From: Harmothoe impar
Taxonomy: Eukaryota > Annelida > Polychaeta > Phyllodocida > Polynoidae
Length of the DNA stretch: 64,000 nucleotides
Direction: 5' to 3'
Assembly (NCBI GenBank): GCA_947462335.1
Contig: OX381707.1
Location: 79,694,610-79,758,609, forward strand
Position numbers and translations under genes: made by a program. Below the pieces are notes generated by a model. It worked only from the letters and a program-made list of their open reading frames with translations. It did no database searches and was not told where the DNA came from. Positions within the stretch are counted from its first letter, which is position 1, and each line of letters opens with the position of its first letter. Positions 1 through 64,000 of this stretch are shown in pieces.

Positions 1-3000
1 CAAGATAATTTACGATGTTTTTGCAGCTGAGGATATTGTTGATGTAGCATTATTGATAGACTTGTGACCAAAACGAGGATATGTATGCCATTTTGCTGAT
101 AATGTTGAAGGACATTTCCAACTTAATGTTTTTGCCCAGATTGCCCTGGTAAGCCAAAAATACAGTGGTCCTGAAACTAGGTGATGGAACATAGACACAT
201 GTTAGACGTAGAGACTGCCCAGACAAATCCTAGCAGGGTACAAGGAGTGGATGTCTGGCATTTATCTGGAGCATATTCCTGCATGATGAGGGATGGTAGA
301 TGCATGAAGGGGTTAGTAAGGACTAGAAGATGGAGTGAGATGGATGAGGTGGATCAGGGCTTCTCATGGTTCATCAGGAGGTGGCTGAGGAGGCCTGAGC
401 TGCTCCTCCCTGAGCTGCTCCATTAGCAGATCCAGCAGTTATTTATCCAGAATAGGTCCATGATGAGGCACTGTTACCTGGGGTAGGTGGTTGTTTGCCA
501 TCGAGGGCAGAGGGCAAGTTTAAAGTGAGATGAGACTCTACTGATTACTATAGATTTATAGGAGAGCGTACTCCAGCAATGATATACAAGCGAGGTATCA
601 CAAGGGACAGGACAGCCTAAAGAGAAGTATTTAGTCCTCTTCTGAACTAGAAGAAGGTGGTCATGAGAACTAGCAGATATCCCACATCAAAGGATGGTAA
701 TGGCTAGAGATGGTTAGTTTGATGATGATTACAGACATGTCCCAACAGCTCTCAGTGTAGGGAATGTATAGCTACATGGTGTGTCAGAGAGGTGTTAGTT
801 AACCTGTTAATCATGTCAGACAACACATTTTGTGTTCTGAAAGCAGAGCCGGCCCAAAAGGTTTATATGAATATTTATACTTGAACCAGAGTTGAGCGGT
901 AAGACACAGCATTACATATCTTAATTACATTGCATGCTGTCATATAGCCAAGGTTTAAGTTGGTTGGATTCAGCAGCTGCCAGTCTGTCATTGTTATCTT
1001 GACATACACTCATGTCCTTGTGGGTCATGCTTTACATATATGTTAAGGTAGTTCTATGAAAGATAGATTTCTGTCTAGTGCAGCTGCCGACAGTCCGTGT
1101 AAGAAGATATCACTTACATGAAGTGGTGGTGAGCTGCTGTCATGGGTGCAAGAGGTTAATAAATAAACCCAAAAGTCTGGTGTTGCTGAATAGAGTGGCC
1201 ACATGGTACAGCCTGAATGCTTCTATATAGATCTAAATACAGAATTGAGTATCTTAGTATATTGTATAAGACAACTACCATTTATATAGGGCATCTGGTA
1301 TTTAATTAACCTACTTGTCATTCATATTAGACAAGGCGCCATTGTCCCATATTGAGGTTGAACAATACAGCAGTAAAGTGGCACTGTTAATACTTCTCAT
1401 ATCCTCTGTAACCAATGTTTAAGCCTAGATGACTCTGGAAATTGTCTAACCTCAGATAACAGATAAAGACTGATAACAGTTGATGGTACTTAATTTTACC
1501 CGGCACTGAAGCTAATGTAATGTTGGACAGGGAGATACAGTCAGGGATTTAGGATAAAGAATTTGCTGATATACTGCCAGTAATAAGAGCCCATCTTTCA
1601 ACAAGCTTTCCACAAGGGTTTATAAATCACTAAACCTTTCTTATAAAGAACAACACGTTACAAGGTTTCAAAAAGATATCACAATCTGAATAAGAACTGT
1701 TTCTGAGTTGAGTAACACTCCCAGGTACAGTGATCTTATGGCAGAGGCTGGGCTATGAGGGTCATTCATCAACTGATGATGTGCTGATAGACTGGAGACT
1801 AAGGCCAGCCCAGAGGCAATAAGTAATAATATAGTATATTCTCACGTACTTCCTGCATCTCTTATATAACCCGTTCCCACAGCGAGATTCACATAACCTG
1901 TTTTTGCCATAAAAAAGTTACTTTAGCACTGTTTTATAAAAATAATGGTTCTTGTATAACCAGCATCCGGTAAGGGCATGTTTGACATTAATTTTGTTTT
2001 GGGTTTGGTTTATGTACAACTCACTCTTAGAATGCTGCAATTTATGGTAAATGAAAAGAAAAATTAAACAGTGAAGAGCATTTGTGAGAAATAGCTAAAT
2101 TGAAGAAACTCCATGAAATAGTTTGGCACATAACTGAAGTAGGAATGTAAGGAATGCATTGAAATCTATTCTACTTTGTTGCATCTCAAAAACGTCCACC
2201 TCTGTAGCACTGAGCAGTTATTCATTAAGTGGCCCCTCACTAAGATGTAGATGTTGTGTCAGTTTCTTTTTTTTTTCAACATAGCCTGGATGCACTGAGC
2301 CTGCAGGATTATCAGGGACTGCAGTATATTGCTACTAGTCTTAGAGATAGTGTTAGTCTCCCCTCCCCAGCAGTTATTCATTGGGAGGCTCTGGTATTTA
2401 TTGTTTGTTTAGATACAACCTAGTTGCTACTCTAAGCATACTTACAAACCAGTTCATATTCATTATTTTTCTTTTCAAAGCTACCCAATTATAATTCAGA
2501 ATTTGAGGTCATTAGTGTTGTAAGAATATGTAGAAAACTGTAATGCGGTTTGCAAGAAAGAAACAAAAAGAGAAGAAGTAGGATAGGAGAGGCAAAGAAG
2601 CACTAGTAGAGAAATGCAGGTTGTACCATGACTGTAAACTAGGACATGTTGTAGTGGGTTTGGCTGCCTTCTTCTGCTATGCTGCAGATGTGCAAAGTTG
2701 AGTGATAAGATGGGGGCAAGGGGTGAAACTGGTATGTAAAAAGTGTTAGAAAGGGAGGAAACTTATGTGCTGAGGTTGTGAATCGTGAGTTAATATATGA
2801 CTAGGAGAAACCCAGACACAACACAACAGAGGATGGTAACAGGTACATGACATTACCAGGTTAAGGATGATTACAGGCACTCTATGTGTTGAAAGGATAA
2901 AGGGGTAGGGAGTATTAAAGCATATCTTATTATGTCCCTTATTTCTAACTTAAAGGATGCATATTAATCTTCAAGATTAACCTACTACCACTGCATGAAT

Positions 3001-4368
3001 GTTGGCATTTAAGCAACAATTGCACTACTTTAAGTGACACACTTAACATATTCACAATGACAGTTAGCATAAATATCTCTGAATACCTGATGCTCTATTT
3101 ACCTACTTGTCATGCAGATCATACAGTGTGTGGCTGTCCCATATCTAGCCATAGTGATGAAATTGTATTGCATAGTATACTCTGCGGTAAATCGATTCAA
3201 GAGTTGTTGCTTTCATACAGGTTAAATATTCTCACCAAATGTGCTGGATTCATTTACTGTTGTTTATTGCATTCAGTAGCGGCTTACACAGTTTCCCTGC
3301 AGACACAACAAGTTGGCCACATTACAAGGGGCTAGCGCTATTATGACCCACCTACCTATAAACAATCATCATTAAGAAGTGTGGTCCCTGGCATAAAGCT
3401 GTGAAAAGGGGACATAAAATGCCAGCAATTTCCCTTTGGCTTCAGAAATGAGGAAGAAGGGAATTGCCAAAATAGTCAGGAGTCATGTTTGTTTATGCTT
3501 AGGTAATTGAAAGCTGTGACAAGCATGAATATAGTATGAATATTGGTTAGTTATGCACTGCGTTAACCTTGGCATTCAAATAACATTTACTTGCTTTAAG
3601 TCACTAGTTCAGTGACATAACGTTCACTGAAAGGTAAAATACTTATAAGATTCTATGAACACAACTGGGATATGAGACATGGTAAAGCTAAAAGGTGCAA
3701 ACCATGCATAAAAGATGGAATAGACAGACCATATCTCATGCTGACCAAAATCAAGGTAAATACCTCATAGACTATATGCTTTTTCAACCTGTAGTCTGTA
3801 TAACTGGCCACTTGGCATGTGTCTAAAGTAAGTATACAATAAGACCTGCTGTCATTAGGCCACCTGCAATACCACAGATGCCCAGCAGAACAACAACAAA
3901 AACTACATCTTGAAAAAATATTACTATGAATGGAAGGATCAAATATGCCATGAGTAATGTAAGCTGTAGAAGATACCAATAGAACTGAGTCAGTTGTTTT
4001 CTGAGGGGTGCCGTATGTCCGGTTTAAAAGGCTATTCACATTTATCAATCTTTGCTACTGCCCTGGTTAAAAGCTTTGCTCACAAATAGCACATCCAGAT
4101 CTTAAGATCCATAAGAAGCAATGTGTTGCGTTATGGCACGCTTTGGGGCTTTGTTAAAAACCAGAAAATGTCAGGATGTGTCTAATTAGATGCTGGCAGA
4201 TCACAGTGCAGGGAGTTCATTTTTAACAATGTACCAATCAAGCATAGGGGAGTTACTCACCAGGCTGCATTGGTGAATCATGATGACAATTGTAATATTT
4301 TTGCAACATCCAGTTCTTGTTGGGCTAACACAAGTGAGCTTATCCCAGGTCAATTGTAGAAATCCTGT
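1..4368. repeat. Large tandem unit, copy A (partial)
   Basis: This gene-free stretch is collinear with parts of copies C (about 13360-19363) and D (about 25590-28689 and 47010-49710). Shared landmarks include the block near 40 (TTGTTGATGTAGCATTATTG), the block near 380 (AGGTGGCTGAGGAGGCCTGA), the block near 1790 (GACTGGAGAC), the block near 3105 (CTACTTGTCATGCAGATCAT) and the block near 4270. Only short open frames occur, none conserved as protein in the sister copies, so I see no gene. The copy ends abruptly at about 4368, where the retroelement fragment starts. In copies C and D the unit continues there with TGTATGTATAAAGGATACAT. Confidence 0.85.
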
Positions 4369-5445
4369 TGGCAACTTGTGTGGGCGGACAGAGCCCAACA
4401 CACTACCCTTTATTATGTGATTGTTGATTGATTTACCAAAAGAGTAGTCAGTTATTATGCGCCTCTTCCCCGGTTCTGATTTGGGCCTAGACATCATTGG
4501 GGAAACATGGTTCCATTCAACAAATGGGTGAGAATCAAATGGGCCGAGGAGGTAATCGTGGGTTAGACCCTTGTTGATGTAGCTGTTCATGTGACTGCTA
4601 TAGTTAGTGGCCGAGGGGTGATTTTTAACGTCGGGCTGGTCTGAGACCGGGCCTTGGTAACCCGCTGGGAATCCATATTTTATGAAACCCAGGAGTTCCT
4701 TGTCTGACTCAGATTGTGAGAGGTAACTTTCCCATGCTTCAGTATTGAGTGGGGAGCGGACCGGGCATTTTACACCGAGGGCATTGGGGACGCCTGAGTT
4801 CTTGACTTTTGTGTACGTCAAGCCGGCGTCAGTGTGAGCTAGCTGTTGGCCCGGATTGGGCCAGTTTGCCTGCCTGTGTGCTTTCAGTGCAATGGGGTGA
4901 ATAGGACTGTCAGACACTGGGTCCTCCATGCCTATTTCCACTGGTGATGCTACATCTGATTCAACTTCAAGTTCTACACTACAAACGTTATGTAACTGTC
5001 CTTGGTCATCAACTAGAGTGCCATTCAAAATCTGTTCTGCCTTAAATACATTTCCTGACTTATTAATGTGCCGACTGTCCTGCGTGACCTTGGCCTGTTG
5101 TACGACGTGGGGTTCTCGAGGAGCAAAGTCTACATCATTAAATTGCTTGGCCTGGTTGGCGTGGGCAGCTAGATCTATCCTACAATTGGTTTGAACAGAC
5201 TGACCTTCAACTTGAATAGCACGCTCTAGTTTCCCTGGTTCTGGTTGGTGTTGTTGTTCCGACCAGACTGGTTGTTGTTGTTGGGAGCGTTGTTGGCATT
5301 GTTGTTGTTGTTGCCGCTGTTGTTGCCGCCCCTGTTGCCTCGGTTGTTGTTGCCCTGGTTGCCACCGCCGCGACCTGTCCCACTGTTGGCGCCACCCTGG
5401 TTGTTGTTGTTGTTGCCCTGTGTCGCCTTCTGTTTGCGGAAACAT
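4369..5445 (-). pseudogene. pol N-terminal part of the DIRS/Ngaro-like retrotransposon
   Basis: The open frame on the minus strand overlaps the gag tail (5226-5445) in another phase. The overlap is Gln-rich here and Asn-rich in gag. The recognisable part lies at about 4400-4700: FPAGYQG, a spaced NHPSA, LLGPFDSHPF and EPGKRRIITDYSFGKSINN. This matches the start of DIRS-superfamily reverse transcriptase. The frame runs on past 4369 into unit sequence down to 4201, but that part is fortuitous. The catalytic YxDD, RNase H, methyltransferase-like and tyrosine recombinase regions are absent. Translation in life would have needed frameshifting or reinitiation from gag. Confidence 0.7.
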
Positions 5446-6608
5446 TGGGATGAAGGGTGAGAGTATGCCTGGTCATTAACAGCATGACAGTATTTACATA
5501 TGTGAGAGAGTTGAACTCTGCCTTCATCGTGTGACTCGCGATGCTGACATGAGCCCTTGTTGTATGCTGGACATGGGACAACAATGCCCGCCATGGAGCT
5601 GGCCGACTGGGCTGCGAATGACAGTTTGTAACGTTCACGTTGGATCTCAGATTATGCGCTCCAGCCAAAGAATTGCGCCTCTATTTTACTAAAGATACTG
5701 TTGGTCCAACGCCTGACGTTCCTCCAGTCCCTATCTGTAGTATCCTGTACCACCTCACGTAAGTGAGTTTCCATAAATGGCTTATCCTGTACTGGAATGT
5801 TGCCAAAGTCTAGCATGTTGAGGAAGGCTGTTACATATTCTGCAAAAGTCATAGTGAGTTGCGCATCAAGTTTGTCCTTCTCGTGGACAAGTCCCTCTCT
5901 GTGGAGGAACATGCATGGTTTAAGTATGGAGACCTTACCATTTGCTGGAGGAGGCGGGGGAATGGCTGTGGCGGCCATCTGTGCTGCCACCTGGTGTTGG
6001 ACGTGAGGGGCGGCGATGAGTTGTTGCGGTCTGGGCAGCCCTTGTTGCAGTTGTTGCGCGAAGTGCGGTGCAGGGTTGGCGGGTGCTGGAGGAGGCGGCG
6101 AAGGCGGCCTGGAGGCATGTCCTCCCCATGTGGGAGGCGGTAGAGAGTAGTCGAGACCGGCCTGGTCTGTGACGCGCCGGTATGGAGGAGGTGTCCGGAG
6201 TACCGGTGCTGCCGGCTGTCGTCGGGCGGCGCCATCTTGAATCTGAGGACGAACAGGAGAGGGATTAGGGGACTGCCGAGCACTAATCTCGTTAATCCTA
6301 TCAAGAATGGTAGCAAGGGTTTGTGTATTGTTAGATACATCTTGAGCTAGCTCCTTCATTGTAGGCTTTGCTTTAGGCTGCTTAGTGTGAGGGGGAGCCT
6401 GTACTGGCTCATCGCCCTCGGTGACAGCGGCCGTAGCGGCGGCGGCGGCGGCCGGAGTAACGACCGGGGCCGGAGAATTAGGCAAAGTTTGCTCACCTCT
6501 GACGGCCGGGTTGTCAGTGACACCCCGGCCGCCTTCCCTGTTGTCTCTGGTTGCGCGCCTGAGGTTAGCTGACCTCTTAGGCGTCTTCTTGGTCTTGCCG
6601 CGAGCCAT
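5226..6608 (-). pseudogene. gag of the DIRS/Ngaro-like retrotransposon, with an in-frame stop
   Basis: The likely start is the ATG at 6608 (MARGKTKKTPKRS), a basic N-terminus. The frame is also open 59 codons upstream. A proline/alanine-rich middle is followed by a helical part ending in FFGWSA and a TAA at 5654-5652. The same frame then continues at once to 5226 without shift. That second part has a cysteine/histidine cluster (CPAYNKGSCQH ... HICKYC), typical of gag in DIRS/Ngaro elements, followed by an asparagine/glycine-rich tail. The single TAA is the only break seen, so this was probably one protein of about 460 aa. The pol frame overlaps its 3' end. Family call comes from motif recognition only. 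Confidence 0.7.
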
Positions 6609-6847
6609 TTTGTAAAATGCAAATCTAAAAGTGCCGGTTGACGTGCCGCTGTGTAGCGAGCGCGCAGAATGAACGTGTGGCTGACGGTGTGTGTCTGCGG
6701 ATTGGGGATTGAAGGCGGGAGCGGAGAGAGGTAGGACGGTGGGTGAGTCCATTGTAGAGGGGTGTGAGGTTGTGGAGGAGCGCACTATTAGGAGGGGTGT
6801 TTTGGGCGGATAACAGGAGGGTTCCCGCCGAGGCAGGGCGGGTGAGT

Positions 6848-9800
6848 GTCATACAGTCACTATGCCACTATCCCATATCTAGAGGTAATACCTAGGTGCT
6901 GTAGCTTATCATGCTTATTAAACACTCTACATTCCCAACCTTACCTCTCAGTGGGCTGTTTTACAACCAGCGCTTGAAAAGGGACTAGGGAATGGTTAGA
7001 AAGTGGCCAGAATAGATTTGAACAGACCATAGGCAAAGGAGCACTTCTAATATGGTACTGTATGTTGGTCTTAGAATGAATAGATGTCCATCGCTTTATT
7101 ATTACATAATCTTCCATTTACGATGCTTACATTAAGCACATCTGATTCCCAACCTCACCCCTATCATTAATCAGTTAACAAGGAAGGAATATTTAGCTGT
7201 GATTGGTTGAGCCACCTTCAATGGGTGAAGTGTGAGATAAAGTTTTAGCAGAAGGTGAATCATGTTGTGATTGGTTGTTCTCACACAGCTCAAAAGACCC
7301 TGACATTGAGCCAGAGTCAGTTGTGATGCTGTCTAGACAGCCAGGATCAGTTTACTCTGATACTCTGCAGACACGCCAACAGCTCGGCCAATTTACAAGA
7401 TGACAGCTACTGAGACTACACCCTGCCACCATAGCTCCATCATAAAGCAGGTGATCTCAGTCTTAAATATGTGAATATCTTGTTAAAGGGGAGTAAACTC
7501 TGGTTGAGTGCCCACCATTAACTTTTGGTTTAGCCACCCCGTTGGGTCTTAAAAGGGGAACAACCAAATGTCCATGTGTCATGCTTGTAGCCTATATTGA
7601 TGTTTTTGACCAGACTAGGGTCAGTAATCACCAGTAAAGGGTCTCTCTGATGGCTATAGATATGGTTCAAAGACACCTTCAATGGTGTATAGTAACAGTA
7701 GCTGTTGTTCCCCAGTGTTTCCTATTTGCCTTATATTTTGCATTTATCATGATTACCTTACAAAGGTAACACAGCTATATTATTTCCAACTTTGTGTCCA
7801 TAAACTTCTTCAATCTCTTTTTTCCCTAAAAATCATACGTATATTATTTCTGTTGCAACCACATCCTTATGTCATTTTCTACAGCTCTTAGAGGCACCCA
7901 TGTGGCTTCAGCTTCCGGTCTGTCACCATCATGAAGCTTGATAAATGTGGCTGTGTATCTCCTACCAGATTACAGAGCCTGGTAGTAGGGCTTCATGTGG
8001 TGAGATGATGTTTTGGGATCGGATAATACCATTAACTAATGCAACAGGCAGCTGACATGGCCAGCTAAGGCCATTGGCTTAACCTTTTATTCCAGTAGAA
8101 ATAAAACCAGTACCCACATATTATATGATCAATTATTGGAGTCATACACTTGGTGATCTCCCTTATGCCCTTTTAGAAAATTGTGCTGTCCCCTAAGGAC
8201 ATCTGTATGCACTAGAAACAGTCATTTGGTTGCTTATGGCACAACTACATTTTGAGCTTAACTTTCCAAGGACAAGGTGTATAATCTTAATATACTTGTG
8301 AAGCAAATTGGCCCTTAGATTTGGTTAAACTATGAATAGTTCATTGAAACATCATCAGAGACATTCATTCTATTGGATCTTTATTTTACATTTTTCTTAA
8401 CATTTTCACTAAGTACCATCTAATCCATCAGTCCATCAGTGGTAATTTACAAGCTATGCATGTAGACACGAGATGCTTAGGCAGGTGCCTGGTGGAGTTC
8501 CTATACACATACTTTATTAAGGACCTTATGTCAGTGGCGGCATTCATGTCCACCTCATACTCATCCATCACCGCTAGGACATATTTAATTTCCCATATAC
8601 ACTGTTTAGGTACTGCTGATAAGCTAGAGAGGATTCAGGTTATAGTGCATTGTGTTCCAGAATATCATGTTTTAAATCCAAATTATAACTTTATAACTAT
8701 ACTAACAGAACAAGATGTACTGCATTGCTTTTCCACTGTAGACATTGTGGGTGTGGTATCATTGATAAATTTGTGGTCAAAGCTAACAGGCCTATACATC
8801 TCATTTTGCTAAACATCTTGCAGGGAATATGAAACATGTTCAACATACCTAAAACTATTGAAACCAAATAACAACACACAGACACCTAAAAGAAGTGGAG
8901 GCTGACCAGACAATTCCTAGCAAGGTATAAGGTGAGGAGGTCTGGCATTTCCCTGCATGATAAGGTATGGTAGACGCATCAAGGGGTTAGTGAGGAGAAG
9001 AAGATGGAGTGAGATAGACAAGGTGGATCAGGGCTTCACATGGTTCATCAGGAGGTGGCTGAGGAGGCCTGAGCTGCTCCTCCATGAGCTGCTACCTGAG
9101 CATATCCAGCAGGCATTAATCCAGAACAGTCCCATAATGAGGCACTGTCACCTGGGGTAGATGGCTATTTATGATTACTGATTACTATAGGGCGTCCCGA
9201 GCTACTTTTTTAAATATTGAATTTTGAAGAATCAAAGTATTTTAATTTTTTTTCTGAAAATGAGAAAAAATGTGAAAATGTCCGTGATTTCTTTTAATAT
9301 CAACCATTATGCGCAGAAATGTAAAACATCACATGTGAAACACTTATATGTTCCCATTGACTGGAAAATAATTTTACAATTTTATGCAATGGCATTCTGG
9401 ATAAAAATATGGGGTTTCGGGAAAGAATACAAAGAAATCGTCATTATTTGTAGCCTTAGTGCCTAGAAATAGTATTCAGTATTAACAGAATTTTTTTAAA
9501 CTCTCTCAGAAAATAGTTCTGATCATTTGCCAACATATAGAAGTAATTTTGTAAGGGGGTCCCAGGCATGATTTTAGGGTTTTGGACCTTATGGACTAAA
9601 TCAAATGTATATGGCATTGCATGATGGGTGAAATGGCAGAAATCTATATATAAAATTGTCCTGATATATACCCTTGGTTATTTCAAGCAATATCATAGCA
9701 TCTATAGCGTTCTAGATATCTGCAATGTACTAGCTCATGTTTGAAAAAAAGAAATATTATCAGTTACCATTGAATCAAATATTCAAAGTATTGGATCCAT

Positions 9801-11540
9801 CCAATATATGTTATACAGGATTGGCTGTGGTATTGACGGAAGAACTCGCCAGGTGGCACCACTCTCACCACCTACCTGGGCCATCTGGCCCTTACCCCAG
9901 TCAGTGCCTCATGTCCACCGCCATGGGTGCCAGGACAGATTCAGTATTTTTATTTTTTTTTCCTAATATATACATTGACACTTTATTTGTTATTACTTGT
10001 CCCTTCTATACTCATCTCCTCCTAGTCAATATAGAATGCACAATTTTGCTTGAAATAATCGAAAAAACTTTAACACAGTTTAGGGTATGTATATATGTAT
10101 CTGGCTATGCAATATTAGCCCATTCTGATAGATTTTAGAATTTGGAGATATCAGAGGGTAGCGATCCACCTTAATAGCAAACTTTAGCTTGGATACCTGA
10201 GGCTGAGTGTTGGCATATATATGCTGTTCGCATATATGCAAACTCGCCCATTCTTATAACGGTCTTTCCAACTAATACAGAATAGCTCTAATGGTTAAAG
10301 GAGGCATTCGTTCCATTAGATTCTTCACAATATGTTAAATTTAGAAAACTCCAATTACTATCTTACCCCTTCTTGATATAGTGTCTTTTATAGGCGTAGT
10401 GTATAGATAGGGGAGATTTAGGTAGGTGTTTAGTGAAGGAAGTCTTAGCACGAATACCTTATTGAGGGCCATATCTCAGTGGCCGGATCCATTAGCACCT
10501 CATACTCATCCATCACCCAGTGATTCTCATCTACACAGGCATAGTAAGGACTGCATGGACATTCTTTGACTCCCTATACAACCGATCTCACAGTCACTAG
10601 TGCCTAACCAAGTTAGTCATGCTTTGACTCCCTGTATGACTGACAAAGGTTAGTTAATGTTTTCAGGTTGGTCACTTTAGTTTTCTCCATTTCAATAAGT
10701 CGTATGATGTAATGCCTCAGTCATTTTTGAATAGCACTTGGTCGTGCCTGACCAATGCCCCTATGACTTACCAGGGATAGCCACTTCATACTAAGGGCTA
10801 GGGTATTTAGATTTTATGTGTTGGAGGACAGAGACACATAGGTAGGATCAAGGGCCTAGAGTGTTCATCAGAAGGTGTGTCACATGATATGAGAGGTGGC
10901 TGATGAGGGCTGAGCTGCTCCTCAATGAGCAAGTCCCTAAGCAGATCCAGCAGGCATTTATCTAGAACAGGTCCACTATGTGGCACTGTCACCTGGGGTA
11001 GATGGTAAAGTTTAGACAGTTAATCAAGTATAACACAAAATGACAGGGTAGCATAGAGAGTGTAGGATATCTATCTGACAATAGGGTTCGTGAAGAGATA
11101 GAAGAAAGAAGGCATGCAAATTAGCAGACATAGTACACCAGGAGATGGTAAATTTAGGATAGTAGAAGGATTGAAGCCACTTTGTACCAACTCTATATAA
11201 AAGACCACTTATCAGGACCCTTACAATTTTTTTTTCTTTTGAAATTTGATTTGTCATCAGAAGCCTACAGTAATACATACTAGGTTGGAACAGATAGGTT
11301 CCTGATGTGCAGCTTCTGACACCAGCAGTCTGTTTAGAGGATATTGTGTACAGCAAGTGAATATATACAGAATATATAGCGTTAATGAGGGAATATCACA
11401 TGGTAATGAACAGAAACATCTCATATGTCCCCATATTAACCCATATCTAGCATAAGGCAGAGAATCAGGACAGGTTTATCATGTTACACAAACAGAAAGA
11501 ACACACATAAAACAAAGCACATATAAAAACAGCAAATAGA
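6848..11540. repeat. Large tandem unit, copy B (internally deleted)
   Basis: From about 6848 to 9190 the sequence follows the start of copy C (blocks near 6870, 7400, 7975, 8750 and 9052 match 11640, 12160, 12720, 13380 and 13710). From about 10171 to 11540 it follows the end of copy C (22465-23894), including the block at 11241 shared with 23597 and 58325. Everything between is missing and replaced by a foreign segment at about 9190-10170. No gene is seen. The ORF-like stretches at 7682-7891, 8456-8812 and 10807-11356 are not conserved as reading frames in the other copies. Confidence 0.8.
9190..10170. other. Non-unit segment inside copy B
   Basis: About 980 bp of very AT-rich DNA with no counterpart elsewhere in the window. 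It sits at the junction where copy B skips some 8.6 kb of unit sequence. Two modest plus-strand open frames (9224-9466 and 9737-10138) are AT-rich and lack recognisable motifs. I see no terminal repeats and no clear target-site duplication. It may be an element that caused the deletion or filler DNA from repair. Edges are approximate. Confidence 0.5.
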
Positions 11541-14499
11541 TATGGAGGGAGTGGGTACACAATGTTTGAGGGCATCTCCGGCTATCTGGAATTGTATTCA
11601 GCTACTTGTCATGCATGCCACACCATATGCCACTGTCCCAGATCTAGAGGTAATAACACTGTGATGTAGCTTATCGTGATTATTGAACACTCTACATTCC
11701 CAACCTAACCCCTCAGTGGGCTGTTTTACAACCAGCGCTTGAAAAGGGATTCGGGAATGGTAAGAAAGTGGCCAGAACAGATTTGAACAGACCATAGGCA
11801 AAGGAGCACTTCTTATATGGTACTGATTGTTGGTCTTAGAATGAATAGATGTCCATTGCTTTATTATTACATAATCCTCCATTTAGGATGCTGAAATTAA
11901 GCACATCTGATCCCCAACCTCACCCCTATCATTAATTAGTTAACAAGAAAGGAAATTTTAGCTGTGATTGGTTGGACCACCCTCAAAGGGTGAAGTGTCA
12001 GATATAGTTTTAGCAGGAGGTGAATCATGTTGTTATTGGTTGCTCTCACACAGCTCAATAGCCCCTCACATTGAGCCTGAGTCAGTTTTTTCAACAGCCA
12101 GGATCAGTTTACTCTGATACCCTGCAGACACGACAACAGCTCAGCCAATTTACAAGATGACAGCTACTGAGACTACACCCTGCCACCATAGCTCCATCAT
12201 AAAGCAGGTGATCTTAGTCTCAAATTGGTCACAGTCAGTGAAGAGGGAAGTAAACACTGATTAAGTGCCCACCATTACCTCTTGGTTCAGCGCCCGCCGT
12301 TACACATTTGGTCTTAAAAGGGAATGACCAAATGTCCATATGTCATGCTTGTAAACTGATGTCTTTGACCAGACTAGGATAAGTAATCACCAGTAAAGAG
12401 TGACTCTGATGGCTATAAATATGGTATAAGAAAGCCCTTAATAGTGTGTAGTTGTTCCAAAGTGCTCTGCCTCCCTCTTTCCTTATTTGCACTATATTTT
12501 GGATGTATCATGATTACCTTATAACACAACTATATTATCTCCAACTTTGTGTCCATAAACTATTTTGATCCCTAAAAGTCATTCAAATAGTATTTATATT
12601 GCAACCACATCCTCATGACTTTTTCTACAGCTCCTGGAGGCACCGATGTGGCTTCAGCTTCCGGTCTGACCCCAACATGAAGCTTAATAAATGTGTCTGT
12701 GTATCTCCTACCAGATTACAGAGCCTGGTAGTAGGGCTTCATACGGCGAGATGATGTTTTGGGATAGGATAATATTATTAACTAATGGAACAGGCAGCAA
12801 ACATCGCCCACTAAGGATAGCGGGGTAGCCTTTTATTCAAGAAGAAATTACCAACACAGGTTTCCACAGATCATATGGTCAATTATTGCGGTTGTCATAC
12901 ACTTTGTGATCTCCTTAATGCCTCTTTAGTACATTATGCTGTCCCCTAAGGACCTCAGTATCCACTGGAACCAGTCATTTGGTTGTCAGTGGTACCACTA
13001 TTGTTTGAGCTTTAACTTTCAAAGGACAATGATGTATAATCTCAGTGCCTACTTGTCATCCATCATGCAAAGTATCCCTTAGAATTTGAATATTCCTGTG
13101 AAAATCTTCAGAGACATCTATTCTAATGGTTTTTACTTCATATTGTTCTTATATCTTCACTAAGTACTATCTCAATCCAGGTCCGTAAGGGGTCATTAAA
13201 TAGCTTGGTTTGTATACAAGAAAGGCTGAGGCAGGTGTCTAGGAACTCCTGATAGGCCAGGGATAATTAAGGTTTCATGAGTTTTGTTTATGTCCTAAAG
13301 CAAACCACATTAAGGATTATTGCTGTAGTTGAACCCAAGAATAATTCTCATGTTTTTTGCAGCTGAGGTATTGTTGATGTAGCATTATTGTTACACTTGT
13401 GACCAATATGAGATTTATATGCCATTTTGCTGATAATGTTGAAGGACATTTCCAACTTACCTTTTTTGCACATATTGCCCTGGTAAGCCCAAAACAGTAG
13501 TATTGAAACTAGGTGAAGGAACATAGACACATGTAGGAAGTAGAGACTACCCAGACAAATCCCAGCAGGGTACAAGGAGTGGACGTCTGGCATTTATCTG
13601 GAGCAGAACCCTGCATGATAAGGGATGGTAGACCCATGAAGTGGTTAGTCAGGACTAGAAGATGGAGTGAGATGGAGGGGGTGGATCAGGGCTTCACATG
13701 GTTCATCAGGAGGTGGCTGAGGAGGCCTGACCTGCTCCTCCATTAGCTTCTCCCAGGGCATTTATCCAGAACAGCTCCATGATGAGGCACTGTCAACTGG
13801 GGTTTTTGCTTTTTGCAATCATGGGCAGAGGGCAAGTTAAAAGTAAGATCAGAGTCTACAGATTAGTATAGATTCATAAGAGAAGATACTTCAGGAATGA
13901 TAGAGCAGGGTACTTGAAGGGGCAGGACAGCCCTTGCAAATAGAAGTATTTTGTTCTCTTCTGAAGGTGATCACGAGAACTAGCAGATATAGAACATGAA
14001 AGGATGGTAATGGCTAGAGATGGCAAGTGCTGACAATTCTATGTGAAGGGAATATGTGTGTATGGTTTGTCAGAGGGGTGTTTGCTGAACTGTTAGTCAT
14101 GACAAACAGCACAACTTGTATTCTGAAAGCAGAGTCGCCCCAAGAAGCTTACATGAACTGAAACCATGGTTGATGAGTAACAGTCCTGCAGCCATGGGGG
14201 CTAACCTTGCACTAGAGTACACCTATGACTTTAAAAACAGGGTTTTATCTATGGATCGTACCGAAAACAATGGTAGTAGTTAGAATGCTGTACACGTCGG
14301 GGGAAAAATGTCACACATGTTTGAAAAAATGAAGTATAAATTATTAATTTATTTAAAATAAATAGGGAAAAACATATTTTAAGGCACAGAAAAAATTGGA
14401 TTTCCATCTCCTACACCATAAATATTGCACTTAGGAGGATTACAACCTCACCTATACCCCTTTATGAAGTGCAAGGAATCTATTGGTCTCATCATTTTT

Positions 14500-15780
14500 T
14501 TGCTATGACAACTGGTTGCTTAGGAACGGCCATTCTAATTGTTTATTTGCCTAGCAACACATGTTTCCCTTATTCCTAGCGTACTTCCAATCATACCTAC
14601 CCCCACAAAAATGGACCCATGGATTTCAATGGCGTTAGCCAATTGTTTTTACGGCAACCGGTTGCTTAGCAACGGCCATTCTTATTGTTTATTTGCCTAG
14701 CAACACATGCTTACCCACTTCCTAGCTCAATTCTAACCATACCTACACTGTAAGAAGTTACTGTATTTAAACAGCACAATATGCTGTACATTTACAGCAC
14801 TTATTGCTGTAGTTGGTATTACAGCACTATTTGCTGTATAATTACAGCATTATGTACTGTAAATTGGGTCTCCAGCACTGTTGCTGTACATTTACAGTAC
14901 ATTGTGCTGTAGATTTCCGCCGCTAGGTGGCAGCAGTAGACCATTTCTGTAATAATTATTCCACCCAACCCTTTCCCGAGTCAAATAAAACCTCACAAAC
15001 TATCAAGACATTGTAGAATAAGAATGGATGAATGAGACTGAATGCAGTTATCATAAAGTGTATTGATATTTGCATAATTGTGTTGAATAATACAAAAAAA
15101 CAGCAAAAGTATAGAATAGACACCACATTGGTGGGAAAAGTTAAATGCTTAAGTGCCCGGCCTGGGGAAAAGCTGGTATCACATACGGTTCAGCTGTCTT
15201 GAAGCAGGATTAGACCACTACATTGTGTAGTGTGTATTATCCTAGCTGAGATGGAACTATTATCCAGGAAAGTACTCTCCATGCATATGTATTAATTGAT
15301 ATAAATTGTGAGAACAATAATATGAAACCTACAGTAGAAGTTGTTGTAACTTTACAGCACCCAGTTGCTGTCCATGTACAGCAAAATCTACTGGAACAAA
15401 AGTTGCCAGCAACCTCTGCTGTTGATGTACAGTAGAAGTTGCTGCAAAGTTACAGTAGAAGTTGCTGTAAATTTACAGCAAGTCAGTTGCTGTACACCTA
15501 CAGCAAAATCTACTGTAACAAAAGTTGCCAGCAACTTTTGCTGTAGGTGTACAGTACTTACTTCTTACAGTGTACCCCCACTAAAATGAACCCAGGGAAT
15601 TTAATAAGGTCAGCCACATGTTGCTATGACAACCGGTTGCTTAGCAATGACCATTCTCAATGTTTATTTGCCTAGCAACACATGCTTACCTGCTCCCTAG
15701 CTGTATTTTATCCATACCTACCCCCACTAAATTGAACCCAGGGATTTTAATAGGGTCAGCCGCATGTTGCTTTTACAACT
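14500..15780. repeat. About 146-bp minisatellite, about 3 copies, split by a MITE
   Basis: Copies of a unit containing GGTTGCTTAG, TTTATTTGCCTAGCAACACATG and CCATACCTACCCCCACTAAA start near 14513, 14660 and 15645. The spacing is about 147 bp before the MITE, which interrupts the second copy. Each copy carries a half-palindromic CAACCGGTTGCTTAGCAAC core resembling an RFX X-box. The array, together with about 310 bp of unrelated AT-rich DNA at 14190-14500, replaces about 240 bp of unit sequence present in copy A (890-1125). Confidence 0.75.
14746..15572. mobile_element. 827-bp MITE with CACTGTAAGAAGT inverted ends and TA duplication
   Basis: The ends are CACTGTAAGAAGT at 14746 and its reverse complement ACTTCTTACAGTG ending at 15572. 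TA flanks both sides (14744-14745 and 15573-15574). The neighbouring minisatellite copy at about 15715 shows the empty site CCATACCTACCCCC, confirming a TA target duplication. Both flanks of the interior are filled with GCTGTA/TACAGC words (14760-14930 and 15340-15560), with a unique AT-rich centre. No transposase is present. Ends and TA target fit a Tc1/mariner-like non-autonomous element. The GCTGTA/TACAGC style resembles repeats common in fish genomes (from memory). Confidence 0.8.
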
Positions 15781-18397
15781 GGTAAGCTGTTGTCATGGGT
15801 TTGTGAGATTAATACATGAACCCAATACACCAGCTCTAGTGTTGCTGGAGAAAATGGTGATATGTTGCACCCTGAATGCTTCTAGAGATTGAAATATAGC
15901 ACTGAGTATATCATTTTGCAATATACCTACGGATGAATATATCTAAAAAGCACTGCAACATGAAATATGATATAAATTATAGTAGCACATTTCTTAGGGC
16001 ATCTGGTTTTGGATTTACCTACTTGTCATCCATATCTGACACAATACCACTGTCCCATATCTAGGAGTAACAATATGGCAGTATAGATATGGCGCATATG
16101 ATGCACATCATATCCTGTCTTTCTCATGTAAACGTCAAAGCCTACCTAAAGAATGCTTCTTGAAATTATCTAATGACAGATAATATAGTGGCTTGAACAA
16201 TTGCACCTGTGCTTATGAACTTAGATGGTACTATTTACCCTGCACTTATGACTAGTACTGAGGTTAATTGGGAACAGGGTGATATAATCAAGGAGTTATG
16301 ATGAAGAACCGGGTGATATCCTGTGAGTTATTAGAGCCCGATTTTCAACAAGTTTTCCAGAAAGGCTTTTAAATCACTAAACCTTTCTTGTAAAGAACAA
16401 CACTATACATGTTCAACAAAATATGTCATGATCTAAATAAGAACTCTTTCGGGGTTGAGGAACAATCCCCAGTACCGTGATCTGATGACAGAGGATGGGC
16501 TACAAGCCTCATTCATCAATGCATGATTCGCTGATAGACTGGAGACCAAGGCCAGCCCAAATAATCTCACAGTAAATTCCCACATACTACCTGCATCTGT
16601 CAAATAACCTGCTCCAATAGTGCAAAACCAGGAGAAGCATTTAACCTGTATTTTAAGCTAAATTGTCTATTTAAGTACTGTTCTAAATAAATAAAAATGA
16701 TTGTTTAACCAACCAATAAGGCATGTATGGTATCAAATAAAAGCTGGGTTTGGTTTTATGTACAGCACACTCTCAGCATGCTGGAATTTGTGGTAGATGA
16801 AAAGAACTATGTAGAAGAATGAGTGAAGAGTATTTGTGACAAATTGCTAAGTTAAAGAAGGTATGACTCCATGAGATAGAGTGGCAAAGTGCATTGTGGC
16901 AGATAAGTGTAATTAGAATGTAAGGGATGGACTGGAATCCTATCTACTTTGTTGCCTCTCAAAAAGAACTCTAGATGCATTGAGCATTCAGGGAGTGCAG
17001 TGTATTACTACTGGCAGTAAAAATAGTGTTACCCTCACCTCCCTAGAACTGAGCAGATATTCGTTGAGAGGAACCAGTATGTATAGTCTTGTTTAGATAC
17101 AACATAGGTGCCACTAGCTTACTAACAAACCAGTTTTGCCATATCAATTATTTTTCCCTTCAAAGCAAAGAAGTTGATTTCAAGGTCATCTCTCTTCTAG
17201 GAAGATGCAAAAAAATAGACTGCAATAAGGCTGGTTAAGAAAAGCGGAACATGAAGAGAAGAAGTAGAATAAGAAGAGGGCAGGAGTACTAGGTGAAACA
17301 TGTAGGTTGTAGCCTGGCTGTAAACTAGGACATGTTGTAGTGGGTTCAGCTGCCTCCTTCTGCCATGCTACAGAAGTGCCAGGCTAACAGGCAAGGAGAG
17401 AAATGGGAAGTCCACAGTGGCAGAAGGGGAGGGATTTTGGCATTTAAGCAAAGATTGCACTACTTAAGGTTTTACGCTGAGCATGTTTACAATAAAAGTT
17501 GACATAGCCATCTCTGAATATCTGATGATCTATTTATCTATTTGTCATGCATAATTTGTCATACAATGTGTGGCTGTCCCATATCTAGCCGTTGTAATGA
17601 AATGGTATTGCATAATATGCCCCCTGTATTCCCATTCCATACCCTATGGGGCCACTTCCAACACCTAGAAACAAAATGATATACAGACTTGATAAAACAG
17701 ACAAGCATGTGTGTGAAGTGTGACAGAACCCTAATACATCAGGTGGTGAATCATGTAATGAGTAGTTGCTTTTATACAGGTTCAATATTCTCACAGAATG
17801 TGTTCATCTTCTGTTGTTTATTGCATTCAGTAGCAGCTTACACAGATTCCCTACAGACACCACAAGTTGGCCACATTACAAGGTGCTAGCACTAATATGA
17901 CCCACCTACCTATAAACAACCATCATAAAGGATCAGGAGTAGGGTCCCAGGCATTAAGCTGTGATATGGGGACATAAAGTGCCCACAATTTCCCTTTGGT
18001 TTAGAAATAAGGAAGTAGGGAATTTTAAAAAAATAGCCAGGGGTCATGTTTGTTATGCTAGGGCAATTGAAAGGTGTGACAAGCATAGATATAGTATGAA
18101 TATATGAATATCGGTTAGTTATGCACTGCATGACATTTAAGCAAACATTTTGTTAAGCGACTGAAAGTTTATGAATGCTAATAAGAAGGTGAACTACATA
18201 TCAGGTTTTACCAATAACACTGGGATTTGAGACATGTTAAAGCTGGAAGGAGAAAAGCATGGATAAAGGACGGATTCAGAATAGACAGACCATATCTCAT
18301 GAAGACCAAAATCGTAAGTACATCATAACCTGCATGTTTTTTCAACCTGTAATCTGTATAAATGGCCACTTTGGCAGGTGTCTAAAGTAAATATATA

Positions 18398-18555
18398 GAC
18401 AAATGCAAACGCCCATTGATACCGTCTCTGCTGTATTTTATGAGTTAGGGCTGGGGCAGAATCCCATGAAGCCAAAGGCTGAGTGGGATGCACCCCAGCA
18501 CTCTCGAGTGAAATAAATTAGAACGGTATCAATGTAGTCCGCTTTTGTGTTTGTC
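18398..18555. mobile_element. Small foldback element in copy C
   Basis: GACAAATGCAAACGCC...CATTGATACCGT at 18398 is mirrored imperfectly by ACGGTATCAATG...GTGTTTGTC ending at 18555. Copies A (near 3830), D (near 49025) and E lack it at the matching point, so it is an insertion, probably part of a wider one to about 18690. It could be a MITE or a hairpin-forming repeat. No coding potential. Confidence 0.5.
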
Positions 18556-21500
18556 TTAATTTTAAGCCATTTAATGAAGGGAAAGTAGCTTTTTCTTAGG
18601 CCACATTGTATTTAATGGGGGGCATTGAATGCGGCCCTTCTAGTTCTTAAGCATAGTAAAGCTTGTATTTAAAAAACAAAACAAAGAATAAACCTGCTCT
18701 CATTAGGTCATTGACAGCACCACAAATTCCAAGCAGAACAACAACAGAAACAACACCTTATCTATAAATATTGTTATGAATGGAAAGATGAAATCTACCA
18801 TGAGCAATGTAAACTGTCGAAGATGAGTATAGAACTGAGTCAGTTGTTGTCTAAGGGGTGCCTCATGTCTGGTTAAAAAGGCTATTTACATTTAGCAACC
18901 TTTGCTGCTGCCCTGGTACAAAGCTTTGGTCACAAATAGCACAGCCAGTCTCAATATCTACAGGATGCAAGGTGTTGCATTATGGCATGCTTTGGGGCTT
19001 TGTTAAAAAACAGAAAATGTCAGGATGTGGTCTAATTAGATTCCGAGAGATCACAGTGCAGGGAGTTCATTTTTATCCCTTTGGGGACGGCATGATAGCT
19101 TGATGCATTATGTCCTTATGTGTCATGATGCTGGAATGCAGCGCTGGCCAGGAACTCTCCAGTGTTGCACTCAAGCCTAATGCTCAACCTATGCAGTTGA
19201 GATCATCCTGAAGAGTGGACACAATATACCCAGAAAGCATGGGGGGTTACTTACAGGGCTGCATTGGTGAATCATAATGACAAATGTAATATTTTAGCAA
19301 CATCCAGTTCTTGTAGGGCTAACACAAGTGAGCTTATCCCTGGTCAACTGTAGACATCCTGTATGTATAAAGGATACATAACAGGTAATTGGACTCCTCC
19401 AGCAGGCATATATGTACAGCCACTCCATGAATTTGTAATGCACTCAGCTTAGATCTTGGTCAGTGTTGTGTTTAGGCAGGGGGAGGGACTTACAAAGGAC
19501 GCTTCATGGACAGCAGGGATAGGTGTGCAGCTCAGAGTCAGGTAGAGAAATGGTTAATGTATCAGAGTACAACTTCAGGTTGGATGGCCAGATACTAGGA
19601 CAGACAGTGGTTGGTTCATCCACCTGTCTTCCCTCCGTTCATGCTGCAGATACCCAGGGTGTGTCCCTGTGACACCTGTGTGGTATAAGGGAGGCTACAG
19701 GAGGGAACCTGACATGACAGGTGTCGGTCAGACTCAGCCTCACACACCACGGTCTCTGTGAGTAGAGAGCAGTGCTGAGCAGCTCTGTGTGAGTGAGTGA
19801 GTGATATAGGAATATACCTGTCACATAGTTATTAGTGTTCCCAGAAATGTTCCCAAATTAGGATAGCTGTCCTTGAACTATCAACATCTAGTCCATTGCA
19901 TATCAGAAACTAAAATTGGTTAGACAAAGATTTACAATTAACTTCAATGGTCGAACACTGAGCTATATTGCTTTAAATGGATAGCTTAGTAAAGGGAAGG
20001 AGAGAGACAGAAGAAACAGAAAATAGCAAAAGGAAGGGCGGATACACATGAGGAACCTATAATATAAAGTCAAGACATAAACAGGCCATAAACAGGCAGT
20101 TGATTGGCAGCTCATCCAGGGAGCCCACTTGTCATCCGGCTGCACCAAGCGGAGACCAGGTTTCTTCATCATAAAGTGTCTGGACATCAGCTTCTTATGA
20201 GATGTTTGATGATTATGGTGTTTTTGCTTCATGGTGACAGCACAAAATTGGGGCCATAGAACAAAGGTTAGATTTATGTTGCAAGCTATAGAGTGATTTT
20301 CAAGCCATGGAAACCAATAAGTTTCACAGCACTCTCATGGAACCTGATACCATATTGCATTAGGGTATGTCCCTTTTTTCTGATACATGGACAGAAGCCA
20401 TCTCATTAGAGATAGCGACTTTTTCCACATGCATGAATTCTACTTACCACTTTATGGATGTGGTGTTGGTGGAACATTGTGTGGTGCTAATATTGGGAAA
20501 TAAAGGCAAGAGGTGAACAAGCTTAGAATTTAATGCTCATGTCCTTTATTTGCCATTTGCATGAGAACCTCCATTTGGCGCTGCACAGCGTGCCTTGCCG
20601 CATTTCTGATCAGGAAGCAAATATGAAGTCGCACAGTCATGATAAACCTAGCATCTGCTCTACTGTACAATGTGTTAATCTGAAGGTCAGCACCATAAAA
20701 ATGATAGGATGTGTCTCCATTGCCAAGTGTGGGTTGATTAAAACTTGAGATGGTGTATGATGAGTTGGTCCTTGAGTGGGATGATCACATGTCTATCCGA
20801 GTCTAATGAAGAAGGTAACTCTTAACCTATACCCAATAACATCACCAAGGGACTTATAAAGTACCTCCTTTATGGCCACCCCTGCCGAGTCTGCTCCTCA
20901 ATGAGGGCATGTGGCTGGTGAAAGCCTCTATGTAAAGATACAGCATAGCAGGTAGGGAGGTCCTGGATAGACACCTCCTATGTTACACCTCATTACTGCT
21001 ACAATGATGAACTAAAGGACCCTCCTGCTGAATCGCTGCTTAAAGGCAAGTCCCCTTATATGGTTTGCCTTATATGACAAACATAATGGGAATAAAGTAA
21101 AGCAGGATGTTTTGTTAGGGTTAACCTACCTTATCATGGATTTATGCGGGTCATTGCGGGTGTGATACTAGAGTAATTGAGTCATTCACAAAGGATAGCA
21201 TAGCACTGTAGATTGCAGAGACCATTATAGTGGGATACATTTGCATCATTGACCTCTTTTTCGAGCTGGGTTGCACCACACAAAAGGAATCATTTGCTTT
21301 AAATATGATATGGAAATATAATATTCAGGCAGTCTGCAATGTCTGTTTGAGGTTTACCTAAATTCCATGCCTGGTGGCTTACCACAAACCTGGCTGTTTG
21401 ACAGCACCATTACCAAACCCATTTATACGAAACGCTAGGTTTTAGTTCCTTTTGCATGGTTAAAGCCACATGAAGATTTCAGCTGTCAATTGGGAAAAAA

Positions 21501-22144
21501 GCCTGATGTTTAGTTTTTAGTGATCATGCCACTTTTTTATCTCATTAGGTTCTGACAGATGCGATAGGCATGTCAAGAGGTTGGGAGGTCTGAGTGAGGT
21601 GGACAGGGCTGCTGACAGTTACAATGTAATAAAAGGATACATCCTCTTCTAAGGCCTGCATTTCTATTAGTTCAATGACAATATGCAATCTTATTCATCT
21701 AGTGTCATATCAGTTATGGTCACCAGTCACAGTGTTAAGTTTAGCTTTACTATTGGGCTTTGTTACTACTGTACCTCCATAGTTGTGTTGCCGGTACTTT
21801 GATACTAAAGCAGGAAATCCTGCTGAATCTCATCGAGTCCGATTTACCTAAAGTCAAAACTGTACTTGGTGCCTAATGACTTATTTGACATTTTCTGAAG
21901 GATTGGTATAAAAAAGGCAAGAGGCGAGGCAATGTCGTTTTTGGGTCCAATTTTGGCTGAGTCAGGAAGACTACATTCACTGTATTGGATAAGACTGATT
22001 GACACTGTGCTAGAACTTTTATTCACAGGTCCCTTTCTAGATCATTTTAACATTGATGTGAGCAAGTAATTGTTTTAAATGCAAAAGCTAGAAAAACTAT
22101 TTGTAAAAACTATCCACTTGAAACTCTAGTGTTTGCTTCCAAAC

Positions 22145-22253
22145 ACAGCCAAAAATGTTTTTCTCATTTCAAGAAAATAAGATAATTAAGCTTGACTGGC
22201 AAACGAATGGCTAGTTCTGATTTTCTTGAAATGAGAATATTATTTTTGGCTGT
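22145..22253. repeat. Inverted repeat (foldback), unit-resident
   Basis: ACAGCCAAAAAT...CTCATTTCAAGAAAA is followed by its near reverse complement TTTTCTTGAAATGAG...TTTTTGGCTGT. The arms are about 32 nt with a short spacer. The same structure occurs in copy D at 52903-52995, so it predates amplification of the unit. It looks like an old MITE. Confidence 0.6.
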
Positions 22254-25200
22254 CTTCTTCTGGGGATATAAAAGTGGTAAGGAAAAATATATCATGAAGA
22301 TATGATACAAAAATATGGGTTATTTTTCCAATCAACCCCTTAAGGGCCTTTCTTGTTCTGATTCTTGAATGCACCAGTGCTGCATTCACCATATGGTGTC
22401 GGTGCATCTCAAAGAGCCAGCTGTACCAAACTTTAAATTCAATCGCAGGATGGTTATCAACCAAAAGTATTTAAAAGCAAACTATAGCTTGGATACCTGA
22501 GGCTGAGTGTTGGCAAATATGCTGTTTGCATATATGCAAACTCGCCCATTCTCATAATGGTCTTTCTAAGACTTACAAAATAGCTCTAATGGTTAAAGGA
22601 GGCATTCTTTCCATTAGATTCCTCACAATATGTTAAATTTAGAAAACTCCAATTACTATCTTACCCCCTCTTGATATAGTGTCATTTATAGGCCTAGTGT
22701 ATAGATAGGGGAGATTTAGGTAGGTGTTTTGTGAAGGTAGTCTTAGCACGAATACCTTATTGAGGGCTATATCTCAGAGGCAGGATCCATTGGCACCTCA
22801 TACTCATCCATCACCCAGAGATTCTCATCTACACAGGCAAAGTAAGGACTGCACGGATCTATACTTTGACTCCCTATACCAATCTCAGAGTCACTAGTGC
22901 CTAACCAAGTTAGTCATGCTTTGACTCCCTATATATGACTGAGCTTGGTTAGTTAATATTTTCAGGTTGGTGACTTCAGTTTTCGCCATTTCAATGAATT
23001 TTAGGCTAAGTCCTTTTAAGTTATGCCTCAGTCATATGATGTAATGCCTCAGTCATCTTTGAATAGCACTTGGTCATGCCTGACCAATGCCCCAATAACT
23101 AACCAGGGATAGCCACTTCAGACTAAGGGTATTTAGATTTTCTGTGTTGGAGGACAGAGACACATAGGTAGGATCAGGGGTCCAGAGTGTTCATCAGAAG
23201 GTGTGTCACATGATATAAGAGGTAGCTGATGAGGGCTGAGCTGCTCCTCAATGAGCAAGTCCCATCCAGCATTTATCTAGAACAGGTCCATTATGCAGCA
23301 CTGTCACCTGGAGTAGATGGTAAAGTTCAGACAGTTGAGGAAAAATAACCAAGTATAATACAAAATGACAGGGCAGCATAGAGAGTGGAGGATATCTATC
23401 TGAAAATAGGGTCCTTGAAGGGATAGAAGAAAGAAGGCATGCAAATTAGCAGACATAGTACACCAGAGGATGGTAAATTTAAGATGGTAGAAGGAATGAA
23501 CCCACTTTGTACCAACTCTATATACAAACGTTACAAGCTACCAGGGTGTCAAAGACCACTTATTAGGGCCCTTACAAAGTTTTTTTTTAATTTTTAAATT
23601 AGATTTGTCATCAGAAGCCTACAGTAATACATACTTGGTTGGAACAGATAGGTTCCTGATGTGCAGCTTCTGCCAGCAGCAGTCTATGTAAAGCATATTG
23701 TGTACAGCAAGTGAATATATACAGAATATAAAGCGTTAATGAGAGAATATTACATGATAATGAACAGAAACATCTCATATGTCCCCATATTAACCCATAT
23801 TTACCATAAGGCAGAGATTTAGGACAGGTTTATCATGTTACACAAACGGATAGAACACACATAAAACAAAGCACATATAAAAACAGCAAATAGATATGGA
23901 GGGAGTGGGTACACAATGTTTGAAGGCATCTCCGGATATCTGGAATTGTATTCAGCTACTTGTCATGCATATCACACTGTATGCCACTGTCCCATATCTA
24001 GAGGTAATAACACAGTGCTGTATATTATCGTGCTTATTAAACACTCTACATTCCCAACCTTACTCCTCAGTGGCCTGTTTTACAACCAGCGCTTGAAAAG
24101 GGATTCGGGAATGGTTAGAAAGTGGCCAGAATAGATTTGAACAGACCATAGGCAAAGGAGCACTTTTAATATGGTACTGATTGTTGGTCTTGGAATAGAT
24201 AGATGTCCATTGCTTTATTATCACATAATCTTCCATTTACGATGCTTTTATTAAGCACATCTGATCCCCAACCTCACCCCTTTCATTAATCAGCTAACAA
24301 GGAAGGAATATTTATCTGTGATTGGTTTGGCCACCCTCAAAGGGTGAAGTGTCAGATATAGTTTTAGCAGGAGGGGAATCATGTTGTGATTGGTTGCTCT
24401 CACACAGCTCAATACCGTCTCACATTGAGCCTGAATCAGTTCTGATGCTGTCTTGACAGCCAAGATCAGTTTACTCTTATACCCTGCAGACACGACAACA
24501 GCTCGGCCAATTTACAAGATGACAGGTACTGAGACTACACCCTGCCACCATAGCTCCATCATAAAGCAGATGATCTTAGTCTCAAATTGGTCACAGTCAT
24601 GGAAGAGGGGAGTAAACACCATTACTCCTTGGTTCAGCGCCTGCCTTTACACGTTTGGTCTTGAAAGGGGAATAACCAAATGTCGATGTGTCATGCATGT
24701 ATATTGGTGTCATTTACCAGACTAGGATCAGTAATCACCAGTAAAAGGTCTCTCTAAGGGCTGCAAATATAGTATAAAGACCATTAATGTAAAGTTGTTC
24801 TCCAGCTCCCTCTCTCCATCCCTATTTCTACTATATTTCGCACGTATTATGATTACCTCACATAGGTAACAGGGCTGTAGTATGTCCAACTTTGTGTCCA
24901 TAAGCTCTTTTGATTTATCTTTCTCCCTGAAAGTGGCTACTAAGGCCATCAGTATAACCTTTTATTCCAGTAGAAATTACCAACACAGGTGCCCACATAT
25001 CATATCGTCAGTCATTGCGGTTGTCATACAGTTTGTGATCTCCCTTATCATGCTGTCCCCTAAGGACCTCTGTATGCACTGTTACCAGTCATTTGGTTGT
25101 CAATGGCACAACTACTGTTTGAGCTTTAACTTTCAAAGGACAATGACATATAACCTCAGTGCCTACTTGTCATCATGCAAAGTATCCCTTAGAATTTGAA

Positions 25201-26670
25201 TATTCCTGTGAAAAATCTTCAGAGACATCTATTCTAATTTATTTTCATCCCATATTTTTCTTAGATCTTCACTAAGTACTACCTCAACCCAAGTCCATAA
25301 GGGATCATTAAACAGCTAGGCGTGTATACAAGAAAGGCTCTGGCAGGTGTCTGGTGGAGTTAGTCCCAGCATGCAGACCTTATAAAAGACTTTATCTCAG
25401 CGGCCGCATCCATGATAGCCTCATACTCATCCCTCAGCACTGGAACATAATTAATTCCCCAGACACTGTCTAGGAACTCCTGATAGGCCAGGGATAATTA
25501 AGGTTTCATGAGTTTTGTTAATGCCCTAAAGCAGGCCGTATTAAGTATCATCACTGTAGATAAAGCCAAGAATAATTATCATGTTTTTGCAGCTGAGGTA
25601 TTGTTGATATAGCATTATTGATCGCTTGTGACCAAAATCAGGATGTGTATGCCATTTTGCTGATAATGTTGAAGGACATTTCCAACTTAATAAATTTGCC
25701 CAGATTGCCTTGGTAAGCGAAAAATACAGTGGTCCTGAAACTAGGTGATTGAACATAGACACATGTTAGACGTAGAGACTGCCCAGACAAATCCTAGCAG
25801 GGTGTTAGGTGCAGAGGTCTGGCATTTATCTGGAGCACATGCCTGCATGGTGAGAGATGGTAGACGCATGAAGGGGTGAGTGGGGAGTAGAAGATGGGGT
25901 GAGATGGATGGGGTGGATCAGGGCTTCACATGGTTCATCGGGAGGTGGCTGAGGAGGCCTGAGCTGCTCCTCCATGAGCTGCTCCATGAGCAGGTCCAGC
26001 AGGCATGTATACAGGACAGCTCCATGATGAGGCACTGTCACCTGGGGTAGGTGGCTGTTTAGAATGAGGAGGGTCCAGGAGAGAGGGGGCTTGAGTATTG
26101 AGCAGGATATAGAAGATAGGGGCAGCATAGAGAGAAGTATTTAGTTCTGATCAAAGACTGAGCTAGACATAGGCAGGTGTGTGGGGTCACTCGAGAACCA
26201 TCAGACTCAGCACTTCAAACGATAGCAATGGGCAGAGGTAGTTAGTTTGATGAATGGTGGGCACATCCCCCAACAACTCTAAGTGTTGAGAATATAGCTA
26301 CATGGTGTGTCAGAAAGGTGTTAGCTTAACTGTTTGTCATGGCAAACGTGACAACTTGTATAATGAAGCAGAGCCGCTCCAAGAGGCATACATGAAGATG
26401 TATACTTAAACCCTGGTTAAGGAGTCAGAGACAGTATTACACACCTTGATATTTTTGCACACCCTGACATAACCAAGGTTTGAGTTAGTAAAGTGACTGG
26501 CTTTAGGGCCACCATCCACTAGTGTGTTATTATTATCTTGACTTATGCTCATGTCCTTGTGTGTTAACCCATACATATGTTATTGTGGTTCTATGAAAGA
26601 TATATTTCTGTTTAGTGCTGCTGCACACAGTCTGTGTAAGAAGATATCACCTACATAAAGTTGTACATAT

Positions 26671-27876
26671 CCCAGCTAGCACCTTATGTAAAAAGCATGT
26701 CTGTTACTGGTCATATTTACATTGATACGTCAAAATGACCTGATCATGACATCTCAAGGGGGTAAGTCTTTGTACATAGCAGCTTGACAGGAAACTGATG
26801 TACTATTTTCATCTAAATGGCAATTTGAAAGGGACGTTACCATTTGATATCATCCATACATCTCTATGTGGTCATTATTTGATGTAACAAGTGATAAAAT
26901 CTTGATCACAATATCATATCTTTTTTTCGAGAAATCATACACATGACACATTGATGTCAGGTTTATGAGTTAAGGTGCATGTTAAAATGACATAATAGAT
27001 TTGACATCAACATTACGCATACTTTACATATGTAGTACATCTTTATCTTGTCAGATTATGACGTCTATGACACATCTGTTCTTTAGTTCTCAAATAGTTC
27101 ACACTTTTGACACAAGATGTCTCCCTCTAACAATATCAATCTACATTGACAGTAGTCTGACCTTAAATTAGCATCTATTCAACACAACAAATTTACATAG
27201 AAGATGAAACTTGAATAACTTTTTGCCTGGAATATATGATCTGTTATTTTTGTGTCTGTAGAATAATTATTTATGGGAGAACCAGGATATCAACACGAGC
27301 ACACCTTTTCTGTGGTCGCTAAAACTATTCAAATCCCATAGACTGACCATGAGCTGACATCACATCTTGCCACGGTGCTAGGATCAATGTGCTAAGTCTC
27401 AGCAGGAATATTGGTAGTGTCTACAGGCAAAATACACTGATTAAATCCATTGCCTTTGATGTTACCTGCTTCTGATGAAGAAGTCTTACTCAAGGTGTAG
27501 GGTAGACGTTAGATACATGTCTTTTCATGATGTCTAAAACGTGTCTGCATCTGCCATCTTATTTATGAAATATATTTATACCACAATTAAATAGTTTTTA
27601 GAATATACCCACCCCAAACAATGTTACAATTATTCCACTTACTTACATCTTTATATCACATCTTCCTGATATCTTTTTTTAATCTTTCAAAGCACGTCAT
27701 ATTAATATCATTATGTTACATTGAAAAGATGTCTGAAGAATGATGTCTAAACCATTTGCATATCGGACACCATGAGGCTAAGAATACAACGTAACCAAAT
27801 GTAGTAAATATCTATTGAGAAAAGAAAAGATGCGGTGAAGAGATGACATGATTAACTACGAGTTTTGCTAGCTGGG
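26671..27876. mobile_element. 1.2-kb non-autonomous DNA element with 11-bp inverted ends
   Basis: CCCAGCTAGCA at 26671-26681 is matched by TGCTAGCTGGG at 27866-27876. Copy A runs straight through the matching place (near 1125), so the block is an insertion in copy D. The inside is AT-rich with many TGATGT/ACATCA-like words and no open frame. I cannot see a convincing target-site duplication. Superfamily unassigned. Confidence 0.6.
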
Positions 27877-28685
27877 TAGTGAGCTGCTGTCATGGGTGAG
27901 AGAGGTTAATACATGAACCCAATATATCAAGTCTGGTATTGCTGGGGAAAGTGGCAATGCCTCTATAGAGATTGAAATATAGCACCGAGTATATTATTTG
28001 GAATATAAACAACGGATTGCTTATGAATAAATATATCAAAGCAGCACTGCAACATGAAACATGAAATAAAATATAGTAGCACTTTTTTTTTGAGAAGAAT
28101 ATGAACGCATACATTTAGGCAATCTGATATTGGATTTACCTAATTGTCATGCATATCAGACACAAAGAGTAATATGGCAATATGGTGGCACAAACGATGC
28201 ACTTGATATGCTCTGCCTTTCTAACATGTAAGCGTTTAAGCATACCTAAAGGATGCTTCTTGAAATTCTTAAAACGACAGATACTATAATGGCTCGAGCA
28301 ATTGCATGCATGCTTATAATCTTTGATGGTTTTTATTATCCTGCACTTATGACTAGTACTGAGATTAATATCATGGGACTTAACAGGGGACAGAGAGACA
28401 TAATCAAGGATTTATATTGAAGAATTTGTTATATTTTGCTAGTAATTAGAGCATATTTATCAACAAGTTTCCCACAGAGGCTTATAAATTACTAAACCTT
28501 TCTTGTACAGAAGAACACACGTTTTGTAGAAGATGCCATGATCTAAATAAGAACTCTTTCTCAGTTGAGTAACACTCCCCAGTAAGGCACTCCGATGACA
28601 GAGGGTGGGCTACAAGCCTCATTCATCAACCCATGATTTGCTGACAGACTGGAGACCAAGACCAGCCCAGAGGCAATAATTAATG

Positions 28686-28689
28686 CTAT
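28686..28689. repeat. Target-site duplication CTAT of the LTR element (left)
   Basis: CTAT precedes the left LTR and recurs at 47006-47009 after the right LTR. Copy A near 1812-1870 shows the related uninterrupted sequence, supporting a clean insertion into the unit. Confidence 0.85.
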
Positions 28690-29105
28690 TGTAGTAGTTC
28701 GGAATCTCAGAAAAGAGAACAAGAACGTCAGTTTCCAAGTGCGAAGTAGAAAGCGTGTTTTATTCAACGTATCCCTATTACAATTGAATCTAGTCTTAAC
28801 CCAGAGGGGAAGACGAAGCAGTCCTGGTGCAATCTAGTGATTGGGGTAGGGTAATGCTGGGAATCAGCCGGGCCTGCACTGACTGGCGACTATACGAGGA
28901 GGGGAGGTTTATATACCCCCTTTGGATGTGAAATGGACATGGTCACGTGTCGGTTGGCTCCCGCCTGAAACGTGGTGCGCAGTACCCGAGAGAGGACAGT
29001 CGCCCCCTCTGGGATACCGCCCACACTAACGCCAGGCGGGAACAACCCGAACTTAACCCTCCTCGGTCACCTGGATATAAATGATTACCGTAGTAAACCC
29101 CTACA
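28690..29105 (-). repeat. 3' LTR of the LTR element (minus orientation)
   Basis: 416 bp with the same TATA box (plus-strand TTATATA near 28909-28915) and AATAAA signal (plus TTTATT at 28759-28764) as the partner copy. It is flanked on the outside by CTAT (28686-28689) and on the inside by the G7 polypurine tract. Confidence 0.92.
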
Positions 29106-29118
29106 CTACCCCCCCTAG
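29106..29118 (-). promoter_or_regulatory. Polypurine tract of the LTR element
   Basis: On the minus strand a run of seven G (plus-strand C at 29109-29115) followed by TAG abuts the 3' LTR. A purine tract at this place primes plus-strand DNA in LTR elements. It is short and G-only, so moderately certain. Confidence 0.6.
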
Positions 29119-30178
29119 ACAACACTAGGTGTGGTAAAAACCTGAGTAGTAGACTCATAATAAAATAGTTTGACAACCAGAAGTAGTTTGTCTATACACT
29201 ATACACAAAGGGTTTTACTACCATTAGTCATATGTTATATATGATGAACAATATTAATGGAATTAAGGCATTACACTGTCATAGAAACCTTATGATATGA
29301 CTTTTACGTTAAGTAGTACCCGAAGTAGTTACTAACAGTTTGTAACTATCTTCTGATAGGAAATACATATAAAGTCCTGATAAGGACTTTTTAAAAAAAA
29401 AAAAGATCGGCAAGTGTACTAATTCCGAAGAATTATTACCAGTCCTAAAAAGGACTCACAAGCCTAAAAAAAAAATTTCATAGGGATACATGATAACTTT
29501 TCTCCGCACCAGAATCAAAATTCTTATCACCTCCGTTTTCCATAACAAAATATATCTACAACTAGATATACATACTCTTATTTACATCCACCCGAAGTGG
29601 TCAACGTTTGAACACAGTTATGGTTTATACAGATCTTTGGTAATATCCTGAGTATCATAAACTATCGTAGTGTATCAGCACCATAAATATATATATTAGA
29701 AACATGGACGAGAATGTACGTTTTAATAAATAATCTGGAACTGCAGCGGTATACTGCAGAACCTCACAAAAGTGCTATGTTGACTTAAAAAGTCGGATAC
29801 TGGGCTGATCTCCGGATCTGCTTCGGGACGAGTACGTGAGGTGCTCTCCTCTTCATCTTGGACGACTGAGTGAGTTGCTCTCCTCTTCATCTTGGACGAC
29901 TGAGTGAGGTGCTCTCCTCTTCATCTTGGACGACTGAGTGAGGTGCTCTCCTCTTCGGGTCTACCAGCAAATGGTAGACTCCTGTAGGTGCAATGTCTGT
30001 TTAAACGTTTACATATGTGGAAATATTATTAACACTTGGTATTTATATCATTACCTCAGAACCTAAGGGTTCTTTTAATATGAAGGGATAGTCCCTTCAT
30101 ATTTACCTTCGGCTTTCATAGCCGAAGAGTTCCTGAAACAACTACAGCTGTATTTAGTTATCCCGAAGGAGCCTTGTT
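29119..30178 (-). other. 3' untranslated part of the LTR element
   Basis: About 1.06 kb between the ORF E stop and the polypurine tract carries no open frame of note. It includes the 34-bp array at 29836-29957. An AT-rich stretch at 29380-29710 has several short inverted repeats (for example AGTCCTGATAAGGACTTT near 29373). A retrotransposon with this much 3' non-coding DNA could once have held another gene, but I see no remnant. Confidence 0.6.
29836..29957. repeat. 34-bp tandem array, about 3.6 copies
   Basis: The unit begins GTGAGGTGCTCTCCTCTTCA and ends TCTTGGACGACTGA. Copies start at 29836, 29870, 29904 and 29938 (partial) and are nearly identical; one G/T difference is seen in the second copy. 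It lies in the 3' untranslated part of the LTR element. Confidence 0.9.
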
Positions 30179-31972
30179 TCAGCCTTCGGGTACCTCCTTC
30201 TTTTGGATGGCATCTTTCAGCTGATCCATGCTCCCATCCCAGTCCGAGAATTTCATCCCGAGGCAAATTTTTAATTTGGCCTTCATCTCCCGAATTTCTT
30301 CCTGGAGATCTTTACACTCCTCTCGGACTGTAGCTTCCAGCACAGCGGCTTTGTCGCGCTGTGCTTCCAAGAACCTGGTCTTGGTAACTACCTCATCGGC
30401 AGTGTCCTTCTGAAGGCTCTCCTTTTCCTTCCAGTGACACTTCCTTACCCCCTCAATGAAGTGTTGTACCACCCTCTTGTGGTAATCCTCAGCCATCACC
30501 CGCTGTTCCTTCTGGAAGTCATCCAGAATCTCCTGTCCTATCTGATTGGACAGTGGAGCATCTTTAGGAAAGTAGGATGCTATAGGCGTTACACTAAGAG
30601 TGGCCGCAGGCTTCTCCTTCTTAGGTTTGACCTCCTGTGTTTTAACAGGAGGATCCGCGGTTGGTTTCCCAACCACAGTCGGCTTCCCTGGTGGTGGAGC
30701 CGGCTTATGGGGTGGTGTCGCCGGAGCTGGTACTGGACCTTTCTGTGGCAGAGGAGGAGGTTTCATAACCTCCCCATCCGGCCCAGTGATCCGGTGAGCA
30801 GGCTTGAATGCCTTGTGTGATGGCGGCTGTTGTTGGTGCCACGAAGCATCCCTACCGGCATGCTTTAACACCTGCTGGTGTATTCCCGAAGGGGCGGATG
30901 GTTCCATTCGTCCCAAAGCAGATGATGGTCTGCTTGTCGGGCCTCCTCGGTACCCGGCGTCGGGTAGGACACCCCCCTGGGCAGACGAGGTGGACGCCAC
31001 ATGTCGCACCAAGTCGTACCAGGACCGGGAGGCTTCCTCCCCAGGACTCCTGCGTCCCCGTCGGGCCAGCTCCCTATCAATCTCCCTCTGGTGAGCGAGT
31101 TCATTCTCGCGCCTTCGGGTGTCTTGGGGGGTCTGGCCGAGCGTCTGAGACTCCTGTCCAGGCGCCAAGTCCATCTCTGGATAGTCAGTATTTCTATCCG
31201 CAGGTGCCTCATAGCTACGACCACTATGAGAAGACTCCGTGTAATAACGGGAGTCAATCTCCTCCAGACTGAGGGTCCCTCCTCTTCTGACGTGAGTAGC
31301 CGGGCTGGTGGACCGAGACCGTCCCCGTTCACCTCTCGGCCATCCCCGACTCCGGTAGTAGTCCCTCGGGTCGGGTTCTCTCCCACCTCTCCCCCGGCCT
31401 CGATTGGCAGAACGACGGAACATCTCGGGTGGGTATTGGTCCGGATCCAAGTCAAACTTTCGTGGACCCGGGACCTTCGCAAACCTCGCTACTGTGAGCT
31501 TCGATTTGCTTTCTGCTACCTCGCAGAAATACGCCTTAGAAGAATTAAGGCTCTTCGGATCCTTCTTCAGGACATCTCTGAACGAGTCTATCACGCGTTC
31601 ATGCAGGGCCATTACCTTGGCTCTGGCCTCTCCACCTCCAATATTATGGAGCATGGTCATGTGCTTGATTAAGCGTCCACGCCTATGATGCAGGTGACCC
31701 GAACAGGTAGTGGTACCTGCCCCCTCCGGATCGCACTGGTACACCACATAGTGATGGGTATGGTTCTCCACTAAGTGGCGCAGGTACCTTGCCTTAGTGG
31801 TGAAGGATACCTGTAATTCCAGAGATGACTGGCATTTCTGGAATGGACACTCAAGGTGGTCCCTGTCCCAATGTCGGACAGCCCAGCGGATCTTTGCCTT
31901 CTGATCCCTGGTATAATAGGTTTCCGGGAAGAAATCTATTTTCTTAAGCCAGTCCTCGTAGAACTCGCTCAC
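30179..31972 (-). CDS. ORF E of the LTR element: zinc-finger, proline-rich, coiled-coil protein
   Basis: The open frame has 597 codons, in the same frame as ORF D and separated from it by TAA plus four codons. The first codon of the quoted range is GTG, so expression by stop readthrough or as one original D-E frame is as likely as a separate start. Residues 42-109 hold two C2H2-like fingers (C42-x4-C47...H66-x4-H71; C80-x9-C90...H104-x4-H109). Residues about 190-300 are Arg/Gly/Ser-rich, about 390-450 Pro-rich (PPPLPQKGPVPAPATPPHKP), and about 490-590 form a charged coiled coil. It could be a nucleic-acid-binding structural or accessory protein; function unknown. No pol domain is seen. Confidence 0.65.
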   Translation of the reverse strand: MSEFYEDWLKKIDFFPETYYTRDQKAKIRWAVRHWDRDHLECPFQKCQSSLELQVSFTTKARYLRHLVENHTHHYVVYQCDPEGAGTTTCSGHLHHRRGRLIKHMTMLHNIGGGEARAKVMALHERVIDSFRDVLKKDPKSLNSSKAYFCEVAESKSKLTVARFAKVPGPRKFDLDPDQYPPEMFRRSANRGRGRGGREPDPRDYYRSRGWPRGERGRSRSTSPATHVRRGGTLSLEEIDSRYYTESSHSGRSYEAPADRNTDYPEMDLAPGQESQTLGQTPQDTRRRENELAHQREIDRELARRGRRSPGEEASRSWYDLVRHVASTSSAQGGVLPDAGYRGGPTSRPSSALGRMEPSAPSGIHQQVLKHAGRDASWHQQQPPSHKAFKPAHRITGPDGEVMKPPPLPQKGPVPAPATPPHKPAPPPGKPTVVGKPTADPPVKTQEVKPKKEKPAATLSVTPIASYFPKDAPLSNQIGQEILDDFQKEQRVMAEDYHKRVVQHFIEGVRKCHWKEKESLQKDTADEVVTKTRFLEAQRDKAAVLEATVREECKDLQEEIREMKAKLKICLGMKFSDWDGSMDQLKDAIQKKEVPEG

Positions 31973-31984
31973 GAGAGGATCCCT

Positions 31985-33202
31985 TTAGGTGGCTCTGCAC
32001 CAATCCTCATCGTTGGATCTCCCATTCAAATTTATGACGGGCGGGATGGAGAAACGCCCCGATCCTTTTGCGCATTCCCCCCAGTAGGAGGGAATGAACC
32101 CCTGAAATCCACCTCTGGCGTTATTCCAGATGTGTTTTTCCAGGGCGGAACCCGACTCGCTTCCCGAGCTGACGTCGGACTGATGTCCAGCAGCCACCTT
32201 CGGGTCGGGCGTCGGGTCGGTTTGGGTGACTGTGGTCACTGGGTCCTTCGTCTGGGAAGGAGATTTTGGAGCCGCAATGTCCATATCGTCCTCCCCTGTA
32301 GCAGACTTCCCTTGGGAAGTACTGCTCGTATCAGATTTATCTGATACTGACCCATCGGTCACAATCCGCTGGGCGTCTGGCACTCTCTTTAACCGGGCTG
32401 ATTCATTCCTCAGGGCTTGGCGACCCCGAGGCTGGACAAAAGGGGATTCACCTTTTGCAACTACCACAGTCCGGATATCCTGACTGTGGGGACTGCTAGT
32501 GCGGGTTGCAGGGTCACCCCTTCGGATGTCCCTGCTGGCCTTAGCTGCAGCCTTCTCCTCTGACTGAGTCAAACTCTTAGTCCGAGTCTTGACCATTTCC
32601 TCCACCGTCTCGACTATGGCTTCGTGACGGCTGAGGCCTTTCTCCGCCATGATTGTTTTCATGCGGTTATAGTCTATCTGATAGACCTTGTAGGATAAGT
32701 TGGACCGTATTGAGTCCCTATATCCTTCAACCGATTTCGGTTCCAACATCCCTACCGGGTTGTATCTGGGGTAGCAAGCTACAGCGAGGGTAGTGGCGCC
32801 GAATGCCCCACACAAAGCGTCATCCGAGATGCGTGTCATCCGAGGTACACACACCCCGACGTCAGCCATCTCAGCGTCGAACAAGCCCTTCCGAAGTGCT
32901 TTACACACCCGGAGGCCTTGCTGTAGATTTTCCCAGGTGGCAAACCACTCTGGGGGCATGATGCGGAGAGCTCCCGCATCAATAAATTCTTGCAACATAT
33001 CCACTATGTCGTTCGGGATAGGTCTGGCTAGGCCTATCTCCGTGGCGCACATCACGTCTGGATGGAGATTCATCTCCCTTCCATCGTAGCAACTTTTACG
33101 AGTTGACTTCACCAGTCTAGCTGGCTTCTCATCCTTCGGGTGGTTATCCGGGTCGATGTTCGGATTACCACACATATCCCACGTATCCTTTAGATGTTGG
33201 GC
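31985..33202 (-). pseudogene. ORF D of the LTR element, 3' part, function unknown
   Basis: This is the continuation of the frame that starts at 43969, displaced by 10.5 kb of Polinton. The first internal ATG is at 33175. The part nearest the Polinton is mixed helical (LARPIPNDIVDMLQEFIDAG, a later ALCGAFGATTLAVACY). A charged region follows, then a Ser/Thr/Asp-rich tail ending in FIPSYWGECAKG and DEDWCRAT. The frame stops with TAA at 31987-31985, and ORF E follows in the same frame 12 nt later. I recognise no protease, RT, integrase or envelope features and no membrane segment. Intact length would be about 480 aa. Confidence 0.65.
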
Positions 33203-33208
33203 CTCCTC
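33203..33208. repeat. Target-site duplication CTCCTC of the Polinton (left)
   Basis: CTCCTC directly precedes the AG end and recurs at 43739-43744. On the minus strand it is GAGGAG, two Glu codons of the host ORF D. Six base pairs is the usual Polinton duplication length. Confidence 0.93.
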
Positions 33209-33600
33209 AGTAGTATAGTATGTATCGGAACGGGACTATAGTTAAGTACTGTTTATTACTCAATCGACATGCAGCCAATCAGAGGCCTCCATTTGGTCAC
33301 GTGACCCGTTGCCATGGTAACGTGACCTACTTAGAGCTCTCAGCCAATCAGAAGCCAGCATTCTGGGTGACCTACTGACCTACTTAGAAGCTCTCAGCCA
33401 ATGAGAGGCTGGCATTCTGGTAACTATGGTAACGTGACCTACTTACGTCACGTGACCTACTTAGGCTCAGCCAATCAGAAGCCGGCATTCTGGTAACTAG
33501 GGTAACGTGACCTACTTAGGGTTTGTTTGTAAACAACACCACGTGGCTCTCTTGTTTGTAAACAACACCACGTGACACGTGACTGTTTGTAAACAAACAA
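33209..33600. repeat. Left terminal inverted repeat of the Polinton (392 bp)
   Basis: It starts AGTAGTATAGTATGTATCGG and matches the reverse complement of 43347-43738 with five substitutions. Inside are CCAAT boxes at 33275, 33344, 33398 and 33471, repeated GTAACGTGACCTACTTA words, palindromic GGTCACGTGACC, several CACGTG E-boxes, and three GTAAACAA forkhead-like motifs near 33528, 33558 and 33589. The composition is promoter-like rather than simple terminal sequence. Confidence 0.95.
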
Positions 33601-33716
33601 CGTATATATAGAAAAAAACACAACAAGTTCCATCTTATGTTAAAATTATATTTTCGAATAAAAAAGCACATCTGTAACAGCGTCTATGTGTAACTACGCG
33701 CGTTCTCATTCAAACA

Positions 33717-34352
33717 CTATAACACTATCATACCGTAGCAGCAGCAGGTAGGACCGGAAGAAAAGCAAGCGCACGAGCAGAAGCGACGACACCATTTGCA
33801 CCATCCGGCCGTCGCGTTGGTAGCCCTACTACCCGTCGCGCGTTCCACTGGAGCGGCTTTAAGAGTGACAAATGACGATTCTTTGTCGACGCGACTGCTA
33901 ACATCAGCATCGGCAGCAGCATCGGCAGCATCGGCAGCAGCATCGGCAGCAGCGGCAGCAGCCTCGGCAGCAGCGGTAGCAGCAGTAGCAGCAGCGGCAG
34001 CAGCAGTAGCGTGAGCATTAGCAACAACAGCAGCAGCGACAGTAGCAAGGGCGGCAGAGCGGGCACTAGTAGCGTTATCACCGGCGTCATCGGCAGCCGC
34101 AACAGCATCAGCAGCAGCAGCGTCGGCATCGGTGGCATGAGTAGCTGCATCGGCGGCAGCAACAGCAGCAGTCACAGCCGCAGCGGCAACAACAACAACG
34201 TCATCACGACCCGCGTCACTAACAGCCGCAGTAAATGCAGCAGTAGCACGCTGAGCAGCACTAGCAGCAGCAGTAGCAGAGGCTACAGCATCAGCTTCAC
34301 ATTCGCGCGCCGCTTCGTCATTCCGCTTCATGTCACGGTAGCAACTTTCCAT
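33717..34352 (-). CDS. Alanine-rich leftward Polinton protein, unknown
   Basis: ATG at 34352 opens a 211-aa frame: MESCYRDMKRNDEAAREC, then a long Ala-rich tract built of GCN codons with Asp, Thr and Val (residues about 20-150), and a cysteine-rich end (GWCKWCRRFCSCACF, later TCCCYG). The frame is open further upstream to a GTG at 34463, but no earlier ATG exists. A TATATAAG box lies about 120 nt upstream on the same strand. All six frames across this GCA-rich DNA are open for long stretches, so frame choice rests on the TATA box, the start context and the Cys-rich end. It could also be a non-coding simple repeat. Confidence 0.45.
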   Translation of the reverse strand: MESCYRDMKRNDEAARECEADAVASATAAASAAQRATAAFTAAVSDAGRDDVVVVAAAAVTAAVAAADAATHATDADAAAADAVAAADDAGDNATSARSAALATVAAAVVANAHATAAAAAATAATAAAEAAAAAADAAADAADAAADADVSSRVDKESSFVTLKAAPVERATGSRATNATAGWCKWCRRFCSCACFSSGPTCCCYGMIVL

Positions 34353-34382
34353 CACGAGGATCTGCAAATTGAGGCGCGGTGC

Positions 34383-34389
<7 letters not shown>

Positions 34390-34427
<38 letters not shown>

Positions 34428-34428
34428 C
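34390..34428. repeat. TAG/GTA trinucleotide run in the leader of the Ala-rich gene
   Basis: A run of (GTA)n lies between the TATA box and the start of the leftward gene. It is a simple repeat and expands the open frame with Leu codons if read from the GTG upstream. Confidence 0.85.
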
Positions 34429-34467
34429 GTGAACGATGATGACGATGCTGAATGTGGTTTCACTCCC

Positions 34468-34475
34468 CTTATATA
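34468..34475 (-). promoter_or_regulatory. TATA box of the leftward Polinton gene
   Basis: The minus strand reads TATATAAG, followed by GGGAGTG, about 116 nt before the ATG at 34352. It heads leftward transcription. Confidence 0.55.
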
Positions 34476-35205
34476 CCCTTACGCCCCGCCTTTTTTCAAG
34501 CCACCGGCCAGCTGCCCCTTCACGGCAGGTCTTTAGATCAGCCTTAAGTCGCTTACTACGTGGCTCATCATCCCTCTAATCGCATTTTCCAGCCGCCAGC
34601 CGGCTGTCTGCTGATGACAGGCGAGGGTGATTTGTTTTTTTCTTTAGATATAAGCCGCTTACCACACGCGCACCCTCTAGTCACAGACAGAGTGACAGAA
34701 AGGGAGGGGGTCGCTTTGTTCACGCTACCTGTAGTTGTTTTTCTATACACACGCTGAGCCTATGACCCGTTAATCCTTTATACAGGTAACACGCGTTCAA
34801 CTAATTACCCTATTGTATGACAGTCGGTACACGGATTTAATTTTAAACCGCCTTCCCATCTGGGATCCATGTCTGGCGGGGTGGAAGGATCCAGCTGAAA
34901 AGTGTGATTAGGGCTTTTGTTTCTCTTATGATAGCAGCAGGTCAGCATGCGACAGCTGAAAATGTCAGACTCGCCGCTCCTATAAAAGACTGAGATGCGT
35001 CTCTCTTTCCACACACCCTTCTACCATCGCCGCCGACACCGCCACCGCCGGCCAGCCGACCGCCGCCACCGCCTGCAGTCACCGCCATCACGCCAGCAGG
35101 GAATTTCGAGCTGAGTCTGCTTATTGCTTATTTTTTTTCTTTGAGCTTTTTGTTTTCTTAAATTTTTATTTTCACTCAGTCTTTTTTGTTTCGGAGGAAA
35201 GAAAT
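34476..35205. promoter_or_regulatory. Divergent promoter region of the Polinton left end
   Basis: 730 bp between two divergently transcribed genes holds a TATA box for each direction (34468-34475 on minus, 34981-34988 on plus). Short open frames in the middle (around 34560-34757) have no supporting features. Apart from the boxes and the CCG-rich leader I see nothing else. Confidence 0.5.
34981..34992 (+). promoter_or_regulatory. TATA box of the 216-aa gene
   Basis: TATAAAAGACTG lies 225 nt before the ATG at 35206. The AAAAGACTG part recurs in the box upstream of the major capsid gene (41196-41204). The leader between is rich in CCGCCACCG words and ends in a long pyrimidine tract with CACTCAG, which could be a 3' splice site, though no paired donor was identified. 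Confidence 0.6.
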
Positions 35206-35856
35206 ATGGCGCTGCAGAGGGCGCGAGTTTCTAAAAGACGGTCGCGCGAACAAAGCGCTCTCCTCAACTGCCCGGCTATTTTTTTATCTCAAAGGAGAGA
35301 GCGTCACGTAGTTGAGGTTCACGCTTCTCTTGAGGCGTACCGAATTCTCGAGAAATGCAAAGCTGAGCGCCATCGTCGTTATACAAGAGCGGAAAAGGAA
35401 AACGTAGCGACATGGCCGAGAGCCGTCTTCTCAGAACAGCATTTACTCTACTATTGCATAACAGCTGCTCTCAGCGCCCCCACTCGTTGGGCGTTTCATG
35501 AAAAGAAAGAGCGCCGCTACTCTCCTCACCCTGCCTCCTCTTATAAAGTGAGAATAAGTGCTATGAAACGATTCGACAAGCCGATCGGTTTCTTGGGAGC
35601 GACTGCAGCTCCCACTCGGTGGGCGCGCGTTGTGGCCGACGTGAACACGGTCTCTAAACGTTTCGACGTCGTCACTTGTTATCCCGCATATTGCAACGCA
35701 GCCGAATTGAAGAAGATAGGGACGCACTATTTTAAACCATACGCTCCAATATGTATTTGTCACCGCCGCGCTCACACGCCTTATTGCTTTTTCGAGACGA
35801 TCGTGTCACAACACAGAAATAGAAAAAAAAACGGCAAAGCGACGAGCTTTGCCTAA
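35206..35856 (+). CDS. 216-aa basic orphan protein of the Polinton
   Basis: ATG at 35206 follows GAAAGAAAT. The protein is basic at its N-terminus (RARVSKRRSREQ), contains APTRWA twice (about residues 91-96 and 136-141), and ends with a Cys/His cluster (ICICHRRAHTPYC) plus a Lys/Arg tail (HRNRKKNGK). The Cys/His cluster could bind zinc. I recognise no family: no PolB, helicase, primase, HUH or TBP-like motif. It occupies the early region where Polintons normally keep replication genes, so a role in replication or host takeover is conceivable but only inferred. An AATAAA and a hairpin follow at 35966-36006. Confidence 0.75.
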   Translation: MALQRARVSKRRSREQSALLNCPAIFLSQRRERHVVEVHASLEAYRILEKCKAERHRRYTRAEKENVATWPRAVFSEQHLLYYCITAALSAPTRWAFHEKKERRYSPHPASSYKVRISAMKRFDKPIGFLGATAAPTRWARVVADVNTVSKRFDVVTCYPAYCNAAELKKIGTHYFKPYAPICICHRRAHTPYCFFETIVSQHRNRKKNGKATSFA

Positions 35857-35857
35857 A

Positions 35858-35863
35858 TGATCA

Positions 35864-35894
<31 letters not shown>

Positions 35895-35971
35895 CTCCTC
35901 CTCCTCCTCCTCCTCCTCCTCCTCCTCCTCTTCTTCCTCCTCCTCTTCTTCTTTTTTTAAAAAAAAATAAA
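35858..35971. repeat. Poly-A run, CTC trinucleotide run and AATAAA after the 216-aa gene
   Basis: About 27 A (35862-35889), then (CTC)n to about 35945, then a T/A-rich stretch with AATAAA at 35966-35971. The AATAAA is a candidate polyadenylation signal for the 216-aa gene. The remaining spacer to 36086 holds only the hairpin. Confidence 0.7.
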
Positions 35972-35973
35972 TA

Positions 35974-36006
35974 TTTGTATCAGACTCCTCTGGAGTCTGA
36001 TACAAA
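35974..36006. terminator. Perfect 15-bp hairpin behind the 216-aa gene
   Basis: TTTGTATCAGACTCC (35974-35988) and GGAGTCTGATACAAA (35992-36006) pair without mismatch around a TCT loop. It directly follows AATAAA and precedes the late gene cluster. It may end or stabilise the transcript, or be a replication or protein-binding palindrome. The type assignment is by position only. Confidence 0.5.
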
Positions 36007-36086
36007 CATTTATGACTATTGAGTGAAAATAGAATTTTATCGCAAAAAAAAGTCACTTCTGCCGCCGCTACTGTGACACCGGCCGG

Positions 36087-36100
36087 TATCAATAAAAAGG
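36087..36100 (+). promoter_or_regulatory. TATA-like box of the virion gene cluster
   Basis: TATCAATAAAAAGG resembles TATAAATAAAAAGA before the major capsid gene (12 of 14 positions). It lies 127 nt before the ATPase start. It also contains AATAAA and may double as a polyadenylation signal for the gene upstream. Confidence 0.5.
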
Positions 36101-36213
36101 TCGGCTGACTTTTCTCCACAACCATTCACTACCGACCGTTCGAGTGAGAAACACAGCAGACAGTCAGACACACAACCGCTCTCTGACGCGTCCTGAAAAA
36201 AAAACAAAAAAAA

Positions 36214-36933
36214 ATGTCCAGTAGTAAAAGCAAACTCTTCACAGAAATTCATTTCGACGCTCGACTACAAGGACCCTTTAGTTGTATCATTAGCGGTCCG
36301 TCGGGTTGTGGAAAATCGCGCTTGGTGGATCAATTTCTGAGCGACGTGAACAATTTGGTCACGCCGCCGGTGGAAAAGACTTTTTACCATTACGGCGAGT
36401 GGCAACCTCTGTTTGAAAAAATGCAAAATCAGTACGGTGTGGAATTCAGAGAAGGTCTTCCTAGCAAAGAGTCTATAGCGGGAGACGTGGAAGTAGCAGA
36501 AGACGCTTTACGACCCCACACTCTACTGATATTGGACGATCTGATGAGCAGTTCCAATCAGCAAGTGGTAGCCGACATCTTTACTAAATACTCGCATCAC
36601 TGGAACGTGAGCGTCATATACATCACTCAGAACCTATTCCAGAAATCACCCGACTTTCGAACTATGAGTCTGAACGCTCACTACATGATCGTTTTCAAGA
36701 ACCCGCGCGACATGGGGCAAATAGCTAGTCTGTCTCGCCAGGTGTTTCCGTCCAACGCGGCGGCCCTCTCTAGTATATTTACCCATGAACTCAAGCGACC
36801 TCACTCATACCTCCTTCTGGACTTCAAGCAGTCAACACCTGACGATCTGAGAATACGCTCCTCTTTGACGTCCATACACTCTCAGCTAGTGTTCGTACCG
36901 CTAGACAAAAAAAAGAACAAGAGAAAGCAGTAG
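36214..36933 (+). CDS. A32/FtsK-HerA-type genome-packaging ATPase
   Basis: 239 aa. It powers DNA translocation into the capsid in Polintons and related viruses. Walker A is GPSGCGKS (residues 28-35), Walker B LLILDDL (104-110), followed by a VIYITQN sensor-like strand (134-140), the order expected for the Polinton A32-like ATPase. Length fits the family. The ATG follows an A-rich leader (nine A, C, eight A). The Lys-rich end (DKKKNKRKQ) precedes the next gene by 9 nt, so these are probably co-transcribed. All motifs are intact. Confidence 0.93.
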   Translation: MSSSKSKLFTEIHFDARLQGPFSCIISGPSGCGKSRLVDQFLSDVNNLVTPPVEKTFYHYGEWQPLFEKMQNQYGVEFREGLPSKESIAGDVEVAEDALRPHTLLILDDLMSSSNQQVVADIFTKYSHHWNVSVIYITQNLFQKSPDFRTMSLNAHYMIVFKNPRDMGQIASLSRQVFPSNAAALSSIFTHELKRPHSYLLLDFKQSTPDDLRIRSSLTSIHSQLVFVPLDKKKNKRKQ

Positions 36934-36942
36934 CAAAAAAAA

Positions 36943-37275
36943 ATGTCTTCTCATCTACTCGAAAGACACTTTGGTACTCTCAAGCACTTAGCTAAGTGCT
37001 CGCCAAAGGACTGCTCGCATCTAATAGACTCTGGAAGCGACGATCTGATCGCAGCGTTAAGTGAGATCTGTCACAATTTACTGGTAGGGAACATCCCGCT
37101 CAGCGACAAACAACTGGACAAGCTTCGAGAATCGGCTGACGTGTTGAGGGAGGTCGGCAAAAAATCTACGCCCATCAAAAAAAAGAGACGCGTCTTGGTA
37201 CAAGAGGGAGGTTTCCTCATTCCGGCTCTCATAGGGATGGCCTTACCGCTTATAAAGAGCATTCTCCGTATATGA
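36943..37275 (+). CDS. Virion core X-like protein (conserved small Polinton protein)
   Basis: 110 aa. It matches a small protein commonly found beside the ATPase and capsid genes in Polintons and adintoviruses: a helical N-terminal part with ALSEICHNLLVGNIPLS, a basic patch (KKSTPIKKKRR, residues 73-83) and a hydrophobic Gly-rich end (GGFLIPALIGMALPLIKSIL). The latter recalls adenovirus pX and membrane-active peptides. Role is inferred as DNA condensation or membrane interaction. Start context is CAAAAAAAAATG with no other spacer. The stop overlaps the next ATG as ATGA. Confidence 0.8.
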   Translation: MSSHLLERHFGTLKHLAKCSPKDCSHLIDSGSDDLIAALSEICHNLLVGNIPLSDKQLDKLRESADVLREVGKKSTPIKKKRRVLVQEGGFLIPALIGMALPLIKSILRI

Positions 37276-38471
37276 GACACCTCATTCGACACCTACTCGC
37301 CGACAGCACCACCACCACCACCACCACCACCACTACCGCCACCACCAGCGTCATTGCCACCGTCGTCCCCATGACGGACTCAGAGCAGCAACAACACTAC
37401 AAACGTTTAGCGCTCGTGGATCCTGAGACGCTCTACAAATCATCACGAGCAGGTCTACTTCATCATGTGCCCGCTGCTGCTGCTACTACTAGCGCTGCTA
37501 CTACTGCAGTCGCTGCTGCTAGTACTTCTACTGCTCCAAACCTTCCTCCTCTTCCTGATGAGCGCACTGAAAAGAACGAGAGTTCCGCTCCTGCCACCGC
37601 CGCCCGCCTACCTGCCGACATGGCCTATTACCACAAGCAGGCAGAACAGGCCCTTCATCCCGACGCGGCCTTGCACCAGGTGCTACAGTTTATCTACAGG
37701 GACTTGGATTTAGTGTTGAACGACCCCACTTTGGAATCGCGCGAGAAAATGTTGAAATACCGAAGGTTGTTGAATAGATTGCAATTTTTTCTCGCGAATC
37801 CCCACAACAGCAACATCTCTTCGTCCTACTCTTCTTCGCCCCCGGCTCACCTCCGTCAGTCTGCTGAAGAGGCCAGCGCGTCCCTACTCGAGCGGTTGGT
37901 GAACCAAGTTCCCAAGAGGAATCGCACTCGGACCGTGGCGCTGTACAAACAATTGGAGAAATCCGGTGTGATCAAGTGGAACGAGGACGGTGCGGTGCGC
38001 GAGATGTCGGGTCGGAGAATACCACCTGAGCGTCGCATCAACATAGTGGACTTACTGAACGACGCCGCCAGGTTCAGGAAGACGGCGCCCAGACCGGCGG
38101 GCTACTCGCCGTTCACGAAAGCGCTGCGCGAAGCAGTTCCCACAGACGCCTTGATCGGAAACCATCTGTATAAAGCGAGCGGACCTGGCCAAAGTTTGGA
38201 CACACGGCTTGCTGACAGAGGTCGGAAACGACCGAGCTTCGACTCGGAAGAAGGAGAAGCAGCAGCAGCAGCAGCAGCAGTAGCAGCAGCAGACTCTTCT
38301 CTCCAGGTGGTGGACGATCAATCCTCTGAAGACGAGGAGAACGACCGTGAACTTTTCCAAACTCCGACTTCCTATAGGAGCGTGCCGCGTAAGAAAAGGA
38401 AAGGGCGCAACCGCCTAGCGGCGAGCTCGTCGTTCACGCCCTCAACAAGCCCACCATGGGCAAACCAGTGA
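37272..38471 (+). CDS. Conserved Polinton hypothetical protein
   Basis: 399 aa from the ATG overlapping the upstream stop, or 366 aa from the ATG at 37371. The later start skips a poly-Thr run and fits better with family members as I remember them. N-terminal low-complexity Ala/Ser/Thr is followed by a conserved core. The core contains LKYRRLLNRLQFF, VALYKQLEKSGVIKWNEDG, IVDLLNDAARFRK and RPAGYSPFTKALREAVP, the pattern of an uncharacterised protein frequent in animal Polintons. The acidic, poly-Ala and basic tail (SVPRKKRKGRNR) suggests nuclear or nucleic-acid contact. Function unknown. The 3' end overlaps the integrase start by 16 nt. Confidence 0.8.
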   Translation: MRHLIRHLLADSTTTTTTTTTTATTSVIATVVPMTDSEQQQHYKRLALVDPETLYKSSRAGLLHHVPAAAATTSAATTAVAAASTSTAPNLPPLPDERTEKNESSAPATAARLPADMAYYHKQAEQALHPDAALHQVLQFIYRDLDLVLNDPTLESREKMLKYRRLLNRLQFFLANPHNSNISSSYSSSPPAHLRQSAEEASASLLERLVNQVPKRNRTRTVALYKQLEKSGVIKWNEDGAVREMSGRRIPPERRINIVDLLNDAARFRKTAPRPAGYSPFTKALREAVPTDALIGNHLYKASGPGQSLDTRLADRGRKRPSFDSEEGEAAAAAAAVAAADSSLQVVDDQSSEDEENDRELFQTPTSYRSVPRKKRKGRNRLAASSSFTPSTSPPWANQ

Positions 38472-39592
38472 AGAGACTGACCAAGAAGGAAAAAGAAAAG
38501 AAGCGCGTAGTAGCTAGATATACCGACGTCAAAGCGCCCTCCAGTTTCACTAGCGTGACTAAACTCCAGAAACATCATTTTCGCCACCTGAACCCGGCCG
38601 TCATCCGAGATGCTTTAGTGTCGCTGGACGCCTACACTAAACATAAACCCATTCGGAGAAAATTCGCAAGGAACAAGACTATAACCGGCGCAATCGATCA
38701 GCAGTGGCAGATAGATCTGATGGACATGCAAGCTTTGGCGTCTCACAACGACCGCTTCCGGTACGTGGTGACGGCGATCGACGTTTTCTCTAGGTACGCG
38801 TGGGCCGTTCCCATTAAATCCAAGAGCGGCGCTGATGTCACCGAGGCCTTCCGAGAGATGACAGGCACTGGCGAGAGACGACCGCGCACTGTTCAGACAG
38901 ACAAGGGGAAAGAGTTTTTGAACAAGATCTTTCAAGATCACTTGAAGAGCGAGGGCATAGAGTTCTTCACTGGCGAGAACGACGACATCAAAGCTAGTCT
39001 AGTGGAGCGCTTGAACCGCAGTCTGAAGGAGAAGCTGTGGCGTTATTTCACACACAAGCGCACGTATCGCTACGTAGACGTACTGCACCATGTAGTGTCT
39101 TCTTACAATCGCACTCACCACAAGACGTTGAAAATGGCGCCGGCTCAAGTCAGCTCGGAAAACAGCGAAACAGTTTTCTACCGACAAGATCTCCCAACTA
39201 ACAAACAAATCGACGAAATATGGAAAAAGAAGAAAAAAACAAAGACGTCCGCCGTCGACGTCATCGCTCCGGGTGACAGAGTGAGGATGTTGAGAACTAA
39301 AGGCGCCTTCGACAAAGGGTACGAGGGAAACTGGCGCGAGGAAGTGGTCGACGTTGCTAAGACGTTGGGAAGCAGAGGGTTCGAGCTGAAAGACGACAAG
39401 GGCGAGGAGATAAAAGGCGTCTTCTACCCGGAAGAGGTTCAGAAGGTGTACAAGAGTCGTTACGACAACAACTACCTGATAGACGAGGTGTTGCGCCGCA
39501 AGACCGTCGACGGTAAAGAGTTAGCTTTCGTACGTTGGTTAGGTTACGACGACAAGTTCAACGAGTGGATCCCCGTCAAAAAAATAACGTAG
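38456..39592 (+). CDS. Retroviral-type integrase with chromodomain
   Basis: 378 aa. It cuts and joins the element ends into host DNA, giving the 6-bp duplication seen here. The RVE core has catalytic D87 (QWQIDLMD), D149 (QTDKGKEF) and E184 (SLVERLNRS), the last two separated by 34 residues. After an SH3-like basic region (GDRVRMLR, about 275) comes a chromodomain-like C-terminus (about 335-375: YLIDEVLRRK, FVRWLGYDDKFNEWIP), as in Polinton and chromoviral integrases. This could bias target choice toward marked chromatin. All catalytic residues are present. Start overlaps the previous gene by 16 nt, and a 22-A spacer follows. Confidence 0.93.
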   Translation: MGKPVKRLTKKEKEKKRVVARYTDVKAPSSFTSVTKLQKHHFRHLNPAVIRDALVSLDAYTKHKPIRRKFARNKTITGAIDQQWQIDLMDMQALASHNDRFRYVVTAIDVFSRYAWAVPIKSKSGADVTEAFREMTGTGERRPRTVQTDKGKEFLNKIFQDHLKSEGIEFFTGENDDIKASLVERLNRSLKEKLWRYFTHKRTYRYVDVLHHVVSSYNRTHHKTLKMAPAQVSSENSETVFYRQDLPTNKQIDEIWKKKKKTKTSAVDVIAPGDRVRMLRTKGAFDKGYEGNWREEVVDVAKTLGSRGFELKDDKGEEIKGVFYPEEVQKVYKSRYDNNYLIDEVLRRKTVDGKELAFVRWLGYDDKFNEWIPVKKIT

Positions 39593-39614
39593 AAAAAAAA
39601 AAAAAAAAAAAAAA
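39593..39614 (+). promoter_or_regulatory. 22-A spacer joining integrase stop and penton start
   Basis: The entire intergenic DNA is 22 consecutive A between TAG and ATG. Shorter A-tracts take the same place before 36214 (A9-C-A8) and 36943 (A8). It may act as a 5' poly(A) leader or reinitiation signal. Sequencing slippage could alter the count. Confidence 0.55.
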
Positions 39615-40733
39615 ATGAACATCACTCTACCTAGCAACAGCTCTATGGAGTATTATCCTGACAACAGCTTGACGTCTTTCCGAACTCACTTCGACTCGCC
39701 GCTCCTTCTGCCCGAAGCGTACGAAGCGGCTCTGACTGAGATCATCCTCCCTACAGAATGGACTAACGTGCACGACGACGACTTGATCATCGTTGTTCCT
39801 CTGCGCACCAAAGGTTCGCTAGAGGAGGCGATCCAGGTTTTAAAAGAAACTAAATTCTCCGAAGGAAAAAAACCACAGGTAGACTGGAAGAGAATGAAAA
39901 ACGCGAACGGTCTGAGCAAGCTAACGTTCAGCTCAAAATTCCCGCTGAACTGGAAGGAAGCGAGCTATGTAACGGTGGAAGAGATATCAGACACGTCGGA
40001 AGAGCAGCAATTGAAACCGGAAACAAAAAGGTTCAAGAGAGAGGTCGACTTGAGACAGACGAATGCCGTATACAAGCAGTTCTTGTCCCCGGCGGTGAAG
40101 AAGAAGACGATCAGCCATCAAGCAAGACAGATGATCGAAAAGATGGAGAAGGACATGGGAGTGCGCAGTTTCATGCCAAACATATTCGAGATACCTCCTA
40201 TTTTCACCGGAAGCAACCACACCCTAATCGAGCGCTTGAGTGAGACGTTGCGAGATGACAGACTAGAGGGCGACAGCTTCTTGCTCAAACCGATGCGGAT
40301 CTTATCGTACGACGCCAAGACGAAACGCGTCACCATCAAACCGCCGAGACACTGTGCTGTCCTGCTGAGTCAGCATCTCGCATGCGTTCTAGGCTTCGGA
40401 GAGAAGACGTGTTTCGCGTCGCCGACTACCGGCGCCTACTCGATGGATGTTTACGGGGACGTGCACTCTGTGTACATATACACAGACATGATCCAGGAGA
40501 GACGTGTGGGCGACATGCAAGTGCCGCTGTTGCGCTGCGTGGCGGTGGACAGAGGCGGAAAGCGTCGAGGTGGCGTGCAAGCTATCAGTTTTCCCCATTT
40601 GGATTATTTCCCCTTGAAATCCAAGAGGTTTACCGAGGTCGGCATCTATTTAAGAGACCGATCCGGTCATTCCATCCCATTCGGTAGAGGCGAGGTGACC
40701 GTGACACTTCATCTGAGACCTATTGAGCGCTGA
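39615..40733 (+). CDS. Penton-like minor capsid protein
   Basis: 372 aa. It is expected to form the vertices of the icosahedral capsid as a single jelly-roll protein. The N-terminus (NITLPSNSSMEYYPDNSLTS, then FRTHFDSPL and EAALTEIILP) and the C-terminus (VGIYLRDRSGHSIPFGRGEV, ending VTLHLRP) are characteristic of Polinton penton-like proteins. The central region is charged and variable. Frame intact and length typical. The next gene follows after 11 purine bases. Confidence 0.9.
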   Translation: MNITLPSNSSMEYYPDNSLTSFRTHFDSPLLLPEAYEAALTEIILPTEWTNVHDDDLIIVVPLRTKGSLEEAIQVLKETKFSEGKKPQVDWKRMKNANGLSKLTFSSKFPLNWKEASYVTVEEISDTSEEQQLKPETKRFKREVDLRQTNAVYKQFLSPAVKKKTISHQARQMIEKMEKDMGVRSFMPNIFEIPPIFTGSNHTLIERLSETLRDDRLEGDSFLLKPMRILSYDAKTKRVTIKPPRHCAVLLSQHLACVLGFGEKTCFASPTTGAYSMDVYGDVHSVYIYTDMIQERRVGDMQVPLLRCVAVDRGGKRRGGVQAISFPHLDYFPLKSKRFTEVGIYLRDRSGHSIPFGRGEVTVTLHLRPIER

Positions 40734-40744
40734 AAGAGAGAAAA

Positions 40745-41170
40745 ATGATGCGTCAACGCGTTCCGTACTTTCCACCCAGGCGCACCGTCGGCAGAGGGTA
40801 CAGCGATTACTACAACGCGCAGCTGGGCAACGGCGTCAACGTGTACAGCGGGCGCTCTTTCCAGAGCGGGCACGGTTTAGGCGGCGCTCTGTTAGGTCTG
40901 ATGCGCTCGGCTACCCCGCTATTGAAGTCGGTGGGAAAAACGCTGCTCCGCGCCGGTGTGGGCGTAGCTAAAGATGTGCTGGCGGGTCGGACTTTAAAGA
41001 GCAGCGTGAAAGACCGAGGCGCAGGCGCTCTGAAGAGACTGGCGAGTACGGCGTTCTCGGGAGGAAAGACGCCTGTCGCGTCTAAGAAAGGGTCGAAACG
41101 TCGCCGGCATTCTCCTCAGACGGGCGGTGGCTCTTGCAAGAGACGTAGAGGGGATGTATTCGACCGGTAA
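40745..41170 (+). CDS. pVI-like virion protein
   Basis: 141 aa. Tyr/Arg-rich N-terminus, then YSGRSFQSGHGLGGALLGLM and an amphipathic helix (TPLLKSVGKTLLRAGVGVAK), ending in a strongly basic tail (SKKGSKRRRHS; CKRRRGD). This layout and its place between penton and hexon genes match the pVI-like protein of adintoviruses, thought to link capsid and genome and perturb membranes. ATG context AAAAATGATG gives a second possible start one codon later. Role inferred from resemblance and synteny. Confidence 0.75.
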   Translation: MMRQRVPYFPPRRTVGRGYSDYYNAQLGNGVNVYSGRSFQSGHGLGGALLGLMRSATPLLKSVGKTLLRAGVGVAKDVLAGRTLKSSVKDRGAGALKRLASTAFSGGKTPVASKKGSKRRRHSPQTGGGSCKRRRGDVFDR

Positions 41171-41187
41171 GCGCCTAGGCGTTCAGG

Positions 41188-41201
41188 TATAAATAAAAAG
41201 A
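41188..41201 (+). promoter_or_regulatory. TATA box of the major capsid gene
   Basis: TATAAATAAAAAGA begins 62 nt before the capsid ATG and 18 nt after the pVI-like stop. It includes AATAAA (41192-41197), possibly a polyadenylation signal for the upstream unit. TCAGTCT near 41218 is an initiator-like site about 30 nt downstream. Confidence 0.65.
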
Positions 41202-41249
41202 CTGGAGGGGGCCGGCGTCAGTCTGTCGGCCGCATGAAGAGAGAACACA

Positions 41250-42554
41250 ATGGCTTACGTACACGAGAGCAGTAACGAGTGTGCGCTCTCTGAGCTCGAC
41301 CTGCACACCGTAGCGCCGACTCAGACTACTATCTTAAAGTCGTCTTTCCTGGGGATAGAAACAAAAAACTCTTTAGAGGATGGAGGTAACATAAATTTCA
41401 CCATCAACAAGTCGCAAGAGTACACAGACCTGAACGAGAATTACCTTCATCTGGAATGTCAAGTGCTAAAGGACGGAGCGGCGATCGAGGACACCGACGC
41501 GGTAGCTCCGGTGAACAACTTGGCTCACTCGCTCTTCAAAGACGTCCAAGTCTCCATCGGCGGTTTCAAAGTGTCTGGCAACACCGAGACCCACCCTTAC
41601 CGAGCTTACTTGGAAGGGTTACTCAACTACAACAAAGACGTGAAGGACGGCGTCATGAGCGCCCAGGGGTGGCATGAAGATACGCCCGGTCAGTTTGACA
41701 CGTTGACTGACGCGAATGCGGGGTACAAAGCGCGCAAGAAGCTAATCTCCAACAAGCGCTTTTCGCTGATGGCGCGACTGCACTTTGACCTGGCTCATCA
41801 ACCGAAGCTCATCGTTGGAGAGACAGAAATCAATCTCACTCTGAAACAAGCGGCGCCCTCTTTCTATCTGATGTGCGCCGCTGACGGAGGCTACAGCTTG
41901 AAGATCTACAAAGCAAAGCTCTACGTGCGACGCGTGCTGGTGGCGGACGCTGTAGCGGAAACGCACGAGAGAGCGGTGATAGAACACGGGCCCTTCGACT
42001 ACCCGGTGAACAGAGTGGAGGTGACGACCTACGCCATCCCTCAAGGTAACAGAGATCACAGCTACACGCACTCCAACACAGGCCAGCTTCCCAAGTCGAT
42101 GATGATTTGCTTCCTTGACCACGACGCCTTCAACGGTAGCTACACCAAGAACCCGTTCGAGATGAAGCATTACGACATCAGCTCGCTTCAAGTGATAGTG
42201 AACGATCAGAAAGTGCCGAACGACGCCTACGTGCCCGACTTTAAGACCAAAGCGGCCGTGAGAGAGTACTTGGCGCTACACACGGAAACGGGGATGTACG
42301 AGGGCGCGCGCTCCTGCGGTATTTCATACGAACAATTCCTGAACGGTTACACGGTGTTCCCCCTCGACTTAACCCCAGACAGATCGCACGACGGGTGTCG
42401 CGTGAACCTTATAAGAGCGGGTCAGCTGAGGGTGGAAGTCAGTTTCCGCTCGGCGCTACAAGCGACAACAACGGTGCTACTCTACTTGGTGTACGACAAC
42501 GTCGTCGAGCTGACCCGAGATCGACACCCCGTCACCGACTACCACATGAACTGA
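41250..42554 (+). CDS. Double jelly-roll major capsid protein (hexon-like)
   Basis: 434 aa. It forms the trimeric capsomers of the virion. The start MAYVHESSNECALSELDLHT, with later YTDLNENYLHLECQV, GGFKVSGNTETHPYRAYLEG and LNYNKDVK, is typical of Polinton major capsid proteins (the F54H12.2-like family). The second half has NPFEMKHYDISSLQV and ends in strands VLLYLVYDNVVELTRDR. Length is slightly short for the family but the frame is intact throughout. It has its own TATA box, so it may be expressed apart from the upstream cluster, with the protease behind it. Confidence 0.93.
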   Translation: MAYVHESSNECALSELDLHTVAPTQTTILKSSFLGIETKNSLEDGGNINFTINKSQEYTDLNENYLHLECQVLKDGAAIEDTDAVAPVNNLAHSLFKDVQVSIGGFKVSGNTETHPYRAYLEGLLNYNKDVKDGVMSAQGWHEDTPGQFDTLTDANAGYKARKKLISNKRFSLMARLHFDLAHQPKLIVGETEINLTLKQAAPSFYLMCAADGGYSLKIYKAKLYVRRVLVADAVAETHERAVIEHGPFDYPVNRVEVTTYAIPQGNRDHSYTHSNTGQLPKSMMICFLDHDAFNGSYTKNPFEMKHYDISSLQVIVNDQKVPNDAYVPDFKTKAAVREYLALHTETGMYEGARSCGISYEQFLNGYTVFPLDLTPDRSHDGCRVNLIRAGQLRVEVSFRSALQATTTVLLYLVYDNVVELTRDRHPVTDYHMN

Positions 42555-42583
42555 AGACAAGACGGCGGTACTTGGCGTATCGT

Positions 42584-43036
42584 ATGAACACGCTTGAAAT
42601 AAGCAGAGTGTTGAAGGAAAACGTTCACACAAAACATCGTTTCCTGGGCGTTTTCTCTTGTGACACTATTCCGAAGCACCCTATCAAAGACACTTGTTTC
42701 GTGAGCAACACAGATCCGCAACATTTACCAGGTCAGCATTGGGTGGCGTTTTACGTGTCGAGCACGGGTGAAGTGTACTACTTTGATTCCTTCGGCTTAC
42801 CGCCGCTGAGTGCGGAGTTCTTGTCTTTCGTGGAACGCTCTGCTCCGTTCAAGTGGCAAAGAAACCGCATTCAACTACAAGACACTTCTGCTGACACCTG
42901 TGGACCTCATTGCGTTCATTTCCTAATTGAAGCATGTCGAACAAGAAACCCCAAGAAGTGCGTCATGCGCATGAGCAAAATCCCAAAGCTGAGCGACCGG
43001 GTCGTGAGTCAGAAGCTATCGATGATGCTGTTGTGA
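42584..43036 (+). CDS. Adenain-like cysteine protease
   Basis: 150 aa. A Ulp1/adenain-fold protease that matures virion proteins. Catalytic pattern: H52 (GQHWVAFY), D68 (YYFDSFG), Q98 (RIQLQD) and C106 (DTCGPHC). I chose the ATG at 42584, 29 nt after the capsid stop, because the open frame further upstream lies within the capsid gene. Length is shorter than the roughly 200 aa of adenovirus protease but usual for Polintons. The 3' end overlaps the next ORF. Confidence 0.92.
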   Translation: MNTLEISRVLKENVHTKHRFLGVFSCDTIPKHPIKDTCFVSNTDPQHLPGQHWVAFYVSSTGEVYYFDSFGLPPLSAEFLSFVERSAPFKWQRNRIQLQDTSADTCGPHCVHFLIEACRTRNPKKCVMRMSKIPKLSDRVVSQKLSMMLL

Positions 43037-43233
43037 CGGGTTGTTGCGATGGCGGCCGTTTCATGGAGGCAAAGATTCTCTGCCTTGCCGAAATGGTGTT
43101 GGATTTATCCAAAGTCGTGCAATGTCTATTGGAGAAAAGTCGTCCGGGGTGTGGTGGTGCGAGTGACGGCGGCGTGAGACTTTGCGGCCTGTTGAGTTGC
43201 TGCAAATCGAAGAAGCAAGCTAAAAAAGCATAA
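42934..43233 (+). CDS. Small cysteine-rich ORF overlapping the protease
   Basis: 99 aa from an ATG inside the protease gene, or 56 aa from the ATG at 43063 just after the protease stop. The second half contains LCLAEMVLDLSKVVQCLLEK, then clustered cysteines (LCGLLSCCKSKKQAKKA) with a basic tail. AATAAA signals follow at 43266 and 43273. No family recognised. The later start avoids the overlap and gives a helix plus Cys/Lys tail that could be acylated; this is speculation. Confidence 0.45.
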   Translation: MSNKKPQEVRHAHEQNPKAERPGRESEAIDDAVVTGCCDGGRFMEAKILCLAEMVLDLSKVVQCLLEKSRPGCGGASDGGVRLCGLLSCCKSKKQAKKA

Positions 43234-43265
43234 ACTTGTGTGTTTTTTCTGATTGAAAATGAAAA

Positions 43266-43278
43266 AATAAAGAATAAA
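43266..43278 (+). terminator. Polyadenylation signals of the Polinton late unit
   Basis: AATAAA occurs at 43266-43271 and 43273-43278, about 30 nt after the last stop. It is the only clear pair of signals on the plus strand between the protease and the right inverted repeat. Confidence 0.65.
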
Positions 43279-43346
43279 ATGAAAAGAAAAGAAATTATCT
43301 TGTTGTGTTTTTATTTCTATATATAAGTTACATAACTTTTTTTTGT

Positions 43347-43738
43347 TTGTTTGTTTACAAACAGTCACGTGTCACGTGGTGTTGTTTACAAACAAGAAAG
43401 CCACGTGGTGTTGTTTACAAACAAACCCTAAGTAGGTCACGTTACCCTAGTTACCAGAATGCCGGCTTCTGATTGGCTGAGCCTAAGTAGGTCACGTGAC
43501 GTAAGTAGGTCACGTTACCATGGTTACCAGAATGCCGGCCTCTGATTGGCTGAGAGCTTCTAAGTAGGTCAGTAGGTCACCCAGAATGCTGGCTTCTGAT
43601 TGGCTGAGAGCCCTAAGTAGGTCACGTTACCATGGCAACGGGTCACGTGACCAAATGGAGGCCTCTGATTGGCTGCATGTCGATTGAGTAATAAACAGTA
43701 CTTAACTATAGTCCCGTTCCGATACATACTATACTACT
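43347..43738. repeat. Right terminal inverted repeat of the Polinton (392 bp)
   Basis: Reverse complement of the left repeat with five substitutions (about 98.7 percent identity), ending TACTACT at 43738. The inner edge is in an ACAAACAAAC-type run, so the exact length is fuzzy by a few bases. Confidence 0.95.
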
Positions 43739-43744
43739 CTCCTC
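43739..43744. repeat. Target-site duplication CTCCTC of the Polinton (right)
   Basis: Second copy of the duplicated hexamer, directly after the CT end of the element. Confidence 0.93.
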
Positions 43745-43969
43745 CTTCTCTATTTTTAGAGCAAGAAGACGATCTTTTTCATGAAGACTCCTTCGTTCAG
43801 CCTCAGCGAGAGCTGATTCAGACGTGGATACATCCATGTCTTCTTCTTCGAGGAGTTGCTCCTCGAAGCGAGTAACAGGGCTGGCGGCACCAGCACTGTC
43901 TTCGTGGGGCAGATCGGCCATGTTGTGTGGCCGTTCCCCTCCGCCCAACTCGAGCTGCCGTGAGGCCAT
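43739..43969 (-). pseudogene. ORF D of the LTR element, 5' part (cut by the Polinton)
   Basis: ATG at 43969 (MASRQLELGGGERPHN) opens a frame rich in acidic and leucine residues. It reaches the Polinton right end after 77 codons; the last two codons are the duplicated GAGGAG. The remainder lies beyond the Polinton at 33202-31985 in the same phase, so the interruption is clean. No known domain is recognised. A TATA-like box and two hairpins lie just upstream, between gag and this start. Confidence 0.7.
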
Positions 43970-43982
43970 GCTGGGTTGGGCG

Positions 43983-44043
43983 CTCTTATTTATACTAAAT
44001 AAGAGTCCTAACTAATACTACAGGTCTTTGTGGAGGACCTGTT
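43983..44043 (-). promoter_or_regulatory. TATA-like box and two hairpins between gag and ORF D
   Basis: CTCTTATTTA (43983-43992) and TAAATAAGAG (43996-44005) form a perfect 10-bp stem with a 3-nt loop. ACAGGTC and GACCTGT (44021-44043) form a second stem. Minus-strand TATAAATAAG falls inside the first, 14 nt before the ORF D ATG. This could be an internal promoter or an RNA structure governing ORF D expression. Function is inferred from position only. Confidence 0.4.
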
Positions 44044-44227
44044 CTCCTTTTGAAACGTATTCACCCACTTTTGACGCTTGAATTCGGTTCCTATTAGATC
44101 CTCCTCGTTGGCCAGCACACCGTGCCGGCGAAGATTCGAAATCTAATGAACCAAAAGGACCCCTTTGTGCAGAGGTCACGCGCATCCACGCGCGTCTCGG
44201 GCCCTCCGCGAGACTGCCCTAACTAGG

Positions 44228-46550
44228 TCACTCATTGACCCAGTTCTTTTCCCGCGCCCGCAGGGCACCGGTGCTCTTATTATAAACAGGTGCTTCGGGT
44301 AGTAGCCGAACCTTTCGCAACCAACAGCTCTGCTGGAGTATTAGTGAGGTTAGTGAGGAATCGCTTTTCCAAGCTTTTCTGGTTAGTTCCTGATGATCAG
44401 GGTCACTCAGTCCGCTAATAAACCGGAGAAAGAGAGTCTCGATATAGTAATCGGCGTCTCTAGCCCATTCGGGTCTTGCCTGATGCAGAATTCGTTGAAG
44501 CTCTAGACCATATATCTTTGGGGACTCTTTTGGTTTCTGGGTTCGTCCCTTGAAGACCAACCAGTGATCCACGGTCACCAGGTTCCCAAAGATATATACA
44601 GCAGTACTTTCGAGCTGATCATATGTACCAGAAGGGCCATATGTACTTCTCCATTGGGAGACTGCTGATTTACCTGGCCCATCATTTAGCCAGATTACGA
44701 AGGCTCCTAATGAGTCTTCTTAAGACCACCCATTGTATTTGCAGTCATCCACAAATATTTGGTATTCATCTTTCCAGGGTCCTTTCCCTTTGTAGGGTTT
44801 GGTGATCCTGGCGGTGCGTCGGGCACCCCTGGTGGCCCCCTCTATCAGCTGATCTGATAGATTCCGGCTCCAGTCCATTTCAGTGGCATCTTGTCCCCGG
44901 CTATAGCTATCTAAGCCAAGGTTCTTGATACAAGGATCAGTATCATAAACCTGTCTCAGTCCGGGAGCCATTGAGGTTCTTCGGGTCAATGGTCGGACTG
45001 GAGAGACTGGTTCGCACCTGGGAAACCGGGTGGGTCGAGGGCGAGAAGTGGTACCCAGATAAGGGGGAACACTCCCGGTGGTTGTCTGGTCATGGGTTTG
45101 GGGTCTAGGCCGACTTCCCTGACCAGTTGTGGGTCTATCAGGACTATCAGTACGGGGGTACTGTCGGTTCTGATCCCTAGACCATCCAGCAGAAGGTCCT
45201 TCCCCGGCTCTCTTGCCTCGGGTTGCATGCCCCCGGGTTTGATTTCCCGGAGTTCTCCCTTCTCTGGTCTCTGCCTCCTGGTTATTATGGAAAATCAGGT
45301 CACCCCAATTATCATAACCATACCACCCCCCCTGTTGATCCTCATGGGTGGTGGTGTTCTTGCTCGTACCCGAAGGGGGTGGAACAGCTCCATACTGAGA
45401 TGGACTATCCCCAGCGAAGGGGTTCAAGGTGTCATAACTATCGACTCCCGACGCACTTCCCGCGGAATATGCCGTCGGATCGATGGTTACCGAAGGTCCC
45501 GTTGGAGCAGGGGGAGCAGATGTATAGTAGACATCTTTCTCTACCTGTCCTCCGGAAGGGTATCGGGCGGTGGGTTTTAGAACTCCTTGGAGTGGAGGGT
45601 TCTCCACTCCTTCCCCAGGGGTGAGGGTCACCTCTGGGTCAGGTACCTTCTGGTTACCTAGGTAGAGTTCCAACTCTACTCGTCTAGCTTCCAGTATAGA
45701 TACCGCCTACATCCCCTCGAGCTTCTTCTGATCTAATTCTTCGTTTGCTTTTATGATAGTGGTTCTTACTGCCTCATTGTCTTCCACCTGCTGGTTGCGA
45801 GCGTCCTTGGCGGGGTGCCATTCCCTAGAGTATCTTTCTAGGTCCGCCTGATACTGTTGTTGGCAGGCATAAGACTTCCGGTTAGCTTGACCTAACTCGG
45901 ATAATCTTTTTTTTTTCAGCTTTCAGGGTTTCCTGATTTTTCTCCATCTGGCCTTGGACCAGTTGGTTGTCACGGGTCAACTGCTCCGTTCTCCACTCCA
46001 TATCCTGATGGACCTGTCTATTCTCTAGGATGTACCTATTCCTTTCAGAGATCAACGAAACCAATTCGTCGTGCAGAGCATCGTACTGCTTGTTCATTTC
46101 TTCCTTTTTCCGGTAATTGTTGTCCCGATCCAAGGTGTCGTCCTGATTAAGATCAGGTTGGGTCCCGACAATGGGACCTCCTTCGGGTACAACCCGAAGG
46201 GGTTGTGGCGGTATTTCTATTACCGTCCGGTCCAGAAATGAGCCTTTCTGATTCGCTCTTTTCTTTCCTCCGGGAAAGAAAACGGAGTCAGTCGTGTTGA
46301 ACAAAGAATGCCCAGTGTTCAACATGATTTGGCCCTGAGTGGCAATGAAGTTCGGTGTGAACCCCCTTGCTTCCTCCGGATCCATCTGGTCCACTCGGGT
46401 GGACTCCAGTTCTCCTTCTTCCAAAGTCGCTCCTGGATTTAAAGCTCCTTCGGTTTCACGCATGAAACCCTCGAAGCTGGGCGGAACAACTGGGTTGTTC
46501 CGCTCCGGGACGTTACCGTCCCCATACTCTCCTACTCCGGCCAGGTTCAC
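44228..46550 (-). pseudogene. gag of the LTR element, broken by one frameshift and two stops
   Basis: Three open pieces cover one coding region: 46550-45882, about 45705-44720 and 44717-44228. The phase changes at an A-run (plus-strand T-run about 45907-45916). An in-frame TAG lies near 45710 and a TAA at 44722-44720; the last two pieces share one frame. The first ATG is at 46463, although the frame is open from about 46577. The N-terminal part ends in a long charged coiled coil, the middle is Gly/Pro/Ser/Tyr-rich, and the C-terminal part (ETLFLRFISGLSDPDHQELT, with WLRKV after) resembles a retroelement capsid helical domain. No CCHC knuckle is seen. Total length would be about 770 aa. The call rests on position and capsid-like pattern. 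Confidence 0.65.
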
Positions 46551-46570
46551 CTGACTGCTACTCGAAACTG

Positions 46571-46588
46571 ATCCTGGTCACGGCACCA
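46571..46588 (-). promoter_or_regulatory. Primer-binding site, tRNA-His-like
   Basis: One base inside the 5' LTR the minus strand reads TGGTGCCGTGACCAGGAT. It begins with TGG, as expected for pairing to a tRNA CCA end. From memory it matches the animal tRNA-His primer site at about 16 of 18 positions. It would prime minus-strand DNA synthesis if an RT were supplied in trans. Confidence 0.75.
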
Positions 46589-46589
46589 G

Positions 46590-47005
46590 TGTAGTAGTTC
46601 GGAATCTCAGAAAAGAGAACAAGAACGTCAGTTTCCAAGTGCGAAGTAGAAAGCGTGTTTTATTCAACGTATCCCTATTACAATTGAATCTAGTCTTAAC
46701 CCAGAGGGGAAGACGAAGCAGTCCTGGTGCAATCTAGTGATTGGGGTAGGGTAATGCTGGTAGTCAGCCGGGCCTGCACTGACTGGCGACTATACGAGGA
46801 GGGGAGGTTTATATACCCCCTTTGGATGTGAAATGGACATGGTCACGTGTCGGTTGGCTCCCGCCTGAAACGTGGTGCGCAGTACCCGAGAGAGGACAGT
46901 CGCCCCCTCTGGGATACCGCCCACACTAACGCCAGGCGGGAAAAACCCGAACTTAACCCTCCTCGGTCTCCTGGATATAAATGATTACCGTAGTAAACCC
47001 CTACA
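46590..47005 (-). repeat. 5' LTR of the LTR element (minus orientation)
   Basis: 416 bp, the pair of 28690-29105. On the minus strand it runs TGTAGGGG...ACTACTACA. It holds a TATATAA box (plus-strand TTATATA near 46809-46815) and, further downstream, an AATAAA polyadenylation signal (plus TTTATT near 46659-46664). This is the usual U3-R order. Differences from its partner lie at about 46761, 46763, 46943 and 46968. Confidence 0.92.
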
Positions 47006-47009
47006 CTAT
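47006..47009. repeat. Target-site duplication CTAT of the LTR element (right)
   Basis: Second copy of CTAT, directly after the right LTR. Unit sequence continues with AATATATTCTCACATACTAC, matching copy A near 1833. Confidence 0.85.
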
Positions 47010-50000
47010 AATATATTCTCACATACTACCTGCATCTCTGATATAACCCACTCCCACAGCTAAAATCACATAACCTTTTTCTGCATCAAAATATGTCTAC
47101 TTTTGCACTGTTGTATACAAATAATAGTTCTTGTTTAACAAGCACCTGATAACGGGATGTTTAATATCATATTTTTTTGGGGTTTGGTTTATTTACAACT
47201 CACTCTTAGAATGCTGCAATTTATGGTAAATGAAAAGAAAAATTAAATAGTGAAGAGCATTTGTGAGAAGTAGCTAAATTGACGAAACTCCATGAAATAG
47301 TGTGGCACAGGACTGAAAAAGGAATGTAAGGAATGCATTGAAATCTATTCTACTTTGTTGCCTCTCAAAAACGTCCACCTCTGTGGCATTGAGCAGTTAT
47401 TCATCAAGTGGCCCCTCAGTAAGATGTACATGTTGTTTCAGTTGTGTTTCTTTTCAACATAGCCTGGATGCACCAAGCATTCAGGGCTATCAGGGACTGC
47501 AGTATATTGCTACTAGCCTTAGAGATAGTGTTACTGTCACCTTCCCAGGACTTTGCAGTTATTCATTGGGAGGCTCTGGTATTTTTAGTTTGTTTAGATA
47601 CAACCAAGGTGCTACTCTCAGCATACTCACAAACCAGTTCATTTTTCTTTACAAGGATACTGCACTATAATTCAGAATTTGAGGTCATTAGTGTTGTAGG
47701 AATATGTAGAAGACTGTAATGAGGTTGGCAAGAAAGAAACACAAAGAGAAGAAGTAGGATAGGAGAGGCAAAGAAGCACTAGTGGAGAAATGTAGGCTGT
47801 AGCATGGCTGTAAACTGGGACATGTTGTCGTGGGTTCGGCTCCCTTCTTCTGCTATGCTGCAGATGTGCAGAATTGAGTGATAAGAGGAAGGCAAGGAGT
47901 AAAACGGGTTTGTAGAAGGTCTTAGAAGGGGAGGAAACTCATGTGTTGATGTTGTGAAACTTGAGTTGAAATACGGGGAGGAGAAACACAGGCACAGCAC
48001 AACAGAGGATAAGACACGGTACTAGACATTACCATGTACTTGAGAGGATAAATGGGCAGGGAGTCTTCAAGCTGAGTCTACTCCTAGTGTATGTATGTTG
48101 GCATTTAAGCAAAGATTGCACTACTTGAAGTGACACTCTAAGTATATTTATATACAATGAACATTGACATGAATATCTCTGAATATCTGATACTGTATTT
48201 ACCTACTTGTCGTGCAGATAATTCAGTGTGTGGCGATCCCATATCTAGCCGTATTGAAGTTATGGTATAGCATAGTATCCAAGTAATGTGCTCTGTATTC
48301 CAAATTAACACCCTCTGGTGCCAGTACTAACATCTAGAAACCAAATGATGGTCTTCATAATCGGCAAGCAACCCCACCAAGTCCACAACTTGTGATGAAG
48401 AGACTGTGTTGCTTTAAAGTCGGAAGAAGTCATAACAAAGTTTGTGAAGTGTGACAAAGCCCTGAAAATCAGGCGGTGAATCATGTCATGCCTTCATACA
48501 GGTTCAATATTCACACAAAATGTGCTGGGTACATTTACTGTTGTTTATTGCATTCAATAGCAGCTTAAACAGTTTCCCTGCAGACAGGATTGGCCACATT
48601 ACGAGGTGCTAGCGCTAATATGCCCCACCTAGCTATGAACAATCATCATAAAGAAGTAGGGTCCCAGGCATAAAGCTCTGATATGGGGAAGTAAAGTGCC
48701 AGCAATTTCCCTTTGGTTTTGGAAATGAGGAAGTGGGGAGTTGCCAAAATAGTCAGGAGTCATGTTTGTTTATGCTAAGGTAATTGAAAGGTGTGACAAT
48801 CATCACTAGTTCAGCGACATAACGTTCACTGAAGAATAAAATACTCTTTAGGCCCTAGGAACACAACTGGGATATGGTAAATCTGCAAGGTGCAAACCAT
48901 GGTTAAAAGATAAAAGAATAGACAGACCATATCTCATGACAAACAAAATCAAGGTAAATAACTCATAGACTCTATGCTTTTTCAACCTGTAGTCTGTATA
49001 ACTGACCACTTTGGCATGTGTCTAAAGTAAATAAACAAAACCTGCTCTCATTAAGTCATCAGCAGCACCACAGATTACCAGCAGAACAACAACAAAAACA
49101 ACATCTTGACTATGAATATTGTTATGAATGGAAATATCAAATATGCCATGAGTAATGTAAGCTGTAGAAGATAAATTTAGAACTGAGTCAGTTTTTTTCT
49201 TTGGGGTGCTGTATGTCTGATTAAAAAGGCTATTTACATTTAGTAACCTTTGCTGCTGCCCTGGTAAAAAGCTTTGGTCACAAATAGCACACCCAGTCTC
49301 AAAATCTATAGGAAGCAATGCATTGCATTATGGCACGCTTTGGGGCTTTGTTAAAAAACAGAGAATTTTCAGGATGTGTCTAATTAGATTCTGACAGATC
49401 CCAGTGGAGGGAGTTCACTTTTAACTCTTTCAGGATGGCATGACCTCTTGATGCATTAAATCCTCAGTTATCATAATGCTGGAATGCAGCACTGGCCAGG
49501 TACTTGCCAGTGTTGCACCCAAGCCTAATACTCAACCTATTGGGTTGAGATTCTCCTGAAGAGTGGACACAATGTACCCAGAAAGCATGGGGGGTTACTT
49601 ACAGGGCTGCATTGGTGAATCATAATGACAAATGTAATATTTTAGCAACATCCAGTTCTTGTAGGGCTAACACAAGTGAGCTTATTCCAGGTCAACTGTA
49701 GAAATCCTGTATGTATAAAGGATACATAACAAGTAATTGGACTATTCCAGCAGCCACCCAATGAATATGTAAATCACTGGGCTTAGACCTTGTTCAGTGT
49801 TGTGTTTAGGCCGGGAAAGAGACTTACAAAGGACATTTCATGGACAGCAGGGATAGGTGTGCAGCTCAGAGTCAGGTAGGGAAGTGGTTAACGTATCAGA
49901 GTACAGTTTCAGGTTGGATGGCCAGATACTGGGACAGACTGTAGCGGGTTCATTCATCCCTCTCCCCTCCTTTCATGCTGCAGATATCAGGGTGTGTCCC

Positions 50001-52551
50001 TGTGACACCCGTGTGGAAGAAGGGACGCTACAGGAGGGAACCTGACATAACAGGCGTCATGAGTCAGCTTCACACACCAGGGTCTCTGTGTGGGGAGAGC
50101 AGTGCTGGGCTGCCCTGTGGTAGTGAGTGAGTGATATATGAATATATCTGTCAAGTAGTTATTACTGTTCCCAGAAATTTTCCCAAAACAGAATGGCAGA
50201 TTTAGAGTAATCACAATCTACTGCATTATATATCAGGAACTAGAATTGGTTAGAAAAAGTATCTTCAATGGGCTACGATGAGCTATATTGCTTAACATGG
50301 ATAGCTTAATCGATGGAAAGAGAGAAACAATTTATAGTAAAAGGATGGAAGGTTGCATGTAAAGTCAACCCAACGTAGGAGACACATGAGGAACCCATGA
50401 TATGAAGTCAGGACATAAAGGGGACATGAACAGGCTGCTGATTGGCTGCCTAGAGAGATGCTTAGTACCCTGGGCAGTATAAATCATCCAGAAATATGTC
50501 TTCCAGTTTCATTTTACTCCGATGCTACAGCTGATTGCCCAATTCAGGCAGAGACAGATATTACCAGGATCTTCTGCATCTCCATAAACCCTGATCATAA
50601 AGCTGCCTGTCCTTGCGAACATAGTGTGCGGTCACTGGAACAAGCTCATAAAGGGGGCACACTTGCAATCCGGCTGCACAAAGCAAAAACCAGATTACTT
50701 CATCATTTAGTGTCAGGACATGGGCTTCGTATGAGATGATTGATGATTCAGTTTTTTACTTCATGGTGACAGCATAAAATTGGGGCCATAGAACAAAGGT
50801 TAGATTTATATTGCAAGCTATAGAGGGATTTTTAAACCAAGGAAAGCAATTACTTTGACAGCACTCTCATGGAACCTGATACCATATGGCATTGAAGGAT
50901 GTCCTTTTTTCGGATACACAGACAGAAGCCATCTCATTAGAGATAGAGACTTTTTACTGTTCCTGTCCTTCATTTGCCATTTGCATGAGAACCTACATTC
51001 GGCACTGCACAGCTTATTCACATCCTACACAAGGCAAAAACTTGCCTTGCCTCATTTATGTCTTGTGAAGCTGTCAGCAAGCAAATATGAAGTTGTACAG
51101 TCATCATAAACCTGGCATCTGCTCTACTGTACAATGGGTTAATCTGAAGGTCAGCACCATACAAGTAATAGGATATGTCTCAATTGCCAAGTCTGGGTTG
51201 ATTAAAACTGGAGATGATGTCTGATGAGTTGGTCCTTGAATGGGATGATGGCACGTCTAATCAGAGTCTAATGAAGAAGGTAACTCTTAACCTATACCCG
51301 ATAACATCACCAAAGGGCTTATAAAGTACCTCCTTTATGCTGAGTCTGCCCCTTTTGGGGATGAGCACTAGGGGCATGTGGGTGGTTGGAGCCCCTAGAT
51401 GAAGAGATACCGAAAGATATGATAGCAAGTATGGAGGTCCCAGATAGACACCTCCTATGTTACATGCAATTACTGCTACAATGATGAACTAAAGGACACT
51501 GCTGCTGAATCAGCTGCTTAAAGGCCAATACCCCTGTATGATTTGCCTTATATGACAAACATAATGGAAATAAAATAAAGCATGATGTCTTTTTAGGGTT
51601 AAGCTACCTTATCATCGATTTATGCTGGTCATTACTGGTGTGATACTAGAGTCATTGAGTCATTCACAAAGCATAGCATAGCACTGTAGATTGCAGAGAC
51701 CATTATAGTGGGATACATTTGTTTCATTGATGTCTTTTTTTGAGCTGGATCGTACCACACAGGCTAAGGAATCATTTGCTTTAAATATGAGATGGTTGTA
51801 TTGAAATATAATAATCAGGCAGTCTGCAATGTCAGTTTGAGGTTTGCCTAAATTCCATGCCTGTTGGCTTACCACAAACCTGAATGTTTGACAGCACCAT
51901 TACCAAACCCATTGATAAGAAACGCTAGGTTTTAGTTCCATTTGCATGGTCAAAGCCACGTAAAGATTCCAGCTGTCAATTGGGGAAAAAGCCTGAGGTT
52001 AAAATTTAAGTGATCATGCCACTTTTTTATGTCATTAGGTTCTGACAGACGCCATAGCCATGAGGTGGGGAGCTCTGAGTGAGGTAGCTGCTGACAATTA
52101 CAATGTAATAAAAGGTTACATCCTCTTCTAAGGCATGCATTTTTATTAGTTCAATGACAATATGTAATCTTATTCATCTAGTGTCATATTAATTATGGTC
52201 ACCAGTCACAGTGTTAAGTTAAGTTTTATTATTGGGCTTTCTTACAACTGTACCTCCATATTTGTGTTACGTGGATACTAAAGCAGGAAATCCTGCTGAA
52301 TCTCATCAAGTCTGATTTACCTAAAGGCCAAGCTGTACTTGGTGCCTAATCACTTGATTGACATTTTCTGAAGGATTGGTGTAAAGAAGGCACGAGGCGA
52401 GGCATTGTCGGTTTTGGGTGCAACTTTGGCTGAGTCAGGATGACCAAGTTCACTGTATTGCATAAGGCTGATTGACACTGTGCTACCTTTTCTATTCACA
52501 GGTCTCTTTCTAGAACATTTTTACATTTATGCGAACAAGTATTTGACTTAA

Positions 52552-52753
52552 CCCTTTGTGGGGGAGCATCAACTATAGTTGATGCCATGGTAGGGCAAGC
52601 ATCGACTATAGTCGATGCCATGGAAGGACGAGCATCAAACTATAGTCATCATAACTCTATAGGATTCAACAAAGCCTTGTCCTTAGAGCAAATTCCTGCT
52701 AAGGATCTCGCCTCCACAGCTAGCTTTACCGAATTCTGGTTGTCCCTAAAGGG
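52552..52753. mobile_element. 202-bp piggyBac-like MITE with TTAA duplication
   Basis: CCCTTTG...CTAAAGGG is flanked by TTAA on both sides (52548-52551; 52754-52757). Copy C at about 22075 has a single TTAA at the matching place (GTTTTAAATGCAAAAGC), the empty site. Inside are two perfect 20-bp palindromes, GCATCAACTATAGTTGATGC (52566-52585) and GCATCGACTATAGTCGATGC (52599-52618), plus a decayed third. No coding capacity. Confidence 0.85.
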
Positions 52754-52902
52754 TTAAATGCAAAATCTAGCTTTTTTATTCACAGGTCTCTTTCTAGAAC
52801 ATTATCATTGATGCGAACAAGTATTTATTTCAAATGCAAAAGCTAGAAAAACTATTTGTAAAAACCATGAATTTCTTGAAAATCTAGTTTTTGCTTCCAT
52901 GC

Positions 52903-52995
52903 ACAGCCAAAAATAATTTCTCATTTCACGAAAACAAGATAATTAATCTCGACTGGGGGCCAGTTTCATGAAATGACAATATTATCTTTGGCTGT
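52903..52995. repeat. Inverted repeat (foldback), copy D version
   Basis: Counterpart of 22145-22253, with ACAGCCAAAAAT at the left and its mirror ending GGCTGT at the right. The arms are more decayed than in copy C. Confidence 0.55.
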
Positions 52996-53189
52996 CATCT
53001 TCTGGGGATGTAAACGTTGTCAAGAGAAATATATCATAAATATATGAAACAAAAATATAGGTTATTTTCCAATCAATCCCTCAAGGGCCTGTCTTGTCCT
53101 TGATTCTTGCATTCACCATATGCTGTTGATGCATCTCAAACAGCCAGGAGTACCAAACTTTAAATTCAAGCGCAATCGTTATTAGAGCC

Positions 53190-56100
53190 AAAGTATCATT
53201 GTTTCCAATCCCATTCTGATCAAAACATTTCTTTTTTTTTATAACCCCTGGCTTATTATAATGTTGAGGAGCAACAACTACACCTTGTACTGATGACAAG
53301 GCTGTTGAGGAAGGGATTGCAAATGAATAAAAAGGAAAGCTAAGCAGTGCAGTTTTGAGAAAGTTCTGGGTCTTACTACGCCTGCACAGAAAAGAATGAA
53401 GTAGGCAAAGCTACATCGACTGTTCATCATGTAGGCTTCTTAAGACACTGCTCTATCAACTCAACCTTTCCTCAGTTACATCCAGTATAGCATGGTTGTA
53501 GTGTTTATAGTCTGATGATAAAACAATGATAGAATGGTGTTGGATCTCAACATCACCCATTCAGCCCCTCACAATGACCTGAGGTACATAGCATCTATGT
53601 CTGATAGTAAACTAGGGATTAAGTAAAATGGGAAACTCCTTGGAAGGAAGCTCGCTATACTGTCCCCTACAGCTTACCTTATATATACTGGAGGTATACG
53701 ATAAGTAGAGGGCTATGATGATTGCAGGTACTCAGACCAGAAGGAGAAGGGAGTTCCCTACACACATCCAATCACTGCTACAAAGAACCACTGATGGACC
53801 ATTGTGGACACAAATACAGTAAGGAGGTGAGCTATGGTACAGAAACCAATTACCCTGTATTAGGGGCTTGTGATGGAAAAAAGGTATATGACACATGACA
53901 GATTGCAGACTGTTTCAGTTTTATCAAGATTTGTTTCCAAGTTGGGATATACAGTGAGTGGCAGCTTATTTAAAATGTCTAATGTAAATAATGTGAGCTA
54001 TTCATAGTTGGTTGGTATTTGATAGGTCAAATTACTATTTAATAGTTTCAGGAGCTTATTGCCCACATGTTTCAACCAGAGTAAAGGACCAACATCTAAC
54101 AACTCCAAATGATAAAGATTTTCTTAGTCAAAACTAAATATTGTCTTGCTGACATAAAATGGCAAATGTATTGAAACGTGTTTCTAAAATATATTTTGAC
54201 TAACAGGTTCAATGCAGCCTACCATGTTTGGCAGGCTTTAAACCTGTGCCTTCTTCAATCAATGTCTTTTTATCCCAGCACTCACAGCGTAGGGTGTCTG
54301 AGTGCAAAAACCTGGGAGGAGTCTCAGACAAAATCAATTCTGTGAAGATGAAGAAGATATCAGAAAGGCATATGTCCTGTGCTGGTGTGGGAAAATCTCT
54401 AGCACTAGACTGGCCTGAGGTTGTTAGTCTGGATTTAAGGTTAGCAGAGCAAAAAAAATGGCTTGGTAGCTATAAAGCAAAAGATGCAGAAGGAACCAGT
54501 GTTGCATTAATCAGAAGTGTAATCAGACATTCCATACTCCACTGATTATTTTTCCCATTACACAGGTTTGACTTTTGCTTGGTATCTTCAAACATTGTAC
54601 ACAGTCTCATCCTAGATTAAGTATAGACCCAAAAAGACTAAATTAACATATCTGAGAAATTGCTGCAATATTGGTTCTTGTAAAATCCCTGATGATCATT
54701 TATAATCTTAATATAGCAAGCTCCCACTCCAAAACATAGTTCCTTCCCTACATCCATCAATATATTTGCTCCATATTGAATTAATCTACTTCAGTTGGCA
54801 ATCTTTTCCACACCTACATGAATTACCTTGATTAATCCCACCTGGTCAAACTCAACCCCTAGACACGGGTAGTAACTGGATCCCCCACCAGAGGGCCTTG
54901 GATCTCTGTTTGTACAGTCAATGGATGCACCAGGAGAAAATCTAATCACACCCTTACAGTCTCTAGAGTCTGAAATAGAGCTTAGGCCCTAAGGGCACCA
55001 AGGACCTTTGACCTTCTCTTTTTCATGGTGCTGCCATTGGGAAGAAATTGACAGCTTCAACAACCGGTCTCTAGGCACATGCTCATCGGAGAAATGTCCT
55101 GTTTACATCAAATATTTATGGATTCAATATGCAAGAATACAAGTCTGTGCACAGAGGTATGGAGCCCATCCATGGATAACTGTCTAAAAGGGTGTGCCTG
55201 GGTCATTGATACTACAAATACCACAGTCTGGAATAGTCTGGCCATGTTATTGACTGAGGTTTTTCTGTATCCTTTAGAAGATAGATTTATGAGTCTTAAG
55301 GTGTTGAGGTACAATCTATGTGTCAATGTTTTGTATTTGCAATTGGTATTTACACCAGTCTGTCAGTGTAGGTAGAAGGACAATAATGATTCTGTACTCT
55401 CTAAGATCTGTTTATCAAATCTAGGAAGGTAATGCAATCAAAAATGATATTTTTTATATTATTTGCAGCTGATTTCAACATGACTATGCCCACATTATTA
55501 CCAAGCCGCTTTTGCCTTGACAAACCGTAACATACAAAATATCATATATTAGGCAGGTAATAGTCTTCTAGCATGGCCTGCTTAGATCCCTGACAACCTG
55601 CCAGTCAGCCTCATGCAGTAGACTGTGCTTATCTTCATAATGCTTGCTAGGTCAAGATATGGTTCTGCTATTGGTCACCCCCTATAAGCTAATTAAGTGG
55701 TGTAGCCTGAAGGGGCATACCAGCCGGAACACTGTTTCCCATTATATACTGTACAGGTCCAGAGTAGGGGTAAGAGGAAACTGGTTCCCTAGTATAGTGG
55801 CGAGAATTCATGTTCTGCATAACAAGTGTTGACTTAGTTGACTATTACACCCAGATAAATCACACTACAGGCATGGATATTATGGGCCAAGGTATATGTT
55901 AATTCACTCTTACAGTGCTAGCCAGCAGTACTGACAAAGACTTGTATGCCAAAAATGATTATAGAAATAGGAGTGTTTCTGCTGTAACTGCCTCCTGCAG
56001 CTGGAGTGATATGATCCAGTTACTGTTAGTGACAGCCACTTACAGCACTGCAGGCTGCTATATATAGCCCATTGTGGATGCAAGGCAGATTAGACAGAGA

Positions 56101-56345
56101 ATGTAAGAGCTGTCCTACAACCAGCACGATAGCGTAAATGTTTTTGAAAATATAGAATGATATATGTTTTTTCACCAGGGTTGGGGAGTACCGTGTAGCC
56201 TCTGTAAATGAGAACCAATATAAACAATCATAGTGTACTTACATATCCGGTTTATTAACACACAAGTTCCACAGAAATAAATGTAAACATACTATCAATA
56301 TCTGCATCCAGGCAAAACTGCTGTTCGAATTGAATTGATGCTCAA
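53190..56345. other. About 3.15-kb non-unit segment in copy D
   Basis: Unit sequence leaves off near 53190 and resumes near 56345 (TCCTTATTGAGGGCCATATATCTC, matching 22762). About 290 bp of unit (22465-22758) is missing. The inside is moderately AT-rich single-copy sequence in this window. ORF-like stretches at 54228-54545 and 55079-55375 show no recognisable domain. I see no terminal repeats. It may be an unclassified element or captured DNA. Confidence 0.5.
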
Positions 56346-57555
56346 GCTGCTCCTTATTGAGGGCCATATATCTCAGTGGCAGGATCCATTAGCACCTCAT
56401 ACTCATCCAACACCCAGAGATTCTCATCTACACAGGCAAAGTAAGGACTGCACGGATGTTCTTTGACTCCTTATACCAATCTCACAGTCACTAGTGCCTA
56501 ACCAAGTTAGTCATGCTTTGATTCCCTATATATGACTGACCTTGGTTAGTTAATATTTTCAGATTGGTGACTTAAGTTTTTGCCATTTCAATTAATTTTA
56601 GGCTAAGTACTTTTAAGTAAGGCAATAGTCATATGATGTAATGCCTTGGTCATTTTCGAATAGCACTTGGTCATGCCTGACCAATGCCCCAATGACTAAC
56701 CAGGGGTAGCCACTTCATACTAAGGGCTAGGGTATTTAGATTTTCTGTGTTGGAGGACAGAGACACATAGGTAGGATCAGGGGCCCAGAGTGTTCATCAG
56801 AAGGCATGCAAATTAGCAGACAAGGTACACCAGAGGATGATAAATTTAGGATAGTAGAAGGATTGAAGCCACTTTTTACCAACTCTATATACAGATGTTA
56901 CAAGCTACCAGGGTGTCAAACACCACTTATTAAGGCCCTTACAAAGGTTTTTTCGGGTTTGCCCGCCGCCGTAGGCGGCCCGGGAACGTAGTGACCGGTG
57001 GCGCCGCCGGCAAACCCTATTAATGTTTTCGTTTTCCACAGGCGCCGCATGGGGCACTGTGACGTCACTAGGGCACATTGTGGTCATGAAAATAAAACAG
57101 GTAAAACGCCTTTGCATTGACTCGCGTACCTTTTGTTTTCTTGGATATTCTTTATCTACAGGGGTATACTGAGCATAGCAAAATATGATTTGGGCAGTAA
57201 TGACACTTGAGCGGGCAGAAATGAAAGTGGAGCGTAACCTATGAGCGTAACATGTTTGTGTTTCTCCGTAGCGAGGCCCCATGCGCTCATGAAAAAGATA
57301 ACACCCCTACAAATATGCGAATCACAGCTGATATGTTTACGGTAACATTACTATTATTGTTCCCTGTGTAAAGTCAATTAAAGCCTGGGCTGACTTTCCT
57401 GTGTGAACTAGATAGTAGGCCTATCAATAATACGGGAAAAGCGTCCGGCAGGGCCTACGATCCCAGCCACTGCACGGTGTCCGGCAGAGCCTACGATCCC
57501 AACCACCGCACAGTGTGGCCGTCACAAGACTTTAGTTGGCGACGTCGGTGATCCA

Positions 57556-57982
57556 GGCCCGGGGGGGTACTCAAATTTATTTTGACACAGGTGTGCGGCT
57601 GAGCCTCTGACAAACCCTTACTGTTGGCTAGAGGGATTTTGGTAAAAAGGGCTTATGTTTTCGAATTTTTCGCGGAGACGCACCTCTTGATTAGAGCGAT
57701 TTTGGACAAAAGTGCTTCTTTTTAAAGACATTTGCTGAAAATTGACCCTCAGTTGAAGGGATTTCGGTCAAAAGTGACTCTTTTTGCATGAATTTTGGCG
57801 AAAATTCGAAAAAGTGACCCTTGGCCAGAGGGATTTTTGCGAAAACAGACCCTTGGCTAGAGGGATTTTGCCAAAAGCTGACCCTTGGCTAGAGGGATTT
57901 TGCTCAAAAACCACCCTTGCCAGCCGCACACTTGTGTATACAAAATTTTAAATATACCAAGTGCCCCCCCCCCCCCCCCCGG
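57556..57982. mobile_element. C-tract MITE-like element with repeated AGAGGGATTTT words
   Basis: It starts CCGGGGGGGTACTCAAATTT and ends AAATATACCAAGTG followed by an 18-C run and GG, forming imperfect inverted ends. Inside, variants of TTGGCTAGAGGGATTTTG recur near 57627, 57690, 57750, 57815, 57855 and 57885. I recall a similarly built repeat family in marine invertebrate genomes. Non-coding. Confidence 0.55.
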
Positions 57983-58007
57983 GGATCCAGGGCAGTTACC
58001 TGCCTGT

Positions 58008-58169
58008 CTACTAAGATGTATCAGTTTAATGCTGCTACTAAGATGTATCAGTTTGATGCCGCTACTAAGATGTATCAATTTAATGCCGCTACTAAGATGT
58101 ATCAGTTTAATGCTGCTACTAAGATGTATCAATTTAATGCCGCTACTAAGATGTATCAATTTGAAGGTT
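58008..58169. repeat. 27-bp tandem array, six copies
   Basis: The unit is CTACTAAGATGTATCAGTTT plus AATGCTG, repeated from 58008. Copies differ by G/A in CAGTTT/CAATTT, TAAT/TGAT and GCTG/GCCG, and the last copy is degenerate. The length is divisible by three, so frames stay open across it by chance. Confidence 0.9.
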
Positions 58170-58627
58170 TCTAGAAGTAGGCCTAGAACCGATATTGTGA
58201 ATATTTTGTAGGCCTGGACTACTGGTAGAATCAATTATCAATAGGACCTACGGGTAGGGGACGTGAGGGGGACAGTGCTGGCAAGCCCGACCGTGGTCAA
58301 AGCCACATTTTTCTTGTTGTATTTTGAAATTAGATTTGTCATCAGAAGCCTACATTAAGACATACTAGGTTGGAACAGATAGGTTCCTGATGTGCAGCTT
58401 CTGACAGCAGCAGTCTGTGTAAAGGATATTGTGTACAGCAAGTGAATATAAACAGAATATTATATACCGTTAATGAGAGAATATTGCATGGTAATGAACA
58501 GAACCATCTCATATGTCCCCATATTAACCCATATCTAGCATACGGCAGAGATTCAAGACAGGTTCATCATGTTACATAAACAGATAGAACACACATAAAA
58601 CAAAGCACATATAAAAACAGCTATTGA

Positions 58628-61600
58628 TATGGAGGGAGTGGGTACACAATGTTTGAGGGCATCTCCGGATATCTGGAATTGTATTCAGCTACTTGTAATG
58701 CATATCACACCATATGCCACTGTCCCACATCTAGAGGTAATAACACAGTGCTGTAGCTTATCGTGCTTATTAAACACTCTACATTCCCAACCTAACCCCT
58801 CAGTGGGCTGTTCTACAACCAGCGCTTGCAAAGGGATTCGGGAAAGGTTAGAAAGTGGCCAGAATAGATTTGAACAGACCATAGGCAAAGGAGCACTTCT
58901 AATATGGTACTGATTGTTGGTCTTAGAATGAATAGATGTCCATTGCTTTTTTATTACATAATCTTCCATTTACGATGCCTGAATTAAGCACATCTGATCC
59001 CCAACCTCACCCCTATCATTAATCAGTTAGCCAGGAAGGGATATTTAGCTGTTGTTGGTTGGGCCACCCTCAAAGGGTGAAGTGTGAGATATAGTTTTAG
59101 TAGGAGGGGAATCATGTTGTGATTGGTTGCCCTCACACAGCTCAATAGCGTCTCACATTGAGCTTTAGGCAGTTCTGACAGCCAAGATCAGTTTACTCTG
59201 ATACCCTGCAGACACGACAACAGCTCGGCCAATTCACAAGATGACAGCTACTGAGACTACACCCTGCCACCTTAGCTCTATCATAAAGCAGGTGATCTTA
59301 GTCTCAAATCTGTCACAGTCATGGAAGAGGGAAGTAAACACTGGGTACCATTACCCCTTGGTTCAGTGCCGGCATATACTCATTTGGTCTTGAAAGGGGA
59401 ATGACCAAATGTCCATATGTCATGCTTGTATATTTATGTCATTGAACAGACTAGGGCCAGCAATCACCAGTAAAGGGTTACTGATGGCTATAAATAGGGT
59501 ATAAAGACACCCTTAATAATGTATAGTTGTTCCCCAGCTCTCTCACTCCCTCCTTCCCTATTTGCCTTATATTTTGGATGTATGATGATTACTTTACAAA
59601 GGTAACACCGCTATATTATCTCCAACTTTGTGTACATAAACTCTTTCAATCACTCTTTCTCCCTGAAAAATCATACGTATATTATTTTTCTTGCAACCAC
59701 ATCCACATGACATTTCTACAGCTCCAGTGTGCACCGATGTGGCTTCAGCTTCCAGTCTGTCACCGACATGAAGCTTGATAAATGTGGCTGTGTATCTCAG
59801 ACCGGATTACACGCCTGGTGGTAGGGCTTCATGTGGCGAAATGATGTTTTTGGATAGGATAATATTATTAACCAGGCAGCTGACATTATCCACTAAGGCC
59901 ATTGGTGTAACCTTTTTTTCTAGTAGAAATTACCAACACAGGTACCCACATATTACATCATCAATTATTGCAGTTGTCATACACTTTGTGATCTCCCTAG
60001 TGCCTCTTAAGTACATTGTGCTCTCCCCTAAGGAACTTTCAAAGGACAATGACATATAACCTCAGTGCCTACTTGTCATCCATCATGCAAAGTATCCCTT
60101 AAAATTTGAATATTCCTGTGAAAAATCTTCAGAGACATCTATTGTAATGTTTTTTTAACTCATAATTTTCTCTTAGATCTTCACTAAGTACTATCTCAAC
60201 CCAAGTCCATAAGGGGTCATTAACCACCTTGGCGTGTATACAAGAAAGGCTCAGGCAGGTGTCTGATGGAGTTAGACACATCACACAGACCTTATTAAGG
60301 ACCTTATCTCAGCGTCCGCATCTGTGATCACCTTATACTCATACATCCCCACGAGGACATGATCAACTTCCCAGACACTGTTTAGGCACTCCTGATAGGC
60401 CAGGGATACTTTAGGTTTCATGAGTTTTGTTCATGTCCTAAAGCAAGCCGTATTAAGTATCATCACTGTAGATGAAACCAAGATTAATTATGATGTTTTT
60501 GCAGCTGTCGATATTGTTGATAAACCTTTGACCAAAACAAGGATATGTGCGCCATTTTGCTGATAATGTTGAAGGACACATCCAACTTAATTGTTTTGCA
60601 CAGATTGCCCTGGTAAGCCAAAAATACAGTGGTCCTGAAACTAGGTGATGGGACATAAACACATGCTAGACGTAGAGACTACCCAGACAAATCCTAGCAG
60701 GGTATAAGGTGCAGAGGTCTGGCGTTTATCTGGAGCAGATCCCTGCATGATAGGTGAGGGTAGAGGTAGGGAGGGAGGAGTACTGACTAGAAGATGCAGT
60801 GAGATAGATGAGGTGGATCAGGGCTTCTCATGGTTCATCAGGAGGTGACTGAGGAAGCCTGAGCTGCTCCTCTATTAGCTGCTCCCTGAGCAGATCCAGC
60901 AGGCATTTATCCAGAACAGCTCCAGGATGAGGCTCTGTCACCTGAGAAAGGAGTTGGCTATTTGCGATCGAGGGCAGAGGGCAAGTTTAAGGTGAGATAA
61001 GAGTTAACTGATCACTATAGATTCATTTGAGAGGGTACTTCAGGAATGATATACAAGCAGCGTAACGCAAGGGAAAGGACAGTCTTTGCAAAGAGAACTA
61101 TTTAGTCCTCTTCTAAACTAGAAATAGGTGGCCATGCGAACTAGGAAGTGTAGCATTTCAAAGGATGGTAATGGCTACAGGTTGTCAGTTTGATGATGAC
61201 TGAAGACACTTCCCAACAACTCTGAAGGCGATATGTGTGTCTGGTGTGTCGGAAAGGTGTTAGATAAACTGTTAGTCATGGCAAACAGCACAACTTTTGT
61301 TCTGATAGCAGAGCCAGCCTTAGAGACTTACATTAAGATCTATACCTAAACCATGGTTGAGGAGTAAGACATAGCATTACACCTTGATTATGTTGCATAA
61401 CTTCACATAAGCAAGGTCTAAGTTAGTACCAGCACCTTCGGCGACTGGATGTTGGAGAAAAGACTGTTCCCATTCCATGGCAAACGGTGGTATATAAATC
61501 AGTGCTACCCCCCCCCCCCTACACGCACACATACGCACAGTATGACCAGACCCCCCCCCCCCCCCGCCGCAGGTCGAGTCACACGCAGGAGCTTCTGCCT

Positions 61601-64000
61601 GCACTGCCAGCGTCCCTCTGACACACATTACTATGGTAACACTACCGGGCCGTGGTGACCTCACTCTTCAAACAGATTCTCTCGAAGGGGCTCAACTCAC
61701 AACTTTAAGGCCAGCTATCTAAAATATTTGAATGTTTTTAGTGTAACATTCAATTGGGGTCATTATATGTGTATACACCGTCGGATTCTGTTATATTCTA
61801 TCACAATTATTATATAGTTATCCTTTTTTAGGGTCTCGTTTGGGAAGAAAATGATGGCATAAATTTGTGAAATTGTTGCTCTCCTGTTGCTAAATCATCT
61901 GTGCGAGAGTATTTGCAATATTTATATTGTTTTTCATCAATATACAATGGCATTATGAGAATTAGTTTGATAGGGACTGCGACTATCACAAATAAAGAAG
62001 TCAAAATATTAATTGAAGTATGTTTGAAAAAAAAATCGAGTTAACTTTAAAAAAAGTTCATACTTTTATCTAGCCTCTTTTGGTTTATCTGTTCCTGTCA
62101 AGCACCTCAAGCCTGATTCATTGGGGTGGGTACCAGCGGCCAATTAATGCCGTTTTATATATAGGGGAATGATGGCTGGCTACCCGCAAGGCCAGCCCAG
62201 AAAATCTGACAATAAATGCTCAGGTAATTTCTGCATCTGTCATATTACCTGCTCTAATAGTGCAAAACCAGGAGAAGCATTTAACCCCCATTTTAAGCTT
62301 AACATGTCTATTGAAGTACTGTTCTTTATAAATGAAAATGATTGTATAACTAACGAATAATTAATAAGGCATGTATGGTATCAAATAAAAGCTGGGTTTG
62401 GTACAACACACTCTAAGCATGCTAGAATTTGTGGTAGATGAAAAGAATGTAAAAAAATAAGCGAAGAGCATTTGTGAGAAATTGCTATGTTAGAGAAGGT
62501 ATGACTCCATGAGATAGAGTGGCGAAGTGAATTGTGGCAGATGAGTGTAATAAGAATGTAAGGGATGGACTGGAATCCTATCTACTTTGTTGCCTCTCTA
62601 AAAACTGAGTAAGAAGTAGATGTGGATTCAGTTTTCCCTTTTCTCACATAGCCTAGATGTATTCAGGACTATCAGGGAGTGCAGTATATTACTGCTAGTG
62701 TTAAAAATAGAGTTACTCCCACCTCCCCAGAAATGGGCAGTTATTTATTGAGAGGCTCCGGTATGTATAGTCTTGTTTAGATACAACCTAGGTGCTACTG
62801 TGGGCATACTAACAAACCAGTTTTGTCATATCCATTTATTTTCCCTTTGAAGCAAAGAAGTTGATTTCAAGGTCATCTCTCTTCAAGGAATATGGAGAAA
62901 AAATACTGCAATGAGGCTGGTTAAGAAAAGCAAAACATGAAGAGAAGAAGTAGGATAAGAAAAGACCAGGAGCAGTAGGTGAAACATGTAGGTTGTAGCA
63001 TGGCTGTAAACTAGGGCATGTTGTAGTGGGTTCAGCTGGCTCATTCTGCTATGCTGCAGAAGTGCCAGGCTAAGAGATAAGAGGCAAGGAGAGAAATGGG
63101 AAGTCCACAGTGCTAGAAGGGGAGGAATTTTGGTATTTAAGCAAAGATTGCAATACTTAAGGTGATACGCTGAGCATGTTAAGAATAAAAGTTGACATAG
63201 CTACCTCTGAATATCTGATGATCTATCTATCTGTTTGTCATGCATAATTTGTCATACAGTGTGTGGCTTTCCCATATTTAGCCTTTGTGATGAAAAGGTA
63301 TTGCATAATATGCCCCCTGTATTCCCATTTCACACCCTCAGGGGCCACTTCCAACACCTAGAAACTAAATGATATACAACCTTGATAAAACATACAAGCA
63401 TGTGTGTGAAGTGTGAAAGAACCCTAATACATCAGGTGGTGAATCATGTAATGAGTAGTTGCCTTGACTATGAATATTGTTATGAATGGAAAGATCAAAT
63501 CTACCATGAGCAATGTAAGCTGTTGAAGATGAGTATAGAACTGAGTCAGTTGTTTTCTAAGGGGTGCATCATGTCTGGTTAAAAAAGCTATTTACATTTA
63601 GCAATCTTTGCTGCTGCCCTGGTTATAAGCTTTGGTCACAAATAGCACATCCAGATCTTAAGATCCATAGGAAGCAATGTGTTGCATTTTGGCACGCTTT
63701 GGGGCTTTGTTAAAAAACAGAAAATTTCAGAATGTGTCTAATTAGATGCTGACAGATCACAGTGCAGGGAGTTCACTTTTAACTCTTTGAGGACGGCATG
63801 ACAGCTTAATGCATTGTGTCTTTAGATGCTTGAATGCAGGGCTGGCCGGGAACTCTCCAGTGTTGCAATCAAGCCTAATGCTCAACCTATGCGGTTGAGA
63901 TAAACCTGAAGAGTTGACACAATGTACCCAGAATGCATGGGGGAGTTACTCACAGGGCTGCATTGGTGAATCATAATGACAAATGTAATATTTTAGCAAT
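58628..64000. repeat. Large tandem unit, copy E (partial, runs off the window)
   Basis: Starts like copies C and D and follows them block by block (59245, 59809, 60510, 60840, 61275, then 62180-64000). The part equivalent to about 900-1800 of copy A is missing and replaced by a foreign segment (61425-62160). A second skip lies near 63465, where sequence jumps from the 17760 equivalent to the 18775 equivalent. No gene is seen. Confidence 0.85.
61425..62160. other. Non-unit segment in copy E with two C-tracts
   Basis: About 735 bp with no counterpart in the other copies. C-runs at 61509-61520 and 61552-61565 flank an ACACGCACACATACGCAC stretch. The rest is AT-rich. Open frames here are low-complexity products of the C-runs. 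It sits where copy E lost about 0.9 kb or more of unit sequence. Confidence 0.5.

What the first reader, a model, noticed from the sequence alone, without database searches (positions are those of the whole stretch)
33209..43738. A capsid-complete Polinton with integrase but no DNA polymerase B
Every morphogenesis gene expected of an adintovirus-like Polinton is present and open, and the ends and hexamer duplication show normal integration. Yet the hallmark protein-primed PolB is absent, and no space larger than about 0.75 kb is free of assigned genes. Either it is a packaged satellite that borrows a polymerase, or its two orphan left-end genes recruit the host replisome. It could be a distinct lineage of small Polintons.
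Basis: partly seen in the sequence, partly recalled or inferred. Interest (0 to 1): 0.9.

Follow-up and report, generated by a model that had tools for sequence, protein, structure and literature searches.

The report
Polinton split into two complementary units

Summary
In detail: a 10,530-bp Polinton with 392-nt inverted repeats and a 6-bp target duplication has integrase, packaging ATPase, protease and a double-jelly-roll capsid, and no PolB. The genome holds roughly 6,900 elements with the same ends (6,924 + 6,931 terminal 33-mers). A sample of 40 complete ones falls into classes: A (window type; 10), B (1,384-aa PolB, PC4-like and Death-domain proteins, no capsid or integrase found; 10), C (10) and D (9), gene-poor where read, and one PolB remnant. 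By listed exact gene matches all 10 A hold capsid, all 10 B hold PolB, 0 of 40 both. Genome-wide: 1,633 capsid and 2,512 PolB matches. The only listed capsid-PolB pair within 10.5 kb on C1 (to 105 Mb) is a B unit freshly inserted into an A unit. Classes share the outer ~60-98 bp, then differ. The 40 span 8.7-10.5 kb (two with later inserts aside), gene-poor ones included, hinting at capsid-size packaging. Best reading: a split, mutually dependent Polinton with two full-size satellites. Trans-replication and packaging are inferred.

The parts
33203..33208 (.). target-site duplication, left copy (CTCCTC)
   Evidence: sequence
33209..33600 (+). left terminal inverted repeat; outer ~60-98 bp shared with classes B, C, D; inner part class-specific with CCAAT-like and CACGTG modules
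33717..34463 (-). 248-aa Ala-rich low-complexity ORF (real gene uncertain)
   Evidence: no Pfam
35206..35856 (+). 216-aa orphan protein; only 3 homologues found (79-97%)
36214..36933 (+). packaging ATPase, 239 aa
   Evidence: Pfam Adeno_IVa2; Walker A
36943..37275 (+). 110-aa ORF, unknown
37272..38471 (+). 399-aa ORF, unknown
   Evidence: no Pfam
38456..39592 (+). integrase (rve) with C-terminal chromodomain-like match
   Evidence: Pfam; DD34E
39615..40733 (+). 372-aa ORF, candidate penton (by position only)
   Evidence: unverified
40745..41170 (+). 141-aa basic Gly/Lys/Arg-rich ORF, candidate core protein
   Evidence: inference
41250..42554 (+). major capsid protein, double jelly-roll, 434 aa
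42584..43036 (+). adenovirus-type cysteine protease, 150 aa from this ATG
   Evidence: Pfam Peptidase_C5 on the longer frame from 42395
43347..43738 (-). right terminal inverted repeat
43739..43744 (.). target-site duplication, right copy (CTCCTC)
   Evidence: sequence

Best explanation
The window element is the capsid-and-integrase unit of a Polinton split over separate elements that share their ends: a second ~9.5-kb unit carries the DNA polymerase, and the two likely replicate, package and integrate each other in trans. Shown: the shared ends, the complementary gene content, the separate integration of each unit with its own 6-bp duplication, and many near-identical copies of both. Inferred: class-B PolB starts protein-primed copying at the common ~60-98-bp terminus of every class; class-A capsid, ATPase and protease package the linear copies; class-A integrase inserts them. 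Classes C and D carry the same ends but little coding sequence where read and are likely satellites kept near unit length by capsid size.
For: Ends: 6,924 + 6,931 terminal 33-mers at <=2 mismatches, reversed-pattern control 0/0. Between one reference element of each class, 58-60 of 60 outer bases agree; over 98 bases, 95-97 agree among A, B, C and 87-89 against D. Gene content of 40 complete elements (classes): A 10, all with a listed capsid 36-mer, none with a listed PolB 36-mer; B 10, the reverse; C, D, E 20, neither (from the lists). All 10 B elements were also shown by sequence to carry PolB. No class-A protein matches the class B, C, D, E pieces read, and no class-B protein matches the window element. 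Class B: PF03175 28.7 bits over cut-off 25.8, Death domain over cut-off, PC4 below cut-off; exonuclease and polymerase motifs present (motif meanings recalled). 34 of 34 scored PolB copies are full length at 99-100% identity, 31 without a stop. Separate movement: 6-bp duplications in 8 of 8 and 4 of 4 elements where both ends were read and in the window; a B unit sits inside the integrase gene of an A unit with duplication ATGGTG and both 150-bp flanks 100% identical to the window. Of the 83 capsid and 100 PolB places listed on C1 up to 105.1 Mb, one pair lies within 10.5 kb (1.7 expected by chance), and it is that nested case. Many near-identical copies: 40 of 40 scored ATPase copies 100% identical. 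Size: the 40 complete elements are 8.7-10.5 kb except two of 13.2 and 15.9 kb, which carry, by eye, a reverse-transcriptase-like ORF and a tandem expansion.
Against: No replication, packaging or trans-mobilisation was observed. The place lists are capped at 100 and show exact matches only, so copies with mismatches may be missing: the sample favours young elements, and a complete parent with these ends and diverged genes could be missed. Ten of the 20 C/D/E elements or more were typed by their ends alone. The copies scored are the best candidates and do not give the intact fraction. Other PolB families in this genome are open and could serve as helpers. The 40 elements come from one 5.2-Mb stretch of C1 with about twice the mean density, and 20 of its 100 listed termini were left unpaired. 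Genome-wide PolB exceeds capsid (2,512 v. 1,633; the PolB 36-mer lies in a conserved motif and may include relatives), so the equal numbers in the sample are not exact. The similarity between classes beyond 100 bp did not beat a shuffled gapped control.
Confidence: 0.75

Rival explanations
1. A rare complete master Polinton with the same ends still exists, and A, B, C and D are all its non-autonomous derivatives that happen to have complementary deletions.
For: Non-autonomous elements move when the machinery is supplied in trans by complete ones (PMC6431247, passages). A public protein pair (capsid P0007, PolB P0109) with the same reported contig length, 12,657 bp, suggests a one-piece relative elsewhere. 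The place lists used here are capped and exact-match only.
Against: 0 of 40 complete elements show both genes; among the 83 capsid and 100 PolB places listed on C1 up to 105 Mb the only pair within 10.5 kb is a nested insertion. The scored copies of both units are near identical and mostly open.
Confidence: 0.14
2. Class A is a satellite that uses the PolB of unrelated Polinton families in the same genome; class B is a separate element that merely resembles it at the ends.
For: Other PolB families exist: 129 PF03175 matched stretches from 83 scored candidates of 695, many open.
Against: Class-B ends are the same as class A's; 10 of 10 other PolB loci tested lack this terminus in the 1.5 kb read (the stop positions were not mapped, so a more distant end could be missed), and the 1,177-1,189-aa family is only 23-27% identical to class-B PolB in two stretches.
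Confidence: 0.06
3. The two orphan left-end ORFs recruit the host replisome.
For: The 216-aa protein is identical in 5 of 8 copies read.
Against: No Pfam match in either ORF; an open PolB with the same ends is at hand.
Confidence: 0.02

Closest known systems
Polintons/Mavericks and adintoviruses (one-piece, e.g. three Drosophila-associated adintoviruses of 13.3-14.6 kb, PMC8363768, passages)
   Same: inverted repeats, 6-bp duplications (recalled as typical), rve integrase, ATPase, protease, double-jelly-roll capsid, PolB of family PF03175
   Different: here capsid and integrase lie on one element and PolB on another; each is about 10 kb; thousands of copies; gene-poor full-length companions
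Bidnaviridae (Bombyx mori bidensovirus, two segments; Vesanto virus, up to twelve; PMC4061559 and PMC8363768, passages)
   Same: Polinton-type PolB, several linear segments with similar or conserved termini
   Different: bidnaviruses have a parvovirus-type capsid and single-stranded segments (6.5 and 6 kb in bidensovirus), and no integrase in the passages read; here a Polinton capsid and integrase, and integrated units
Non-autonomous DNA transposons sharing ends with a helper
   Same: mobilised in trans through common ends
   Different: the two coding units are mutually incomplete, and the gene-poor ones in the sample stay at 8.7-9.8 kb instead of shrinking

Membership tests
Polinton/Maverick (element A alone) | terminal inverted repeats and 6-bp target duplication | tested here: met
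Polinton/Maverick (element A alone) | retrovirus-type integrase | tested here: met
   rve 3.2e-13; DD34E
[quoted passage not shown]
   present on the separate class-B element
Polinton/Maverick (element A alone) | packaging ATPase, adenovirus-type protease, double-jelly-roll capsid | tested here: met
Polinton/Maverick (element A alone) | minor capsid (penton) protein | tested here: inconclusive
   372-aa ORF
Adintovirus (pair A+B) | integrase with C-terminal chromodomain (definition from PMC11071296, passages) | tested here: inconclusive
   Chromo 8.5e-4 at residues 341-374, below the curated cut-off
Adintovirus (pair A+B) | PolB with OTU-like N-terminal domain (same source) | tested here: inconclusive
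   no OTU Pfam match in the 1,384-aa PolB
Adintovirus (pair A+B) | capsid (hexon) recognisable by BLASTp against adintovirus references (same source) | not tested
   no named adintovirus reference was compared by sequence
Adintovirus (pair A+B) | single-piece genome (13.3-14.6 kb in the three of PMC8363768) | tested here: not met
Bidnaviridae | parvovirus-type single-jelly-roll capsid | tested here: not met
   capsid is double jelly-roll
Bidnaviridae | superfamily 3 helicase | tested here: inconclusive
   none among class-B matches; the class-A ATPase gives PF00910 RNA_helicase just over cut-off, with Adeno_IVa2 better
Segmented virus | segments co-packaged or co-transmitted | not testable with these tools
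   needs virions or reads

The most novel reading that the evidence does not exclude
A multipartite integrating double-stranded DNA virus: at least two coding segments (capsid/integrase and polymerase/Death-domain) plus two gene-poor, capsid-length satellite segments, separately packaged, all replicated from one ~60-98-bp terminus, which together fill about 4% of a 1.5-Gb genome with some 6,900 insertions.
Probability: 0.5. Interest if true: 0.92.

Novelty: new variant of a known kind. Interest (0 to 1): 0.86.

Why it matters
Genome segmentation is known for bidnaviruses, which are thought to have taken their PolB from Polintons (PMC4061559, abstract and passages), but seven literature searches here (listings, plus passages of five papers) showed no segmented Polinton or adintovirus. 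A Polinton split into complementary units would be a direct model for how segmented DNA viruses arise: partial elements held together by common ends. Gene-poor companions that stay at 8.7-9.8 kb would be genomic evidence that Polintons are packaged in capsids; a 2021 abstract (PMC7805220, seen in listings) says an extracellular form had yet to be detected.

Tried and rejected
Deletion derivative of a PolB-bearing parent with the same ends: not seen in the sample (0 of 40). PolB hidden in 33.6-36.2 kb: no match. Viral contigs of IMG/VR: no relatives of capsid, ATPase, PolB, or of the two alignments. Structure of the 372-aa ORF without an alignment: pLDDT 34, not used. Counting class D genome-wide: the machine did not answer. 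Class C was not counted genome-wide. Similarity of subterminal repeats between classes: the shuffled control reached the same level (max 188), so no claim is made. Equal proportions 10:10:10:9 as evidence of stoichiometry: not claimed, since genome-wide PolB (2,512) exceeds capsid (1,633).

Full report
The element. Inverted repeats of 392 nt (33209-33600, 43347-43738) are 99% complementary, and CTCCTC flanks both sides. Pfam finds the ATPase, an rve integrase and an adenovirus-type protease over their cut-offs, and a chromodomain match below its cut-off. The 434-aa protein has 75 listed homologues; its model (pLDDT 81) matches double-jelly-roll capsids of PBCV-1 and mavirus. The 372-aa ORF is a penton by position only. 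No PolB was found. The 216-aa orphan has three homologues, all close.

Copies. The window lies in a 1.51-Gb genome of unknown name; the host is probably an animal, since named PolB relatives come from molluscs, echinoderms, cnidarians and a comb jelly (inference). An ATPase DNA query gave 1,130 first-look candidates; all 40 scored were 100% identical over 717 bp. The first 33 bases of the end, at up to two mismatches, occur 6,924 and 6,931 times on the two strands, with zero in the reversed control. That is about 6,930 elements if each has two ends or, at ~9.7 kb, roughly 4% of the genome (inference). The tool listed 100 places, all exact, C1:68,939-5,244,914; consecutive inward-facing termini give 40 complete elements, and 20 termini stay unpaired. 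If exact places are listed first, elements with changed ends are missing from this sample.

Classes. The 40 elements are not all alike. Ten measure 10.34-10.54 kb and match the window. The others share only the outer ~100 bp with it, short patches aside. I read eight elements as two pieces each: one A, one B, three C, two D and one odd element, E. The remaining five, all A, were placed by length and an exact ATPase copy. Result: A 10, B 10, C 10, D 9, and E (L053/L054), with a broken, diverged PolB and unlike repeats at its two ends. One B element (C1:1199398) had no match at its left end and was placed by its right end and by PolB. Seven C and seven D elements rest on their ends and on the absence of listed capsid and PolB matches.

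Class B. The reference B element (C1:519325-528871, 9,547 bp, loci L041/L042) encodes a Death-domain protein, a protein ending in a PC4-like stretch (below cut-off), and a 1,384-aa PolB frame over the Pfam cut-off with exonuclease and polymerase motifs and a Vsr-like insert (weak PDB match, E about 0.01). A protein search of the genome scored 34 of 7,589 candidates: all full length, 99-100% identical, 31 without a stop. Of ten of these, nine have the exact terminus about 0.7 kb past the PolB stop; five of five left ends were also found; four of four elements read at both ends are 9,464-9,530 bp with perfect and different 6-bp duplications. Eight of eight earlier elements, from classes A to E, also have perfect duplications.

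Complementarity. In the sample every A holds a listed capsid 36-mer and no listed PolB 36-mer, every B the reverse, and the 20 others neither. Six capsid and three PolB places in the same stretch lie outside the 40 pairs. Genome-wide there are 1,633 capsid and 2,512 PolB 36-mer matches at up to three mismatches, controls zero; the PolB 36-mer covers a conserved motif and could include relatives. The lists show 100 exact places each. Of those on C1 up to 105.1 Mb (83 capsid, 100 PolB), six pairs lie within 20 kb (3.2 expected) and one within 10.5 kb (1.7 expected). That one is a 9,539-bp B unit inside a 20,074-bp span, leaving 10,535 bp, the length of an A unit; its flanks match the window's integrase gene at 100% over 150 bp each with duplication ATGGTG. 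So B moves on its own, recently, and even into A.

Ends. Reference elements of classes A, B, C, D agree at 58-60 of the first 60 bases; A, B and C agree at 95-97 of 98, D at 87-89 of 98 against the others. Further in, each class has its own repeat. Left and right repeats within an element agree well (A 390/400, B 331/367, C 372/387, D 399/400 aligned bases; B and C with gaps). This is the pattern of segmented viruses with common termini; for Vesanto virus many putative segments show similar inverted repeats, and for bidensovirus conserved termini were used to argue how the second segment arose (passages).

Classes C and D. In the pieces read, C keeps an Ala-rich ORF with a conserved start (96-98% over 57 aa) and a 117-aa ORF, 95% identical in one other copy and shorter in a third; D has no ORF of 150 codons or more. 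Yet C is 8.7-9.8 kb (two more with later inserts, 13.2 and 15.9 kb) and D 9.2-9.8 kb. No complete element under 8.7 kb was seen among 40. I read this as a packaging limit; it is inference.

Mechanism. Class-B PolB would start at the common terminus by protein priming (an established property of this polymerase family, recalled), copying all classes. Class-A proteins would package and integrate them. Class A alone could not replicate and class B alone could neither integrate nor be packaged, unless other helpers act. Other PolB families exist in the genome (129 matched stretches), but ten of ten loci tested lack this terminus in the 1.5 kb read.

Relatives. Public protein clusters hold close relatives of both partners: capsid 72-95% (P0001-P0006), PolB 68-100% (P0076-P0078).

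Literature. Seven searches showed no segmented or split Polinton or adintovirus in their listings. I read passages of PMC11071296, PMC12220804, PMC8363768, PMC4061559 and PMC6431247. The library holds only open papers, so absence in print is not shown.

Verdict. A split, mutually dependent Polinton is well supported in anatomy; its workings are inferred.

Noticed in passing
window 30179-33175 and 43706-45673, - strand: ORFs on both sides of the element (597, 396, 317 and 116 aa) look like parts of a higher-GC repeat, possibly a retroelement, into which the Polinton inserted; none of these four has a Pfam match at E<=0.01.
   Followed up: partly
L041:1269-2120 (-): The PolB unit encodes a protein with two Death-domain stretches, as if to meddle with host cell-death or immune signalling.
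   Followed up: partly
L009-L020 and the places: The genome holds other PF03175 PolB families, likely Polintons, with open frames of about 1,180 and 1,400-1,560 aa.
   Followed up: partly
L053/L054 (C1:2884121-2894001): An element with unlike repeats at its two ends, broken PolB pieces and two related copies of a ~263-aa ORF of unknown kind in opposite orientation: a possible recombinant between classes.
   Followed up: partly
L051/L052 (C1:4267525-4283450): A class-C element enlarged to 15.9 kb by tandem copies of a ~1.13-kb unit.
   Followed up: no
G000 C1, first 5.25 Mb: Elements look about twice as dense here as the genome mean: 100 exact termini against about 48 expected from the genome-wide count; 16 of the 100 listed capsid places on C1 fall in this stretch.
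   Followed up: no
window 33209-33600 and 43347-43738: The repeats are packed with CCAATCAGA and CACGTG modules, resembling promoter or factor-binding sites near a replication end.
   Followed up: no
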